The position numbers and the translations under genes are program-made. Of a stretch of 64,000 bases of DNA, positions 1 through 64,000 are shown in pieces. Each line of letters begins with the position of its first letter. Within the stretch, counting starts at the first letter, position 1. The notes below the pieces were generated by a model. The model saw only the letters and a program-made list of their open reading frames with translations, was not told the DNA's origin and made no database searches. Where the stretch lies: assembly GCF_004352855.1 (NCBI RefSeq), contig NZ_SJSC01000003.1, positions 1 to 64,000 of the forward strand, given 5' to 3'. The stretch comes from Marinomonas sp. KMM3893 (lineage in GTDB: Bacteria > Pseudomonadota > Gammaproteobacteria > Pseudomonadales > Marinomonadaceae).

Positions 1-111
1 GATCATAGAGACGTTGAACCACCTGATCCCATCCCGAACTCAGAAGTGAAAAGCGTCATCGCCGATGGTAGTGTGGGGGATCCCATGTGAGAGTAGGTCG
101 TCGTCAAGCTT
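1..111 (+). rRNA. rrf: 5S ribosomal RNA, 5' end cut by window
   Basis: The sequence matches the gammaproteobacterial 5S rRNA core, including the conserved CCGAACTCAGAAGTGAA block (about 34-50), GCCGATGGTAGTGTGGGG (about 61-78) and the 3' segment CATGTGAGAGTAGG (84-97). By comparison with 5S genes that begin TGCTTGACGATCATAGAG, roughly the first eight bases lie outside the window. It is the end of an rRNA operon, because a strong intrinsic terminator follows within 15 bases. The exact 3' end is inferred from pairing of the tail with the missing 5' end. Confidence 0.95.
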
Positions 112-124
112 ATAATTAAGAAAG

Positions 125-156
125 CCCTGATAGCTAACGCTGTCAGGGTTTTTTTT
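125..156 (+). terminator. rRNA operon terminator 1
   Basis: A 10-bp stem (CCCTGATAGC / GCTGTCAGGG, one T-G wobble) closes a TAAC loop and is followed by eight T. It lies directly after the 5S gene and is a clear Rho-independent terminator. Confidence 0.93.
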
Positions 157-260
157 ATGCCTGAAATAAATGCGAGAGCATAACCCTCCACACCCGTGTG
201 GGGCTCTTATGAAGGAACGCATGTGAGAGCGGATTATCGTCAAGCTTATAATTAAGAAAG

Positions 261-290
261 CCCTGATAGCTAACGCTGTCAGGGTTTTTT
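261..290 (+). terminator. Duplicated rRNA-type terminator 2
   Basis: This is an identical copy of the hairpin at 125-148 (10-bp stem, TAAC loop), followed by six T. It belongs to the duplicated 5S-tail array and would add a second stop for transcripts leaving the rRNA operon. Confidence 0.9.
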
Positions 291-364
291 ATGCCTGAAA
301 TAAATGCGAGAGTCCCGCAAGGGGATAAGCATAGGTCGTCGTCAAGCTTATAATTAAGAGAAGC

Positions 365-394
365 CCCATCCTGCTACGCAGGGTGGGTTTTTTT
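365..394 (+). terminator. Terminator 3 of the 5S-tail array
   Basis: A 10-bp stem (CCCATCCTGC / GCAGGGTGGG, one T-G wobble) with a TAC loop is followed by seven T. The stem sequence differs from terminators 1 and 2, although the preceding AAGCTTATAATTAAG is the same, so it may be the original terminator of another rRNA operon brought in by recombination. Confidence 0.9.
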
Positions 395-540
395 CGTTCT
401 AGCGTTGTAGTTTAAACAGAATTTCTTGTTCTTCCATTTGCTTGCGCCATTACTTTCTAAAGAGCCAAGCTCGACGCGTCAGCGGCTCTCTAAAGATACG
501 GAAAAACAAGAACCTCTACACTGATTGCGCATACCGTCCG
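395..540. other. Gene-free spacer
   Basis: No supported coding frame is present. A weak inverted repeat joins AAGAGCC near 461 with GGCTCTCT near 484, inside a larger match between TTCTTGTT near 423 and AACAAGAA near 506. It may be a relic of a mobile palindrome, but no function can be assigned. Confidence 0.4.
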
Positions 541-640
541 CAGGGTCAGACCCCTTAAAAAGTCGCACAGCGTCCAACCAGCCACATCTCTTGATGTTTA
601 AGGGTTCTGACCCTAGTCGTAACCGGCAAACTAGCTGGGC
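541..640. repeat. REP-like palindromic element, copy A
   Basis: The element begins CAGGGTCAGACCCCTTAAA (541-559). The inverse TTTAAGGGTTCTGACCCT at 597-614 matches it in 17 of 18 positions, so it can fold into a long hairpin with about a 37-base loop. The GGGTCAGACCCC core is typical of short repeats mobilised by REP-associated tyrosine transposases (RAYT). No transposase is present in the window. A conserved tail (ACCGGCAAACTAGCTGGGC) extends the repeat to 640. Confidence 0.8.
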
Positions 641-648
641 ATTTGAAA

Positions 649-793
649 TGCTCTAATCAAGACTGCTCTAATCAAGACAGGCATATATAAAAGTTAATGA
701 ATACAGTGCTTTATGTTTTCATCGAGATTGCTCTAATCAAGACAGGCATATATAAAAGTTAATGAATACAGTGCTTTATGTTTTCATCGAGAT
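649..793. repeat. 65-bp perfect tandem duplication with partial third copy
   Basis: Positions 664-728 and 729-793 are identical over 65 bases, beginning TGCTCTAATCAAGACAGG and ending TTTTCATCGAGAT. The first 15 bases of the unit also occur at 649-663, so the array holds about 2.2 copies. The array lies between the two REP-like elements. Perfect identity suggests a recent duplication, for example by slippage between the TGCTCTAATCAAGAC repeats. Confidence 0.95.
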
Positions 794-810
794 TAATCAC
801 GCCAGATGTG

Positions 811-910
811 CAGGGTCAGACCCCTTAAAAAGTCGTACAGTGTCCAACCAACCACATCACTTGCTGTTTAAGGGCTCTGACCCTAGTCACAACCGGCAAA
901 CTGGCTGGGC
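811..910. repeat. REP-like palindromic element, copy B
   Basis: This is a second copy of the element at 541-640 in the same orientation, with about ten scattered differences. The arms AGGGTCAGACCCCTTAAA (812-829) and TTTAAGGGCTCTGACCCT (867-884) pair in 17 of 18 positions. A shared 11-base motif, GCATACCGTCC, lies just upstream of copy A (529-539) but just downstream of copy B (914-924). Confidence 0.8.
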
Positions 911-949
911 TTTGCATACCGTCCCAAGAAGTGTGTCTCGCGCTTTAAT

Positions 950-996
950 AGGCTCTAAACCTAGCCGTAAGTGCTGGACGCATTCTGACCCCTTTT
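950..996. repeat. Decayed third REP-like fragment
   Basis: GGCTCTAAACCTAGCCGTAA near 950 resembles the right half of copies A and B, and ATTCTGACCCCTTTTA near 981 resembles one arm. It looks like a degenerate or rearranged third copy. The match is partial, so the call is tentative. Confidence 0.45.
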
Positions 997-1011
997 ACTT
1001 CAGGTCAGCTT

Positions 1012-2289
1012 CTATGACACTCTGGTCACCAGCAATTGCTCAACCCGAATGCCGTCTAGATCTAATACCTCAAATTTGAAGTCTTGGTAGACAAAGGCAT
1101 CGGTTCGTTTTGGAACGCGTTTTAACTGGTGAATTACAAATCCTGCGATTGTTTCGTATTGATTTCGGTCTGGGAAGGTTTCGATCTCCAAGCTACGCAT
1201 GACATCGCTAACAGGCGTAAGTCCTTCAATGAGCCATGAGTTGCTGTCGCGTTGGACGATTTGTTCTTCGTCTTGCGGGGTGATTAGGTCGCCCATGAAG
1301 CTGCTGAGTAAGTCTTTCACTGTCACTAAGCCGACGACTGTTCCGTACTCGTTCACTATCACTGCAAAGGGCTGAGGAGCGACTTTAAACGCATTCAACG
1401 CTTCGGAGAGGGTTAGTGTTTCCGGTAGGTAGAAAATGTCTTTATCGATCTGCGCTGGCGCTATGCTGGCGGGTTCTCCTTTGAGTACCATCCGCAGTAT
1501 TTCCTTCGATTCAATTACCCCTAAAATTTTATCTAAGTTGCCGTCGCATACTAAAAAATCATTATGCGGGTGCTCGATGATTTTTTGACTGATGTCTGCG
1601 CTGCTTTCTTGCGCGTCAAAATAAATGATTTGTTCGCGGGGGGTCATCGCGCTGCCGATCGTAAGGCTGTCTAATTCAAACACATTACCAATGAGTTGAT
1701 ATTCTTGCTTTTGCAAGCTGCCGTCTTCTGCACCAGCGTCCATCATAGCGACAATATCTTCTGTTGTGACTAATTCTTCGCGCTTAGTTGGCAGGTTTAG
1801 AAGGCGTAGTATGGCATTGGTCAAACCATTAAATAAAAACACCAGAGGTGTCAGGATAAGTGTAATCCAGCGCATGGGGGTGACCATTTTGATGGCCACT
1901 GCTTCTGGCATTATGATGGCTAGGCGTTTAGGTAATAAATCTGCAAACAAGATAAACAAAGAAGTTAGGCATAAGAAAGATAAGGTAAAGCTAATTTGTT
2001 CTAATAAGTGGCCCTGATACACTAGGCTGATCAGTCGCTTCATATGTGGGGTGAGTGCTTGCTCACCGATAATGCCACCCATTATAGATATGCCATTCAG
2101 TGCAATTTGAATCATCGCAAAAAATGCGCCAGGGTTCTGCTGTAATGATAACACCGCATCTGCTTTGTTATTGCCATCTTCTGCCATCATCCGCAGTTTA
2201 ATTTTTCTGGCTGCTGCCATGCCAATTTCCGCCATCGCAAACATTGCACTGAGCATAATCAGCAGGCCAATTCCCAATAAATCACTCAT
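1012..2289 (-). CDS. CNNM/CorC-HlyC family membrane protein (DUF21, CBS pair, CorC domain)
   Basis: About 425 residues. The N-terminal third holds several hydrophobic segments of the DUF21 (CNNM) transmembrane domain. A tandem CBS-domain region follows (roughly residues 200-330; MTPREQI marks its start and VVNEYGTVVGLVTVKDLL its second half), and a CorC/HlyC transporter-associated domain ends the protein. Family members are linked to magnesium or cobalt efflux, although many carry an inherited 'hemolysin' label. The start was set at 2289 because AGGTGG lies just upstream of this ATG. An in-frame start 45 bases further upstream lacks a ribosome site. The gene stands alone, and its 3' end borders the repeat zone. 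The transported ion cannot be told from sequence. Confidence 0.88.
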   Translation of the reverse strand: MSDLLGIGLLIMLSAMFAMAEIGMAAARKIKLRMMAEDGNNKADAVLSLQQNPGAFFAMIQIALNGISIMGGIIGEQALTPHMKRLISLVYQGHLLEQISFTLSFLCLTSLFILFADLLPKRLAIIMPEAVAIKMVTPMRWITLILTPLVFLFNGLTNAILRLLNLPTKREELVTTEDIVAMMDAGAEDGSLQKQEYQLIGNVFELDSLTIGSAMTPREQIIYFDAQESSADISQKIIEHPHNDFLVCDGNLDKILGVIESKEILRMVLKGEPASIAPAQIDKDIFYLPETLTLSEALNAFKVAPQPFAVIVNEYGTVVGLVTVKDLLSSFMGDLITPQDEEQIVQRDSNSWLIEGLTPVSDVMRSLEIETFPDRNQYETIAGFVIHQLKRVPKRTDAFVYQDFKFEVLDLDGIRVEQLLVTRVS

Positions 2290-2453
2290 AACCACCTCAT
2301 ACATAAAAAAACACTTGAAGCCGTGTTTTGGCACAGTGGAAAAGCGCTGTGAGAATACCCATTGACGACATTTTCTAAATAGAAAACAGTCGCATTATAG
2401 AAGTAAATGCACGCTGAGCAACTATTAAAAAGAGATTTAAAATAGGCATAGAG

Positions 2454-2476
2454 AAAGCCTTATAAACACAGGCTTT
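2454..2476. terminator. Weak hairpin downstream of the LysR gene
   Basis: AAAGCCT (2454-2460) pairs with AGGCTTT (2470-2476) around a 9-base loop. On the minus strand a mixed pyrimidine stretch follows rather than a clean T-run. It may end transcription of the LysR gene at 2529-3488. Confidence 0.4.
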
Positions 2477-2528
2477 TGAGACCTTTTGGGGGATTTTTCA
2501 GATCTTTTCTAAGCGTGATTTTTACTTT

Positions 2529-3488
2529 CTACGGCCAAAGATTCGTTGCTTGGGTATGTGTATTTAGGGCGCTTGCTTCGTTGATAATCCATTGCTTAAT
2601 TTCCTTGATCGCGGTTTCATTTCGTCTGGACGTTTTGTATGAAAAGAAAAAGTGCTCATGGGTCTGGATATGGTGTGTTGGAATTCTCACTAATGGGCTG
2701 TTTGTGTCCTTTTCGTTAAACATGTAGTCATTCACTAGGGCGATGCCGAGGGAGTGTTTGGCAGCTTCATAAGCCAATAGTAAATGACTAAATTTGTGGA
2801 ATTTAACATTGCTAGGAATGGCTGAGTTTCGTTCTAGAAACCAGCTCCGCCAGTCTTCCGTATACTCCTTATAAATACCGTAAGAAGTGATGAGCGGGAA
2901 ACCTTCTAGTAGCTCAGGCTTGCTTTTAAGTTGTTCTTTTAGCTCTTCTGATGTCAAGTTAAGGGTGTTTTTGATCTCTTGATAAAAAGCGTGGCTGCAA
3001 ACAGGAAATAAGGTTTCCTGATATAAAAGAGTCGACTCGAACCCTCTTTTTTCTTGGTCTGTGGTGATAAAGCAATCTGCTGTTTTGTCAGATAGCTCGG
3101 GGGCCCCGTGAGTCATGGTGATGGTTATGTCTAGATTAGGGTGCTTATGTTGTAAGTCTGATAAGCGTGGCATTAGCCAGCAAACAGCAAAAGAACTGTA
3201 GACAGCGATTCTTATCTTGGTGTCTTCTTCCCCTCGTATTTGGTTGCTGGCCCGAGCAATATGAGACAGAGAGCTACTGATGGCGTCGAGGTAGTTTTTA
3301 CCTTCTTGTGTCAGTGTGAGATAGCGTCCTTGGCGCTGAAATAAGCTTTCCCCAAGATAATCTTCGAGCGCTCTAATTTGGTGTGATACGGCGCTTTGGC
3401 TGACGTTCAGCTCTGCGGCCGCTCGAGAGAAGCTATTTAATCGAGCGACGGACTCAAAAACGGGTAAGGCTTTTAGTGGCGGAAGCAT
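2529..3488 (-). CDS. LysR-family transcriptional regulator, GcvA-like
   Basis: About 319 residues. The N-terminal helix-turn-helix reads FSRAAAELNVSQSAVSHQIR, typical of LysR proteins, and the opening PPLKALPVFESVARLNSF resembles the GcvA/AmpR subgroup. The rest is the periplasmic-binding-like effector domain. It is transcribed away from the EamA transporter gene at 3596 with about 107 bases between the two starts, the usual arrangement in which the regulator controls its divergent neighbour. Start chosen at ATG 3488; a TTG twelve bases upstream is possible. The effector is unknown. Confidence 0.88.
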   Translation of the reverse strand: MLPPLKALPVFESVARLNSFSRAAAELNVSQSAVSHQIRALEDYLGESLFQRQGRYLTLTQEGKNYLDAISSSLSHIARASNQIRGEEDTKIRIAVYSSFAVCWLMPRLSDLQHKHPNLDITITMTHGAPELSDKTADCFITTDQEKRGFESTLLYQETLFPVCSHAFYQEIKNTLNLTSEELKEQLKSKPELLEGFPLITSYGIYKEYTEDWRSWFLERNSAIPSNVKFHKFSHLLLAYEAAKHSLGIALVNDYMFNEKDTNSPLVRIPTHHIQTHEHFFFSYKTSRRNETAIKEIKQWIINEASALNTHTQATNLWP

Positions 3489-3595
3489 TTTATTATCCAA
3501 AAAACTAATAGTTAATCAGGATATATCATTTTATTGGTGTCGTAATCAATATTACACTGCTGCGATCAGTAATCTTGTTTATACGGTGAGCGGTT
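3489..3595. promoter_or_regulatory. Divergent control region between LysR and EamA genes
   Basis: The spacer contains GTAATCAATATTAC (3542-3555), an interrupted palindrome with five-base arms, which is a plausible LysR operator core. TTTATACGG near 3576 could be a -10 box for the EamA gene. Both are inferred from position and symmetry only. Confidence 0.35.
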
Positions 3596-4492
3596 ATGTC
3601 AGGGCGTACTATTGGAAGTGCTATTTTCATTCTTGTATTAGGGAATTTGTTTGCAACTTTCTGTGATGTATTTATCAAGCTTGCAGGAAGTAATGTGCCG
3701 ATATTCCAGTTTACTTTTATGCGATTGGTGATGATTTGTATCGTATTAACCCCGCTTGCAATAAAGCACGTTTCATCCGACTGTTTTGCAGGATTCAAGT
3801 TGCATTTTATCAGAGGGAATCTGTGGATTTTGGCGAGTATTCTGTTGATAGTTTCATTGTCTGAATTGCCATTAGCGACGGCCAATGCGGTATTTTACAT
3901 TGCCCCCATCTTAATCGTTTTGTTTGCCGGTATATTTTTTAAAGAGAAAATTACCCTAGGTGTTATGTGTGCGGCTTTGTCTGGTTTCATGGGGGTGCTT
4001 ATTATCTTAAGGCCAACCGATATTAACTGGGGCATGATGAGTGCCGTTTTGTTTGCCGTTGTATTGGCGACAAACAGTTTGCTCATTCGTAAATTGCCAA
4101 AAGAACAGAATTTATTTTTTGGCTTGTTCGTTATGCACCTATGTGCTTTGCCAGTATCTGCAGGTCTAATGCTGTGGGAGGCAGAACCACTAAACTTTGA
4201 TGGCTTTAGCTATGCGATGGGGTCGGCGATGTGCTCTATTTTATACAGCTTAGCGTGTCTAAAAGGTTATCGTTATGTTGCATCAAGCCAGGTGAGCAGT
4301 GCCGAATACTCAGGTTTAGTGTTTGCTGCGTTACTAGGTTGGTTGATGTTCGGTGAGTCTATCGATGTGTTTTTAATAATTGGCACTCTGTTTATTGTTC
4401 TACCCTTGGTGCTGTTAAGTCATAGGGATATGAAAAAACGCAAGGCAGAAGAGCGTTTGTCTGTGGTTCGCGCTCAGCTTGATGCAGGCTGA
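3596..4492 (+). CDS. EamA/DMT-family inner-membrane transporter
   Basis: 298 residues with about ten hydrophobic helices arranged as two EamA repeats. The end of the first repeat shows FFKEKITLGVMCAALSGFMG and the second shows LLGWLMFGESIDVF, both characteristic of drug/metabolite transporters. It probably exports a small metabolite across the inner membrane; the substrate is unknown. The divergent LysR gene is its likely regulator. Its last 19 bases overlap the 3' end of the convergent TetR gene. Confidence 0.88.
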   Translation: MSGRTIGSAIFILVLGNLFATFCDVFIKLAGSNVPIFQFTFMRLVMICIVLTPLAIKHVSSDCFAGFKLHFIRGNLWILASILLIVSLSELPLATANAVFYIAPILIVLFAGIFFKEKITLGVMCAALSGFMGVLIILRPTDINWGMMSAVLFAVVLATNSLLIRKLPKEQNLFFGLFVMHLCALPVSAGLMLWEAEPLNFDGFSYAMGSAMCSILYSLACLKGYRYVASSQVSSAEYSGLVFAALLGWLMFGESIDVFLIIGTLFIVLPLVLLSHRDMKKRKAEERLSVVRAQLDAG

Positions 4493-5079
4493 GTAAGCGT
4501 TTGGATCATTTGTTCTGTCATGGCTTGAATGTCATTTCGATCTAAATAGATACCATCAATGAGTAATCGGCTTAATCCGTGCAAGCTAGCCCAGCTGGCT
4601 TGCCCGACTCTTAAAGCGGAATTGTTGCTGGGTAATACCCTGTCTTCTTGAAGCTGCTCTACCCAGTCCAACCAGCGTTTAAAAGTCTGCTTTGATGCGT
4701 CTTTTAGGCTGCTCGTTGGCGTTCCTGTTTTCCAAATCAAGCGTCCATACATGAGGTCATACACTTCGCGTTGGGTGTCCGCAAATTCAATGTACTGATA
4801 GACATAGCGATGAAAGCGCTTTTCGGATGCTTCATGGCTGGAGAGTAGTGATTGCAGCCTGGCCTCTTGCGCTTTGAAGCCAGCTTCAGCAATGGCGCAT
4901 AAGAGTTCATTTTTGTCTTTAAAGTGGTGATAGGGTGCGGTCCTAGACACCCCCACTTTGTCGGCTAATTTGCGCATGGATAAGCCCTCGACGCCTTCTT
5001 CTTGAAGTATGTCTGAGGCCGCTTTGATAAGGGAGCTTATCAGGTCGCCGTGATGGTAGGTTTTCTTTTGAATTGTCAT
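4474..5079 (-). CDS. TetR/AcrR-family transcriptional regulator
   Basis: 201 residues. The N-terminal DNA-binding domain carries the TetR signature LSMRKLADKVGVSRTAPYHHF (about residues 34-54). The remainder is an all-helical ligand-binding domain of the type often seen in acyl-CoA or lipid-responsive TetR proteins. It is divergent from fadH (5201), with two repeated candidate operators between them, so it probably represses fadH and itself. Convergent overlap of 19 bases with the EamA gene is seen at its 3' end. Confidence 0.88.
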   Translation of the reverse strand: MTIQKKTYHHGDLISSLIKAASDILQEEGVEGLSMRKLADKVGVSRTAPYHHFKDKNELLCAIAEAGFKAQEARLQSLLSSHEASEKRFHRYVYQYIEFADTQREVYDLMYGRLIWKTGTPTSSLKDASKQTFKRWLDWVEQLQEDRVLPSNNSALRVGQASWASLHGLSRLLIDGIYLDRNDIQAMTEQMIQTLTQPASS

Positions 5080-5101
5080 GTGAAGATTAAAACGTCTAAT
5101 C

Positions 5102-5139
5102 TTGACAGTGTCAAAATAAAATTCTATCTTGACGTTGTC
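5102..5139. promoter_or_regulatory. Paired candidate TetR operators upstream of fadH
   Basis: TTGACAGTGTCAA (5102-5114) is a palindrome with an odd central base. TTGACGTTGTC (5129-5139) repeats it 27 bases on. Both are preceded by ATC or TATC, giving the shared form TCTTGACNNTGTC. They sit in the 121-base gap between the TetR start and the fadH start, where a TetR protein would bind. Confidence 0.6.
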
Positions 5140-5176
5140 TAGATTTGGTTTTACACCATTTCCAAATGAACAATAA

Positions 5177-7222
<2,046 letters not shown>

Positions 7223-7264
7223 CTATTAGGCTAATGACTCGCGATGGCAGTCACTAGGATTACA

Positions 7265-8584
7265 TTAACCGTCGCTTTGCAATAATTCATTTAGATGTTG
7301 TAAGCGACTGTTGATTTTTTCTCTATCAAGGTCAATGAAGTTTTGTTGCTTTAACCCGTGTTCGATCATGTGTTTTTGGTGACGGACAAAGGCCCAATGG
7401 GAGGGTTCGCGAGCTTGTTCAGCGATGCAGGCTAGCCCTTCTAATTGGCGTAAGCACACCGCTAAGCAGTTTGGCGAGTACTGGCGTATTTGGTCATACG
7501 CGGTGTTTGCGAGCCCTTCAAAAGACGTTACTTTGTAATTTATGCGCTTAACTCCTTCGCGGTCAAACGCGATGCCTTGTGGGAACGTCTCCTGGGTAAG
7601 GTCGCAAATCATGGCGGTAAGTTTGTCGACACAGGCGATGGCTGAGTAGGGGTCATTGATGCCCGGAGACAGGGCTCTTAATGCGATTTCGACTAATTGA
7701 TCGACGGCAAATTCAGGGTCCTGTATTGGGGTTCGTTTGGAACCGAATGTGAAGCAGTCGTGTAAGCTTTTTTCGTCGACAATGGACAGTTCCTTGATTG
7801 TTGAGCGCATGCTTGTCTTGCGATTGACGACAAAGTCTCCAGGAGCCACAAGCACTTCAAGATAACCATCTAGTTTACTCATTAAGGCGGTTAATTGATC
7901 GTAGTTGATGGCTTGCACATAACCGCATTGAGGGCTTTTTAATAGCAGGGGCGAGGCGCTTTTTGTTGCTATATGATCGTCTTGGGTTGTGCTTTCCTTT
8001 TCTTTTTGTTGATCAAAGATTTTCTCGATGCTGTTTTGCAGTTCTGAATAAACGTTGTCGATAATGTGGTCTGATTGGAGATTCTGAGCAACGTGATGAA
8101 TGAAATAGATGAGCAAAAGAATGCCAAACAGCGTCATCATTGCGGCGCCAGCGATGCTTAAACCTGGTAGAAAAGCTGGCTCGGCGAAGTTGTCTGTCAT
8201 GCGGGTTAAAATCAAACAATAAACAAACAGCGAGATAAACACTCCTAGTACAACTTGAGTGCTGATGTCTTCCATGAAATTGCGGATGAGCCGCGGGCCA
8301 AACTGAGAAGAAGCATTGGTCAGGGCCACTATGGTAATGGAAAAGGTGATACTCACGACTGTCATCACGCTACTGGCAATGGTGGTGAGCAGGCTGCGAA
8401 TAATGTCAGGGTCTGAATGATAGAGGAAATGCAGCCAATGAGTACGATGAAGGTCGCTGTATAGATCAATACTGAGCAATAGTGCACAAGTAAACAGAGT
8501 GCCTAATAAAATCAAGCAAGGGGTAAACCAGAAGCTGGTTTTGACGGCATCATAGGTTTTTAGCAGTTGAGTGCTGTTTATCAT
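7265..8584 (-). CDS. DUF2254 family membrane protein
   Basis: About 439 residues. The N-terminal half contains roughly four hydrophobic helices (around residues 15-35, 65-90, 105-125 and 140-165). The C-terminal half is soluble and contains a conserved acidic and Gly/Pro stretch, ALRALSPGINDPYSAIACVD. This arrangement fits the DUF2254 family of predicted membrane proteins, whose function is not established. The start was placed at ATG 8584; a TTG nine bases upstream is an alternative. It is convergent with fadH. Confidence 0.8.
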   Translation of the reverse strand: MINSTQLLKTYDAVKTSFWFTPCLILLGTLFTCALLLSIDLYSDLHRTHWLHFLYHSDPDIIRSLLTTIASSVMTVVSITFSITIVALTNASSQFGPRLIRNFMEDISTQVVLGVFISLFVYCLILTRMTDNFAEPAFLPGLSIAGAAMMTLFGILLLIYFIHHVAQNLQSDHIIDNVYSELQNSIEKIFDQQKEKESTTQDDHIATKSASPLLLKSPQCGYVQAINYDQLTALMSKLDGYLEVLVAPGDFVVNRKTSMRSTIKELSIVDEKSLHDCFTFGSKRTPIQDPEFAVDQLVEIALRALSPGINDPYSAIACVDKLTAMICDLTQETFPQGIAFDREGVKRINYKVTSFEGLANTAYDQIRQYSPNCLAVCLRQLEGLACIAEQAREPSHWAFVRHQKHMIEHGLKQQNFIDLDREKINSRLQHLNELLQSDG

Positions 8585-8730
8585 CGACAACAAAAACGCC
8601 CCTTACTCTGTAGGTTATGTGTGGTTAAGGAGGGAACGAGAAGTGCACTTGCCTCGGTGTGTGAATACCCCCGTTTTTAGTGGCAAGGCGCTGGGTCGCT
8701 ACATGCCTCTACATGCCTTCATGAGTCCAG

Positions 8731-9255
8731 TTATTTTTTCTCATTAGGTTCGCCTGTTTTTAATAGTTTTAACAAATCTTCTCTTTCTAGGCTGCCTTTA
8801 AGCGCTAAATCCAATTGGTATTGGTATTTGTTGTTCCAGTCGCGGGTGCCAGAAGTGAGTTTCGTCAGGTCTTCCATCGCGGCTTTCATGACTTTGAGAT
8901 AGGCTTGAATGTTATTTTCTTGGTCTATCAAGATATTCTTCAGGGCGGTTGAACTGCTGTGTCGTAAATACAGTTTTAATATATCGTTCTCTGCTTTTAC
9001 CGCTTGAATGGCTTGATTCTGTGAGGCAATGGATTCTTGTAGAGAGCTTAGCTGTTGCTTTAGGTTATTTTCCGGTTCTTCGGTGGCGACTTGAGTGTCC
9101 TTCGGCATGAGAAAATACGTAGTAGCAACAGACGCGGCCACGCTAAAAACAAAGCAGAGAAAAAAAGCGAGTAGGGTCTTTCTGCTTTTTTTGCTGGGAG
9201 CACTGTCGTTGCTTGCTTCAACTTCGGCCTTCGCGGCGTCTTTTTTATTTGCCAT
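8731..9255 (-). CDS. Hypothetical single-pass membrane protein with coiled coil
   Basis: 174 residues. A charged, Lys-rich N-terminus of about 25 residues is followed by one transmembrane helix (LLAFFLCFVFSVAASVATTYF). A Gln/Ser-rich segment after it is predicted by eye to form a coiled coil (LKQQLSSLQESIASQNQAIQ), and the C-terminal part is helical and charged. The start at 9255 is supported by GGAGG five bases upstream. The protein probably faces the periplasm. No family is recognised. It borders the iscR-suf locus but is transcribed away from it. Confidence 0.72.
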   Translation of the reverse strand: MANKKDAAKAEVEASNDSAPSKKSRKTLLAFFLCFVFSVAASVATTYFLMPKDTQVATEEPENNLKQQLSSLQESIASQNQAIQAVKAENDILKLYLRHSSSTALKNILIDQENNIQAYLKVMKAAMEDLTKLTSGTRDWNNKYQYQLDLALKGSLEREDLLKLLKTGEPNEKK

Positions 9256-9484
9256 GTTTTCCTCCAATGGTGCCCTTGTGTGATGGTTGGCGCTTACATT
9301 GTTCTATCGGCACCTTGCACTGAGATTTTAGTGTCGTCAAGGTTATGGCTGTTTATTGTGTTTTACAGGGTGTTTCTTTGCCAATTGTTGAAATGTTGAG
9401 AATTCAAGGCATTGTTCGAGTCAGTGGTTTAGTTTTTCCTTTACTCCACGTAAAATACGCGCACCGAGATATTGGGATGAATTA
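9256..9484. other. Spacer between the coiled-coil protein gene and the iscR operators
   Basis: No coding frame or clear hairpin was found here. The stretch leads into the IscR operator region, and the promoter of the minus-strand gene at 8731-9255 must lie in its first part. Confidence 0.5.
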
Positions 9485-9534
9485 ATAACCTACTAAAATA
9501 CTCAGGTAAATACTTGATCAAAACAGTAGGTTTT
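9485..9534 (+). promoter_or_regulatory. Two abutting IscR type-1 operators
   Basis: Two 25-base segments, 9485-9509 (starting ATAACCTACT) and 9510-9534 (starting ATACTTGATC), were compared by eye with the published E. coli type-1 IscR consensus (ATASYYGACT... form). They agree at about 21 and 20 of 25 positions. They lie side by side without a gap, as at the E. coli iscR promoter, and the second overlaps the -35 box. Repression by holo-IscR of the whole iscR-suf operon is the natural reading. Confidence 0.75.
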
Positions 9535-9543
9535 GTGTATTAT
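9514..9543 (+). promoter_or_regulatory. iscR-suf promoter
   Basis: TTGATC (9514-9519) and TATTAT (9538-9543) are separated by 18 bases, and the -10 box is preceded by a TG. It lies about 35 bases upstream of the iscR ATG and is covered in part by the second IscR operator. Confidence 0.65.
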
Positions 9544-9577
9544 TTGTTCTGAATAAATACTCTTAATTGGATAGCTT

Positions 9578-10069
9578 ATGCGCCTGACAACAAAAGGTCG
9601 TTATGCCGTAACCGCCATGCTTGATTTGGCGTTACATTCTGATCACGGCCCTGTGTCGTTATCCGATATCTCTAATCGACAAGCAATCTCTTTATCTTAC
9701 TTAGAGCAACTTTTTGCAAAATTGCGTAAGCAAGCATTGGTGACCAGTGTGCGCGGTCCTGGCGGAGGATACCGTTTAAGCCGAGCTCGTGATGAAATCT
9801 TTGTTGCGCAGATTGTTGATGCTGTAAATGAATCTGTCGATGCGACTGGCTGCAAAGGGAAAAGCGATTGCCAGGGCGGCAACACTTGTCTTACACACCA
9901 TTTGTGGTGTGATTTAAGTGACCAAATACATGATTTCTTAAATCAAATTAGTTTAGAGCAATTAGTGCGGCGAAATGACGTTCGACAGGTTGCTGAACGG
10001 CAGAATTCAGAGGGTCGTCAAGCGGCGCGTTCGAGTGAAGATAAAATCAGCGCGGCTATTGTTGGCTAG
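9578..10069 (+). CDS. iscR: IscR, Rrf2-family iron-sulfur cluster regulator
   Basis: 163 residues. The N-terminal winged helix starts [19 protein letters not shown], as in E. coli IscR. The 2Fe-2S ligands Cys92, Cys98, Cys104 and His107 lie at the E. coli positions, in [19 protein letters not shown]. It senses the cell's cluster status and represses biogenesis genes when loaded. It is the first gene of the suf operon here and carries two IscR operators upstream. It is clearly an IscR, not the SufR type usually tied to SUF operons, which matters for the history of the locus. Confidence 0.95.
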
Positions 10070-10133
10070 AGCGACGTAGAAAATTGGTGTGTTTATACCA
10101 ACGCACCTGTTCCGATAAAAAGTGAGTTTTAAT

Positions 10134-11570
10134 ATGACTGAGCAGATAGATAAAGCGCTGGCGCGAGAATATGAAGCCGGGTTTGTGTCTGATGTGGAAT
10201 CAGAAACGTTTTTGCCAGGATTGGATGAAGATGTCATTCGCCGTATTTCAGGAATGAAGAACGAACCTGAATGGATGCTTGAGTGGCGCCTGAGTGCATT
10301 TCGTGAATGGCTAGAGATGGAAGAGCCGGATTGGGCTCATGTGGATTACCCTAAAATCGACTTCCAATCTATTTCTTACTACTCTGCACCAAAAAGTATG
10401 AAGGACAAACCTAAGTCATTGGACGAGGTTGACCCTGAACTACTGCGTACCTACGAGAAACTAGGTATTCCTCTCATTGAGCAGCAAATGCTGGCTGGTA
10501 TTGCGGTCGATGCGGTTTTTGACTCCGTATCGGTTGTTACCACCTTTCGTGACAAGCTAGAAGAAGCGGGTGTTATTTTCTGTCCGATTTCAGAAGCCAT
10601 TCAAAAATACCCAGAGCTAGTGAAAAAGTACCTAGGTAGTGTGGTTCCGAAAAAAGACAACTATTTTGCAGCGCTAAACTGTGCGGTCTTTACCGATGGT
10701 TCTTTTGTGTACATTCCAAAAGGCACGCGTTGCCCAATGGAATTGTCGACGTATTTCCGTATTAATGAACAAAACACCGGTCAATTTGAGCGTACCTTGA
10801 TTATTGCCGACGAAGGCAGTCATGTGAGCTACCTAGAAGGTTGTACCGCGCCTCAGCGTGATGAAAATCAATTGCACGCCGCGGTGGTTGAGTTGGTTGC
10901 GTTGGACGATGCTGAAATCAAATACTCAACGGTACAAAACTGGTATCCAGGCGATGAAGACGGTAAAGGCGGTATTTTTAACTTCGTTACCAAACGAGGC
11001 ATTTGCCATACCAATGCCAAAATTTCTTGGACACAAGTAGAAACCGGTTCTTCTGTTACTTGGAAATACCCAAGCTGTATTTTGAAAGGTGACAACAGTG
11101 TTGGTGAGTTCTACTCCGTTGCCCTGACTCGTGGACGCCAGCAGGCGGATACGGGTACCAAGATGATTCACCTTGGTAAAAATACTCGCTCGACCATTAT
11201 CTCTAAAGGTATTTCAGCGGGTAAGAGTAACAACAGCTACCGTGGCCTAGTTCGTATGAACCCAGGCGCGAAAGGCGCTCGTAACTTTACCCAGTGTGAC
11301 TCCTTATTGATCGGCGATCAATGTGGCGCCCATACCTTCCCTTATATTGAAAGCCGTAATCCATCGGCGATCATTGAGCATGAAGCGACGACGTCTAAAG
11401 TCAGCGATGAGCAGATGTTTTTATGTCGTCAGCGAGGCTTAGACCCAGAAAAAGCGGTCTCAATGATAGTGAATGGCTTCTGTAAGGAAGTGTTCAAAGA
11501 ATTACCAATGGAATTTGCCGTTGAAGCGGGCAAGTTACTAGAAATTAGCCTTGAAGGCTCTGTAGGTTAA
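10134..11570 (+). CDS. sufB: SufB, Fe-S cluster scaffold subunit
   Basis: 478 residues, close to the 495 of E. coli SufB. The beta-helix core and C-terminal region are well conserved ([10 protein letters not shown]-like [15 protein letters not shown] near residue 365, and [18 protein letters not shown]). SufB joins SufC and SufD in the SufBC2D complex and builds clusters with sulfur delivered by SufE. ATG 10134 was chosen over an in-frame GTG twelve bases upstream because AGTGAG lies at normal spacing and SufB proteins do not need the extra residues. It sits 64 bases after iscR in the same operon. Confidence 0.95.
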
Positions 11571-11583
11571 GGAATTATTGAAG

Positions 11584-12369
11584 ATGTCGAACACGAACAG
11601 TTTGTTGACGATCAAAGACTTGTACGCCAGCGTTGAAGATAAGCAAATCATCAAAGGGCTTAATCTAGACATTAAACCAGGCGAAGTTCACGCAATTATG
11701 GGCCCAAATGGTGCCGGTAAAAGTACTCTAGGTTATGTGCTATCTGGCCGTGACGGTTACAGTGTGGATGGCGGCAGCGTTGCGTTAGCTGGCCAAGATT
11801 TGTTGGAAATGGAAACAGAAGACCGTGCCCGTGCCGGACTTTTCTTGGCTTTCCAATACCCAGTTGAAATCCCTGGTGTGAGTAACCTTGAGTTTCTTAA
11901 AGCCTCTGTCGATGCGCAGCGTGAAGCGCGTGGCGAAGAAGCGATTACGTCTGCGGAGTTCTTGAAAGAAGCTAAAATCGCTTGTAAACAAGTGGATTTG
12001 CCAGTGTCTTTCTTGAAGCGTGGCGTTAATGAAGGCTTCTCTGGTGGTGAGAAAAAACGTAACGAATTAATGCAAATGCTCCTGCTTAAACCAAAACTGT
12101 GCATCCTAGATGAAACAGATTCTGGTTTGGATATTGATGCTTTGCAAGTGGTTGCTGAAGGCGTTAATAGTCAGCGTTCTGCGGATCGCAGCTTTATTGT
12201 TGTGACCCATTACCAGCGTCTTTTAGACTACATTAAACCGGACTTTGTTCATGTATTGTCTGATGGCAAAATTGTCAAAAGTGGCGATGCTTCTTTGGCG
12301 CATGAGCTAGAAGCACAAGGCTACGCTTGGTTGCAAAAAGCACCAGCTGAAGACGAGCTAGAGGGGTAA
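11584..12369 (+). CDS. sufC: SufC, ABC-type ATPase of the SUF complex
   Basis: 261 residues. Walker A is GPNGAGKST, the signature is FSGGEKKRNE and Walker B runs LCILDETDSGLD, all as in SufC. It is a soluble ABC ATPase that binds SufB and SufD and drives cluster assembly. There is no membrane partner. ATG 11584 is used; a TTG six bases earlier is closer to the AAGGA and could also serve. It follows sufB by 13 bases. Confidence 0.95.
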   Translation: MSNTNSLLTIKDLYASVEDKQIIKGLNLDIKPGEVHAIMGPNGAGKSTLGYVLSGRDGYSVDGGSVALAGQDLLEMETEDRARAGLFLAFQYPVEIPGVSNLEFLKASVDAQREARGEEAITSAEFLKEAKIACKQVDLPVSFLKRGVNEGFSGGEKKRNELMQMLLLKPKLCILDETDSGLDIDALQVVAEGVNSQRSADRSFIVVTHYQRLLDYIKPDFVHVLSDGKIVKSGDASLAHELEAQGYAWLQKAPAEDELEG

Positions 12370-12372
12370 TGC

Positions 12373-13632
12373 ATGAGTGAATGGTTAGAAAGCGCCATTA
12401 CTCGAGCGCAAAATCTTGATGATTGGCTTGCTCCTAAACGTGCGCATGCTCTTGAGTTACTAGCGCAAACGAAATGGCCTACACGTAAGACGGAAGCGTG
12501 GCGTTATACGCCGCTGCGTCCTGTTGAACGAACTCAAGCGGGCGTTGTTTCTCATGACGTCGATTTGTCACCAGAAGCAATTACTGGGCTTACAGCGATT
12601 GAATTGGTGTTTGTGAATGGCAAATTTGATGCAGCACAATCCACTAAAGAGCTACCAGCAGGCTTGCTTGTTTCTTTAGGTCGAAACCTAGACGCTACCC
12701 AGCAAGCCGCGGCGTTAAATGCGTTTTCTGCTATTAAACCTGAGCGTCATTTGTTTGGTTTGGTGAACGATGCATTAGCAGAAGATGTGATGATTGTCTC
12801 TGTTGCGCAAGGGGTTGAGATTGCTCAGCCGATTCGCATTAGCTCGTTATTGAGTCAAGGGGCAGAGTCCCATACTCGTGTTCAAGTGTCGCTTGCTGAC
12901 GGTGCTCGTTTGACTGTGATTGAAGACATTCAATCACAAGGTGACACATTAAGTACCGCGTTTGTTGAATACGATATTGCGGCCAATGCGTACTTGGAGC
13001 ATTACCGTTTTGCGTTGCAAACTGGCAGCAATGTTGCCATTGGTGGCAGTCACTTTAATTTGAGTGATAAATCGAAAATGCACAGCAGCATTGTTGGTTT
13101 TGGCAGCGACTTGTCGCGCTTAGATACCGACATCATCCATGGGGGTGAGTTTGCGGACGCTAAGCTGAATGCGATTTACCTGCTCGATGGTAAAGAGTTG
13201 TTTGACCTTCATGCGACGGTTGAGCACGCGATGCCTAACGGTACGACCGAAGAGAACGTACGTTGCATCGTCGCTGATCGTGCTCGCGCGGTGTTTAATG
13301 GTCGAATTCACATTCATCGTGATGCTCAAAAAACGTTAGCCGCGTTGAATAACCGCAATTTGTTGATGTCAGACAAAGCGGAAATTAATACTAAGCCTGA
13401 GTTGGAAATCTACGCTGATGATGTGCGTTGTGCTCATGGTGCGACGGTTGCAGAGATTGATAAGCAAGCGCTGTATTACTTGCAAACACGTGGCGTGAGT
13501 CGTTCAAAAGCTCAGGTGATGCTCAACTTTGGTTTTATTAACGAGTTGATTGATTTAATGCCAAATGCGGCGTTGGCGGAGTGGGTTCGTCCTATTATTC
13601 GTGAACGTTTTGCGCAAATGGAAGTGAAGTAA
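12373..13632 (+). CDS. sufD: SufD, SufBC2D complex subunit
   Basis: 419 residues, as usual for SufD. The C-terminal half contains the SufB/SufD beta-helix core (IVADRARAVFNGRIHIHRDA, and DDVRCAHGATVAEIDKQALYYL near the end). The FNG-HIHRDA and CAHGATV motifs are the SufD signature. It starts three bases after the sufC stop, with GAGGGG as the ribosome site inside the end of sufC, so the two are probably translationally coupled. Confidence 0.93.
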   Translation: MSEWLESAITRAQNLDDWLAPKRAHALELLAQTKWPTRKTEAWRYTPLRPVERTQAGVVSHDVDLSPEAITGLTAIELVFVNGKFDAAQSTKELPAGLLVSLGRNLDATQQAAALNAFSAIKPERHLFGLVNDALAEDVMIVSVAQGVEIAQPIRISSLLSQGAESHTRVQVSLADGARLTVIEDIQSQGDTLSTAFVEYDIAANAYLEHYRFALQTGSNVAIGGSHFNLSDKSKMHSSIVGFGSDLSRLDTDIIHGGEFADAKLNAIYLLDGKELFDLHATVEHAMPNGTTEENVRCIVADRARAVFNGRIHIHRDAQKTLAALNNRNLLMSDKAEINTKPELEIYADDVRCAHGATVAEIDKQALYYLQTRGVSRSKAQVMLNFGFINELIDLMPNAALAEWVRPIIRERFAQMEVK

Positions 13633-13643
13633 GCGAGAAACGA

Positions 13644-14861
13644 ATGAGTCTTGATGTAGCAGCTATCCGTGAACAGTTTCCGATTTTAAAGCGTGAAATT
13701 GATGGTAACCCTCTTGTTTATCTCGACAATGCGGCCACGACCCAGAAGCCGCAATGTGTGATTGATGCTTTGGTTAATTACTATACGACCTGTAATTCCA
13801 ATGTGCATCGTGGGGCGCATCGTCTTGCGGATGAGGCAACGCGTCATTTCGAAGCGGCTCGTGATATCGTCAAAGACTTCATTAATGCGCCGAAACGCGA
13901 AGAAGTCATTTGGACATCTGGTACAACGGAAGGCATCAATATTATTGCCAATGGCTTGGGGCAATTATTGTCTCCAGGCGATGAAGTCATTACCACAGGC
14001 ATGGATCACCATGCCAATTTGGTGACTTGGCAGCAAGCTTGTAAGGTGTCTGGGGCGACATTAAAAACGGTTCCAGTATTGGATTCTGGTGAACTGGACC
14101 AGTCCGCCTACAGTGCTTTGTTGAATGAACGCACTAAATTTGTTGCTTTTCCCCATGTGTCTAATGCGCTTGGTACGGTTAACCCAATCAAAGAAATGAC
14201 CGCGAAAGCGAAACAGGTCGGCGCTTGGGTGTTGGTGGATGGTGCTCAAGGCGCTGCTCATGGCCGTGTTGATGTGCAAGATATTGGTTGTGATTTTTAT
14301 GCGTTTTCAGGGCATAAAATTTATGGGCCAATGGGCGTCGGCGCGTTGTGGGGCAAAGCGTCTGTATTGGCGAATTGGCCTGTTTGGCGCACCGGCGGTG
14401 AGATGATTTCAACGGTGACTTTGCAAGACGCCACTTGGAATGTTCTGCCGTATCGTTTTGAGGCTGGCACGCCGAACGTCGGTGATGCGATTGCGATGGG
14501 CGAAGCAATTCGCTGGTTTAGCGCGCTTGATCAAGACGCGGTTGCGGCCCATGAAAAAGCCTTGCTGGATCATGCCACGGAACTGGCAGAACAGTTTGAA
14601 GGTTTGACCATTATTGGTCAGGCCAAAGAAAAGATTGGTGTGTTGAGCTTTGTGCTAGACCACGGTCATCCAGCGGACATTGGGTTCCTGCTTGACCGTC
14701 AGGGAATCGCGGTACGAACCGGCGATCACTGCGCTCAGCCGCTAATGGCGCGCTTTAATGTGCCTGGCACTGCGCGTGCGTCCTTCTCGGTTTATAATAC
14801 TTTAGAAGAAGTTGATGCCTTATTTGCTGCGCTGAAAAAAGTGCGCACCATGTTGGCTTAG
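13644..14861 (+). CDS. sufS: SufS, type II cysteine desulfurase
   Basis: 405 residues. The PLP lysine lies in AFSGHKIYGP, and the catalytic Cys363 in RTGDHCAQPLM, matching Cys364 of E. coli SufS. It removes sulfur from cysteine and hands the persulfide to SufE. It lies eleven bases after sufD. A second desulfurase of the IscS type is encoded 1.5 kb downstream, so this operon has two. Confidence 0.95.
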   Translation: MSLDVAAIREQFPILKREIDGNPLVYLDNAATTQKPQCVIDALVNYYTTCNSNVHRGAHRLADEATRHFEAARDIVKDFINAPKREEVIWTSGTTEGINIIANGLGQLLSPGDEVITTGMDHHANLVTWQQACKVSGATLKTVPVLDSGELDQSAYSALLNERTKFVAFPHVSNALGTVNPIKEMTAKAKQVGAWVLVDGAQGAAHGRVDVQDIGCDFYAFSGHKIYGPMGVGALWGKASVLANWPVWRTGGEMISTVTLQDATWNVLPYRFEAGTPNVGDAIAMGEAIRWFSALDQDAVAAHEKALLDHATELAEQFEGLTIIGQAKEKIGVLSFVLDHGHPADIGFLLDRQGIAVRTGDHCAQPLMARFNVPGTARASFSVYNTLEEVDALFAALKKVRTMLA

Positions 14862-14870
14862 GAGAATTTG

Positions 14871-15221
14871 ATGACAGCAACAACATTTGATCCTGTCTCT
14901 AGCGTGTCGTTAACCGCTTCCGCACAGAAATACTTTGCGTCTAAATTGGCAAAACAACCGAATAAATTGATTCGTTTAAGCACCAAAGAAAGTGGCTGTA
15001 CAGGCTTTTCTTATGTGCTGGACATCGTCGATGGTGCCTCGGAACAAGACACTGTTTTGTCGTTTGGTGACGTTACCTTCGCGGTAGATTCGTCTTCAGC
15101 GCAGATGTTAAAGGGAACCGAAATTGATTTGGTTCGCGAAGGCGTTAACGAAGTGGTTAAGTTTAATAATCCTAACGTTGTGGCGGAATGTGGCTGTGGC
15201 GAAAGCTTTAGTGTGAGCTGA
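14871..15221 (+). CDS. sufA: SufA, A-type Fe-S carrier
   Basis: 116 residues of the HesB/IscA/SufA family. The three cluster-binding cysteines are seen in ESGCTGFSYVLD and in the C-terminal ECGCGESF. It accepts clusters from SufBCD and passes them to apoproteins. ATG 14871 is preceded by GGAG at good spacing; an upstream TTG is less likely. In E. coli sufA leads the operon, whereas here it follows sufS. Assignment as SufA rather than IscA rests mainly on context. Confidence 0.85.
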   Translation: MTATTFDPVSSVSLTASAQKYFASKLAKQPNKLIRLSTKESGCTGFSYVLDIVDGASEQDTVLSFGDVTFAVDSSSAQMLKGTEIDLVREGVNEVVKFNNPNVVAECGCGESFSVS

Positions 15222-15224
15222 TTC

Positions 15225-15755
15225 ATGCAAAAAATGGTAGTAACACAGCGTGCTTGTCCTGCTCGAAGAGTACCCAGCGGCGAGCCGACAAGCATTCCTG
15301 AAGGTCAGTTCATTACAATTAATCAAAGCTTAGGTGGTAATTACACTGTCACGTGGCAAGGCAATATGCTGCGTATTGACGGCACTGATGCAGAGGCAAT
15401 TGGTCAGCAACCAGAGGTCCTTAATTTCGAAAATTTAGGCTCTGATGAGATTAGCGAAGAGCAAGTCTGGCAGGCACTGAATACGATTTATGACCCGGAA
15501 ATTCCGATCAGTTTAGTGTCACTTGGTTTGGTTTATAAAGTGGCGCTGGATCAAGCAAGCAAAAATGTACAGATTGATATGACGTTGACGGCACCTGGGT
15601 GTGGTATGGGGCCTGTTTTAGTTGGCGATGTGAAATATCGTGTCGCGAAAGTACCGAATGTTGAATCTGTTTCTGTTGAGCTGGTGTTTGATCCGCCTTG
15701 GTCTCGTGAAATGATGAGTGAAGAAGCTCAGTTAGAGGCTGGCCTTTTCTTTTAA
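15225..15755 (+). CDS. sufT: SufT, MIP18/DUF59 Fe-S assembly protein
   Basis: 176 residues. An N-terminal extension of about 75 residues is followed by the DUF59/MIP18 domain, with YDPEIPISLVSLGLVYKV and the TAPGCGMGPVL loop holding the conserved Cys. SufT proteins assist Fe-S maturation and are commonly found in SUF operons that lack sufE at this position. It starts four bases after sufA and is followed by an intrinsic terminator, so sufE and the iscS-like gene may be only partly cotranscribed. Confidence 0.88.
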   Translation: MQKMVVTQRACPARRVPSGEPTSIPEGQFITINQSLGGNYTVTWQGNMLRIDGTDAEAIGQQPEVLNFENLGSDEISEEQVWQALNTIYDPEIPISLVSLGLVYKVALDQASKNVQIDMTLTAPGCGMGPVLVGDVKYRVAKVPNVESVSVELVFDPPWSREMMSEEAQLEAGLFF

Positions 15756-15801
15756 CGCCTTCGGTCAGTTCGTTACATCGAATACAATAAGAAACGGCCT
15801 T

Positions 15802-15825
15802 GGCACTTGCTAAGTGCCGTTTTGT
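15802..15825 (+). terminator. Terminator after sufT
   Basis: GGCACTT (15802-15808) pairs with AAGTGCC (15812-15818) around a GCT loop, with CGTTTTGTTTTT-like T-rich bases following. It splits the locus into iscR-sufBCDSAT and sufE-iscS. It may act as a partial terminator if the downstream genes are read through. Confidence 0.8.
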
Positions 15826-15893
15826 TTTTATAGGCGTTCACTTAATGACACGCCTTTTATTATTTTATCGCGTTTACGCAAAAGAGGGGAGTC

Positions 15894-16319
15894 ATGTCCT
15901 TACCAAGTACAGAAGAGATTGTAGACGATCTGTTGTTTTTCGACGATTGGGAAGATAAGTACAAATACATCATTGATTTAGGTAAGTCTTTGCCGGTTTT
16001 TGATGATGCTTGGCGCACGCCAGAGCGTTTGGTGAAAGGTTGTCAGAGCAGCGTTTGGATTCAACCAGGCAGTGAACAAGATGCGGCGAAAGGTGAAGTG
16101 TTGACGTTTGCCGTAGACAGTGACGCCATCATTGTTCGTGGTCTATTGGGGTTGGTGTTGGCTGCGCTAAATCATAAAACGCCAGAAGAAATTTTAGCGT
16201 TTGATGTGACCGGCTATTTTGAAGAGTTGGATCTTGAACGTCATCTAAGCCCAACGCGTGGCAATGGTTTACGTTCTATCGTTGGTCGCATTCAAAATAT
16301 TGCTAAATCTGCTGCTTAA
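15894..16319 (+). CDS. sufE: SufE, sulfur acceptor for SufS
   Basis: 141 residues. The active Cys is in [12 protein letters not shown] (about residue 51), the hallmark of SufE/CsdE. It takes the persulfide from SufS, stimulates it and passes sulfur to SufB. It lies just after the terminator behind sufT and 35 bases before the IscS-type gene. Confidence 0.93.
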
Positions 16320-16354
16320 TTGGCTTAAGCCGTGCTGTTTTCTCGGAGAAAGAT

Positions 16355-17500
16355 ATGAATACCCCCGTTTATTTAGATTATTCTGCTACCACGCCAGTTG
16401 ACCCTAGAGTGGCTGAAAAAATGATGGCTTGCCTGACGCCGGATGGTAATTTTGGCAACCCAGCTTCACGTTCTCATCTATTTGGTTGGCGTGCAGAAGA
16501 AGCGGTGGAAGAGGCGAGAATGCAAGTGGCGGCTTTGATTCATGCTGAGTCACGCGAAATTGTGTGGACCTCAGGGGCAACAGAAGCCAATAACTTGGCG
16601 CTGAAAGGCGTGGCGCATGCTTATCGTCAAAAAGGGCGCCATATCATCACATCGATGATAGAGCACAAAGCCGTATTGGACCCTTGCAAGCAACTTGAAA
16701 AAGAAGGCTTTGAAGTCACCTATTTAAAGCCAGACAGTCACGGTGTTATTGCGTTAAGTCAGGTTCAAGAAGCGCTTCGCGAAGACACCATTTTAGTGTC
16801 TTTGATGCACGGCAATAATGAACTTGGCGTATTAACTGACATTGCTGCGATTGGTGAGTTAACGCGAGCTAATGGTGTGTTTCTTCATGTGGATGCTGCT
16901 CAAACCACGGGTAAAGTTGCCATTGATGTGAACGCAATGAAAGTGGATTTGATGTCTCTAACCGCCCATAAAACTTATGGTCCAAAAGGCATTGGCGCCT
17001 TGTATGTACGTCGTACCCCAAAAGTGAAACTGGATGCACAGATTCATGGTGGTGGTCACGAGCGTGGCATGCGTTCGGGTACATTAGCGACCCATCAAAT
17101 CGTTGGTATGGGCGAAGCTTTTCGTTTGGCGGGCGAGGAAATGGAGCAAGACTGTGCTCGTATTGAAGCCTTGCGAAATCGTTTATGGAACGCTTTAAAT
17201 ACATTGCCTGGCGTCCATTTGAACGGGGACGCTGACGCGCGCGTTGCAGGGGTATTGAATGTGGGTTTTGCGGATGTTGATGGCGAAATTTTACTGATGT
17301 CGTTAACGGACATTGCTGTCTCGTCTGGTTCTGCTTGTACTTCGGCAAGCTTGGAGCCGTCTTATGTGTTGCGAGCCATTGGCTTGTCTGATGCCTTGGC
17401 GCACAGTTCATTGCGCTTGTCGGTTGGGCGCTTTACCACAGAAGCGGAAGTGGATTTTGCCGCGACAACGATAAAAAACGCAGTGAGTAAGCTTAGATAA
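16355..17500 (+). CDS. iscS: IscS-type cysteine desulfurase lacking the C-terminal tail
   Basis: 381 residues against 404 in E. coli IscS. The N-terminus ([19 protein letters not shown]), the PLP lysine region ([15 protein letters not shown]) and the catalytic loop [17 protein letters not shown] with Cys328 are IscS-like almost residue for residue. The protein ends at SKLR, where E. coli IscS continues for about 23 residues of tail that take part in IscU binding. Frames after the stop do not encode the tail. No iscU, hscAB or fdx gene is nearby. It is probably a remnant of an ISC operon retained for tRNA thiolation and other sulfur transfers, or as a donor to SufE. The function is inferred. 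Confidence 0.88.
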
Positions 17501-17562
17501 GATGGAATTGCTCGAAAAGCGTCTTTTAAATACGATATAACAAAAGAAAACGCGTTTCGGCA

Positions 17563-17591
17563 TACAATTTTAACAAAGAGATGCGTATAAT
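17563..17591 (+). promoter_or_regulatory. Probable ndk promoter
   Basis: A consensus -10 box TATAAT (17586-17591), preceded by TGCG, lies 72 bases upstream of the ndk ATG. The best -35 at 17-base spacing is the weak TACAAT (17563-17568). Assigned from the strong -10 box in the 162-base gap. Confidence 0.55.
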
Positions 17592-17662
17592 CCACGCGCT
17601 GAACTTTTATGTCTTGGGTCATGTTAAACATCACCCTTTTGAATTTAATTTGGAGTTATATC

Positions 17663-18070
17663 ATGGCGTTGGAACGTACTCTTTCTATCATCAAACCAGA
17701 TGCTGTTGCGAAAAACGTAATTGGCGAAATCTACACTCGTTTCGAGCGTGCTGGTCTTAAAATCGTTGAAGCTAAAATGGTTCAACTAGACGACGAATTG
17801 GCTGGCGGTTTTTACGCTGAGCACAAAGAACGTCCTTTCTACAAAGACTTGGTTGGTTTCATGACTTCTGGTCCTGTTGTTGTTTCTGTTCTTGAAGGTG
17901 AAGGTGCTGTTCTTCGTCACCGTGAACTAATGGGTGCTACTAACCCTAAAGAAGCGGCTGCTGGCACTTTGCGTGCAGATTACGCAACTTCTATCGATGC
18001 TAACGCTGTACACGGTTCTGATTCTGTTGAATCAGCAGCTCGTGAAATTGCTTACTTCTTCGGTAAGTAA
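17663..18070 (+). CDS. ndk: Nucleoside diphosphate kinase
   Basis: 135 residues. The start [18 protein letters not shown], the [14 protein letters not shown] stretch and the active-site histidine in [14 protein letters not shown] are diagnostic. It transfers the gamma phosphate between nucleoside triphosphates and diphosphates. GGAG precedes ATG 17663; an upstream in-frame start would add 18 unlike residues. In related bacteria ndk directly follows the isc operon, which supports reading this as the isc locus. Its high use of C-ending Phe and Tyr codons suggests strong expression. Confidence 0.96.
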
Positions 18071-18106
18071 TTGACAGCTAGGACTTTTATGTCCGAACTG
18101 ATTTGT

Positions 18107-18132
18107 AAAAGCGGGCGCTAGCCCGCTTTTTT
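18107..18132 (+). terminator. ndk terminator
   Basis: AAAAGCGGGC (18107-18116) pairs with GCCCGCTTTT (18121-18130) around a GCTA loop, with the arm running into further T. A strong intrinsic terminator 37 bases after ndk. Confidence 0.92.
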
Positions 18133-18142
18133 ACAGAGGCTT

Positions 18143-18174
18143 CTGAAAAGACCTTTCTTTTCAGAGGCTTTTTT
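18143..18174 (+). terminator. Second terminator after ndk
   Basis: CTGAAAAG (18143-18150) pairs with CTTTTCAG (18157-18164) with an ACCTTT loop, and AGGCTTTTTT follows. It backs up the first hairpin, so rlmN must have its own promoter in the short remaining gap. Confidence 0.75.
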
Positions 18175-18214
18175 CGTTTACACTTAATGCTATACACAGC
18201 AAGCGATATTTATT

Positions 18215-19330
18215 ATGACTGACATCAAAAAAATAAACCTATTGGGTTTATCTCCTGAAAAACTGATCGAGTATTTTGAATCCATCGGTGAGAAAAAATT
18301 CCGTGCCACTCAAGTGATGAAATGGATTCATCAAAAGGGCGCTGAAAGTTTCGAAGAAATGACGGATGTCAGTAAGGTGCTGCGCGCAAAATTGGAAAAG
18401 ACGTGCGAAATTCGCGCTCCAGAGATTGTTTCTCAAAACATTTCAACAGACGGTACACGTAAGTGGATCATCCGCACGGAAGGTGGCAAGAACGATTGTG
18501 TTGAGACGGTATTGATCCCTGATGGTGATCGTGCAACCTTGTGTGTGTCTTCTCAGGTTGGTTGCTCTTTGGATTGCAGTTTTTGCTCCACGGGTAAACA
18601 GGGCTTTAACCGTAACTTAACACCGGCTGAGATTATTGGTCAGGTGTGGATTGCGATTAAATCCTTTGGCCCAATGGACCCAAATGGTCCTCGCCGCGTG
18701 ACGAACGTCGTCATGATGGGCATGGGTGAGCCACTGATGAACTTTGAGCCTGTTGTCGATGCGATGATACTGATGATGCACGACAACGCGTATGGCTTGT
18801 CTAAGCGTCGTGTTACTTTGAGCACCTCTGGTGTGGTGCCAAAAATTTACGAGTTGGTAAAGCGTACCGATGTGTCACTGGCGATTTCTTTGCACGCACC
18901 CAATGATGCGCTGCGTAATGAACTTGTGCCTATTAACAAAAAATACCCTATTGCTGAGTTGATTGAATCCTGCCAGCATTATTTGGCTAATTTGCCGGAT
19001 AAACGCCACATCACGATTGAATACACCTTGATGTCGGGTGTGAACGACAACGAAAATCAGGCTCATGAGTTGGCGGAGTTGCTTCAAGAGTTGGAGTGTA
19101 AAATCAATTTGATACCATTCAACCCTTTCCCAAATTCGGGTTATGAAAAGCCATCTAATAATCGTACTCGTCGTTTCCAGAAAATTTTGGCTGACGCAGG
19201 CTATACTGTAACCGTGCGAACGACCCGTGGTGATGATATTGATGCGGCGTGTGGCCAATTAGTTGGTGACTTTCACGATAAGACACGTCGTAGTCAAAAG
19301 TACATAGAGTTGCGTGAAGTAAAGAGTTAA
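18215..19330 (+). CDS. rlmN: RlmN, 23S rRNA A2503 / tRNA A37 C2-methyltransferase
   Basis: 371 residues. The radical-SAM cysteines appear as [15 protein letters not shown], and the C-terminal catalytic Cys lies in [11 protein letters not shown]. The [10 protein letters not shown] motif is also RlmN-typical. It uses SAM and a 4Fe-4S cluster to methylate adenine C2 in 23S rRNA and some tRNAs. It leads the pilW-rodZ-ispG-hisS-yfgM-bamB string, as in pseudomonads. Confidence 0.95.
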
Positions 19331-19375
19331 GCGGATCGTTCCGAAACTCCTGTAATGTAAGACAAGGATGTCTTC

Positions 19376-20104
19376 ATGAAAAAACACCTAGTGATGGCAA
19401 TGGTGCTCAGCGCATTATTGCTTTCTGCTTGTGCTTACCAGCCTGTTAGCCAGAGTACCCACAAACATTCCGATCAAAAACGCTTGTCCTTGATACAGGC
19501 GCATCTTTTGTTGGGTCAGTTGCCATTGGCAAAATCCCAATTGGATCAAATTACAGACCAAAATCGACGTCGAGAGTATTGGCGTTTATTGAGTCTATAC
19601 TGGCTGCAAGTGGGTGATGAGAGCAAAGCGTTAGATGCACACCGGCAAGGTTTGCAGCGATTTCCTAATGATGATTTTTTATTGAACAACTTTGGTGTTT
19701 TATTAGGGGCAAAACGACAGTGGTCCGAGGCCTGTCTGGCTTTTCAAAAGGCGGCCCAAAATGGCTTGTCAACAAGGCAATCCGTGTGGATTAACCTCTC
19801 TCGCTGTGCGATACGTCAAGATGACGTAAAAAAGGCGTGGAAGGATCTAAAACGAGCAAAAGAAATCGCGCATTTGCCGCTTATTGGTTTGATGACTGAG
19901 CTTAATCTTGTTTTAATACAGGGTAACCTTAGTAAGGCTCGCCTCATTTTAAATAATATCCAGGCTGAAACTAGAAATACGCAAAACACAGCGTATTTTG
20001 ATGAATATAACTGTCTGTCGCGGCAGATCATCGCACGCGAAACTGACCCTACAATTTATTCATCCGCGAGCACTTCGATATGCTTGGATAGCTCAAGGTA
20101 TTAA
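19376..20104 (+). CDS. pilW: PilW/PilF-type TPR lipoprotein
   Basis: 242 residues. A signal peptide ends in a lipobox (LLLSAC at residues 14-19), so the mature protein is probably an outer-membrane lipoprotein. Helical repeats fit TPRs (DESKALDAHRQGLQRFPND, WSEACLAFQKAAQNG). The position between rlmN and rodZ is that of pilW/pilF, the type IV pilus secretin pilotin. Sequence similarity to characterised PilF looks modest and no other pilus gene is in the window, so the role rests on synteny. Confidence 0.75.
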   Translation: MKKHLVMAMVLSALLLSACAYQPVSQSTHKHSDQKRLSLIQAHLLLGQLPLAKSQLDQITDQNRRREYWRLLSLYWLQVGDESKALDAHRQGLQRFPNDDFLLNNFGVLLGAKRQWSEACLAFQKAAQNGLSTRQSVWINLSRCAIRQDDVKKAWKDLKRAKEIAHLPLIGLMTELNLVLIQGNLSKARLILNNIQAETRNTQNTAYFDEYNCLSRQIIARETDPTIYSSASTSICLDSSRY

Positions 20105-20105
20105 C

Positions 20106-21119
20106 ATGACAACTGAATTCCAAACTGATGTTTCTTTTAACGACAGCGACACCGCAAACATTGATATCGGTAAGAGTCTTAAAGCCGCGCGAGTTGAGCG
20201 TCATTTAGATGAAAGGCAAGTTTCTACCGAATTAAAAATTCCAATCGACCAAGTGAGGGCGTTGGAAGACAATCAGTTTGATTATTTTAGATCTGCGACC
20301 TTTGCTAGGGGTTATCTTAAGGGCTATTGCCGTCTGGTAGGTCTGGATGTAAACCTGATGTTAGCGGCGTTCGATTCGCTCACCACCGCCAAAGCGGAAT
20401 CTAATATTAAACCGGTCGATAAGGTCATCAATAAGCAAGCAGGCTTTGGTGATCCTTTTGTTATTCTTATCTCCATTGTTATTATTGCCGTCTTGGTTTT
20501 TTTAGCGTTTTGGTGGCCTTCCTTTTCAAATAATAACTCGGCAGTGATTGAAAAAAATGCCGCCGCGGATCAAGGTGTCGAAGAGCAAAGCTCGGTAGAT
20601 ACATCCATGCCTGCTTTGGCTCCCTCTGCGACCTCTAACGAGGCTGCAGCGACCACTGAACCAGAAGCTTCTGTTGCGCAAGATTCGGATGATGCCGCCG
20701 TCAATAAAGCCGCCGCAGAAGAAGAGTTGCCGGTCGCTGATAATGCGGTCACGACTGGGCTGTCTGCGGAAACCATTGCGATCCTAGAAAAAGCGGGTGT
20801 TAATCCCCAAAAAGTCGAAGAAGCAACAAAAGATGTGCCTACAGAGCAAGTTGTCAGTACGCCTCAAGCTCCCCTTTATAAAAACGACATAGAAATGGCG
20901 TTTGATGCGGATTGCTGGACTGAGATTCGAGACAGTACCGGTAAAATTTTATACTCAGGTGTGAAAGCCGCAGGCAGTAAATTAGAGGTTACCGGTAGCG
21001 CGCCTTATCGTGTTGTTATTGGTTACGCTCGTGGTGTTTCCTCATTTAAATTTAAAGGTGAAGTCTACGACTTCTCCTCATATACTCACAAAGATCTGGC
21101 TCGCTTCGAGCTCAAGTAG
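20106..21119 (+). CDS. rodZ: RodZ, cytoskeletal morphogenesis protein
   Basis: About 337 residues. The N-terminal helix-turn-helix ([14 protein letters not shown], then [16 protein letters not shown]) binds MreB in homologs. One membrane helix ([19 protein letters not shown]) follows at about residue 115. A long Ala/Glu-rich linker leads to a C-terminal DUF4115 beta domain ([22 protein letters not shown]). It links MreB to cell-wall elongation. ATG 20106 lies two bases after the pilW stop; a longer frame starting inside pilW adds residues unlike RodZ. Confidence 0.9.
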
Positions 21120-21127
21120 AGAAAACT

Positions 21128-22240
21128 ATGCATTTTGAATCGCCAATAAAACGTCGTCAATCACGTCAAATTATGGTGGGGAATGTGCCAGTTGGTGGCG
21201 GCGCCCCTATTAGTGTTCAGAGTATGACGAACACTGAAACCTGCGATGTTGATGCCACAGTCGCTCAAATAAGAGCCATCGCCGATGCTGGTGGTGACAT
21301 TGTACGTGTGTCTATTCCTTCCATGGATGCGGCAGAAGCCTTTAAGCAAATTCGTAAACAAGTGTCTGTGCCACTGGTTGCCGATATCCATTTTGATTAT
21401 AAAATTGCTCTCAAAGTGGCTGAATACGGGGTAGATTGCTTACGTATCAACCCAGGTAATATTGGTAATAAAGACCGAATTCGATCGGTTGTTGATTGCG
21501 CTCGAGACAAAAACATCCCGATTCGAATTGGTGTGAATGCAGGATCATTAGAAAAAGACTTGCAGAAAAAGTACGGTGAACCTACGCCTGATGCTTTGGT
21601 TGAGTCGGCTTTTCGTCAACTTCAGTATTTTGATGAATTGGATTTCCATGAGTACAAGTTAAGCCTTAAAGCGTCGGATATTTTTATGACGGTTGAGGCC
21701 TATCGCAAAATCGCCAGTCAAATTGATAACCCGTTGCATTTAGGGATTACAGAAGCCGGCGGCTTGCGTTCAGGTACGGTGAAGTCGTCTATCGGCCTAG
21801 GGCTTTTGTTGATGGATGGCATTGGCGACACATTGCGAGTGTCTCTGGCGGCCGACCCTGTACAAGAAATAAAAGTCGGTTGGGACATGTTGCGCAGTCT
21901 TAAATTGCGTAACCGCGGCATTAACTTTATTGCCTGCCCAAGCTGCTCGCGTCAAAACTTTGACGTGATTAAAACCATGAATCAGCTTGAAGAGCGATTA
22001 GAAGATATCGTCATTCCAATGGACGTCGCTGTGATTGGTTGTGTGGTAAATGGGCCTGGTGAAGCAAAAGAAGCGGACATAGGTCTTGCTGGTGGTTCGC
22101 CAAATAACCTAGTGTATTTGGATGGCAAACCGAACAGCAAATTCAAGAATGAAACATTAGTTGACGATCTTGAAAAAATGATTCGTCAGAAGGCTAAAAC
22201 TAAAGAACGTGAGATGGCGAACATCATCGCTAAAAATTAA
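21128..22240 (+). CDS. ispG: IspG, 4-hydroxy-3-methylbut-2-enyl diphosphate synthase
   Basis: 370 residues. The core [19 protein letters not shown] is typical, and the 4Fe-4S cysteines lie in [10 protein letters not shown] and [10 protein letters not shown]. It reduces the cyclic diphosphate of the MEP isoprenoid pathway, needs an Fe-S cluster and so depends on the suf system upstream. It starts eight bases after rodZ. Confidence 0.96.
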
Positions 22241-22249
22241 GGAATTGTA

Positions 22250-23533
22250 GTGGCTCGTAAAATCCAAGCTATTCGAGGAATGAATGACATTCTTCCAGGC
22301 CAGTCTTCTGTTTGGCAATATTTAGAAAGCACGGTTGCTGATGTTGTGAAGTCTTATGGCTACCAACAGATTCGTTTTCCGATCGTTGAAAACACCGACC
22401 TGTTTAAACGTGGTGTGGGTGAAACAACAGACATCGTTGAAAAAGAAATGTACACCTTTGAGGATCGCAATGGTGAATCGTTAACCTTGCGCCCAGAAGG
22501 AACCGCAAGTTGTGTGCGTGCAGCGGATCAAGCTGGTTTGTTGTTTAATCAAGTGCAGCGCTTGTGGTACACAGGTCCTATGTTTCGTTATGAGCGCCCG
22601 CAAAAAGGTCGCTACCGTCAGTTTCACCAAATTGGTGTTGAAGCCTTTGGTATGGCGAGTGCCGACGTTGATGCTGAACTGATTGTTTTGTCTGCGCGCT
22701 TATGGAAAAAGCTGGGGTTGTTGGAGCATGTTGAGCTGCAACTGAATACCATCGGCTTGGCGTCTGAGCGCGAAGCTTACAAAGCGGCCTTGGTTGATTA
22801 CTTAACAGAGTTTAAAGATCAGCTAGACGAAGACAGTCAGCGCCGCTTAACGACGAACCCATTGCGTATTTTGGACTCTAAAGACGAAGCAACACAGGCG
22901 GTGTTGAACAACGCCCCTAGTCTTCGGGACTTTATCGGCGAAGAGTCCCAAGCGCACTTTGAACGTTTGCAAGCAATTCTGACGGCAAATGGCGTGCCTT
23001 TTGTGATTAACCATCGCTTAGTTCGCGGCCTAGATTATTATGGTAAAACGGTGTTTGAATGGGTGACTGCGCATCTTGGTGCTCAAGCAACCGTTTGTGC
23101 CGGTGGCCGTTACGATGGCTTGGTCGAACAGTTAGGGGGTAAAGCAACGCCAGCTGTGGGCTTTGCGATGGGGATTGAGCGCCTAGTATTGCTACTGGAA
23201 ACGCTTGAACTTATTCCTGAAGAAGCCAAAGCCTCTACGGATGTGTTTGTTGTTAGTTTGGGCGAGGACGCTGAAATTACCTCTTCTGTGCTGGCGGAGA
23301 CGCTGCGCTCTGAATTAGCTGGTGTGACGGTATTGCGTCATTGTGGCGGCGGTAACTTTAAAAACCAGATGAAGAAAGCCAATAACTCAGGCGCTCGTTT
23401 GACTCTTATTTTGGGTCAAGAAGAAGTGGAGCAAGGCATTTGTCAGGTCAAAGACATGCAAACCGGTGATCAAGAATCTTGTCAGATTGCTGATATCGCG
23501 AACTGTGTGAATGCTAAATTACAGTTGAATTAA
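22250..23533 (+). CDS. hisS: Histidyl-tRNA synthetase
   Basis: 427 residues. Class II motif 2 ([19 protein letters not shown]), the HisRS signature [15 protein letters not shown] and motif 3 ([14 protein letters not shown]) are all present. It charges tRNA-His. The start is GTG 22250, placed by AAGGAATT just upstream and by homology to the [13 protein letters not shown] start of E. coli HisS. Confidence 0.96.
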
Positions 23534-23573
23534 GTCTGGCGCCAGTTACGGCATCTTAAACGAGGAATAAAAA

Positions 23574-24215
23574 GTGTCTGAATTAAAGACTGAAGAAGAA
23601 CAAATTGAAGCGTTTAAAGAGTGGTGGAAAAAGAACGGCACTGTCTTAATCATAGCGATTGCGGTTTGCGTTGGTGGCTATTTTGGTTGGCAAGCTTGGC
23701 AAAAAAGCCAAGCAGATCATTTGAGTGAAGCGTCTGCTTTGTATCAAAATATGATCGAAGCCGCGTCTGACTTGTCAAAAGAAGACAACCAAAAAACAGT
23801 CTCTTTCATTGCTAAGCAATTGACTGATGATTATAACGATACGGGTTATGCCATGTTTGGTCAGTTGTTCTCAGCTCGTTTAGATGCTCAAAAGGGCAAC
23901 TACGATGCGGCCATTACGGATCTTAAAACGGCGATCAAGCAGACGGAAGACGCGTCTTTTATTGCGATAGCGAACTTACGTATTACTAAGTTACAGATTC
24001 AAAAAGAAGAGTACAGCGCTGCGCTAGCAACATTAGAGCAAGTGACCTCTTCTGAGTTTCTTGCTCAGCGTCAAGAACTTGCAGGGGATATTTACCTTAA
24101 GCAAGGTAAGCGTGATGAAGCGAGAGTGGCGTATCAAAAAGCCAGTGAAGCCTTGGGTGACAATGTTAAACACCCATTGCTAGACATTAAACTCAAGGAC
24201 TTAGTCAAAGGTTGA
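23574..24215 (+). CDS. yfgM: YfgM-like periplasmic chaperone / TPR membrane protein
   Basis: 213 residues. A short cytoplasmic N-terminus (EEQIEAFKEWWKKNG) is followed by one transmembrane helix (TVLIIAIAVCVGGYFGWQAW) and a periplasmic helical-repeat domain (DUF2133/TPR_21). E. coli YfgM associates with SecYEG and PpiD. The start is GTG 23574. Its 3' end meets bamB with two bases between stop and start. Confidence 0.9.
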   Translation: MSELKTEEEQIEAFKEWWKKNGTVLIIAIAVCVGGYFGWQAWQKSQADHLSEASALYQNMIEAASDLSKEDNQKTVSFIAKQLTDDYNDTGYAMFGQLFSARLDAQKGNYDAAITDLKTAIKQTEDASFIAIANLRITKLQIQKEEYSAALATLEQVTSSEFLAQRQELAGDIYLKQGKRDEARVAYQKASEALGDNVKHPLLDIKLKDLVKG

Positions 24216-24217
24216 TT

Positions 24218-25351
24218 ATGAGTAAATCGCTTGTTACTGGTGTTATATTAGCGGCTTTAATGCTCCAAGGTTGTGCCAGCTCCCGTCCTGATTTGCCTAG
24301 CCCAGCGCCCATCGACAGTGAAGTGGATTTAGACACATCATGGCGTACTGGTGTGGATGGCGATTTTGGTGAGACGAGCGAACGTTACAACTTGGTTGCA
24401 CAAGATAATAGTTTATTCTTCGTTACTCGCGTCGGTTCTGTGTATCAGCTTACCCAAAAAGACGGCGATGAAGTGCTTCGTATCAAAACGAAATATAAAC
24501 CCAGTGCAGGCGTAACTCGTGACGCTGATAACATCTATTTTGGTACTTATGAAGGCCAACTTGTGGCCGTTTCATTGAAGAAAAAAGCGGTGGAATGGAC
24601 GCAGACCTTGAGTTCTGAAGTGCTTTCTGAGCCGGCGTATTATGATGGTAAGTTGGCCGTGCAAACTGCCGATGGTTGGTTGAGTCTTTTGGATGCGAGC
24701 GATGGCCATGTGCTATGGCGAGCAAAAGAGGATTTGCCTGCATTGACGGTCCGTGGTACAAGTGCGCCTATTATTATTAATGGTAAGGTACTAGCTGGCT
24801 TTTCAGACGGCAAAGTAAAAGCCTTTGATCTGCAAACCGGTAAACAGGTTTGGTCTTATGACGTTGGTAAACCCGAAGGCCGTTATGAAATTGAACGCTT
24901 GAGTGATGTAGATGGTCGTTTGGTTGTCAAAGACGGTGTGGTTTATGCGGCGGCTTATAATGGCACAGTGACGGCTTTATCGTTGCAAAAAGGCAGTCCC
25001 ATCTGGCAGCGTAGTATTCCTAGTGCTGTTGGTGTTGCAGTGAGAGATGACCTTCTCGTTGCGGTGGATTTGGACAGTAATGTGATCGCTTTAAACGCCA
25101 AAAATGGCTCTCAAGTGTGGGAAAACAAAACACTTGAAAAGCGAGATTTGATTACGCCTGAATTTTTTAGAGATTATGTTGCGGTGATGGATCGAGGTGG
25201 CTATGTCCATTTACTAGACCTTAAAACAGGAATAGTAAAAGGGCGTGATATCGCGAACGATGATGTTGCTCCAGGCAGTCGTATGATAGCGGATGGAAAT
25301 CAGCTGTTTATATTGACGCCGGACTCAGATGTCACGGCATTGAGCTATTGA
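24218..25351 (+). CDS. bamB: BamB, outer-membrane assembly lipoprotein
   Basis: About 377 residues. A lipobox (LMLQGCASS) ends the signal peptide. The mature part is an eight-bladed PQQ-type beta-propeller, with repeated blades such as GKVKAFDLQTGKQVWSYDVG and VIALNAKNGSQVWENKT. It is part of the BAM complex that inserts beta-barrel proteins. ATG 24218 was chosen over a TTG six bases earlier that overlaps yfgM. Confidence 0.93.
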   Translation: MSKSLVTGVILAALMLQGCASSRPDLPSPAPIDSEVDLDTSWRTGVDGDFGETSERYNLVAQDNSLFFVTRVGSVYQLTQKDGDEVLRIKTKYKPSAGVTRDADNIYFGTYEGQLVAVSLKKKAVEWTQTLSSEVLSEPAYYDGKLAVQTADGWLSLLDASDGHVLWRAKEDLPALTVRGTSAPIIINGKVLAGFSDGKVKAFDLQTGKQVWSYDVGKPEGRYEIERLSDVDGRLVVKDGVVYAAAYNGTVTALSLQKGSPIWQRSIPSAVGVAVRDDLLVAVDLDSNVIALNAKNGSQVWENKTLEKRDLITPEFFRDYVAVMDRGGYVHLLDLKTGIVKGRDIANDDVAPGSRMIADGNQLFILTPDSDVTALSY

Positions 25352-25370
25352 AGTCGACACGACTTCTCTT
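25350..25370 (+). terminator. bamB terminator
   Basis: GAAGTCG (25350-25356) pairs with CGACTTC (25360-25366) around a three-base loop, with TCTTTT following. The stem begins inside the bamB stop codon. Confidence 0.65.
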
Positions 25371-25381
25371 TTAGCGATTTT

Positions 25382-25430
25382 AAAGAGGCTGCCATTCCTA
25401 AAAGGAGTGGTGGCCGCTTTGTATTTTTAT
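25382..25430 (+). terminator. Long hairpin between bamB and der
   Basis: AAAG plus GGC and CCATTCC segments (25382 onward) pair, with a few mismatches, with GGAGTGG, GGCC and CTTT (to 25420) around TAAAA. GTATTTTTAT follows. It is either a second terminator or an attenuator ahead of der, whose start is ten bases further on. Confidence 0.55.
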
Positions 25431-25440
25431 AGGTAAAAAA

Positions 25441-26778
25441 ATGATCCCAGTTATTGCATTGGTAGGTAGACCCAATGTTGGAAAGTCGACCCTTTTTAAC
25501 CGTTTGACACGTTCTCGCGATGCCTTGGTGGCCGATTATCCTGGCCTAACCCGAGACCGCAAATATGGCGATGGTAAAGCGGGTGAGCATGAATTTATTG
25601 TTATTGACACTGGTGGTATCAGTGGCGACGAACAAGGTATTGATGAAAAGATGGCGCGTCAGTCTCTTCTTGCGATAGAAGAAGCGGATGCGGTGCTCTT
25701 TTTAGTGGATGGCCGACATGGTCTTAATCCTGCCGATGAAATGATTGCAAACCACTTACGCCGCGCGAATAAGCCTATTTACCTTGTGGTCAACAAGACC
25801 GATGGTATTAATGAAGATATTGCCTTGGCAGATTTTTATTCATTAGGGCTTGGTGAATTACTGCCGATTGCGGCGGCGCACGGTAAAGGCGTTCATATCT
25901 TAATTGATAAGGTTATGTTGCCGTTTGCTGAGCAAGTTGAAGAAGCAAAAAATCAAATTCAACTGGGTTCTCGTGGTATTCGTATTGGTGTGGTTGGGCG
26001 TCCTAATGTGGGCAAATCGACCTTGGTAAATCGCATGCTAGGTGAAGACCGAGTCGTGGTTTATGACATGCCAGGCACCACGCGCGACAGTGTGTACATT
26101 CCTTATATTCGTAATGAGAAAGAATACACACTGATCGATACCGCGGGCGTGCGTCGTCGTAAGCATGTGAAAGAAGCGGTTGAGAAATTCTCGATTGTGA
26201 AAACGCTGCAAGCGATTCAAGATGCCAACGTGGTGATTGTGGTGATTGATTCCCATGAAGACTTGGTTGAACAAGATCTGCATATGATTGGTTATGTGCT
26301 GGATGCCGGTCGTGGTGTGGTGATTGCCGTCAACAAATGGGATGGCTTAGCAAAAGATGAGCGCGAGCACATCAAGAGCGAAGTGGAGCGTCGTTTAGGG
26401 TTTGTTCCTTACGCAAAAGTGCATTACATTTCGGCTTTGCACGGTACTGATGTTGGTAATTTATACGATACGATCGAATCCACGTATGAGTCTTGTTACG
26501 CTAAGTGGTCTACGAACCGTTTGACTCGTATCCTTGAAGATGCGATTGCTGAGCATCAGCCTCCAATGGTCAATAGCCGTCGTATTAAGTTACGTTATGC
26601 TCACCAAGGGGGTTCAAACCCTCCACGTATTGTTGTGCATGGTAACCAAACGGACTCGCTTCCAGGCAGTTATAAAAAATACTTGGAAAACAAATTCCGT
26701 ACCATACTGAATATTACCGGTACTCCGATTTCATTTGAGTTTAAGTCTTCGGAAAACCCGTACGCGCCTAAAAAATAA
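25441..26778 (+). CDS. der: Der (EngA), double GTPase for 50S ribosome assembly
   Basis: 445 residues. Two G domains in tandem each begin with GRPNVGKST (near residues 8 and 184), and each has a DTxG switch motif ([16 protein letters not shown]) and an NKxD motif (NKTD, NKWD). A KH-like domain ends the protein. It is needed for maturation of the large ribosomal subunit. It follows bamB as in E. coli and Pseudomonas and is closed by a strong terminator. Confidence 0.96.
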
Positions 26779-26805
26779 TCTCAGATTATTGTATGGTGTT
26801 TTGAA

Positions 26806-26837
26806 AACCTCTTCATTCAGATGAAGGGGTTTTTTTG
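26806..26837 (+). terminator. der terminator
   Basis: An 11-bp stem (AACCTCTTCAT / ATGAAGGGGTT) with a TCAG loop is followed by a T-run, 27 bases after der. It closes the rlmN-der block. Confidence 0.92.
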
Positions 26838-26981
26838 TTTGAGGTTGTCGCTTTTTTCGCTTTGTATCTTGGTTTTTTACCCGTAAGACTTTTGTCGTAA
26901 TGGACGATTGATAGATTGCTTGCGAATAACGCATGGGGTAGTTTCTGTATTAAAGCCGATAAAAATAAAAAGGAGTGCTTT

Positions 26982-28085
26982 GTGACCAATCCTGTTGTGT
27001 TTGAGGTTCAGCCTTTTGCTGAGCGTTATAAGTTAGGTGTAATCCGACTTAATCATCCTTCTGCATTGAATGCTCTGAGCATGGAGATGATAGAGCAGAT
27101 GCTTAGCCAGCTAGAGAGTTGGCGAATGGATCAGACGGTCGTCGCTATTTGGTTAGAAGGCGCAGGGGATAAAGCCTTTTGTGCCGGTGGTAATGTGGTT
27201 GATGTTTATCGCAGTCTTGTCACGTCTGAAGAGACGCATTTTGCCCATCGTTACTTTGAAGAAGAGTACGCCCTTGATTATTTACTACACCGTTTTCCTA
27301 AACCTATTATTTGTTGGGGAAGTGGGTATGTGATGGGCGGTGGTATGGGGCTAATGATGGCCTCTCGTTATCGCGTGGTAACACCATCCAGCAAGTTGGC
27401 CATGCCTGAAATTAGCATTGGTTTGTACCCTGACGTAGGGGCCAGTTACTTCTTAAATCAGCTGGAAAGCAAGGAAATAGCGCGTTTTATGGCGCTAACC
27501 GGGTATCAGGTCTCTGCCACGGATGCGTGTGAGCTCGGTTTGGCAACGCATTACATTATGGCAGAAGATCGCGATGCTTTGATCGCGTCGTTTGCTAACG
27601 CCAGCATGGTGGAATTGGACCCCAAAAAGGTCACGTCTATTATTGAACAGGCGTTGTTCACTCGCGCCCAATCCGATGAGTTACCCTTGCTCAAACCTGA
27701 GCTAACGGCACTGCAACCGACGGTAATGACATTAATGTCAGGGGACATTGAGAACGTTTATGCCGCTATGTTGTCCTATTCACCAGAATGTCCGGCAATG
27801 ATAAAAGCGAAAGAAAACTTTTTGAATGGCAGCCCCTTATCCGCCCATTTGATATTGGCGCAATTGGATTGGGCTCACGGCAAAAGTTTAGAATCCGTTT
27901 TTATGCGCGAGCTTCAGTTGTCTGTTGCCTGCTGTGCTCAAGGGGATTTTAAAGAAGGTGTGCGAGCCTTATTGGTTGATAAAGACAAGCAACCAAAATG
28001 GCAATATGGACGTATTTCAGACGTACCAAAAGAGCGAGTGATGGACTTCTTTAAGGTTGAGGAGCCGTCTTTGCCGCCGCACTGA
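26982..28085 (+). CDS. Enoyl-CoA hydratase-like 3-hydroxyisobutyryl-CoA hydrolase
   Basis: 367 residues, the length of the ECH_2 (HIBYL-CoA hydrolase) branch rather than of a 260-residue enoyl-CoA hydratase. The oxyanion-hole motifs are seen at CAGGNVVDV and SGYVMGGGMGLM, and the active-site region is MPEISIGLYPDVGASYFL. It likely hydrolyses 3-hydroxyisobutyryl-CoA in valine breakdown. The start is GTG 26982, set by AAGGAG six bases upstream; a longer frame begins at 26916. Its end overlaps the convergent rsmS gene by 35 bases. Confidence 0.85.
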   Translation: MTNPVVFEVQPFAERYKLGVIRLNHPSALNALSMEMIEQMLSQLESWRMDQTVVAIWLEGAGDKAFCAGGNVVDVYRSLVTSEETHFAHRYFEEEYALDYLLHRFPKPIICWGSGYVMGGGMGLMMASRYRVVTPSSKLAMPEISIGLYPDVGASYFLNQLESKEIARFMALTGYQVSATDACELGLATHYIMAEDRDALIASFANASMVELDPKKVTSIIEQALFTRAQSDELPLLKPELTALQPTVMTLMSGDIENVYAAMLSYSPECPAMIKAKENFLNGSPLSAHLILAQLDWAHGKSLESVFMRELQLSVACCAQGDFKEGVRALLVDKDKQPKWQYGRISDVPKERVMDFFKVEEPSLPPH

Positions 28086-28239
28086 GTGCGTTGTTGGCGT
28101 GCTTTTGTTTTGCTTTAAAATCGTTCAAGGCAAGCGTTAAAGCGTCAATTGCGACTTGATTGTCTATCTTGTTGTCTTCAAGTAAAGCAATTAAATCAAT
28201 GGCCAGTTTTATGTGTGTAGGTGCGTTTTCTAAAGACAT
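28051..28239 (-). CDS. rsmS: RsmS/YbaM-like small protein (DUF2496)
   Basis: 62 residues beginning MSLENAPTHIKLAIDLIALLED, which closely follows the start of E. coli YbaM and Pectobacterium RsmS (pleiotropic regulator). The rest is a short helical, Ala/Lys-rich tail. ACGGAAAC precedes the start. It overlaps the 3' end of the convergent hydrolase gene by 35 bases. The molecular role in this organism is unknown. Confidence 0.7.
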   Translation of the reverse strand: MSLENAPTHIKLAIDLIALLEDNKIDNQVAIDALTLALNDFKAKQKHANNALSAAAKTAPQP

Positions 28240-28397
28240 AATGTTTCCGTATAAAAAGTGTCGTATTTAGGGTGTAAAAATAGAGATCTGAATCAATATT
28301 ATTTGTTAGGATTAGATAGGTTTACCCATTTTAACCTATTGTCGAAGATATAATGATCGGCGGCAAGAGACTTAGAGTCGCCTAGGATAGAGATAAA

Positions 28398-29060
28398 ATG
28401 ATGCTTAATGAAACCGGTGTAATAACAAACGAATTTTGGTTGGACCGTTGGAAATCGGGACGAATTGGCTTTCATAAAGAAGGTGTGAATCCTCGACTGG
28501 TTGGCTATTGGCCTGACTTGCCAAAAGGCAGTCATGTGCTGGTTCCTTTGTGTGGCAAATCAAACGACATGATTTGGCTAGCAGAGCAGGGCTATCAAGT
28601 GACTGGGGTTGAACTCTCTTCTTTGGCTGTGGTGCAATTTCTTGGTGACAACGATTTAGTGTATAACACTCATGAAGAAGGTGACCTGAAAATCCATACG
28701 GTGGAAGGGCTTTCTTTAAGAATCGTTGAAGGGGATTTTTTCACCTTTAAAGAAACAGGTTTTGACGCCTGTTATGACCGCGCGGCTATGGTGGCTATGC
28801 CATCGAATCGACGAGCTGAATACGTTTCTCATGCGCTTTCATTACTTGCGCCTTCGGCCTTCGTATTACTGATTTCACTGCGCTATGATGGTGATAAACA
28901 GGGGCCGCCATTTTCTGTTACGCATGAAGAAATTAACCAGATGTGGGGCGATAAGATTCAAAAAATTGCCTCTGAAGATCTTGTGCAAACCAATGCGCAA
29001 TACAAAGATCAAGGGCACGGTTTCTTTGAAGAGAGTGTTTGGCATATCGTCCCTGCTTAA
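28398..29060 (+). CDS. tpm: Thiopurine S-methyltransferase family protein (Tpm)
   Basis: 220 residues. The opening FWLDRWKSGRIGFHKEGVNP and the SAM motif VLVPLCGKSNDMIWLAEQGYQVTG (split here for length: LVPLCGKSNDM) are diagnostic for bacterial TPMT. Bacterial members methylate thiopurines and detoxify selenium and tellurium oxyanions. The start is the first of two adjacent ATG codons. It stands alone between rsmS (divergent) and the YgiQ gene. Confidence 0.9.
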   Translation: MMLNETGVITNEFWLDRWKSGRIGFHKEGVNPRLVGYWPDLPKGSHVLVPLCGKSNDMIWLAEQGYQVTGVELSSLAVVQFLGDNDLVYNTHEEGDLKIHTVEGLSLRIVEGDFFTFKETGFDACYDRAAMVAMPSNRRAEYVSHALSLLAPSAFVLLISLRYDGDKQGPPFSVTHEEINQMWGDKIQKIASEDLVQTNAQYKDQGHGFFEESVWHIVPA

Positions 29061-29143
29061 GCTCTTCTGATCAGCTTTACATATTGGCTCTGTATACCGG
29101 AGGTCTTTTCTGGGATAATGCCGGAAAATTCCCCCGATAACCT

Positions 29144-31483
29144 ATGTATCTTCGTAACGCACATTTCGTGATGTCATCGTGGTTACGTCGATACCAAGAG
29201 CTGCCAATGATAAAACGACATAAAACCGCCACCGATCTATTCTCATATCCAACGTATTGGGCTGAATGTTACGGTGTTTCCCCTTTTTTGCCGACCACCC
29301 GAGAAGAAATGGACCAGCTTGGCTGGGACAGCTGTGATGTGATTATTGTCACTGGGGATGCCTATGTGGATCACCCAAGTTTTGGTATGGCCGTATTGGG
29401 GCGTTTATTAGAGTCTAAAGGCTATCGTGTCGGCATTATTGATCAACCAGATTGGCGTAATGCCAATGATTTCATGCGCTTGGGCCGTCCTAATTTGTAT
29501 TTTGGGGTAACGGCGGGGAACATGGATTCCTTGATTAACCGTTATACCGCAGACCTTAAAGTGCGTAACGACGACGCTTACACACCTTATGGTGTGGGGG
29601 GCAAACGTCCAGATCGCGCTGTCATTGTTTATTCTCAACGTTGTAAAGAAGCCTTCCATGACGTGCCTGTGATGGTCGGTGGTATTGAAGCGAGTTTGCG
29701 TCGTATTGCTCAGTATGACTATTGGAGCGATGAAGTTCGACGTTCGGTTTTGATAGACTCCACCGCCGATATTTTACTTTATGGTAATGCGGAACGCGCC
29801 ATGCTGGACGTTACTCATCAAATCGCGATGGGTAAAACGATCAAAGAATTAACCAATATTCGTGGCACCACCATTGTTCGAGATGCACCGCCAGGTGGTT
29901 ACACAGAAATTGACTCAACCCGAGTAGATTGGCCTGGCAAGGTCGACCAAATATACAGCCCTTACGAATACATTCCTGAAGGCAAATGCCAGACAAAAGA
30001 GGGCGAAGAAGACTCTGATGTCATGCCTATTCGAGTGATTCCTGCGCCATTACGTCGCGGTGAGAAACTGGACCCTGAAACCACTTATATTCGCTTGCCT
30101 TCGTTTGAAAAGGTCTCTAAAGACCCTGTTTTGTATGCGCATACTTCACGTATTTTGCACCTGGAATCTAACCCGCATAATGCGCGAGCTTTGATTCAAA
30201 AACATGGTAAAAAAGAGATTTGGGTTAATCCGCCACCAATTCCATTGGAAACACCGGAAATGGATGGTGTCTTTGATCTGCCTTATGCGCGTGTGCCACA
30301 TCCGAAATACAAAAAAGCGCGTATTCCTGCCTACGACATGATCAAAACGTCGATCAATATTATGCGAGGCTGTTTTGGTGGCTGTACTTTTTGTTCGATT
30401 ACCGAGCACGAAGGGCGGGTTATTCAGAGTCGTTCCCATGAATCTATCTTAAATGAGATAGAAGAAATCAAAGCTAAGGTGCCAGGCTTTACCGGTCATA
30501 TTTCTGACTTAGGTGGTCCTACCTCGAATATGTACACTCTGAACTGTAACGACGATGAGGTTCAGGCTTCTTGTCGTAAGTTATCCTGTGTGTATCCTAC
30601 GATTTGCTCTAACTTAAATACGGACCATAGCCCAACCACCCAGCTATACCGTAAAACGCGTGCCGTAGAAGGGATTCATACCGTTTCTATTGCCTCAGGC
30701 CTACGCTATGACCTAGCGGTTGAAGACCCTGAGTACGTACGTGAGTTGGTGACGCATCACGTTGGTGGTTTGTTAAAAATTGCCCCAGAGCACTCTGAAA
30801 AAGACACCTTGTCTAAAATGATGAAGCCGGGCATGGGCACCTACGAGCGTTTCAAGCGGATGTTTGATAAATACTCTAAAGAAGCGGGCAAAAAACAGCA
30901 TTTGATTCCGTACTTTATTGCGGCTCACCCGGGCAGTTCAGATGAAGACATGATGAATTTGGCTTTGTGGTTGAAAACCAACGATTTCAAACCGGATCAG
31001 GTACAAACCTTTTACCCTTCACCTATGTCGTTGGCGACGGCCATGTACCATTCCGGTAAGAACCCATTGAAACCGGTGACTTATAAGAGTGAAGACGTTT
31101 ATACGCCGAAAGACTATAAACAGCGCACCGTACAAAAAGGCTTTTTACGCTACCACGACCAGAACAACTGGAAAGATTTGCGTAATACCTTGATCAAAAT
31201 GGGACGCGCAGATTTGATCGGTAATGGCGACAATAAGTTGGTGCCATCGGAAGACAAAGACAAACAAGTGTCGCGTCGTCCAGTGAAGCCAAAAGCAGGG
31301 CAGCAGACCGGGGCTTCTCATACCTCGAATCGTCCAACAATGGCGAAGAATGCGGCGGCGGATAAAGCGCGTAAAAAGTCTGGTAAAGCGGGAGGCAGTG
31401 CGTCCTCTCGAGCAGGGGGCGCGCCAACAAACGCTGCTGCAGTTCCCGCTAAACGTCGTAAATCCAAGGTTAAATCTCGCTAA
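29144..31483 (+). CDS. YgiQ-family radical SAM protein
   Basis: Up to 779 residues. The YgiQ N-terminal domain begins at [20 protein letters not shown] and continues with [21 protein letters not shown]. The radical-SAM motif is [18 protein letters not shown] (Cys pattern CxxxCxxC, about residue 410). The final 90 residues are low-complexity, rich in Lys, Ala, Gly and Ser, and probably bind nucleic acid. The reaction is not established for the family. The start is uncertain: 29144 is used, but ATG 29207, just before the conserved region, is equally plausible. Confidence 0.88.
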
Positions 31484-31506
31484 GAAAAACCAAGATAGGT
31501 GAGTCT

Positions 31507-31544
31507 AAAACCTCGTAGTGCTCGGTCATTACGAGGTTTTTTAT
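31507..31544 (+). terminator. Terminator after the YgiQ gene
   Basis: AAAACCTCGTA (31507-31517) pairs with TACGAGGTTTT (31530-31540) around a 12-base loop, with further T following. Confidence 0.85.
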
Positions 31545-31779
31545 TGTCTGAAATGCACTGATAGTGAGCGTGTAAAAGGTAAAAAGTCATAAAGCGAGCA
31601 CAGTGGATGATAAACACTCCAGTTTATGGATAATACAGTCCATCAAATTTGGTATGTGTTATGCATACGTTGCAGAAACGCTGGGTTACTATTTAATCTG
31701 CGTTAACCGCTTCCACAAGAAGCGAACGACAGCTATTCCGTCATTAATCAAAAGTTAATGCGGGCATTGAGGACTTATT

Positions 31780-32379
31780 ATGAACGTAACACACCGTTGG
31801 CTTTCTATTTTTGAAGGCTGTGTATTGGTTGCTTTAGGCATACACATTCTGAACTCAGCCGGTCTACTGATTAGTGGCACTGCTGGAGTCGGTATGATAC
31901 TGAGACAGTTAACCGACCTTTCTTTTGGGCAGTTATTCTTTTTGCTCAACATCCCTTTTTATCTGCTTGCTTGGCGTACTTTAGGTCGAGACTTTACCGT
32001 TAACACCTTTATCAGTATTAGCTTGTTGTCGATTTTCTCTGAGTTAATGAAACACTTTGTTTCGATTGATATGAACCCTATTTTATCGGGTACCTTAGGG
32101 GGATTATTGGTGGGTTTTGGGCTCATTATTTTATTCCGACATAACGCCTCTTTAGGTGGGTTGAATATTCTCTCTGTGTATTTAGAGCGCCGCTATGGGA
32201 TTCATGCCAGCAAGACCACACTAGTGGCTGACTTATTGGTTTTTGCGGTGGCGATAGTGACATTAAAAGCGGAAAGCATAGGCTACTCTTTGCTTGCCTT
32301 TGCTTTTTTAAGTTCAGTGGTAGGGCGCTACCATCGACCACCCAAATGGGCGCACGCCAAAGAAATCAAAGCGGCTTAA
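31780..32379 (+). CDS. YitT-family membrane protein
   Basis: 199 residues with about five hydrophobic helices. The features SAGLLISGTAGVGMILRQLT near the start and HNASLGGLNILSVYLERRYG near residue 125 are typical of the YitT/DUF161 membrane family, often annotated as transporters without proof. It stands alone between two terminators or hairpins. The 236 bases upstream of it, after the terminator at 31507-31544, show no clear feature. Confidence 0.82.
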   Translation: MNVTHRWLSIFEGCVLVALGIHILNSAGLLISGTAGVGMILRQLTDLSFGQLFFLLNIPFYLLAWRTLGRDFTVNTFISISLLSIFSELMKHFVSIDMNPILSGTLGGLLVGFGLIILFRHNASLGGLNILSVYLERRYGIHASKTTLVADLLVFAVAIVTLKAESIGYSLLAFAFLSSVVGRYHRPPKWAHAKEIKAA

Positions 32380-32408
32380 TTGGTGGTTCACCATTGGTAG
32401 AGGCAAAC

Positions 32409-32437
32409 AAGCCAATAAGAGGCCGTCTTATTGGCTT
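32409..32437. terminator. Hairpin between convergent genes
   Basis: A perfect 12-bp inverted repeat (AAGCCAATAAGA / TCTTATTGGCTT) with a GGCCG loop lies between the ends of the YitT gene and the minus-strand permease gene. T-runs are short on both strands, so it may be a modest bidirectional terminator or an mRNA 3'-end stabiliser. Confidence 0.6.
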
Positions 32438-32488
32438 AAAGATTGACGCTAAGTACTGACTCATGTGCGTTGGCTTACTTCATATTGA

Positions 32489-33637
32489 TTAATGTGAATG
32501 CTGATGAGAATGGCCTTTGTTCATTTTCATCATCATCTGCTTCGTTAATGAAACAACCATGAGAAACGCAAGAATGACGCCGGTTGATAGGGTAACCCAA
32601 CTAGGCAATAGCGTGAGCTCAGGACCAATTTGAGGCACCACTGAAATAGCAAATTTAGTCACCAGAAAATCGACTAAAAAACCGAACAATAACGCACCGC
32701 CTAATACCCCTGTTAAATACCCTACTAAGGCTTTCTTGCCTAACTCTTTTGCGACAACACCTAAGGTGGCAATGTTGGTAGCAGGCCCTGCCATCATAAA
32801 AACGAGGACGGGTCCTGGTGCCACACCGGCTAATAAAAGACCCGCTGCGATGGGGGTCGATGCGGTCGCACAGATATACATGGGGATGGATATCAGCACC
32901 ATAACAAGCATGGCCAATAAGCCATTTCCCCATGACGCTAGAAAGTCATCAGGAATGTAGGTTTGCACTAGGGCCGCAAACCCCAAACCAACCAATAACC
33001 AAAGGGCGGTATCGTCTAATAGCTCTGTGGCAGCATAGTGGAGGCTTGAGCGAATTTTAGCCGTGATGCTTGCAGACTTTACTGGCGCATCATTTGTTGA
33101 GCAGCAGGACGCTTCAGCTGTGCTGGTTGTGCCGCAGCACGATGGCTCTGCGGGTGTGCTGGTAGCACAGCACGAGCTCGTTTCCTTGGCATTCACTTGC
33201 GTTGCCGACTTTGTATTAGGGACGCCATCATCGTCATCTCGGCCCACCAATAACCCTGCCAGAATGGCACTAAAAACGGCGGCGATAGGGCGAATAATGG
33301 CCATAAAAGGCCCTAGTAAAACGTAGGATACGGTAATGGAGTCGACCCCAGTTTCAGGCGTGGACACCAAAAAAGACGTGGTAGATGCTTTGGAAGCGCC
33401 CGCACGGCGTAAGCCCACCGCGGCGGGAATAACACCACAAGAGCACAGTGGCAATGGTGCGCCAAAGACGGCGGCTTTAACGACGGATTTTAGGCCGTGT
33501 CCACCGAGTTGCTTGTTCATCCAGCTCATTGGAACAAACACCTTGAGCAGGCCGGCCAAGATGAACCCTAGGAGTAGCCAGGGAGCAGATTCCAAAAAAA
33601 GTTCCGCAAAATGAGTTAAGAAGGCCATGGTATTCAC
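32489..33637 (-). CDS. SO_0444-type Cu/Zn efflux permease (ArsP-like)
   Basis: 382 residues with about eight to ten helices in two halves. Key motifs are APLPLCSCGVIPAAVGLRRAG in the first half and SIPMYICATASTPIAAGLL in the second, typical of DUF318/ArsP-like permeases. The cytoplasmic loop between the halves has three Ser-Cys-Cys groups (SSCCATS, PSCCGTT, ASCCSTN), and the C-terminus ends KGHSHQHSH; both are likely metal-binding. Its start overlaps the zntR stop by four bases (ATGA), giving a zntR-permease operon. Export of Zn or Cu is inferred from family and regulator. Confidence 0.85.
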   Translation of the reverse strand: MNTMAFLTHFAELFLESAPWLLLGFILAGLLKVFVPMSWMNKQLGGHGLKSVVKAAVFGAPLPLCSCGVIPAAVGLRRAGASKASTTSFLVSTPETGVDSITVSYVLLGPFMAIIRPIAAVFSAILAGLLVGRDDDDGVPNTKSATQVNAKETSSCCATSTPAEPSCCGTTSTAEASCCSTNDAPVKSASITAKIRSSLHYAATELLDDTALWLLVGLGFAALVQTYIPDDFLASWGNGLLAMLVMVLISIPMYICATASTPIAAGLLLAGVAPGPVLVFMMAGPATNIATLGVVAKELGKKALVGYLTGVLGGALLFGFLVDFLVTKFAISVVPQIGPELTLLPSWVTLSTGVILAFLMVVSLTKQMMMKMNKGHSHQHSH

Positions 33638-34077
33638 TCCTTTAGACAGTGATGATGTTCTGGTTGAACGTTATGAACATCAGATTCCAGTGCTTCGAGT
33701 ATGGTGCACTGAGCCGCGCTTCCAGGGCCGCCACAGCAGGCATCAGACAGCTGTTTTAATGATTGTTGGAAGTGGTTAAGTTCGGCGATTTTTCTTTCAA
33801 CTTCTTCAAGTTTTGCATCGACCACTATTTTGACATCGGCACAGGCGTTGTTGTCTTTATCGACCTCGATAGAAAGCAGCTCATGGATATCCGCTAAGCT
33901 AAAGCCAACGGTTTTGGCGCGAAGGATAAAAGACAATGTTTTTTTGTCTTGCTCGGTATACAGCCGATAGCCTGAATCAGAACGCTTTGATGGCGTTAAT
34001 AGGCCATGCTTTTCATAAAATCTGAGCGTATCGCTTTTTACCTTGAAGTCGTTTGCCAGCTCGCCAATACGGTACAT
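33634..34077 (-). CDS. zntR: ZntR-like MerR-family zinc-responsive regulator
   Basis: 147 residues. MYRIGELANDFKVKSDTLRFYEK is the MerR helix-turn-helix, closely like E. coli ZntR. The metal-binding features are a central Cys in the NNACADVK segment and the C-terminal loop DACCGGPGSAAQC, again ZntR-like, with an extra His-rich end (PEHHHCLKE). It activates the promoter at 34108-34139, which drives its own operon with the efflux permease. The start at MYRIG is set by homology; an upstream in-frame extension of 74 residues is not MerR-like. Confidence 0.92.
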   Translation of the reverse strand: MYRIGELANDFKVKSDTLRFYEKHGLLTPSKRSDSGYRLYTEQDKKTLSFILRAKTVGFSLADIHELLSIEVDKDNNACADVKIVVDAKLEEVERKIAELNHFQQSLKQLSDACCGGPGSAAQCTILEALESDVHNVQPEHHHCLKE

Positions 34078-34107
34078 GCTTTTCTCTCTTGAATGATAGT
34101 TAAGACA

Positions 34108-34139
34108 AGTATAAACCTTGGATGTTAGTCCAAGGTCAA
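34108..34139 (-). promoter_or_regulatory. MerR/ZntR-type promoter with 20-bp spacer
   Basis: On the minus strand, TTGACC (34139-34134) and TATACT (34113-34108) are separated by exactly 20 bases. Within the spacer lies a perfect inverted repeat, ACCTTGGA / TCCAAGGT (34115-34122 and 34129-34136), with a 6-base centre. The overlong spacer and dyad are the hallmarks of promoters underwound by MerR-family activators. Confidence 0.9.
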
Positions 34140-34307
34140 GATTTTGGTGATGTATTCTGATGAGATTGAAGATAGAGGCTAAAGTAGGATAGAAATTCAT
34201 AGTAAAACAAGGGTAGACTCTAAGATGTTGTTTAAAAAACACACATTGGTGATTTTGTAACAGGTGTGGCACTCTATTTGAACCAATTAAGGAAGGCATA
34301 ACGGAGC

Positions 34308-36095
34308 ATGAAGCAAATACCCACAGTATTGATTGTCGATGATGTACCTGAGAATTTGCGGGTATTAAATGACGTTATCTCGGCATTAGACTGCCAGGTT
34401 GTCGTGGCCAATTCAGGAGAGCGTGCATTGGCTTTGTTGGAGCGAACTGAGCCTTGCCTTGTCCTTTTAGACGTTATGATGGGTGGGATTGATGGTTTTG
34501 AAACCTGCCGCCAAATAAGAGCCAATGCCAAGTTTAAAGATCTCCCTGTGGTGTTTGTTACCGCCTTAGTAGACGATATTAGTCGTGGCTTCGATGCGGG
34601 AGGAAACGATTACATAACGAAGCCTATTCGTGTTGAAGAAGTACGCTCGCGTGTTGCTCATCAGTTGGAGCGTTTCAATTTGACGAATGAGCTAAAAGAC
34701 TTGAACCTTATGTTGGAAGAAAAGGTTCGGGATCGCACCGCCGACTTAAATTTAGCCAATCGTCATTTACGCAAAGAAGTGAATGAGCGGCGCTATATGC
34801 AAGACCGCTTGAACTATCTTGCCCAGCATGACTTTGTCACTCAGCTTTATAATCGCGACGCATTAGACGAGCATATTACCCACCTTATTTCCGGTGTTCA
34901 GTCCAAAACGAACGCCCACGTTCCTTACTTTGTGTTAATCGACATTAATGAGTTTCATCTGATTAATGATGCCTGTGGCTGTATAGCAGGCGATGAATTG
35001 TTGCATCAACTTGCCACTGTTATTAATGACTTATGCTCTCCCCAGCGAGATTTTTGTACGCGTTTGAGTGGCGATAAATTTGCCATCGCCGTTGGGCGAG
35101 GAGGCGCCGAAGCCGTTGAGTCGCTCTTCCGTATCATGAATCAGCGTATTGAAGACTTTGTTTTTGTTTGGGATGGTCGTCAATTTAGAACATCCCTGAC
35201 GAAAATTGCGATCCCCATTACCGTCGATATGGTGTCTTTTGAGCAAGTGATCATGTTGGCGGACGAAGTGAGTTACTCCTGCAAGAAAAGCGGTATTTAT
35301 TCACGCATTGTGGAGAACGCAGACGCCCTTGCTTATGAAGAGCGTAGAGGCAATTTGAATTGGGGGCTGCGTATTATTGATGGCCTTGAGAAAGATCTGT
35401 TTGAGGTGCATTTTCAGCAGCTGTTTCCACTGACAGAAACAAGGACGCTTGGCAAAAAAATTGAAATTCTAGTTCGTTTGAGAGACGAGAAAACGGGGAA
35501 ACTGCTTTATCCGAATGACTTTATTCGCGCAGCGGAGCGCTTTGGCATCATCTCCAAAATAGACCGTTGGGTCATCAGCCATACCATGCAACAGCTGGCA
35601 GAAAGGCCGCACCTATGGGAAGAAGTTAGCCAGGTGGCTCTGAATGTGTCTGCGTTGTCGGTTCGTGAAGCGGATTTTGCAGATTTTATTGTCGCACAAC
35701 TGGATAAATACCAGCTTGATGGCCAGAAGTTTTGTTTTGAAATCACAGAAACTGAAGCGCTGAATAACTTTGTAGATACGCGTCACTTTATGTCTCTATT
35801 GCATGAGTGCGGCTGCAGTATTGCGCTGGATGATTTTGGAACAGGCTTTTCTTCGTTTGCCTACTTGATGGATTTGCCCTTCGACTTGATCAAAATTGAT
35901 GGGTTGTTTGTCAAAGACATGCACCTGAACGCAATACACCACGGTATGGTGGATTCCATTGTCAAGCTGGCCAAAATGCTTGATAAACCTGTGGTCGCTG
36001 AGTTTGTTGAAAACCAAGACATTGTTTTGCAGTTACAGGCATTAGGGGTGGAGTGGGGACAAGGTTACCACTTTCATAAACCTGAAAAACTGTAA
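34308..36095 (+). CDS. Response regulator with degenerate GGDEF and EAL domains
   Basis: 595 residues: a receiver domain (IVDDVPENLRVL, phospho-acceptor Asp55 in LLDVMMGG, and ITKPI), a coiled-coil linker (LMLEEKVRDRTADLNLANRH), GGDEF (DFVTQLYNRDALDE) and EAL. The GGDEF signature is replaced by RLSGDKFAI, so cyclase activity is unlikely. The EAL domain keeps EILVR (ExLxR), ETEAL, the LDDFGTGFSSF loop, KIDG, the Glu in AEFVENQD and QGYHF, so c-di-GMP phosphodiesterase activity is likely. The hybrid kinase gene 117 bases downstream is its probable partner. Confidence 0.88.
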   Translation: MKQIPTVLIVDDVPENLRVLNDVISALDCQVVVANSGERALALLERTEPCLVLLDVMMGGIDGFETCRQIRANAKFKDLPVVFVTALVDDISRGFDAGGNDYITKPIRVEEVRSRVAHQLERFNLTNELKDLNLMLEEKVRDRTADLNLANRHLRKEVNERRYMQDRLNYLAQHDFVTQLYNRDALDEHITHLISGVQSKTNAHVPYFVLIDINEFHLINDACGCIAGDELLHQLATVINDLCSPQRDFCTRLSGDKFAIAVGRGGAEAVESLFRIMNQRIEDFVFVWDGRQFRTSLTKIAIPITVDMVSFEQVIMLADEVSYSCKKSGIYSRIVENADALAYEERRGNLNWGLRIIDGLEKDLFEVHFQQLFPLTETRTLGKKIEILVRLRDEKTGKLLYPNDFIRAAERFGIISKIDRWVISHTMQQLAERPHLWEEVSQVALNVSALSVREADFADFIVAQLDKYQLDGQKFCFEITETEALNNFVDTRHFMSLLHECGCSIALDDFGTGFSSFAYLMDLPFDLIKIDGLFVKDMHLNAIHHGMVDSIVKLAKMLDKPVVAEFVENQDIVLQLQALGVEWGQGYHFHKPEKL

Positions 36096-36211
36096 ACCAA
36101 GATACGCCCCCTTAACACTGTGTTTCCAAAGGGACGTGTTTCTCTAAGAAGAGAAGCACAGGAGGAGGCGTGTTGCACCCCCCTGCGTTCGAATCGCTAA
36201 GGAATCCGATT

Positions 36212-38923
36212 ATGCCGTCTGGAACCTCGACCATTGTTAGTATATTGATCTTTTTGTTTATCGGAACCGCTGCGCTTCTGGTGATTTTTCAGCTGGTGTT
36301 TCTTATTCGCTTTAAGCATTTGCAACGACGCTATTCTAAAGCCATTTTGGCCACCAAAGCGGGTGTCTGGGAATGGTTTCCACAAAGTAAAAAGTTTTAT
36401 ATTTCCTCTGAGTTTTTTGCCCAATTTGGTTTTGGGGAAGAAAACGTGCCAAACAATATTCAAGACTGGCTCGCCTACCTCAAGAAAGAAGATCGCCCCG
36501 ACTTTGATGAATGGTCGGCGGCCATTTTGACGCAACAGATAAACCAAACAACGCCTCAGTCACTGCGTTTTCGTGTCGACGATATAAACGGTGAGAGCCA
36601 GTGGCTTGAAATGCGTGGCAGCGTGACTCGCTGGGACAGCCGTCGGCGCGTGCAGTGCATTGTTGGCACCTTGGAGCAAGTTAATCACCTTGTTGCCACA
36701 GAAAAAGAATTGATTTCGGCTCGTGAGAATGCCCGCCGGCGCGAATTAATTCTCTCATCCTTACTGAATAATATCCCCGACCCTGTGTGGTCAAAAGATC
36801 AGGATGGTCATTATTTAGACTGTAATGATGCTTTCTCGACGTTTAATAATTTACAGCGCGATCAGGTAAAAGGAAAAACCGATCAAGAGCTTAACCTCGA
36901 TGGCAATGGCCAATATTATCAAGACCGAGACAATCAGGCTTTGCAGCGTGGAGAAACCCTACATGAGCATTGTTGGGGGACAGCCGCAGACGGCAGCGGT
37001 CAACGCTTGTTTGAAGTCTATCGTGTGCCAATCGAAGAGCCTTCATTGAATTTTAAAGGCGTATTGGGGATCGCAAGAGACATTACAGAGCGCAACTCAC
37101 TCATCAGTGAGCTAAAGCTTTTTAAAAGCTTTGCGGATAACTCTGCCCAAGGGTTTGGTATGGCAACGTTAAACGGGGACATGTCTTATCTGAACAAAAA
37201 AATGCGTGATTTGCTTTGCGTTAGTGACGATGTGCCGCTTAAAGATCTCAACTACCTCGCATTTTATCCGTCTAAAAGTCAGCAATTTTTAACCAACACC
37301 GTGATTCCTTATGTCAAAGAGCACGGCGTCTGGGAGGGGGAGCTGCAAGCGCAGAGTATGGATGGGCGGGTGTTTGAAACCTATGAAACCTACTTTATTT
37401 TACGCAACGACGAAGGCGACGCCATTTCTTTTGGCGATATCATGAGCGACATCAGTGACCAAAAGAACGTCTCCGCTCAATTGGAGAATGCAAAACAGGC
37501 CGCAGAGCAAGCCAGCCAGGCGAAAAGTAACTTCTTGGCAAATATGAGTCACGAAATCCGCACCCCGCTGAATGCCATTATTGGCTACGCACAACTGATC
37601 CGAGAAGACATGACCCTAACTGGTGTCGCAAAGACGCGCTTTCAAGCCATTGAAGGAGCCGGTGAACGTTTACTGGCCTTGATCAACGACATTTTAGACA
37701 TTGCCCGAATCGAATCCGGCCGCATGGTGTTGCACTGCCAGAAAGTCAGTTTGCGAAAAGAAATACTGCAGGTGGTTAAGTTGCTTCAAGGGCAGGCACA
37801 AAAAAAAGGCTTGCAGCTTAGTGCCGATCTAGACATGCCGGCTGAATTATTGGTGTGGATTGACCCTGTTAAATTTCATCAAGTACTGACTAATTTGGTC
37901 GGCAATGCCGTGAAATTTACTGCGACAGGTTCCGTGACAGTAACGAGCCATTATGAAGACGATTTACTTGAGTTAGTTATCTCAGACACAGGCCCAGGAA
38001 TTGATAATACGCAAATGGACAGCCTATTTACGCCATTTGTTCAGGGGGAGGCAGGTCAGCGCGAAGGTGGTACAGGCCTTGGGTTGGCGTTGTCTCATAC
38101 CCTCGTAAAGTTAATGGGCGGATCGCTTGCTATTCAGAGCCCTCCTTCTGGTGGAACCCGTGTTACTGTGATGATGCCGATTTCAGACATGACAGAAGAA
38201 GTGACCCTTGAATACTCTGCTTTTGAAGCCGGTTCCCATAGTCGCCTAAGTCACCCTATTAGTGTGCTGGTGGCCGAAGACGATGACTGGTCTAGGGATA
38301 TTTTAGTGTCTTTACTGGAGAAGGCGGGTTGCCAAATTATTGAGGCAGAAGACGGAGAAATCGCCATTGAACGCTTTAAGAAATATCGCCCTGAAATGGT
38401 AATGACCGACATCCGTATGCCAAACAAAAGTGGCCGAGATCTATTGAAGGCGATTCAAGATTTGGACCCAGATAACAAGATTCCTGTCATCGCGGTGACG
38501 GCTTCCACCATGACTCACGAATTAGCCGAGTTGAAAAAAGACGGTTTTTGGCAGGTAATAGCCAAGCCATATAAAGTGGAAGAAGTGTATGAGGCGTTGG
38601 TGTCCCATATGGATGTCCGATTTGTGCCCATATTTGATGACCATAAAGAGGCCGCATTAGCGTCTTCTTTGTCGAAAACAGCCGAGTGCCAACAAGCGGT
38701 GATGGCGGATCAAGACTGGCAGGAAATCTATCGGGCTGCGAAAAGTGGGGATATCAATAAGACCAACGAAGTAGTACAGCGACTTAGTGAGCAACTGCCT
38801 GCTTCACAACGGCGGGATATCACACAAGCGCTCGATACTTTTGACTTGGAGTTAGTCGAGCAACTGATTGTAGATTTTCATCCAGACGTTCTTCTTTCTG
38901 GCGGGGATTCATCGCAGCTTTAA
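36212..38923 (+). CDS. Hybrid sensor histidine kinase with PAS domains and receiver
   Basis: About 903 residues. One N-terminal membrane helix (residues 7-33) and no periplasmic loop are seen. Three PAS-like regions follow (roughly 45-160, 185-300 and 305-420), then HisKA with His447 in NMSHEIRTPLNAIIGY, HATPase with NLVGNAVKFT and GTGLGLALS, and a receiver with Asp733 in MVMTDIRMPN. The last 90 residues are helical without an HPt histidine motif. ATG 36212 has AAGGAA upstream; a TTG start 42 bases earlier is weaker. It probably phosphorylates the upstream GGDEF/EAL regulator. The signal is unknown. Confidence 0.9.
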   Translation: MPSGTSTIVSILIFLFIGTAALLVIFQLVFLIRFKHLQRRYSKAILATKAGVWEWFPQSKKFYISSEFFAQFGFGEENVPNNIQDWLAYLKKEDRPDFDEWSAAILTQQINQTTPQSLRFRVDDINGESQWLEMRGSVTRWDSRRRVQCIVGTLEQVNHLVATEKELISARENARRRELILSSLLNNIPDPVWSKDQDGHYLDCNDAFSTFNNLQRDQVKGKTDQELNLDGNGQYYQDRDNQALQRGETLHEHCWGTAADGSGQRLFEVYRVPIEEPSLNFKGVLGIARDITERNSLISELKLFKSFADNSAQGFGMATLNGDMSYLNKKMRDLLCVSDDVPLKDLNYLAFYPSKSQQFLTNTVIPYVKEHGVWEGELQAQSMDGRVFETYETYFILRNDEGDAISFGDIMSDISDQKNVSAQLENAKQAAEQASQAKSNFLANMSHEIRTPLNAIIGYAQLIREDMTLTGVAKTRFQAIEGAGERLLALINDILDIARIESGRMVLHCQKVSLRKEILQVVKLLQGQAQKKGLQLSADLDMPAELLVWIDPVKFHQVLTNLVGNAVKFTATGSVTVTSHYEDDLLELVISDTGPGIDNTQMDSLFTPFVQGEAGQREGGTGLGLALSHTLVKLMGGSLAIQSPPSGGTRVTVMMPISDMTEEVTLEYSAFEAGSHSRLSHPISVLVAEDDDWSRDILVSLLEKAGCQIIEAEDGEIAIERFKKYRPEMVMTDIRMPNKSGRDLLKAIQDLDPDNKIPVIAVTASTMTHELAELKKDGFWQVIAKPYKVEEVYEALVSHMDVRFVPIFDDHKEAALASSLSKTAECQQAVMADQDWQEIYRAAKSGDINKTNEVVQRLSEQLPASQRRDITQALDTFDLELVEQLIVDFHPDVLLSGGDSSQL

Positions 38924-39010
38924 TATGTTTTTGATTCATGTTTCGTGCCGCGCTTTGAGTTTGACATAACGCAAGGCCACGGATAAGGTTCAAGCGAGAC
39001 AAGACATAGC

Positions 39011-39038
39011 AAAACCGCCTACAATAGGCGGTTTTCTA
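39011..39038 (+). terminator. Terminator between kinase and cobalamin operon
   Basis: An 11-bp perfect stem (AAAACCGCCTA / TAGGCGGTTTT) with a CAA loop is followed by a short T-rich stretch. It separates the kinase gene from the chelatase-like gene at 39075. Confidence 0.85.
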
Positions 39039-39074
39039 GTTTCCCTTTGACCCTAATCAACGACAGGTAACACC

Positions 39075-40841
39075 ATGAGTAGCCTAGCCCATAGCAACTT
39101 TCCTTTTACCGCCGTAGCTGGGCAAGAGTCTTTAAAATTGGCGCTTATTTTATCGGCGATTAATCCGAAAATCGGTGGTGTCTTGATTAGTGGTCCACGT
39201 GGCTCTGCGAAATCCACTTTGGCTCGTGGTTTGTCTGGCATCATGCCGGCGCTGCAAGGGGATGAGCTGGTGCCATTTGCCACCTTGCCGCTCGGTACGA
39301 GTGAAGACCGTTTGTTAGGCGCTTTAGATTTAGAGCAAGTACTGCAAGACAAAGAAGTTGTCTTTAAGCCTGGTTTATTAAGCCGAGCCCACGGCGGTGT
39401 TTTGTATGTGGATGAAGTGAACTTACTGAGTGACCATTTGGTGGATCAACTGCTGGATGTCTCTGCCAGCGGGGTTAACCGAGTTGAGCGTGATGGCGTC
39501 AGTCATGAGCATGAAGCGCGCTTTTTATTGGTGGGAACCATGAACCCAGACGAAGGGGAATTGCGTCCTCAATTGCAAGACCGCTTCGGTTTGATGGTCG
39601 CTCTGGATAACCACTACAGCTTGGAAGAGCGGGTACAAATTGTTCGCTTACGAGATGAATACGATCAGGATCCGAAGGCATTTTGTGAGGCGTTCAAATA
39701 CAAACAGCGTAACTTAAAAAACAGCATTCAAATCGCCCGCAATGGCTTACCTAAAGTACGCTGCACAGACGCGTTGCGTATGGACATTGCCAGTCGCTGC
39801 CAGGACGCTCAGGTAGACGGTGTGCGAGCGGATATTGTCTGGGTAAGGGCTGCAATGGCGCATGCCGCGTGGCGTGGTGCTGACATGGTGTCGATTGGTG
39901 ATGTTCAGGCGGTAGAAGAACTTGTGTTGAGCCATCGCCGCCAAGCCGAGTCGCCTAAGCCCCCAACGACGCCCAATTCAACGCCGCCTTCTACGCCACC
40001 ATCAAGGCGTCCACCGAGCTCATTGCCTGATAATACAGACTCCGCTTCACCTGACCCTGCTCAACAGGGGGAATGGGGCAGTATGCAGCCAGAACGACAA
40101 GTCGCAAGTGAGCGTATTGGATTACCGACGCTGCAGTCTCCTGAAAAAACAAAGACCTCATCGAAAAATTTACGAGAGGTGGCGCCGGGAAAGCAACGAG
40201 GTAAGGCCGCGAGTGGGTATTGTCTTGATGGGTCTGTGGCGGGGGAGGGAATCGATTGGTTTAGAAGCATTATCAGTCACCCGCAAAGCTGGCCACCAAG
40301 TCAATTATTGCCTAAGAAACGCCATGCTGGTCTGCCTGTATTGCATGTGGTGCTGTTAGATACATCGGCCTCGACCTTGGCGCAAGGTGTCTTTGCGAAA
40401 GCCAAAGGGGTGATTCTAGACATCGCCAATCGAGCCTATCTGGCCCGTGAACAAATGGCTATTTTAGGCTTTGGTCAAGACGCCGTGTCGGCTGTTTTGC
40501 CGAAAGTCCGCGCCCCCAAGGAAATTCTAGAGAGGTTAAATCAATTAGGGGCTGGAGGTGGTACGCCGTTTCGTCTTGCCATCGAGAAGGTCAGCCAATA
40601 TTTAACCCAGCAGCATAAGGCAACCTCTGGGTTAATTAGCCAAACGTACATTGTAACGGACGGTCGTACACAAGCGGATGTGACGGACTTTTCAGCGGGC
40701 AGCAACAAAGCATTATTAGGCCATTGTGTCTTGATCGATACTGAAAACACCCAGGTGAAACGTGGTCGAGGGGCTGAAATCGCGCAACAACTTGGCGCCG
40801 ATTACCTATTATTAAATTCGCTTTTAGAGACAAAACAATGA
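39075..40841 (+). CDS. Fused ChlI/ChlD-like chelatase motor protein (AAA plus VWA)
   Basis: 588 residues. The N-terminal AAA domain resembles magnesium chelatase BchI/ChlI: Walker A SGPRGSAKSTLARGL, Walker B LYVDEVNLLSDHL, then GTMNPDEGELRPQLQDRFGL. A Pro-rich linker (about residues 295-325, many PP and TPP) joins a C-terminal VWA domain with the MIDAS motif LLDTSAS and GGGTPF and VTDGRTQ. It heads the cobalamin operon and overlaps cobB by four bases, so it is probably the ATPase of a cobaltochelatase, in place of CobS/CobT. The partner CobN-like large subunit is not in the window. Confidence 0.88.
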   Translation: MSSLAHSNFPFTAVAGQESLKLALILSAINPKIGGVLISGPRGSAKSTLARGLSGIMPALQGDELVPFATLPLGTSEDRLLGALDLEQVLQDKEVVFKPGLLSRAHGGVLYVDEVNLLSDHLVDQLLDVSASGVNRVERDGVSHEHEARFLLVGTMNPDEGELRPQLQDRFGLMVALDNHYSLEERVQIVRLRDEYDQDPKAFCEAFKYKQRNLKNSIQIARNGLPKVRCTDALRMDIASRCQDAQVDGVRADIVWVRAAMAHAAWRGADMVSIGDVQAVEELVLSHRRQAESPKPPTTPNSTPPSTPPSRRPPSSLPDNTDSASPDPAQQGEWGSMQPERQVASERIGLPTLQSPEKTKTSSKNLREVAPGKQRGKAASGYCLDGSVAGEGIDWFRSIISHPQSWPPSQLLPKKRHAGLPVLHVVLLDTSASTLAQGVFAKAKGVILDIANRAYLAREQMAILGFGQDAVSAVLPKVRAPKEILERLNQLGAGGGTPFRLAIEKVSQYLTQQHKATSGLISQTYIVTDGRTQADVTDFSAGSNKALLGHCVLIDTENTQVKRGRGAEIAQQLGADYLLLNSLLETKQ

Positions 40842-42184
40842 GTCAAGAAACCATCTATTGCCCTGCTATTTTTCTTACTGCTCCGGCGTCGAATCAAGGT
40901 AAAACAACGATTACGGCGGCCTTGGCTCGTTACTTTACCAAACAAGGAAAGGTGGTCAGGGTGTTTAAAACTGGGCCTGATTATTTAGACCCACAAATAC
41001 TCGCCCAAGCCTCCCAACAACCGGTTGAGCAGTTAGACATCTGGATGGCAGGTGATGATTACTGTCAGGATCGTTTGTATCAAGCAGCAAAAGTTGCGGA
41101 CCTGATTCTTGTTGAAGGCGCCATGGGGATGTTTGATGGCGAGCCATCCAGTGCGGATCTTGCGGCACGTTTTGGTATTCCGATGGCCATTGTGATGGAT
41201 GTGAAGGGGATGGCGCAAACGGCCGCGGCCTTGGCGACAGGGTTGGCGAATTTTCGAGCGGATGTCACCGTGGTTGGCTTGATTGCGAACCGTTGTGGAA
41301 GTGAACGCCATGCTGAGTTAATTCGCGACGCGCTGCCGGCGTCTTTGCCATTGCTGGCGACATTGAAGCGCGATGAAGAAGTGACACTGCCAGAGCGCCA
41401 TTTGGGGTTGGTACAAGCAGAAGAAGTCGCGGACGAACTTGAGCTTCGTTTTGAAGCAGCGGTTGACTGGTTGCAACAATCAAATGATGACGGTTTATTA
41501 ACCCTGCCGGAACCGGTGGCTTTTCTACCCGCAGAGCGCGATCACGCAGAAGTACCGGCTAAGCGTCATTTGCAAGGTAAAACCATCGCCGTGGCGAAAG
41601 ATGCCGCTTTTAGTTTTATTTATGATGCCAACCTGAATGCACTAAAAAGCTTGGGCGCGACTATTGTCTTTTTCTCTCCGTTAAAAGACTCGCACTTGCC
41701 AGCCGCTGACGCGCTTTGGTTACCAGGTGGATACCCAGAATTGCACGCCAAAACCTTGTCTGAAAATACGCATATGCGACTTGCGATACAGGCGTTTTTT
41801 GCGACTGGCAAACCCCTTCTCGCCGAGTGTGGAGGCATGTTGTATAGCTTAGAAGAGCTGACAGATTTAGAAGGTCATTGTTACCCAATGTTGGGCATTT
41901 TACCCGGCCAAGGAGCCATGCGCGGTAAGCGTGGTTGTCAAGGTATGCAAACGGCCGTGGTGCCGCAAGGGGACATTCGTGGCCATGCTCATCACAGATC
42001 ACGCAGCGCGAACACGCCAGAGCCAGTTGGTTATGGCCGCCGTCAGCGTCATCCAGCCCCAGGGGAGGCCATTTACCAGCAGCAGGGGCTAACCGCCAGT
42101 TATTTGCATTTGTTTTTCCCGTCAAACTTAGCGGCGACAGCGGCTCTTTTTTTAGGCGTAAACCGTTTGGGTGAGAGCGCATAA
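40838..42184 (+). CDS. cobB: Cobyrinate (hydrogenobyrinate) a,c-diamide synthase
   Basis: 448 residues. The N-terminal dethiobiotin-synthetase-like domain has TAPASNQGKTTITAALAR (P-loop) and FKTGPDYLDP. The C-terminal class I glutamine amidotransferase domain has the catalytic Cys in LAECGGMLYSLEEL and the His in SYLHLFFPSN. It amidates the a and c side chains of the corrin ring with glutamine and ATP. ATGA overlap with the chelatase gene at its start implies coupling. Whether the substrate is hydrogenobyrinate (late cobalt) or cobyrinate (early cobalt) cannot be read from the sequence. Confidence 0.93.
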   Translation: MSQETIYCPAIFLTAPASNQGKTTITAALARYFTKQGKVVRVFKTGPDYLDPQILAQASQQPVEQLDIWMAGDDYCQDRLYQAAKVADLILVEGAMGMFDGEPSSADLAARFGIPMAIVMDVKGMAQTAAALATGLANFRADVTVVGLIANRCGSERHAELIRDALPASLPLLATLKRDEEVTLPERHLGLVQAEEVADELELRFEAAVDWLQQSNDDGLLTLPEPVAFLPAERDHAEVPAKRHLQGKTIAVAKDAAFSFIYDANLNALKSLGATIVFFSPLKDSHLPAADALWLPGGYPELHAKTLSENTHMRLAIQAFFATGKPLLAECGGMLYSLEELTDLEGHCYPMLGILPGQGAMRGKRGCQGMQTAVVPQGDIRGHAHHRSRSANTPEPVGYGRRQRHPAPGEAIYQQQGLTASYLHLFFPSNLAATAALFLGVNRLGESA

Positions 42185-42185
42185 T

Positions 42186-43319
42186 ATGTGGCCTGAAAGT
42201 GCAGAAAAGCCAACGCCATTGCGCACCGGTCTGACCACAGGCACCTGTGCGACGGCGTGTTGTGTGGCGGCGGCGCAAGCACTTTTTGCGCAACGCCAAG
42301 ATAAAACGGTTAGTGTGACCTTGCCAAAAGGGAAGCAGGTTGATCTGACGATTGAAGCGTATAAGGTGAGCGAATCAAGCGCTCGCACGTCGACCATAAA
42401 GGATGCAGGCGATGATCCTGATGCGACTCATGGGGCGACGATTTTTGTCGAACTGGCGTTAAGCGCGCAGCAAGGTGTACATTTCTATGCCGCTGAAGGG
42501 GTTGGTATTGTGACTCGTACCGGCTTATTGCTTGACGTGGGTGAGCCTGCAATCAACCCTGTGCCGCGAAAAATGATGACAGAGCACCTTGAAGGTTTTG
42601 CTCAAACCTATCATTACCAAGGGGGCTTTGATGTCTCTGTTGGGGTGATCAATGGGGCTCAGATTGCAGAAAAAACCATGAACCCGCGTCTTGGTATTAT
42701 GGGCGGGATTTCAATTCTTGGTACCACAGGCATAGTTCGGCCGTTTTCTTGCGCCGCTTATATTGCGTCTATCCACCAAGGCATCGATGTGGCGCGCGCC
42801 AATGGCATTACTCACATTGCAGCCACCACAGGCAATAGCAGTGAAGACGCGATAAAAAAACATTATCAACTCGATGATATGGCGTTGATCGAAATGGGGG
42901 ACTTTGTCGGAGCTGTGCTTAAGCACGTGAGAAAAGTGGAGCAGCACAGTGGCGCCAAATTAACGACATTAAGCTTGTGTGGCGGTTTTGGAAAAATCAG
43001 CAAATTGGCTCAACAGCATATGGATCTAAACAGTCGAGTATCGAGCATTGATTTACCGGCATTGGCAAGCTTAGCGACCCGCTTAGGGGCTGAGGTTGAG
43101 CTGACTGAAAAAATGGCCCAGGCGAACACCAGTGTAGAAGCATTGAAATTTGCTCAGCAAGCGGGCCTTCCACTCGCCGACGCGATTTGTGCTCAGGCAT
43201 TACATTTTGCGCGTTCCTATATACCGTCGCACATAGCACTGGAAGTCTGGGCAATTGATCGTCGTGGTCAGTTTGTCGGTCATGCCACAGATGCAGATTC
43301 GCGAGGAAGGATGAAATGA
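42186..43319 (+). CDS. cbiD: CbiD, (cobalt-)precorrin-5B C1-methyltransferase
   Basis: 377 residues from ATG 42186; an in-frame GTG overlaps cobB at 42171. RTGLTTGTCATACCVAAAQ at the N-terminus and ILGTTGIVRPFS and AATTGNSSED further in are CbiD hallmarks. It methylates C1 using SAM, replacing CobF of the classical aerobic route. CbiD next to CobK and a ChlID-like motor is the mix known from pseudomonads. Confidence 0.93.
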   Translation: MWPESAEKPTPLRTGLTTGTCATACCVAAAQALFAQRQDKTVSVTLPKGKQVDLTIEAYKVSESSARTSTIKDAGDDPDATHGATIFVELALSAQQGVHFYAAEGVGIVTRTGLLLDVGEPAINPVPRKMMTEHLEGFAQTYHYQGGFDVSVGVINGAQIAEKTMNPRLGIMGGISILGTTGIVRPFSCAAYIASIHQGIDVARANGITHIAATTGNSSEDAIKKHYQLDDMALIEMGDFVGAVLKHVRKVEQHSGAKLTTLSLCGGFGKISKLAQQHMDLNSRVSSIDLPALASLATRLGAEVELTEKMAQANTSVEALKFAQQAGLPLADAICAQALHFARSYIPSHIALEVWAIDRRGQFVGHATDADSRGRMK

Positions 43320-44092
43320 AAATTTTATTACTAGGAGGCACCGCAGACGGGCGTCGTCTGGCGGACACCCTTCATCAAGCGGGCGTTCGAGTGGTGTACA
43401 GCTTGGCTGGGTTGGTGCGAGTGCCAAAAGTGGATTGTGAGCTGGTGGTTGGTGGTTTTACTCAGTTTGGTGGTTTAGCCGCATACCTAAGAGCCAATCA
43501 GATTACCCTGGTTTTGGATGTGACCCATCCTTATGCCCACACCATGAGCAGTAAAGCGGTGGTCGCTGCCCGTGAAGTTGGCATTCCTTGCTGGCGTTTT
43601 CATCGCCCCGCTTGGCAACCTAAAGCGGGTGACCGCTGGCGTTATTACCAAGATGATTCCGCGTTAGTTTCACTGCTCAAAGGGTGTCGTACTCCATTGC
43701 TCAGTGCAGGGCAAATGCCCGAATCTTTGTTGAGAACGATTCTCAAAAATGATACTGTAGCGTCCGTTATTTGGCGCACGGCTGTGGCCGCAAAATTCCC
43801 CCTGCCAGAAGGCGTTCAGTGGATCAAAGCCATTGGCCCTTTTGCTTTAGAGGAAGAGCGAAAGCTGCTTGTTGATTACCAAGTAGATGTCATTGTTAGT
43901 AAAAACAGTGGGGGTGACGCCACGTACGCTAAACTAGAAGCCGCGCGGGAATTAGGGATAGATGTGTTGCTTCAAGAGCGACCTAGATTGCCTGCCGCGG
44001 ACAAAGAGTTTAATGACACAGATACTTGCCTAGAGGCCTGCTTAAGCGTCTGTAGTCCCTCCATTCATGATCAAAAAGACAGCCAACAGTGA
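43316..44092 (+). CDS. cobK: Precorrin-6A reductase
   Basis: 258 residues. The Rossmann start KILLLGGTADGRRLADTL, the middle DVTHPYAHTMSSKAVVAAREV and KNSGGDATYAKLEAARELGI near the end are the CobK/CbiJ signature. It reduces the precorrin-6A macrocycle with NADPH. It overlaps cbiD by four bases. Confidence 0.93.
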   Translation: MKILLLGGTADGRRLADTLHQAGVRVVYSLAGLVRVPKVDCELVVGGFTQFGGLAAYLRANQITLVLDVTHPYAHTMSSKAVVAAREVGIPCWRFHRPAWQPKAGDRWRYYQDDSALVSLLKGCRTPLLSAGQMPESLLRTILKNDTVASVIWRTAVAAKFPLPEGVQWIKAIGPFALEEERKLLVDYQVDVIVSKNSGGDATYAKLEAARELGIDVLLQERPRLPAADKEFNDTDTCLEACLSVCSPSIHDQKDSQQ

Positions 44093-44781
44093 CAAATTCA
44101 ACCAACGATAATATTAGCCAAAAGAGTCATTCTATGTCAGAGCCGCAACGCTACGAGCAAAACCCACAGGCGATTGAACAAGACAGTTTTCGTCAGATTC
44201 GTGCGCTAACCGACCTTTCTGCGCTGACTCAAGATCAACAACAAGTGGTGATGCGCATCGTACACAGTTTGGGGTTGCCTGATGTGGCGAACAGCGTGCG
44301 CTTTAGTGCGAACGCAACGCAGGCTGGGCGCGAGGCGTTGGCGAATAATGGTGCGATTTTATGCGATGTGGAAATGGTCAAGCAGGGTGTGACTAAGCGC
44401 ATGATTGAGCGTGAACCCCTGTGTTTTTTAAACGATCCTACGGTTGCCATGTTGGCGAAAAATCGAAGTGAAACGCGTTCTATGGCGGCATTAAGCCTGT
44501 GGACGGATTCATTAGAAGGCAGTGTCGTTTTGATTGGTAACGCACCAACCGCCTTGTTTCGCCTATTGGAAATGATTGAGCAAGGCGCGCCCAAACCGGC
44601 TTTGATTATTGGTATGCCGGTGGGCTTTGTCGGCGCGGCAGAATCCAAGCAAGCGCTTTGGGATGCGCACCAAACACTAGGCGTAGAATGCATTACATTA
44701 CTCGGCCGTATGGGAGGCAGTGCGGTGACTTCTGCCAGCTGCAATGCCTTACTGCGTTGTAACTTGGGTGAGTATTATTGA
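44089..44781 (+). CDS. cobH: Precorrin-8X methylmutase
   Basis: 230 residues. The core IVHSLGLPDVANSVRFS contains the conserved His that aligns with the catalytic His of CobH/CbiC, and GMPVGFVGAAESK is typical. It moves a methyl group from C11 to C12 to give hydrogenobyrinate or cobyrinate. The start is GTG 44089 within the cobK stop (GTGA); the N-terminal 20 residues are poorly conserved, and ATG 44134 is an alternative. Confidence 0.92.
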   Translation: MTNSTNDNISQKSHSMSEPQRYEQNPQAIEQDSFRQIRALTDLSALTQDQQQVVMRIVHSLGLPDVANSVRFSANATQAGREALANNGAILCDVEMVKQGVTKRMIEREPLCFLNDPTVAMLAKNRSETRSMAALSLWTDSLEGSVVLIGNAPTALFRLLEMIEQGAPKPALIIGMPVGFVGAAESKQALWDAHQTLGVECITLLGRMGGSAVTSASCNALLRCNLGEYY

Positions 44782-46100
44782 TGCAAATTCATGTGATTGG
44801 GTTGGGGGTGGCGGAATGTGCGAATTTAGCGGCGCCAGCACAAGCCGTATTATCAAACTTAACCGAACATGACATAGTCGTAGGCTCGCCTCGGCAGCAT
44901 GACACCCTGGTGGACTTTGCACATCAAGCCCAGGTAGAAAAGCTGCCTAAGCTGTCTCAATTGGCGGTTAAATTCGAGCAATGGCAACAAGAAGGCGCAG
45001 CACAAGTGGTGGTGTTGGCTTCTGGAGATCCTCTATTTTATGGGGTAGGAGCTTGGCTTAAGCGTACTTTTGGCGGCGTCGGTTCTGCTCATAAATTGGT
45101 TTTTTACCCTAATGTGTCCAGTATTCAAATGGCGTGTCATCGTCTGGGGTTGTCATTGCAAGATGTGCAGGTGGTGAGTTTGCATGGCCGACCCTTATCG
45201 AATCTACGTTCTTCATTGCAGTGCAATAAAACCCTAGTGTTACTGACAGATCAATACAGTCAGCCAAAACACATTGCACAAGAGTGCCTAGCGGCCGGCT
45301 TAGCTCACAGTGAGATCACCGTTTGTGAAGCTTTGGGGTATCAACATGAGCAGGTACGTCAGTTCTCTGCCACAACCTTGTGCGAGCAAACGGCACTGAC
45401 ATTTGACCCGTTAAACGTCATTGTCGTGAAAACAGGCAGGCCGAGTGGCGGTCAAGGAAGCCTGTATCCGAGCGCACCGGGGATTCCTGATCACGCCTTT
45501 GTTACCGATAAAGGCGACGGCAAAGGGATGATCACCAAGCGCGAAGTTAGGCTGGTTATCCTCTCTTATTTGGGGCTTCAAGCGGGTGATACAGTCTGGG
45601 ACATTGGTGCTGGCTGTGGTGGTGTGAGTGTGGAGCTTGCCTATTGGCATCAGCAAAGCCACATCATTGCCATTGAGCATCATCCACAACGCTTAGCCTG
45701 CCTAGAAGCCAATCAAGATCGTTTTGGCGTTACCCGTAATTTGTCCATTGTGGCAGGGCGTGCACCTGAAGCATTGGCCGATTTGCCCTTACCCGATAAA
45801 GTTTTTATTGGTGGCAGTGATGGCGCTTTGAATGACCTGATGGCGCAAGTATGGTCATGTTTGCCTCTTGGTGGCCATTTAATGGTGAGCGCGGTGACAG
45901 AAGACAGCAAGTTTCAGGTCATGCAATTTGCCAATCAGCGTGCGCGCTTGCAAGACGCCGAAGAACACAGTTTGCAGTTGGCTGTATCCAAACAAGATCG
46001 TTTAGCCGGTCAGCGGCTGTATCGCCCTAATCTGCCAGTGACCTTGTCTTTATTTATTAAGACGTCAATGGCTATTAATACACAAAAGGACACCGAGTAA
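44781..46100 (+). CDS. cobL: Precorrin-6Y C5,15-methyltransferase, CbiE-CbiT fusion
   Basis: 439 residues, the length of the CobL fusion. The N-terminal CbiE half is a tetrapyrrole methylase (VLASGDPLFYGVGAWL). The C-terminal CbiT half has a SAM-binding core (VWDIGAGCGGVSVELAYW) and FIGGSDGAL. It methylates C5 and C15 and decarboxylates the C12 acetate. ATG 44781 shares bases with the cobH TGA; a TTG three bases earlier is also possible. Confidence 0.92.
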   Translation: MQIHVIGLGVAECANLAAPAQAVLSNLTEHDIVVGSPRQHDTLVDFAHQAQVEKLPKLSQLAVKFEQWQQEGAAQVVVLASGDPLFYGVGAWLKRTFGGVGSAHKLVFYPNVSSIQMACHRLGLSLQDVQVVSLHGRPLSNLRSSLQCNKTLVLLTDQYSQPKHIAQECLAAGLAHSEITVCEALGYQHEQVRQFSATTLCEQTALTFDPLNVIVVKTGRPSGGQGSLYPSAPGIPDHAFVTDKGDGKGMITKREVRLVILSYLGLQAGDTVWDIGAGCGGVSVELAYWHQQSHIIAIEHHPQRLACLEANQDRFGVTRNLSIVAGRAPEALADLPLPDKVFIGGSDGALNDLMAQVWSCLPLGGHLMVSAVTEDSKFQVMQFANQRARLQDAEEHSLQLAVSKQDRLAGQRLYRPNLPVTLSLFIKTSMAINTQKDTE

Positions 46101-46849
46101 TGAAGGCTGTCGAGATGATAACAAACGAACAAACAAAAGGGCGCTTTATTGGGGTTGGAGTCGGCCCAGGTGATCCTGAATTGATTACTTTAAAGGCACT
46201 ACGTTTAATTCAAGGTGCCAGTGTGGTGAGTTATCTGGCCAATGGCGAAGGCAATTCACAAGCCAAAAACATTGCCTGTGAAGCCTTTTCAGGTGTTACC
46301 CATCAACAAAATGAAATCGCGATTGTGATGCCCATGTCAACCGATCGTGAAGAAGCCAATAAGGCCTATGATGGCGGAGCACAGGCGATAGCCGATGAGC
46401 TAGAAAACGGACGTGATGTGGTGTTTTTATGTGAAGGGGACCCACTGTTTTTTGGCTCTTTTGCGTATTTATTAGAACGTTTAGAGGGGCAGTTCTCTTG
46501 TCAGGTAGTGCCTGGAGTCTCTTCTATTAATGCGGCATCTTCGGCCTTGAATCACCCATTAACGGTATTAAAAGAGTCGTTTGCTGTCGTGAGTGGGCGT
46601 CACTCTGCATTGCAAATTGATACCGCGTTAGAGCAACACGACAGTGTTGTTATTATGAAAGCGGGCCGTGCTAGACCTCGTATACTGACCGCTCTACGGA
46701 AGACGAACCGCCTGCAAGACGCAAAATATCTAGAGTACATTGGCCGTGATAATGAGCGCATAGTGCAAGACGTATCCACATTGGAAGACAAAGCAGGGCC
46801 GTATTTCTCCTTGTTTGTCGTGACTAAGAGCGAGCGAGGTACACGTTGA
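46100..46849 (+). CDS. cobI: Precorrin-2 C20-methyltransferase
   Basis: 249 residues. FIGVGVGPGDPELITLKALRLI opens the tetrapyrrole methylase fold; VFLCEGDPLFFGSFAYL and VPGVSSINAASS complete the SAM site. It makes precorrin-3A, the first committed corrin-specific methylation after precorrin-2. It overlaps cobL by one base. Confidence 0.92.
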   Translation: MKAVEMITNEQTKGRFIGVGVGPGDPELITLKALRLIQGASVVSYLANGEGNSQAKNIACEAFSGVTHQQNEIAIVMPMSTDREEANKAYDGGAQAIADELENGRDVVFLCEGDPLFFGSFAYLLERLEGQFSCQVVPGVSSINAASSALNHPLTVLKESFAVVSGRHSALQIDTALEQHDSVVIMKAGRARPRILTALRKTNRLQDAKYLEYIGRDNERIVQDVSTLEDKAGPYFSLFVVTKSERGTR

Positions 46850-47604
46850 TTCGCATTGTTGCCCTGACGCCAGCGGGTGAGCAGCTTGCTAGGCGCATAT
46901 TACGTCAGTGGCCTGAGGCGGTATTGGATTATAAGCCCAAGCCGTTTGCTCAAAAGGTGCGCTCAGCGTTCCAGCAAGGCGATCACTTGGTGTTTATTTG
47001 TGCCACAGGCATTGTTATGCGGACCTTGGCGCCCGTTATAGAAGATAAATACCAAGACCCTCCGGTGTTGGTCTTAGATGAGTTGGGGAAATTTGTTATT
47101 CCTCTTTTATCAGGCCATGAAGGCGGGGCGAATGAATGGGGGGCTCAAGTCGCAAATAGTCTTGGGGCTCAATTGGTGGCAACGACTGCCAAGGCGTATC
47201 TGAATCCTGTTTATACCTTAGGTATGGGGTGTGAGCGAGGTTGTCCACTGGCGTTTTTAGAACGCCTCATGTTGGAAGGGCTGTCTCAAAAAGGATTAAC
47301 ACCGAAGGATATTCATTCTTTGAGCAGCATAGATATAAAAGCCGATGAAGAGAATCTAATCGCTTTAGCGGAAAAGTATGCTTGGTCATTTCAGACCTTC
47401 AGTGCAGAGCAACTCACCCCAATGGCAAGTTTATTAAGCACCCATTCTGAGTATGTTTTCAACACGGTGGGGGTCTACGGTGTGGCGGAATCTGCGGCCC
47501 TATTTGCAGCAAAACAGGCTGCGGATAGCGCACCAGAATTGATCTTAAATAAGATTAAAAATGCAAAGGCGACTGTCTCTATTGCAAGAGCATTCAAAGC
47601 ATAA
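46846..47604 (+). CDS. cbiG: Short CbiG-like protein, central domain missing
   Basis: 252 residues, about 100 short of Salmonella CbiG. Residues 1-120 form the CbiG N-domain (FICATGIVMRTLAPVIEDKY, IPLLSGHEGGANEWG). The next segment goes straight to the C-domain (YTLGMGCERGCPLAFLERL, NTVGVYGVAESAAL). The roughly 95-residue middle domain is absent. CbiG opens the delta-lactone in the early-cobalt route; in late-cobalt organisms its C-domain relates to CobE. The start is TTG 46846 overlapping the cobI stop (TTGA), so translation probably depends on coupling. Confidence 0.85.
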   Translation: MIRIVALTPAGEQLARRILRQWPEAVLDYKPKPFAQKVRSAFQQGDHLVFICATGIVMRTLAPVIEDKYQDPPVLVLDELGKFVIPLLSGHEGGANEWGAQVANSLGAQLVATTAKAYLNPVYTLGMGCERGCPLAFLERLMLEGLSQKGLTPKDIHSLSSIDIKADEENLIALAEKYAWSFQTFSAEQLTPMASLLSTHSEYVFNTVGVYGVAESAALFAAKQAADSAPELILNKIKNAKATVSIARAFKA

Positions 47605-47840
47605 TAGGTTCGTAGCATAAGAATAAAAACAGGGAGATTAAGGCTTTAGAGAGATATTTTACGCAAGGTGATGGATTCATCATATAGCCTCCTAAGAGGC
47701 AAAAAAACGGCAACTAGAGTGATCTTTATTCCATGCGATTGCATTCGCACTTTTATACTCCAATACTTCATTTATACATGGGGAATAAAATAATATCAGG
47801 GATGAAGGTGCACAGATAAGAACAGCCTTTGGAGGTATTT
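47605..47840. promoter_or_regulatory. Spacer before phhB with a 16-bp palindrome
   Basis: TGCGATTGCATTCGCA (47734-47749) is a palindrome broken only at its two A/T positions, and it lies 91 bases before phhB. It could be an operator. A small stem, GCCTC/GAGGC (near 47687-47700), is not followed by a T-run, so the end of the cobalamin operon is not clearly marked. Confidence 0.4.
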
Positions 47841-48152
47841 ATGTCATTAAAAGCACTCTCACAAGAAGAAATAGAATGGTCACTTAGCGAGCTTAATAAG
47901 TCTACGCAAGGCCATTGGGAAATTAAAAACGGTAAGTTGTCTTCTAGCTTTACCTTTAGAAACTTTCAGCAAGCTTTTGGGTTTATGACGCAATGCGCTT
48001 TGATTTCAGAAAGAATGGATCATCACCCAGAATGGTCTAATAACTACAATGAAGTGCATATACAGTTAACCACAGAAGATGTTGAAGGGCTCTCTGAAAA
48101 GGATTTTCTATTAGCGGAACAAATGGAAGTTCACGCCTCTACAATCGACTAG
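47841..48152 (+). CDS. phhB: Pterin-4a-carbinolamine dehydratase
   Basis: 103 residues. The active-site motif MDHHPEWSNNYNEVHIQLTT is unmistakable for the PCD/DCoH family. It recycles the pterin cofactor of aromatic amino acid hydroxylases. GGAGG sits just upstream of ATG 47841; a TTG twelve bases earlier is in frame but lies on the ribosome site. No phenylalanine hydroxylase gene is nearby. Confidence 0.92.
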   Translation: MSLKALSQEEIEWSLSELNKSTQGHWEIKNGKLSSSFTFRNFQQAFGFMTQCALISERMDHHPEWSNNYNEVHIQLTTEDVEGLSEKDFLLAEQMEVHASTID

Positions 48153-48204
48153 AAAGGCAACCAATCTCAATGTTGCAACACTAGATCATAAGCATCATGC
48201 TTTA

Positions 48205-48237
48205 CGTTAAGGCCAAGAGACAATCTAGGCCTTAACG
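48205..48237. repeat. Perfect inverted repeat after phhB
   Basis: CGTTAAGGCC (48205-48214) and GGCCTTAACG (48228-48237) form a perfect 10-bp stem with a 13-base loop. No T-run follows on the plus strand. It may be an imperfect terminator or an RNA 3'-end element. Confidence 0.6.
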
Positions 48238-48301
48238 CTTGACCGTTTATCGATTTGGTTAAAACCCAATACTGGGTTTGATGATGGATGGAGAAAAAGA
48301 A

Positions 48302-48970
48302 ATGGAAGATGTATTAGCGCCCGCGAAAAGAGAACAATCGCTCGGGGAAGAAGTTGCCAACAGTATCAGCCATGGGCTCGGTTTGCTGGCCGCGCTCATC
48401 GGTACACCATTTTTAATTATCAGCGCCATTAACGACGCCGACACCAGTTTTTTGGTTGGCGTCAGCGTCTTTTCCGCTACCATGATTTTGCTCTACCTCT
48501 CTTCTACTTTGTACCATGCTGCGCCTGCGGGACCAGCGAAAAACCTATTTCGAGTTATTGACCATTCCGCTGTGTATTTTTTGATTGCCGGTACCTACAC
48601 GCCGTTTATGCTAGGGGTGCTACGAGGTGCTTGGGGCTGGTCTATTTTAGCCTCTGTTTGGGGGCTGGCAGCGGTAGGAGTCTTGCTAAAAGCTTTTGGC
48701 AAAGCCAAACATCCGCTTGTCTCAACCGCCTTATATGTTTTGCTGGGCTGGCTTATTATCATTGCGATCAAGCCCTTAGTTGAGCTTATGGCGCCACAAG
48801 GTCTGATGCTTTTGGTGTTAGGTGGCCTGCTCTATACGCTAGGCGTAGTCTTTTATGCGTTTGATGCGCGTTTGCGATATGGGCATCTGATTTGGCATTT
48901 GTTTGTCTTATCGGGAACCGCATGTCACTTTTTTGCCATTCTTTGGTATGGCGCTTACGGGGCTGTTTAA
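48302..48970 (+). CDS. PAQR / hemolysin III family membrane protein
   Basis: 222 residues with seven hydrophobic helices. The family motifs are NSISHGLGLLAA near the start, SSTLYHAAP, and IDHSAVYFLIAGTYTPFML, and HLFVLSGTACHFFAI near the end; the His and Asp/Ser residues in these motifs bind zinc in PAQR proteins. The role in bacteria is unsettled despite the 'hemolysin' name. GGAG precedes ATG 48302; earlier starts are possible. Confidence 0.87.
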   Translation: MEDVLAPAKREQSLGEEVANSISHGLGLLAALIGTPFLIISAINDADTSFLVGVSVFSATMILLYLSSTLYHAAPAGPAKNLFRVIDHSAVYFLIAGTYTPFMLGVLRGAWGWSILASVWGLAAVGVLLKAFGKAKHPLVSTALYVLLGWLIIIAIKPLVELMAPQGLMLLVLGGLLYTLGVVFYAFDARLRYGHLIWHLFVLSGTACHFFAILWYGAYGAV

Positions 48971-48984
48971 CGCAGGGAGTAATA

Positions 48985-49323
48985 ATGACTAAGATAAATG
49001 CCGCTACTATGGGGTTTAACCCAGACTATTCTGAGCAAGCCCCAAGCGTTGAAGACATTAAGCTTTTAGCAGGCGATGTCATCCTTGAGTTTGGTGCGCC
49101 CTGGTGTGGGCATTGTCAGGCGTCTGCTCCGATCGTTGCTGATGAGCTGTCAACGCGCTCGCTATGGCATATCAAGGTGTTTGATGGGAAGGGAAAAAAA
49201 TTAGGGCGAGCCTTTGGTGTTACGCTTTGGCCGACCTTGATCTATTTAAAAAATGGTGAAGAAGTAGGGCGCCTTGTACGCCCTTTATTGGCGTCAGAGA
49301 TGACAGAATTGTTGGCGCTTTAA
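48985..49323 (+). CDS. Thioredoxin-like protein
   Basis: 112 residues. The active site is FGAPWCGHCQASAP, with the protein disulfide isomerase-type WCGHC rather than WCGPC, and the cis-Pro region is LWPTLIYLKNGEE. There is no signal peptide, so it acts in the cytoplasm. AGGGAG precedes ATG 48985, 14 bases after the PAQR gene, so the two may be cotranscribed. Confidence 0.85.
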   Translation: MTKINAATMGFNPDYSEQAPSVEDIKLLAGDVILEFGAPWCGHCQASAPIVADELSTRSLWHIKVFDGKGKKLGRAFGVTLWPTLIYLKNGEEVGRLVRPLLASEMTELLAL

Positions 49324-49330
49324 GGCCGTT

Positions 49331-49588
49331 TTAGACTCGAATATCAATCAATGAACCAATAGCCTGATCTGCGCTATTGATAACACGAGCGTTCGCTTTT
49401 GCGTTCAGCTCGCTTTCTTTTGCCTGTATTACCCCATCTTGTATTTGACTGCCTGAGCGATTGGATTGATTGCTATCGGCTGTTTGAGTGGCGGCTTCTG
49501 CGACTTTTTGACTTGCTTCGTTCAACCCTGTTTGGCTGTTTTTAAGGCCTGCTTGAGCATAGTTGAATGGCGAATTGGTAATTTGCAT
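49331..49588 (-). CDS. Small conserved protein with flagellar rod/hook-like ends
   Basis: 85 residues, Gln/Ala/Ser-rich and without hydrophobic segments. The first part (FNYAQAGLKNSQTGLNEASQKVAEAA) resembles the N-terminal helix of flagellar axial proteins. The C-terminus (NARVINSADQAIGSLIDIRV) resembles small orphan proteins common in pseudomonads. No flagellar gene is near. Convergent with the thioredoxin gene, with seven bases between. Function unknown. Confidence 0.65.
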   Translation of the reverse strand: MQITNSPFNYAQAGLKNSQTGLNEASQKVAEAATQTADSNQSNRSGSQIQDGVIQAKESELNAKANARVINSADQAIGSLIDIRV

Positions 49589-49858
49589 AGAGACAGCCTT
49601 GGGTTGAGAGTCGCCTTTCGTAAAACAACAATGAATGGGATTGTTCTAATCTTAACCAAGTTTGTTAGGGCTGTCAGTAACCTTATGTAGTGTGTCCTTT
49701 GTATTTACTCACTGTTTTCAACTCAAGAGGCAAGCTATCTTGTTGATGTAATTCATCTTTGCTAGTTAATATTTTTTTCGCTTTCTGTCTTTTATTATGT
49801 GCTCATTGGGGCTTATTAACAGAAGGCCGTAGCGCGTTATTAAATAGGATGGGGGATT
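49589..49858. other. Spacer between the small axial-like gene and marR
   Basis: No supported gene is seen in these 270 bases. The A/T-rich stretch around 49760-49800 probably holds the marR promoter. Confidence 0.4.
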
Positions 49859-50320
49859 ATGTTAAAGCCATTTGCTTTGCAGGTGAATAAGCTGGAAAAG
49901 CTGCAGTCAATCGCGGACTTTGGCTTGTTAATTTCAGCGATTAAAACGCACATTGTGTCGTCGATCGACGCTGAGCTGTCAGCATTGGAGTTAACCGCAG
50001 CTCAATATCGGGTTGTGATGATTCTGGCTTACAATGGCCGAAGTACGCTGGCGAGTTTGTGCACTGAAATGGATTACGATCGAGGGGCGATGAGCCGCTT
50101 ATTGTGTCGGCTTGAAGGCAAGGGGTTATTGGATAAACGCCCGTCTGAGACAGACAAGCGCTCAATGTATTTGAGCTTAAGCGCCAAAGGTGATGCCTTT
50201 ATCCCGAATATTCAGCCCAAGGTAAACCGTGTGTTTGAGAAGGCCTTAAGTGGTTTTTCTCACCAAGAGAGAGACCAATTAAGCACGCTTCTGCTAAGAT
50301 TTTTGAACAATTTGAAATAA
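49859..50320 (+). CDS. MarR-family transcriptional regulator
   Basis: 153 residues. The winged helix is seen as LTAAQYRVVMILAYNG, CTEMDYDRGAMSRLLCRLEGKGLLDKRPSETDKRS (shown here in parts; the key wing residues are D, K and R). MarR proteins respond to phenolic or oxidative signals and usually repress a neighbour. The kinase-like gene 98 bases downstream is the nearest candidate target. Confidence 0.87.
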   Translation: MLKPFALQVNKLEKLQSIADFGLLISAIKTHIVSSIDAELSALELTAAQYRVVMILAYNGRSTLASLCTEMDYDRGAMSRLLCRLEGKGLLDKRPSETDKRSMYLSLSAKGDAFIPNIQPKVNRVFEKALSGFSHQERDQLSTLLLRFLNNLK

Positions 50321-50418
50321 ATTCGTAACAAAGAGTGACTTTTTCTCTGCTCTCTACTGGATGATCATTACGTTTGTTAATATTGTTGTCTAGGCAATTA
50401 CTTACGTAGATTTTGATT

Positions 50419-51168
50419 ATGAACGAGCAAGTACTGATTTCACAATTAAGTGAATGTTTTCCAGAGCGAGACTTTCATACTGACAATTTAATCGTCCTCC
50501 ATAAAGGCCGCTTTGCTAATGCTATCGTGTATCGTTATAAAGACGATCAGACTGATTTAGTCATCAAAGACTTTCAACACAGTCCCTGGATAGTTCGTAA
50601 GACATTTGCTCGTTTGTTTATTAATCAAGAATATAAGGCGCTAGCGCGTCTGCAAGGCATGAATGGTGTGAGTGATGAGTTCCACCGCTTGTCTTCTATT
50701 GGCATCGCGTATGCTTTTATCGAAGGGGTGCCACTGCGTACGCTAAGTAAGCAAGGTGAAACAGTGCCTAAATCCTTCTTTAATCAACTTGAACACATGG
50801 TGTCGGAAATGCACCGCCGTGGTCTTGTTCACCTAGATTTACGCAATCTAGGAAATGTGATTTTAGGGGAAGACGGTAAACCCTATTTTATTGATTTTCA
50901 GTCCGCGATGACGTTCGCTCGGTTCCCTAAATGGCTGCAACGTTATATGCGTGGAGCAGACCTATCTGGGGTCTACAAAGGTTGGAACTCTGTTTGTGAA
51001 CAACCTGTTACAGGCCATAAAAAAGCGTTTTTTAAGAACTTTAATCAACTTCGAAAACGTTGGATCTTCCGCGGTTATCCATTACATAGAACGTATCTAT
51101 GGTTATGTGGCATCGCGAGCCAGTTACCTGGTGCGGACCTAGTGCGTAATATTTCAGACAGATTATAA
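50419..51168 (+). CDS. Kdo/RIO-like protein kinase-fold protein
   Basis: 249 residues. The catalytic loop is HLDLRNLGNV (HxDLRxxN) and the metal-binding motif is YFIDFQSA (DFQ in place of DFG). A candidate ATP lysine is in LVIKDFQ and a partner Glu in NQEYKAL. This fits the lipopolysaccharide core kinase (KdkA/WaaP/InaA) and RIO-like clan. The substrate is unknown; an LPS core sugar is the likeliest guess. ATG 50419 is used; a TTG six bases earlier is in frame. Confidence 0.75.
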   Translation: MNEQVLISQLSECFPERDFHTDNLIVLHKGRFANAIVYRYKDDQTDLVIKDFQHSPWIVRKTFARLFINQEYKALARLQGMNGVSDEFHRLSSIGIAYAFIEGVPLRTLSKQGETVPKSFFNQLEHMVSEMHRRGLVHLDLRNLGNVILGEDGKPYFIDFQSAMTFARFPKWLQRYMRGADLSGVYKGWNSVCEQPVTGHKKAFFKNFNQLRKRWIFRGYPLHRTYLWLCGIASQLPGADLVRNISDRL

Positions 51169-51181
51169 ACCGCGTTATACC

Positions 51182-51213
51182 GAGCAGATTGGTGATCACC
51201 GTCTGCTCTTTTT
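51182..51213 (+). terminator. Terminator after the kinase-like gene
   Basis: GAGCAGA (51182-51188) pairs with TCTGCTC (51202-51208). The loop itself contains GGTGATCACC, which can fold further, and five T follow. Confidence 0.85.
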
Positions 51214-51352
51214 CACTCTTCCTGCTTTTCCTCTTCCTTTTCGTTCTTTCCTTCTAACTGTCTCTTTATCTCGGTCAAGTAAAAGTGCTTCTTCCGGTGC
51301 CTGAAAAGCGCAATAATGGCGGCCTACTTAATGAGAAAAGGTTAACTGCAGT

Positions 51353-52360
51353 ATGTACACGGATGAAGATTTAAATTATGCCGTAGAGAAAGGTGTGTTT
51401 ACTGACACCGCAGTCACTGAATTTCGCTCGTTATTAGCAGAAGAAAAGCAAACCGCCGCCGTCGATGAAGAAAACTTCCGATTAGTGGGTGGTTTCAATG
51501 ATATCTTCGTGGTGATTGCGTGTAGCTTGTTATTGTTTTCATCTGTTTGGGTGGTTAGGCCTAGCAGCAACACGCTTGCTATGCTGGTCTTCGCGGCCTT
51601 ATCTTGGGGGCTGGCTGAGTTTTTTGTTCGTAAGCGTAAAATGGCCCTGCCAGCGATTGTTTTGCTCCTCTCTTTTATGGGAGGTGTCTTTTGGTGTGTG
51701 TTTTCAATTTCCTCTTCGATCCCTTCTTTCTCTGTGCAGGCGGCATCGCTTTTTGCCGCGGCGGTGACCACAGTGTCGGCTTACCTTCATTGGCGACGTT
51801 TTAGGGTTCCTATTACGGTTGCGGTTGGAACCGGTGCGCTTTTTGTCTCTGTTCTCTCGCTTGTTTTGGTGATGTTTCCTGCGGCCAAATCGGGTTTGAT
51901 GATGGTGCTGTTTTTGTGTGGCGTTGCCGCGTTTCTGTTAGCGATGTATTGGGATGCGAGTGATACTCAGCGTATCACTCGTCGTTCAGACGTCGCCTTC
52001 TGGCTTCATTTACTGTCGGCGCCCTTGATCATTCATCCTATTTTCTCAAATTTAGGCATTTTGAATGGCAATGAGAGCCTGCTCAGCATGCTTGTTGTGG
52101 TCTTTTTGTATCTGCTGATGACGTCTATTTCGATTGCGGTAGATCGTCGGGCCTTTATGGTGTCTTCGTTGATTTATGTGCTGTATGCGGTGTCGGCCAT
52201 CATTGAGAGTTATGGTGGCATTGGCTACAGCTTTGCTTTGACTGGGGTGCTGATCGGTGGCGGATTATTATTGTTGTCGGCGAAATGGCATTTTATGAGA
52301 GCTCAATTGTTGCGTGTGTTGCCAAGCGCCATCCAACGTCATTTGCCGAACGTGAAATAA
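51353..52360 (+). CDS. Multi-pass membrane protein with DUF2157-like N-terminus
   Basis: 335 residues. A soluble N-terminal segment of about 50 residues (YTDEDLNYAVEKGVFTDTAV) precedes about ten membrane helices. The N-terminal segment resembles that of DUF2157-type predicted membrane proteins. Function unknown. It is flanked upstream by a pyrimidine-rich stretch and downstream by the nitronate monooxygenase gene, 39 bases away. Confidence 0.72.
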   Translation: MYTDEDLNYAVEKGVFTDTAVTEFRSLLAEEKQTAAVDEENFRLVGGFNDIFVVIACSLLLFSSVWVVRPSSNTLAMLVFAALSWGLAEFFVRKRKMALPAIVLLLSFMGGVFWCVFSISSSIPSFSVQAASLFAAAVTTVSAYLHWRRFRVPITVAVGTGALFVSVLSLVLVMFPAAKSGLMMVLFLCGVAAFLLAMYWDASDTQRITRRSDVAFWLHLLSAPLIIHPIFSNLGILNGNESLLSMLVVVFLYLLMTSISIAVDRRAFMVSSLIYVLYAVSAIIESYGGIGYSFALTGVLIGGGLLLLSAKWHFMRAQLLRVLPSAIQRHLPNVK

Positions 52361-52399
52361 ATTTACCAATGAACGCCTGAAGAATAAGGAATAGAAAGT

Positions 52400-53443
52400 A
52401 TGATCAACCTGGAAGGTAAGCGCTTACTCGGCTGTGAGCACCCGATTATTCAGGCGCCTATGGCTGGAGCCCAAGGAAGCGATATGGCAATAGCCGTGTC
52501 TAACGCGGGTGGCTTAGGGTCTTTGCCTTGCGCCATGCTTAGTGTGGAGGACATGGTCAGTGAAATTAAGTTGATCAAAGCGGGCACAGACAAACCCTAC
52601 AATTTGAATTTCTTTTGCCATCAACCGATCGAGTATAACGAAGCAGAACATCAGGTTTGGCAGAGCAAATTAATGCCCTATTTTGCGGCGTTTGGAGCGA
52701 CACCAAAAAGCCTGCCTAATAGCGCCAACCGAACGCCTTTTAATCACGCCATCGCCGATGCCATTGAGCCGTTTTCGCCTCCTGTGGTCAGCTTTCATTT
52801 TGGCCTGCCTGATCCAGAATTAGTGCAGCGGGTGAAGTCTTGGGGTAGTAAGGTTCTGTCATCCGCGACGACCTTAGAAGAAGCGCTCTGGTTAGAGTCG
52901 CAAGGTGTGGATGCCATCATTGCACAAGGGGTAGAAGCAGGCGGCCATCGCGGTATGTTTTTATCTGATGACATTACCACTCAGGTAGGGCTGTTTTCTC
53001 TGGTTTCACAACTTATTCAAGTGCTAAAAGTGCCTGTAATTGGTGCAGGAGGGATAGCCCATCATAAAGAGATACAGGCTTTGCTGGCGCTGGGTGCGGC
53101 AGCGGTGCAAATAGGCACGACATATTTGTTGTGTGATGAGTCTCGGATTTCATCCTCTCACCGAGAGGCGCTGCAAAGTGAAGCGGCGCAGCACACGGCC
53201 TTGACGAATGTGTTTACCGGTCGACCTGCTCGATCTGTGGTGAATCGTGTGATGGAAGAGCTGGCGTATATGTCACCCTCTGCCCCAGCGTTTCCTCATG
53301 CGTCAATCGAAATGACACAGCTAAAAGCATTAGACTCCATGCAAGGCGGCACAAATTTTGCGTCTCTTTGGTGTGGGCAAAATGCGACAGGTTGCCAAGC
53401 CATTTCTGCCCACACCTTAACCAAGCTGTTAGCTAATGGTTAA
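52400..53443 (+). CDS. Nitronate monooxygenase (2-nitropropane dioxygenase) family protein
   Basis: 347 residues. The start HPIIQAPMAGAQGSDMAIAVSNAGGLGSLP (in parts: QAPMAG, NAGGLGSLP) and the FMN-binding segments AQGVEAGGHRG, VIGAGGIAH and ALGAAAVQIGTTYL are characteristic. Members oxidise nitronates with FMN and oxygen. The gene may be cotranscribed with the membrane protein upstream. The precise substrate is not defined by sequence. Confidence 0.87.
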   Translation: MINLEGKRLLGCEHPIIQAPMAGAQGSDMAIAVSNAGGLGSLPCAMLSVEDMVSEIKLIKAGTDKPYNLNFFCHQPIEYNEAEHQVWQSKLMPYFAAFGATPKSLPNSANRTPFNHAIADAIEPFSPPVVSFHFGLPDPELVQRVKSWGSKVLSSATTLEEALWLESQGVDAIIAQGVEAGGHRGMFLSDDITTQVGLFSLVSQLIQVLKVPVIGAGGIAHHKEIQALLALGAAAVQIGTTYLLCDESRISSSHREALQSEAAQHTALTNVFTGRPARSVVNRVMEELAYMSPSAPAFPHASIEMTQLKALDSMQGGTNFASLWCGQNATGCQAISAHTLTKLLANG

Positions 53444-53604
53444 AAAGGGCAAATATAACCTTTCTCTTATTCGATTAAGTTAAATAAATTAAGAAAAATA
53501 GATAGAATGTGCATATAAAAGCCAAAGCGAGGTGGGCTCTTTCCCAAATAAGCTAGGTCACTTACACTTACATAAAATTGACTATTTAGTTAGGAAAATA
53601 CCAG

Positions 53605-55170
53605 ATGATTAAAAAATGGATTGCCACAGGCATACTGCTTACAGGGAGCATCGCGGCCATGGCTGCAACGCCACCAAACGCGTTGGTTGTTGCTCAATCG
53701 CTCGACGATGTGACCAGTTTGGACCCAGCACAAGGATTTGAATTAACCTCAGTACAAACCTTTACCAATATCTATCAGCGACTGGTTCAGTCAGACCCTG
53801 AAAACCCAACAGAATTAAAACCAACATTGGCAACCAGTTGGGTATCGACGCCGCGTAGTTTAACACTGACACTGCGGGATAATGCTCAGTTTGCGAGTGG
53901 TAATCCTATTCGACCAGAAGACGTGCTTTTCTCATTAAGCCGAGTGGTAAAATTGAATTTAGCGCCGTCTTTTATTTTGACCCAATTAGGTTGGGATAAA
54001 GACAATGTGGATAGCCACCTACAAAAAGTGGACGCTAATAAGGTAAAAATCACTTGGGACGTTAATGTGGGTCCTTCGTTTGTTTTAAGTTTATTGTCGG
54101 CTCCAGCGTCTTCTATCGTGGATGAAAAAGCCGTTGAGATGCATGTCAAGAATGGCGATTTTGGTCACGCTTGGTTAAACAATCATTCGGCTGGCAGTGG
54201 TCCATTTCAAATTATGAAATACACGCCTCATGAAGCATTGGTTCTGACGGCAAACAAAACATCGCCTGCCGGCGCACCTAAAATGCAGATGATTTTGATG
54301 AAAAACGTCCCTGATGCGGCAACCCGTCAACTATTGATAGAGCAAGGTGATGCGGACATTGCACGTAACCTAGGTTCTGATCAATTTGAGTCGCTACAAG
54401 GAAAGCCTGGGGTGAAAGCCTTAGCGTTACCTTATGCATCACTTTATTACATCATGTTTAATACCAAAGCGAAGAATAACCCAGATTTGGGCAATCCGAA
54501 ATTTTGGGAAGCGGCGCATTGGGCATTTGATTACAAAGGCATTGCCGTAGACTTGATGCGTGGTCAATTTCAAGTTCAGCAGTCTTTCCTTCCGCAAGGC
54601 TTCAACGGCGCTTTGACGGATCAGCCATACCATTACGATCCAGAAAAAGCGAAACAGATCTTAAAAGACGCTGGAATCAAAGACCCACACTTCAAATTGG
54701 TGGTTTCTAACCAACCGCCATATTTGGATGTTGCTCAAGCATTACAAGCCAGCTTTGCGAAAGCGGGTATCCGAGTGGAACTGATTCCTGGTATCAGTAG
54801 CCAAGTGTCTAATGACGTAAAAGAACATAACTACGAAGCCAATGTATCGTCTTGGGGGCCGGACTATTTTGACCCTAATACCAATGCCTCTTCGTTTGCT
54901 TACAACCCGGAAAATGGCTCAAAAACCATAGCATGGCGTGCCAATTGGCAGATTCCAGAGCTAAGCAAAATGACCATTGCAGCCCGCGCCGAAACTGACC
55001 CTGTTAAGCGTACAAAAATGTACCAAGAGTTGCAGCGTCAGGTGCGTGAAAGTGCACCGTTCGTGATTGGTTTGCAAAATAAAAAGTTGGTTGCTATTCG
55101 AGATAATCTAAAAGGTTATGTCCAAGGCATTACGCCAGACATGGTTTACTATCAAAACGTTTCTAAATAA
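53605..55170 (+). CDS. Peptide-type ABC transporter substrate-binding protein (SBP_bac_5)
   Basis: 521 residues. A Sec signal peptide (MIKKWIATGILLTGSIAAMA) leads to a family 5 periplasmic binding fold with VTSLDPAQGFELTSVQTFTN and later FASGNPIRPEDVLFSLSR. This family binds peptides, nickel chelates or opines. It is the first gene of a complete importer operon and overlaps the first permease gene by one base. The ligand is not evident. Confidence 0.9.
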   Translation: MIKKWIATGILLTGSIAAMAATPPNALVVAQSLDDVTSLDPAQGFELTSVQTFTNIYQRLVQSDPENPTELKPTLATSWVSTPRSLTLTLRDNAQFASGNPIRPEDVLFSLSRVVKLNLAPSFILTQLGWDKDNVDSHLQKVDANKVKITWDVNVGPSFVLSLLSAPASSIVDEKAVEMHVKNGDFGHAWLNNHSAGSGPFQIMKYTPHEALVLTANKTSPAGAPKMQMILMKNVPDAATRQLLIEQGDADIARNLGSDQFESLQGKPGVKALALPYASLYYIMFNTKAKNNPDLGNPKFWEAAHWAFDYKGIAVDLMRGQFQVQQSFLPQGFNGALTDQPYHYDPEKAKQILKDAGIKDPHFKLVVSNQPPYLDVAQALQASFAKAGIRVELIPGISSQVSNDVKEHNYEANVSSWGPDYFDPNTNASSFAYNPENGSKTIAWRANWQIPELSKMTIAARAETDPVKRTKMYQELQRQVRESAPFVIGLQNKKLVAIRDNLKGYVQGITPDMVYYQNVSK

Positions 55171-56225
55171 TGAGTAATATTGATAAATCAGCCGGCGCAA
55201 TGCGTCGGCTTTGGATAGGCCGCAGCCAACATTTGGCGAGCGGCCTTATTTCGTTAGCGCTGACCTTATTCGGCTTATTGGTGTTTACCTTTTTGCTGTC
55301 TCGCGCTGCGCCAATCGACCCCGCATTGCAGTTAGTGGGTGATCATGCGAGTGAGGAAACTTATCAGCAAGCACGACACGAATTGGGGTTAGATGAGCCT
55401 TTGCCGATGCAGTTTCTGCATTATTTAGGCCGTTTGACTCATGGTGATCTAGGCATGTCTCAGTTAAGCCAGCAACCTGTGCTTAATGACCTTATGCGTA
55501 CTTTTCCTGCGACCATTGAACTGGCCACTTGTGCGATGTTTTTTGGTGCCTTTTTTGGCATTTTATTTGCCATCTTAGCGGTCTATAAGCCGGGCAGTTG
55601 GTTAGATCAGCTGGCAAGGTTTATTTCTCTGTTAGGTTATTCTGTGCCGGTTTTCTGGCTTGGTTTGCTTGGGCTATTGCTCTTTTATGCGACGCTACAT
55701 TGGTCCGCAGGGCCTGGCCGACTGGATGATATTTACACCTATACCATGACGCAAGACAGTGGTTTTGTGCTGTTGGATGCTTTTCGTAGCGGTGACATTA
55801 ATATTATAAAAAATGCCATCGCTCACCTCTGGTTACCCGTTGCGGTCTTGGCGTTACTGTCGATGGCGTCTATTACTCGCCTGTTACGAGCGGTGATGTT
55901 GGAAGAAAGTAATAAAGAATACGTGATTCTGGCACAAGCTAAAGGCGCCAGTCGTTTGCGTATCTTATTAGTGCATGTGTTCCCTAATGTATTAGGCACC
56001 TTGATTACCATATTGGCCTTGTCTTACACCGGATTATTAGAAGGGGCGGTGTTAACGGAAACCGTGTTTGCTTGGCCTGGTTTAGGGCGCTATTTGACCA
56101 GCGCATTGTTCGCATCGGATACGGCGGCTGTATTAGGAGCGACCTTATTAATCGGCACCTGTTTTGTGTTGCTTAATGCGCTTGCCGACATACTGACTAA
56201 ATGGGTGGACCCAAGAACACGATGA
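55170..56225 (+). CDS. ABC transporter permease, DppB/OppB type
   Basis: 351 residues. An N-terminal helix and a large periplasmic segment (RAAPIDPALQLVGDHASEET) lead to about five further helices. The EAA-loop is LEESNKEYVILAQAKGASRLRILLVHVFPN (shown by its key AKGAS residues). It forms half of the importer channel. Confidence 0.9.
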   Translation: MSNIDKSAGAMRRLWIGRSQHLASGLISLALTLFGLLVFTFLLSRAAPIDPALQLVGDHASEETYQQARHELGLDEPLPMQFLHYLGRLTHGDLGMSQLSQQPVLNDLMRTFPATIELATCAMFFGAFFGILFAILAVYKPGSWLDQLARFISLLGYSVPVFWLGLLGLLLFYATLHWSAGPGRLDDIYTYTMTQDSGFVLLDAFRSGDINIIKNAIAHLWLPVAVLALLSMASITRLLRAVMLEESNKEYVILAQAKGASRLRILLVHVFPNVLGTLITILALSYTGLLEGAVLTETVFAWPGLGRYLTSALFASDTAAVLGATLLIGTCFVLLNALADILTKWVDPRTR

Positions 56226-57067
56226 TGACTTTAAAAAAACATGGTGCTTTTCGATGGCTAAGTCTGTTTAGTACCTTAAATATTGGTTTGGCGTTGGTGA
56301 TTTTGCTGGTGGTATTGGCTTTGCTTGCTCCGCAATTATCGACCTTTGATCCCAATGTGCAAAATATCCAAGATCGGTTATTGGCACCCAATGCGCAGCA
56401 TTGGTTTGGTACCGATCGCTTTGGTCGCGACCTTTTCTCACGAGTGCTGCATGGTGCTCGTCCTACTTTGCTATTAGTCAGCTTGGTTATTGTATTAACC
56501 GTGCCAATTGGTTTAACGGTAGGGATTTGTGCGGGCTATTTTGGCGGCTGGGTAGAGCGTATTTTAATGCGCTTAACGGACATTGTAATGTCCTTGCCAA
56601 GCTTGGTTATTGCCTTGGCATTGGTGTCAATTTTAGGCCCTGGTTTGATGAATGGCGCATTGGCGTTGGCCTTTACCAGCTGGCCATCTTTTGCGCGTCA
56701 AGCGCGAACGGAAACCTTATCGATCCGTCGTAGTGATTATCTGTCAGCGGCAAAAATGCAAGGCATCAGTGGCTGGCGTTTGATCTTTGGGCACATCTTG
56801 CCATTGATTTTACCCAGCGCAATTGTTCGCGCGGCGCTAAATCTAGGGGGCATTATTCTGTCCGCTGCAGGGCTTGGTTTCTTAGGCATGGGCATTCAAC
56901 CACCCGCGGCGGAATGGGGCTCTATGGTGGCCAGTGGTAGCCGAGTGATCTTCGATCAATGGTGGGTCGCGGCGGTACCGGGTGTGGCTATTTTATTAGC
57001 CAGTCTTGCTTTTAATCTGCTCGGAGATGGGCTGAGAGATAAAATGGACCCTCGTCATGACAAATAA
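56222..57067 (+). CDS. ABC transporter permease, DppC/OppC type
   Basis: 281 residues. The short N-terminal helix, the LLAPNAQHWFGTDRFGRDLFSR region and the EAA-loop (SAAKMQGISGWRLIFGHILP) are typical of the DppC family. The start overlaps the previous gene in ATGATGA. It pairs with the DppB-type permease. Confidence 0.9.
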   Translation: MMTLKKHGAFRWLSLFSTLNIGLALVILLVVLALLAPQLSTFDPNVQNIQDRLLAPNAQHWFGTDRFGRDLFSRVLHGARPTLLLVSLVIVLTVPIGLTVGICAGYFGGWVERILMRLTDIVMSLPSLVIALALVSILGPGLMNGALALAFTSWPSFARQARTETLSIRRSDYLSAAKMQGISGWRLIFGHILPLILPSAIVRAALNLGGIILSAAGLGFLGMGIQPPAAEWGSMVASGSRVIFDQWWVAAVPGVAILLASLAFNLLGDGLRDKMDPRHDK

Positions 57068-57893
57068 AACGACATTAGTGGACGTGCGCGGCTTGCATAT
57101 TGGCCTTAACGACGGCACTCAGCTGGTCAAAGGAATTGATTTTTCCATGGGGCGCGAACGCGTTGCCTTGGTCGGCGAATCCGGTTCTGGTAAGTCGCTT
57201 ACCGCTCGCTCATTAATGGGCTTGCTAGCGGATTCGTTAGTGGTAGACGCAGAGCGTTTTCAGCTGCTTGAGCATCCGGTATTAAACTACGACCAACGAC
57301 AATGGAACCGGCTGCGTGGTCATCAAGTCTCCATGGTATTGCAAGACCCTAAGTACGCGCTGAATCCGACTCAAAACATCGGTCGTCAAGTGGCCGAACC
57401 CTTACTATTGCATCAATCCATGTCCCGTAAAGCCAGGACAGAAAAAGTCGAACACATGCTCGATGCGGTGGGGCTTCCTAACCCTGCTGAGCTAAGAAAA
57501 ATGTACCCACATCAATTGTCTGGTGGCATGGGGCAAAGGGTCATGTTGGCAATGGCGCTGATCAATGATCCGCAATTATTGATTGCCGATGAGCCCACAT
57601 CAGCCCTAGATCATGCGGTTCGAGATCAGGTTTTGGACTTGATCCATTCTCTTGTAGAAGAGCGCAATATGGGACTTTTATTGATCAGTCACGATCTTCA
57701 GCAAGTCGCCGATTATTGTGAGCGCGTAATGGTGATGTATCAGGGGCGCTTGATCGATCATTTACCCGCAGAAGACTTGCCAAATGCGACCCACCCTTAC
57801 ACGCAAACCTTATGGTCGTGCCGACCCAACATTACTAAGCGTGGCCAGCCTCTGCCCACCTTAGATCGCGAGCACTTGGAGACATTGAATTGA
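57057..57893 (+). CDS. ABC transporter ATP-binding protein, DppD/OppD type
   Basis: 278 residues. Walker A GESGSGKSLTARSL, signature LSGGMGQRVMLAMAL and Walker B LLIADEPTSALD are intact. The C-terminal extension lacks the Fe-S-type cysteine cluster found in some DppD proteins. It overlaps the DppC-type gene by eleven bases. Confidence 0.9.
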   Translation: MTNKTTLVDVRGLHIGLNDGTQLVKGIDFSMGRERVALVGESGSGKSLTARSLMGLLADSLVVDAERFQLLEHPVLNYDQRQWNRLRGHQVSMVLQDPKYALNPTQNIGRQVAEPLLLHQSMSRKARTEKVEHMLDAVGLPNPAELRKMYPHQLSGGMGQRVMLAMALINDPQLLIADEPTSALDHAVRDQVLDLIHSLVEERNMGLLLISHDLQQVADYCERVMVMYQGRLIDHLPAEDLPNATHPYTQTLWSCRPNITKRGQPLPTLDREHLETLN

Positions 57894-58576
57894 ACGTGCT
57901 AGAGCTTAAAAACGTCAGTGTGAGTCATGCCCAAGGCTTGCAGCGCAATACTGTGGTACACGACATAGATTTAACCGTCGAAGCTGGAGAATGTTTTGGT
58001 TTGGTTGGTCCGTCGGGGTGTGGCAAATCGTCGCTTTTATGGGTGCTTGCTGGGTTAAATCCGCATTGGGAAGGCGACATTAGCCTATTTGGTCAGACAC
58101 TGGAATCTGGTAAGGTTTTCACTGGCGATTTACGTCGCCGAGTGCAAATGGTGTTTCAAGATCCTTACGCCTCGTTACACCCCAAGCACCGCTTGCGTCG
58201 AACGCTTGCGGAGCCGCTGAAGTTGCTCGGTTTGCCAGACATTGATGAGCGCATTAGCGAGGGCTTTAAGCAGGTGGGGTTAACGGAAAATATGATTGAC
58301 CGTTACCCACATCAATTGTCCGGTGGTCAGCGTCAACGGGTGGCCATTGTTCGCGCCTTGTTGCTTGAACCCAAGTTGTTATTACTGGATGAACCGACGT
58401 CGGCGTTAGACATGTCGGTTCAGGCTGAAATATTGAATTTATTAAATGACTTAAAGGCCCGTCGTGATTTGACTATGATCATGGTGAGTCATGATCCTGA
58501 CGTGATTGATTACATGTGTGACCATGGGGTCACCATGAAAGCAGGGCGTATCGATCAAGAAAAGCATTACACCTAA
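57890..58576 (+). CDS. ABC transporter ATP-binding protein, DppF/OppF type
   Basis: 228 residues, shorter than the usual 320 or so because the C-terminal oligopeptide extension is missing, as in NikE-like proteins. Walker A GPSGCGKSSLLWVL, signature LSGGQRQRVAIVRAL and Walker B LLLLDEPTSALDMS are intact. The start is TTG 57890 overlapping the previous stop in TTGA; GTG 57896 is an alternative. It completes the five-gene importer. Confidence 0.9.
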   Translation: MNVLELKNVSVSHAQGLQRNTVVHDIDLTVEAGECFGLVGPSGCGKSSLLWVLAGLNPHWEGDISLFGQTLESGKVFTGDLRRRVQMVFQDPYASLHPKHRLRRTLAEPLKLLGLPDIDERISEGFKQVGLTENMIDRYPHQLSGGQRQRVAIVRALLLEPKLLLLDEPTSALDMSVQAEILNLLNDLKARRDLTMIMVSHDPDVIDYMCDHGVTMKAGRIDQEKHYT

Positions 58577-58623
58577 GCCGCTTTGTTCGGTTCAGTCGTC
58601 ATATTTGTTGGAAGGAGAGAGTA

Positions 58624-59283
58624 ATGAAGTTTTTGATCTTCCTTGGATCAGTAAGAACCAGTACACCGCCACGCCCAGCGCGACTAGGAGAAAGAGTCAG
58701 TAAGGCGTGTTTGTCTTTCTTTTCGACTTGTTATCCAGAGCATGAGATTGAATTGATTGATCCGCTGGAATACGAATTAGGTGCTGTGTTTAAGCCGCAC
58801 TTTTCCTATTCCAAGCGCACCGTGCCACAAGACTTAGATTTGTTAGCGGATAAAATTCGTGCCGCCGATGGCTACATTATGCTGAGCCCTGAGTACAACC
58901 ACAGCATCAGTCCTGCGCTGGCGAATTTATTGAATCATTTTGGCAGCTCTTTGTTCTCTTATAAACCGAGTGCGATCGTGACTTATTCTTCTGGGCAATG
59001 GGGCGGCATGCGTGCGGCTGTTGGTATGCGTGTCTTTTTAAGTGAATTAGGCTGTTTACCTGTGTCCTCCATGGTGCATATTCCCCATGCCCAAGAGGTA
59101 TTTGAAGAGGATGGCACAACCCAAGTGAATCAAGATCATAACCGCTGGGGAAGCTATATTAACCGTACTTTTAGCCAGCTTGTTTGGTGGGCGCAAGCCT
59201 GCGTAGAACAAACTGAAAAAAGCGATCCACATGCGTTGATTTCTGCTTTTACAGGCACTCCAGCGGATCGTGATGCCCCCTAG
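58624..59283 (+). CDS. NADPH-dependent FMN reductase family protein
   Basis: 219 residues. Flavodoxin-like fold with the phosphate-binding loop FLGSVRTSTPPRPARLG at the N-terminus and the YIMLSPEYNHSISPALANLL motif that is diagnostic for this family. It reduces FMN or quinones with NAD(P)H. GGAGAGAG precedes ATG 58624. It lies 47 bases after the ABC operon and may be read with it. Confidence 0.87.
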   Translation: MKFLIFLGSVRTSTPPRPARLGERVSKACLSFFSTCYPEHEIELIDPLEYELGAVFKPHFSYSKRTVPQDLDLLADKIRAADGYIMLSPEYNHSISPALANLLNHFGSSLFSYKPSAIVTYSSGQWGGMRAAVGMRVFLSELGCLPVSSMVHIPHAQEVFEEDGTTQVNQDHNRWGSYINRTFSQLVWWAQACVEQTEKSDPHALISAFTGTPADRDAP

Positions 59284-59310
59284 AGAGAGTCATTGGATAA
59301 GGAATGTGTG

Positions 59311-59733
59311 ATGCCGTGTGTGTTTGTTTTTGGCACCTTAAAAGAAGGTTTTCCTAATTTTGAACGCAACCAAGGCGAGCGTATTCCGGGCGTCTTTAGC
59401 ACCACAGTGTCTTATCCGCTCTTGTTGGTTGGCGAGCGCTATTCCCCTTGGTTGCTGTTAGACGCCGGAGAAGGACACCCAGTGCTCGGTCAGGTTTTTA
59501 GTGTGGATGATGACGCACTGGCCGAAATGGATGCACTGGAGCGGATAACTGAACCAGACGGTTATCGACGCGTTGAGATGGATGTGGTGAATCTAGACAA
59601 TGGCCTCACTCAGCGAGTTTGGGTATACGCTAAACCGGCTCACAGTGTGAAGGGGGCTGATGTTCGTATGACGTTGCAGGGAGATTACTTGTTAGAACAT
59701 GCGGCGCTGTATGTCAGTCGCCGCAAGGTTTGA
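59311..59733 (+). CDS. Gamma-glutamylcyclotransferase-like protein
   Basis: 140 residues. VFVFGTLKEGFPNF at the N-terminus is the GGCT-fold substrate loop, and MDALERITEPDGYRRVEM follows the usual pattern with the catalytic Glu in ALERI. It could act on gamma-glutamyl or gamma-glutamylamine compounds. AAGGA precedes ATG 59311; a TTG 18 bases earlier is in frame. It is convergent with the P-type ATPase gene 17 bases away. Confidence 0.85.
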   Translation: MPCVFVFGTLKEGFPNFERNQGERIPGVFSTTVSYPLLLVGERYSPWLLLDAGEGHPVLGQVFSVDDDALAEMDALERITEPDGYRRVEMDVVNLDNGLTQRVWVYAKPAHSVKGADVRMTLQGDYLLEHAALYVSRRKV

Positions 59734-59750
59734 TAAGAGGTCATCGAGCG

Positions 59751-61721
59751 TTATGGCGCATCGGGCTTGGTTGGGTCTTTTAGTACTTCTTCAAAGCGCA
59801 ACAGCCGTCCGGTGTTAACTAATACCAGTAAGGTACTGAGGTTATGCAGTAGCGCAGCGATTAATGCACCGGCTGCGCCTAATGCGCCAAAGGCCGCCGC
59901 GGCCATAATCGCCACTGTCCAACTAAGACCAATGATGACATTCATGTGCAGCGTGCGACGGCAGCGTCGGCTTAATCGCACACAGGTTCCTAAGCGTCTT
60001 AAATCACTGCCAATCAATACGATATCGGCCGAAGCCAGTGCGATATCTGCCCCACCAGCGCCCATAGCAACCCCCACGACACCGGCCTTTAGCGCTAAAG
60101 AATCGTTAATGCCATCGCCTACGACTAAGGGTTTAAAGCCAGACTGAATTTCATCTCTTACCCTGTGTAATTTATCTTCAGGCAATGCTTGCGCAACAAT
60201 GTCACTAATGCCCACTTCGGCCGCCAGCTTGTTGGCTACCGATTGACGGTCGCCGGTGAGCAAAAGTTGTCGTCCTACCCCCAAAGCTTTTAAATCCGCC
60301 AGCGCTTGTGAGGCTTCTGGGCGTACTTTATCGGCGAGCAAAAACCAGCAAATAAACTGCCCCTTGAGAGACAAGCCCGCCATTGGACCGTCATGGTCAG
60401 GAACAGGGGGAAATACAATGCCCAGCTGAGTAAAGAGTTCAGGTCGACCTAATGCCGCTTCGCCTTGTTCCGTCTCTGCTACCACGCCTAATCCCTGGTG
60501 TTCACGCACGTTTTGCAAGGATTGATAGTCTTGATGCTCAATTAGGCTGCTCAAGGCCCGACTAACAGGGTGACTACTGGACGCCCCTAAACTGGCCCCT
60601 AAAGTGACTAACTGAGTCTCTGAAAGCGGAGAGTTCGCCACCGGTTGTAGGGACTCTAAACTTAAGGCGCCAAAGGTCAATGTCCCTGTTTTGTCGATGA
60701 CTAAGGAACTCAGCTCGGTAAATTCTTCTAAAAAAGCCGAGCTTCGAATCAATATGCCGTGACGAGCTGCCACCGCGATACCGGCGATGGAAGCCGCTGG
60801 CGCAGACAAAACAAGGGCACAAGGGCACGCCGCTACCAACACCGCCAACATAGCTTGAGCGTCGTAAGTCACAAACCAAGTAATGGCCGCCACCATGAGC
60901 ACCAACAGCATGTATTGCCCTGCGTAACGCTCAAGCAAACGAGTAATCGGCGGCTTTGCTTGCTCGGCTTTTTGCATCAGGGCGATCACCTTGCCCAAGG
61001 TGGATTCGTCGCCGGTACGGGTGACACGAATGCGCAGTAGACCGTCTAGATTAATGGCACCACCAAACACATCATCGCCGGTTTTGGCTTCTTGTGGCAC
61101 CGACTCTCCGGTAATAGGGGCTGTGTCCAAACTGGCCATGCCCGCTATGATTTTGCCATCGGCAGGAATGCGATCGCCTGCACGAACTTCAACCAGATCC
61201 CCGGTTTGTAGCTGTTGATTACCAACATCACTGATGCTGCCATCTGGGTTGATTTTACGAGCGTTGCTGTGGGTGAGTTGGCTCAATGCGTCGATTGCTT
61301 CTTGGGAGCCGATCACGCTGCGCTCTTCTAGAATATGGCCAAAAATCATGATGATAGGCAATAGAGCCGCGGTTGTTAAATCTCCCGTGGCCCATGCACC
61401 TAACATGGCAAGGGCAATTAATTGATCGGTAATGCCATGCAAACTCGGGTGTTTTAGGCTATGCCAGCCTGAGCGTAAGACGGGAAAAGCGACCAACACA
61501 GAGGCTAAGCCAAGCAGCAGCTGACTGACGCTTTGCTGAGAAGGAAATAGCCAATGCCAAACCAACCCCAAGGCCAATAACCCCAGAGCAACCATCGCCA
61601 GAGTCAGTTGTTTAGCGGCGGCTTTTTTTTCGCGACGACTCAAGGAGCCACTGGCAAAATGGATGTGCCCATGGTCATGAGCGTGATCATGGCCGTGATG
61701 TGAATGAGACGACTGAGTCAT
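59751..61721 (-). CDS. P1B-type metal-transporting ATPase with His-rich N-terminus
   Basis: 656 residues. Canonical motifs: TGES actuator loop (APITGESVPQ), ACPCAL in the membrane, DKTGTLTFG phosphorylation site, SSSHPVS, and VVGDGINDS. The N-terminus has no CxxC metal-binding domain but is His-rich (HSHHGHDHAHDHGHIH). The last membrane segments read LLHNLSTLLVLVNTGRLL instead of the K and DxG pattern of Zn/Cd pumps or the YN and MxxSS pattern of Cu pumps, so the metal is unclear. It is the last gene of a coupled set with two SPFH genes, overlapping the upstream one by four bases. Confidence 0.88.
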   Translation of the reverse strand: MTQSSHSHHGHDHAHDHGHIHFASGSLSRREKKAAAKQLTLAMVALGLLALGLVWHWLFPSQQSVSQLLLGLASVLVAFPVLRSGWHSLKHPSLHGITDQLIALAMLGAWATGDLTTAALLPIIMIFGHILEERSVIGSQEAIDALSQLTHSNARKINPDGSISDVGNQQLQTGDLVEVRAGDRIPADGKIIAGMASLDTAPITGESVPQEAKTGDDVFGGAINLDGLLRIRVTRTGDESTLGKVIALMQKAEQAKPPITRLLERYAGQYMLLVLMVAAITWFVTYDAQAMLAVLVAACPCALVLSAPAASIAGIAVAARHGILIRSSAFLEEFTELSSLVIDKTGTLTFGALSLESLQPVANSPLSETQLVTLGASLGASSSHPVSRALSSLIEHQDYQSLQNVREHQGLGVVAETEQGEAALGRPELFTQLGIVFPPVPDHDGPMAGLSLKGQFICWFLLADKVRPEASQALADLKALGVGRQLLLTGDRQSVANKLAAEVGISDIVAQALPEDKLHRVRDEIQSGFKPLVVGDGINDSLALKAGVVGVAMGAGGADIALASADIVLIGSDLRRLGTCVRLSRRCRRTLHMNVIIGLSWTVAIMAAAAFGALGAAGALIAALLHNLSTLLVLVNTGRLLRFEEVLKDPTKPDAP

Positions 61722-62782
61722 GGTTGTTTGCCTTGTAGAATAAGTTTGCCATCGTCACTAGGGTCTACCGTGGTGACAGAACCGGCTTGTGACAGCAAGG
61801 TGTGAATACGTTGGCGATACAAGCGCCACAGCAGGCCTGGGTCTGTATTATTTTGCTGGAGCTGAGCAAGGCGACTGATGGTGGCGGTGTCGGTGTGAGC
61901 CTTTGCGACGCGTTCGCTGGCATTTGCATTGGCTTGTTGTATCAAGCGGTCGGCTTCTTGATTGGCTTTTTGTCGTGTTGTGGCGGCTTTATTGTTCGCT
62001 TCAGCCACGGTTTGTTTGGCCAATTGGCTAGCGGTTAGGACGGCATTAAAGGCGTCCACGGTTTCCACCGGCAAGCTTGGTTGAAGGTCGACACGAGCGA
62101 TTCGAATGCCGAGACTAGCGTGTTCTTTTGCTAGTGCGGCCAACCCTTGGTTGATGCTTTGTACTAGGTCTGCGCGCAGTTTTTCCCGCTTAATCGCGGC
62201 TTCGGTACTGGCGCCGACCAATTCAGGGCGGGCCACCAAAATAGTGTCTAAGTCACGCGACGCTGACACCAATACCGCGCTGCGTTCAACCAAGCGATCC
62301 AAGGCAAAAGACACATGCTTTCCTTGCAGTACATAAGCGTAAGGGTCGGTGACCTTGTAATATAGATGAACGCCTAATTGCACGACACCGGCGTCGCCGG
62401 TTAATAGGTAGCCCACGCCTGCGTTTGCGTCGCTGGCCATGCCAGAATTAAGCCCAGTGTAGTTAGCGACTTCAGGTCGAATTAAAGCTTGGACCGTACG
62501 ATCAATAACGCGATCGGCGGCTGGCAGAATCACTACTTTTTCAAACGGTTGCGGCCACGCCAATAGCAGGCCTGAGTCTTGTACTCTATCAATGGCGCCA
62601 AAACTCAATACCACGGCGCGACTGTCAGGACCGATTTCCCGAACATTGCTAACGAGCCAAGTAAATGCGGTTATAAAGGTCAGCAGATAGAGTGCCAAAA
62701 AAGCCAATCGACCAGCCTGGAACCAGTGACCTTTTGGTTGATTTAGCGGTCTTTCCTGAGTGACGCTTTTGCCAGAGATCAT
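61718..62782 (-). CDS. SPFH-family protein, HflK-like
   Basis: 354 residues. One N-terminal membrane helix (LAFLALYLLTFITAFTWLV, about residues 27-45) leads to an SPFH/Band 7 domain (PDSRAVVLSFGAIDRVQDSG, VQLGVHLYYKVTDPYAYVLQ) and a long Ala/Gln-rich coiled coil (ATTRQKANQEADRLIQQANA). Classical HflK forms a cage with HflC around FtsH. This is a divergent paralog placed with a metal ATPase, not with hfq-hflX. Four-base overlaps with both neighbours indicate coupled translation. Confidence 0.85.
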   Translation of the reverse strand: MISGKSVTQERPLNQPKGHWFQAGRLAFLALYLLTFITAFTWLVSNVREIGPDSRAVVLSFGAIDRVQDSGLLLAWPQPFEKVVILPAADRVIDRTVQALIRPEVANYTGLNSGMASDANAGVGYLLTGDAGVVQLGVHLYYKVTDPYAYVLQGKHVSFALDRLVERSAVLVSASRDLDTILVARPELVGASTEAAIKREKLRADLVQSINQGLAALAKEHASLGIRIARVDLQPSLPVETVDAFNAVLTASQLAKQTVAEANNKAATTRQKANQEADRLIQQANANASERVAKAHTDTATISRLAQLQQNNTDPGLLWRLYRQRIHTLLSQAGSVTTVDPSDDGKLILQGKQP

Positions 62783-63834
62783 GGTTTTTTCGCCTCTTGG
62801 CTGTTGGGCGTATTAGGCGAAAGAAAGGTGTTGGGCCCATCGATCAGTGCGCTAAATGGTGCCGCGTCGGTTCTAAGAACCAAATGCGTATTCTTATTGA
62901 TAATGCCACTTAGGGTATCGAGGGAGCGCAACATATCGTAGAGCTGTGGTGCTTCGGCGTGGGCTTTACCATAAATGCTGGCGGCTTCGACTAAGGATTT
63001 TGCTTCAATGTTCGCGGCTTTGACTGTCGCATCGGCGGTAATAATACGCGCTTCTTTTTGTGCTTCTGAGGTGATTTGAGCGGCTTGTCGTTTGCCTTCT
63101 GCAGTGCGTTGTGTCGCTATGGTTTCCCGTTCAGCACGCATTCGATCTACGGTGGCCGACAGCGTGACCACGGGTAGGGTTAATCGCTCAATGCCAACTT
63201 GCACCACGCGAACACCGTAAGTGTCCAAAAGGGATTGGCTAATTTGTTCTCGAAGTTTGGCTTCAAAAAGAGGGATTTGTACTTTACTGGCGTCTGTGTT
63301 GACCAAACTGGACAAGTTATAGCCGCTGGCGGTGGCTTCTAAAGCGGAGCCCACAAAGGTTCGTAGTTGGCGAGCGGCTTCGTCTGGTTGGTTTTGAACG
63401 GCGCGCATAAAGCGCTGCACATCGTCTTTATCAGATTTAACCTGCCACACCACATAGGCTTGCACAATAATACGTAGACCGTCTTTTGTGCCTACGTCTT
63501 GCAAGCCGCTGGAAGTGGTTCGTAAGCGTAAATCAACCGGAGTAGACAGCTCGAAAGGCGCAGGCAAATGCCAAGCGAGCCCAGGTTCTAGTAAGACTCT
63601 GACAGGGTTGCCAAAGCGTGTAATAACTTCCGCTTCACCAGAGCGCACTTGAACCAAGCAAGCCGCCGCGATGGCGAACGCGACAAGCAGCAAGGCGAAA
63701 CTTATGCGACGCCATGCCCCTTTTGAGGCGCTTGGCGCAGTGGGGCTGTGATGGTGATGATGATCATCATCTGAATGAGGCGCGTGATCGGTTTCGTCAT
63801 GGGCATGATGAGTAGGGTTGTGTGACGTGCTCAT
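62779..63834 (-). CDS. SPFH-family protein, HflC-like, with His-rich N-terminus
   Basis: 351 residues. The cytoplasmic N-terminus is His/Asp-rich (THHAHDETDHAPHSDDDHHHHH) and probably binds metal. One membrane helix (ISFALLLVAFAIAAACLV) and an SPFH domain follow (GEAEVITRFGNPVRVLLEPG), then a coiled coil (QITSEAQKEARIITADATV) and a C-terminal region rich in Asn/Pro. ATG 63834 is preceded by AGGAGAG; a longer frame to 63942 runs into the next gene. It overlaps the HflK-like gene by four bases. Confidence 0.85.
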   Translation of the reverse strand: MSTSHNPTHHAHDETDHAPHSDDDHHHHHSPTAPSASKGAWRRISFALLLVAFAIAAACLVQVRSGEAEVITRFGNPVRVLLEPGLAWHLPAPFELSTPVDLRLRTTSSGLQDVGTKDGLRIIVQAYVVWQVKSDKDDVQRFMRAVQNQPDEAARQLRTFVGSALEATASGYNLSSLVNTDASKVQIPLFEAKLREQISQSLLDTYGVRVVQVGIERLTLPVVTLSATVDRMRAERETIATQRTAEGKRQAAQITSEAQKEARIITADATVKAANIEAKSLVEAASIYGKAHAEAPQLYDMLRSLDTLSGIINKNTHLVLRTDAAPFSALIDGPNTFLSPNTPNSQEAKKP

Positions 63835-63844
63835 GGGCGCTCTC

Positions 63845-64000
63845 CTAGTGAGTGGTGTTGGTGTTTGAAACTGGGTCGATAGGAGCGGTGAAGCGTCTAA
63901 AGTCCAGCGTTGGGGATTTATTCCCATGAATACGATGGTCAATGATCAAGCTATTGGCTTGGCTCATACCTTGGGTTAATTGCTGATAATACTGTTCGCG
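63845..64000 (-). CDS. 3' end of a further gene in the SPFH-ATPase set
   Basis: An open frame enters from the right edge and ends with TAG at 63845-63847, ten bases upstream of the HflC-like start. The visible 51 residues begin REQYYQQLTQGMSQANSLII and end DPVSNTNTTH. The polar, Gln-rich helical segment would suit the coiled-coil end of another SPFH-type protein, but no domain can be assigned from so short a stretch. Close spacing and same strand suggest that it belongs to the same operon. Confidence 0.6.
   Translation of the reverse strand, partial: REQYYQQLTQGMSQANSLIIDHRIHGNKSPTLDFRRFTAPIDPVSNTNTTH

Follow-up and report, generated by a model that had tools for sequence, protein, structure and literature searches.

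The window analysed in this study comprised 64,000 nucleotides, corresponding to contig positions 1-64000 in a 3.75 Mb Marinomonas genome. At its far end, we found four genes on the minus strand in the order SPFH-A, SPFH-B, SPFH-C and P1B-ATPase. The genes and their relevant parts are listed below.

Contig 63845-65809 (the window holds the 3' end, 63845..64000), minus strand: SPFH-A, 654 aa, an open reading frame with its translation and a Band_7 domain; seven predicted transmembrane (TM) helices are followed by the SPFH domain.
62779..63834, minus strand: SPFH-B, HflC-like, 351 aa, with a His-rich, predicted cytoplasmic tail, one TM helix (44-62) and an SPFH domain.
63727..63834, minus strand: N-terminal tail of SPFH-B (residues 1-36), which is rich in His; WRR and the TM helix come after it.
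61718..62782, minus strand: SPFH-C, HflK-like, 354 aa, with one TM helix and an SPFH domain.
59751..61721, minus strand: HmtA-type P1B-ATPase, 656 aa.
61656..61721, minus strand: His-rich N-terminal tail of the ATPase, residues 1-22, which is not kept in most relatives.
60819..60827, minus strand: CPC motif in M4 of the ATPase, residues 299-301, which is invariant.
59832..59846, minus strand: HNLST motif in M6 of the ATPase, residues 626-630.

According to the Pfam results, Band_7 was detected above its cut-off in SPFH-A, SPFH-B and SPFH-C, which placed all three in the SPFH superfamily. The ATPase contained P-type ATPase domains in Pfam and was assigned to the P1B ATPases by NCBIfam. SPFH-A and SPFH-B were separated by 10 nt, while 4-nt overlaps joined SPFH-B to SPFH-C (62779-62782) and SPFH-C to the ATPase (61718-61721). 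The original prediction had described a module of two SPFH genes and a P1B ATPase coupled by four-base overlaps. Both overlaps were confirmed and all three genes were present, but a third SPFH gene, SPFH-A, lay upstream and was cut by the window end. The HflC-like gene ended at 62779, as had been proposed; its start, however, was assigned to ATG 63834 instead of TTG 63942. The ATG was preceded by an AGGAG Shine-Dalgarno sequence and agreed with the starts of the relatives, whereas a start at the TTG would overlap the end of SPFH-A by about 100 nt and was rejected. Elsewhere in the window, a cobalamin-synthesis cluster occupied 39-47 kb, and genes for a Nik/Dpp-type ABC importer were located at 53605-58576.

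The conservation of the gene set was analysed in 92 SPFH-C loci, which consisted of 80 named genome contigs, five plasmids, six other Pseudomonas genomes and the window genome. The four genes occurred in the same order and on the same strand in all 92 loci, which were distributed over alpha-, beta- and gammaproteobacteria. The 80 named-contig loci had been chosen as best matches and were mostly from Pseudomonas; therefore, two less biased samples, namely 398 genomes drawn across the phylum and 72,556 plasmids, were added. A search with SPFH-C over the class returned mostly generic HflK matches at 25-30%, and strict thresholds were needed to separate the orthologs. With thresholds of E <= 1e-110 for the ATPase and E <= 1e-30 for SPFH-C, the two proteins were present in exactly the same 11 of the 398 genomes. 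On the plasmids, each of the four proteins used as a query retrieved the same 10 records as its top group, and identity dropped sharply after these records (from 57 to 37% for the ATPase, from 44 to 27% for SPFH-C and from 62 to 30% for SPFH-B). The identity gaps and the shared genomes indicated that the pump family is sharply bounded and, within the samples examined, never seen without the SPFH trio. In addition, the pairwise distances among the four genes were correlated, with Spearman coefficients of 0.94-0.98. The distribution of the operon inside genera was patchy, with 2 of 13 genomes in the genus of the window and 13 of 25 in one Pseudomonas genus, and transposases adjoined the operon on plasmids, as expected for a gene set that moves as a unit. 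The genes had been predicted to belong together, and the check for conserved co-occurrence upheld this claim. The opposite outcome, genes standing apart in most relatives, was absent (92/92 loci, 11/11 genomes and 10/10 plasmids), and a more distant SPFH trio, described below, was also found beside a P1B pump.

These results bear on whether the pump and the SPFH proteins work together. SPFH proteins are broadly viewed as membrane organisers (PMC13086221), and the trio might accordingly organise membrane lipids during starvation, with the pump as a mere neighbour in the same regulon. We regard such co-regulated but independent roles as very unlikely, since the pump and the trio were never seen apart in the family across three classes and the plasmids.

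We then compared the operon with that of Pseudomonas. Genome G667, which we take to be P. paraeruginosa PA7 and whose gene layout matches PA2439-PA2435, contained an ortholog of the operon (L160) with identities of 51, 69, 58 and 72% over SPFH-A, SPFH-B, SPFH-C and the ATPase, respectively. Judged by sequence, the window set is orthologous to the P. aeruginosa hmtA cluster; for the ATPase, the comparison was made with the G667 ortholog (72%) and through shared motifs, not with PAO1 HmtA itself. The P. aeruginosa cluster consists of PA2439 (HflK family), PA2438 (HflC), PA2437 (HflC family), PA2436, PA2435 (HmtA) and PA2434 (PMC4542158, PMC8531726, PMC11761036, PMC9431628). PA2439-PA2435 comprise the same genes in the same order as the window operon, but there were differences at the pump junction. 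The G667 ortholog, like P. aeruginosa with PA2436, carried an insert between SPFH-C and the pump, whereas the window operon had no PA2436-like insert, and the 4-nt overlap before the pump in the window operon corresponded to a gap in the P. aeruginosa cluster. Taken together, there is good support both for the co-occurrence of the four genes and for their orthology to the hmtA cluster.

Previous studies have reported that PA2434-PA2439 were raised 5.6-14.4-fold in a znuA mutant (PMC4542158), that the PA2439 promoter was bound and shifted by Zur in vitro (PMC8531726), that the cluster proteins increased upon zinc depletion (PMC11761036), and that zinc starvation induced by N-acetylcysteine raised PA2437-PA2439 (PMC9431628). 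In one study, added zinc left the hmtA mRNA unchanged. HmtA is reported as a Zn/Cu importer, based on overexpression data for which one review wants confirmation (PMC10393844, PMC8456098). The original prediction had stated that no characterised system of this composition was known. This holds for the role of the SPFH proteins, which is uncharacterised, but PA2439-PA2435, including the Zn/Cu importer HmtA, had been published as part of the Zur regulon.

To the 5' side of the operon, a Zur-box-like site (GTTATANNATAAC, with at most two mismatches) was detected in 82 of 82 Pseudomonas loci, compared with 2.6 expected by shuffling. Downstream of the operon, many Pseudomonas loci contained genes for FolE2, dihydroorotase, a gamma-carbonic-anhydrase-like protein, a ThrS-like protein, ZigA/COG0523 and AztC/ZnuA, which is the usual zinc-starvation set. 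Import of zinc (or copper) is likely in Pseudomonas and is probable for the Marinomonas copy, which would presumably carry the same metal. Unlike the hmtA cluster, the window operon had no Zur box upstream; the best site showed three mismatches, which was within chance. The positive controls in the same genome, namely znuA, the zur operon and rpmE2/mepM, had Zur boxes, and no sign of Zur control was found for the window operon. Owing to the missing box, the Marinomonas copy may answer to another signal, and zinc regulation was left unsupported there. Cobalt or nickel uptake in place of zinc would agree with this result, with the cobalamin-synthesis cluster near the operon, and with the nearby Nik/Dpp-type ABC importer, which recurred in two of the other three Marinomonas loci. 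However, the importer scored under all nickel cut-offs and may carry peptides, and the pump retained the family motifs unchanged, so we consider a cobalt or nickel module in Marinomonas quite improbable.

The pump itself was characterised by a distinct set of membrane motifs. The M4 motif AACPCAL was present in 92 of 92 pumps, and every family variant listed combined HNxST in M6 with the lack of the M5 lysine; within M6, 97% or more of the family retained H626, N627 and T630. In the aligned solved exporters, ZntA (4umv) carried CPC and LADTGAT, and sCoaT carried SPC and LVHEGST. Residues K693/D714 of ZntA and H657/E658 of sCoaT have been assigned to metal and counter-ion sites (PMC8880997). 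The HmtA family has an asparagine at the acidic M6 position (HN rather than D or HE). Compared with the P1B-2 exporters ZntA/CadA, the pump had the CPC of M4 in common but not the M5 lysine and the M6 aspartate. Compared with the P1B-4 protein CoaT, it had the M6 His, as in sCoaT, but CPC/HNxST instead of SPC/HEGxT. Both exporter groups share the P1B architecture with the pump, which is without an HMA domain. On the M4, M5 and M6 features, the pump family is neither P1B-2 nor P1B-4. The best phmmer score of the ATPase was obtained with sCoaT (7qbz), and its best-scoring NCBIfam subfamilies were exporter groups, with the ZntA cut-off missed by far (283 vs 1240 bits).

The N-terminal tails were analysed in the same set of loci. 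The ATPase has 9 His among its first 24 residues and SPFH-B has 11 among its first 40, each with a binomial P of ~3e-9 at the local His rate of 2.5%. The SPFH-B tail was His-rich in 88 of 92 loci (five or more His within the first 50 residues, with a median of 15), whereas the pump tail was His-rich in 23 of 92 loci only. Because the SPFH-B tail precedes WRR and a TM helix, the tail was predicted to be cytoplasmic and the SPFH domain periplasmic. It had been suggested that His-rich N-termini on both proteins share metal handling at the cytoplasmic face. Both tails were indeed found in the window, and shared metal handling may well take place; across the family, however, it is the ring protein SPFH-B, and not the pump, whose His tail is conserved.

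A distant operon of similar design was found on a plasmid of Aquibium oceanicum (NZ_CP018172.1), which carried K-C-K SPFH genes, a PPIase, a ZntA-type pump and PCu(A)C. The trio was also accompanied by a two-component system. This operon resembled that of the window in the K-C-K trio, a 4-nt overlap, a nearby P1B ATPase and a first SPFH protein with a six-TM N-terminal domain. It differed in its low identity (26-30%), a true CDF domain, the HMA domains of its ZntA-type pump and the PPIase gene in between. The first SPFH protein, K1, was a true CDF-SPFH fusion, with 89 bits for PF01545, 73.5 bits for Band_7 and both HxxxD motifs. When K1 was searched against one bacterial family, a single full-length match at 97% was obtained, and the genome concerned contained the whole of the same operon at 92-99% identity. 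With the Aquibium HflC as the query, 340 of 398 genomes returned HflC-type proteins, and the second SPFH family was not separated.

An alternative to import is metal export or detoxification, with the pump acting as a P1B exporter for which the His tails gather surplus cytoplasmic metal. P1B exporters often carry His-rich tails at their N-termini, the best NCBIfam subfamilies of the pump were exporter groups, and the Aquibium trio accompanies a ZntA-type pump, a PCu(A)C protein and a two-component system. The pump family, however, lacks the M5 lysine and M6 aspartate of ZntA and fell short of the ZntA family cut-off, the orthologs are induced by zinc starvation rather than by excess, and their Pseudomonas neighbours are zinc-starvation genes. 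Export is thus an unlikely function of this family, and metal import remains the preferred reading.

Seven TM helices were predicted in nearly all SPFH-A versions examined. The AF2 model of the M. flavescens ortholog was largely of high confidence over residues 20-260. When this region was compared using VIA-align, the first 29 rows were all CDF proteins with Z values up to 15.3, and the next unrelated fold had a Z of 7.6, while helical bundles can reach Z values of 13-14 by chance. The top CDF match covered 194 residues at 3.4 Å. Foldseek gave no match for the SPFH-A model at E <= 0.001, and the PF01545 profile was not found in SPFH-A. The probability given by hhalign was 0.1% for SPFH-A against both the CDF alignment and the Aquibium K1 N-terminus, and no conserved H or D pairs of the CDF metal sites (H/DxxxD) were found in TM2 and TM5. 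SPFH-A was not called a CDF member because the Foldseek result was non-significant, the profile comparison was empty and the CDF metal residues were missing, which left a structural overlay. The relation is therefore treated as a lead, and it was strengthened by the true CDF-SPFH fusion of the Aquibium operon. A broader scheme can be drawn tentatively from this lead, and it is possible, though less probable than not, that SPFH assemblies with a CDF-derived subunit form sealed compartments around P1B pumps, for import in the HmtA type with its degenerate CDF fold and for export in the Aquibium type with an intact CDF domain and a ZntA-type pump.

The three SPFH proteins were further compared with HflK and HflC. 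The nearest NCBIfam family was HflC for SPFH-B and HflK for SPFH-A and SPFH-C, but the curated cut-offs were missed, with scores of 100.7 vs 134.4 for hflC and 90.1 and 60 vs 159.4 for hflK. The solved chains nearest to SPFH-B were those of E. coli HflC, and the AF2 models of the SPFH domains were weak (mean pLDDT 58-60). Another adjacent SPFH gene pair in the same genome (contig 511931-513450) was taken as the canonical hflK/hflC. HflK/HflC form a periplasmic shell over a membrane patch that contains FtsH, a zinc metalloprotease of which HflK/C are known partners (PMC12048511). The trio resembles HflK/HflC in its SPFH domain, in the N-in topology with a periplasmic SPFH domain, and in the adjoining K- and C-like genes. 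It differs in having three subunits, one of which is polytopic, in the His-rich tail and in the sub-threshold scores, and its partner gene encodes a P-type pump, not hfq/hflX as for HflK/HflC. In P. aeruginosa, a triple deletion of the orthologous SPFH genes showed slight phenotypes only, and a term search of that paper showed no metal-limitation assay (PMC13086221).

The likeness to HflK/HflC would also suit an action at FtsH itself. An alternative HflK/C set made during metal starvation might join or compete at FtsH and protect the pump, or alter membrane-protein turnover, with the pump not being housed. The family assignments of the three proteins, the nearest solved chains of SPFH-B and the partnership of HflK/C with a zinc metalloprotease (PMC12048511) are in line with such a route. 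On the other hand, all three proteins scored under the curated HflK/HflC cut-offs, no protease gene was linked, the linkage in every locus was to a pump, and the genome has another adjacent HflK/C-type pair. We therefore judge action through FtsH improbable.

We propose instead that the operon encodes a dedicated hmtA-type metal-uptake module, in which an SPFH assembly surrounds a metal importer, and we put the chance of this at about even. Ring formation, enclosure of the pump, the role of the tail and the metal in Marinomonas are the parts that we infer, and the step that places a ring around the pump was drawn by analogy with the HflK/HflC shell around FtsH. The fixed gene neighbourhood and the zinc-starvation induction in relatives suggest a ring that serves specifically to house the pump. 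In the proposed module, the HmtA-type pump would move a transition metal from the periplasm to the cytoplasm, with Zn2+ the most likely substrate and Cu a possible further one. The three SPFH proteins would assemble, in the manner of HflK/HflC, into a hetero-oligomeric periplasmic dome around the pump instead of FtsH. SPFH-A would bring a six-helix CDF-like membrane domain into the enclosed patch, and the His-rich tails of SPFH-B would form a ring at the cytoplasmic exit, where they could buffer the metal as it enters or pass it on, and so restrict back-flow.

SPFH rings are widespread, though a client is known for only a few of those in bacteria. The pump, HmtA, is already known, whereas the role of its SPFH partners, which are obligate gene neighbours in the loci examined, is unexplained. 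A pump family with three SPFH proteins of its own makes a concrete client pair, and this pairing could account for the housing or regulation of an unusual P-type importer. Three Zur-regulon genes of Pseudomonas that are annotated only as HflK/HflC-like would also gain a function.

Two features lie near the operon in the window:
53605-58576, ABC importer of the Nik/Dpp type, in convergent orientation to the operon
39075-47604, cluster of cobalamin synthesis genes, including CbiD and a putative cobaltochelatase
The importer reached no nickel cut-off, scoring below all of them; an importer of this type also adjoins the operon in two other Marinomonas loci (L067 and L069). Some 12 kb separate the cobalamin cluster from the gene for the pump.

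Another gene was found on contig C8:
L043 1543-2981 (C8 near 292478), His-rich nickel/cobalt-efflux-like membrane protein gene
It was observed that a perfect Zur-box-like site lies upstream of this gene and that a Zur-like regulator gene follows it immediately.

A further operon was carried by an Aquibium oceanicum plasmid (NZ_CP018172.1):
L212 5358-14643, CDF-SPFH fusion operon
In this locus and in L258, a two-component system lies upstream of the series CDF-SPFH fusion, HflC-like, HflK-like, PPIase, ZntA-type P1B ATPase, PCu(A)C and SCO.

Transposase genes were observed near the operon copies in the flanks of L063 and L064, loci that lie on conjugative Burkholderia and Klebsiella plasmids. 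In L148, L161 and L070, an insert of about 600 nt separates SPFH-C from the ATPase, at the position of PA2436, and encodes a 150-aa protein that matches no known family and seems to carry a signal peptide.
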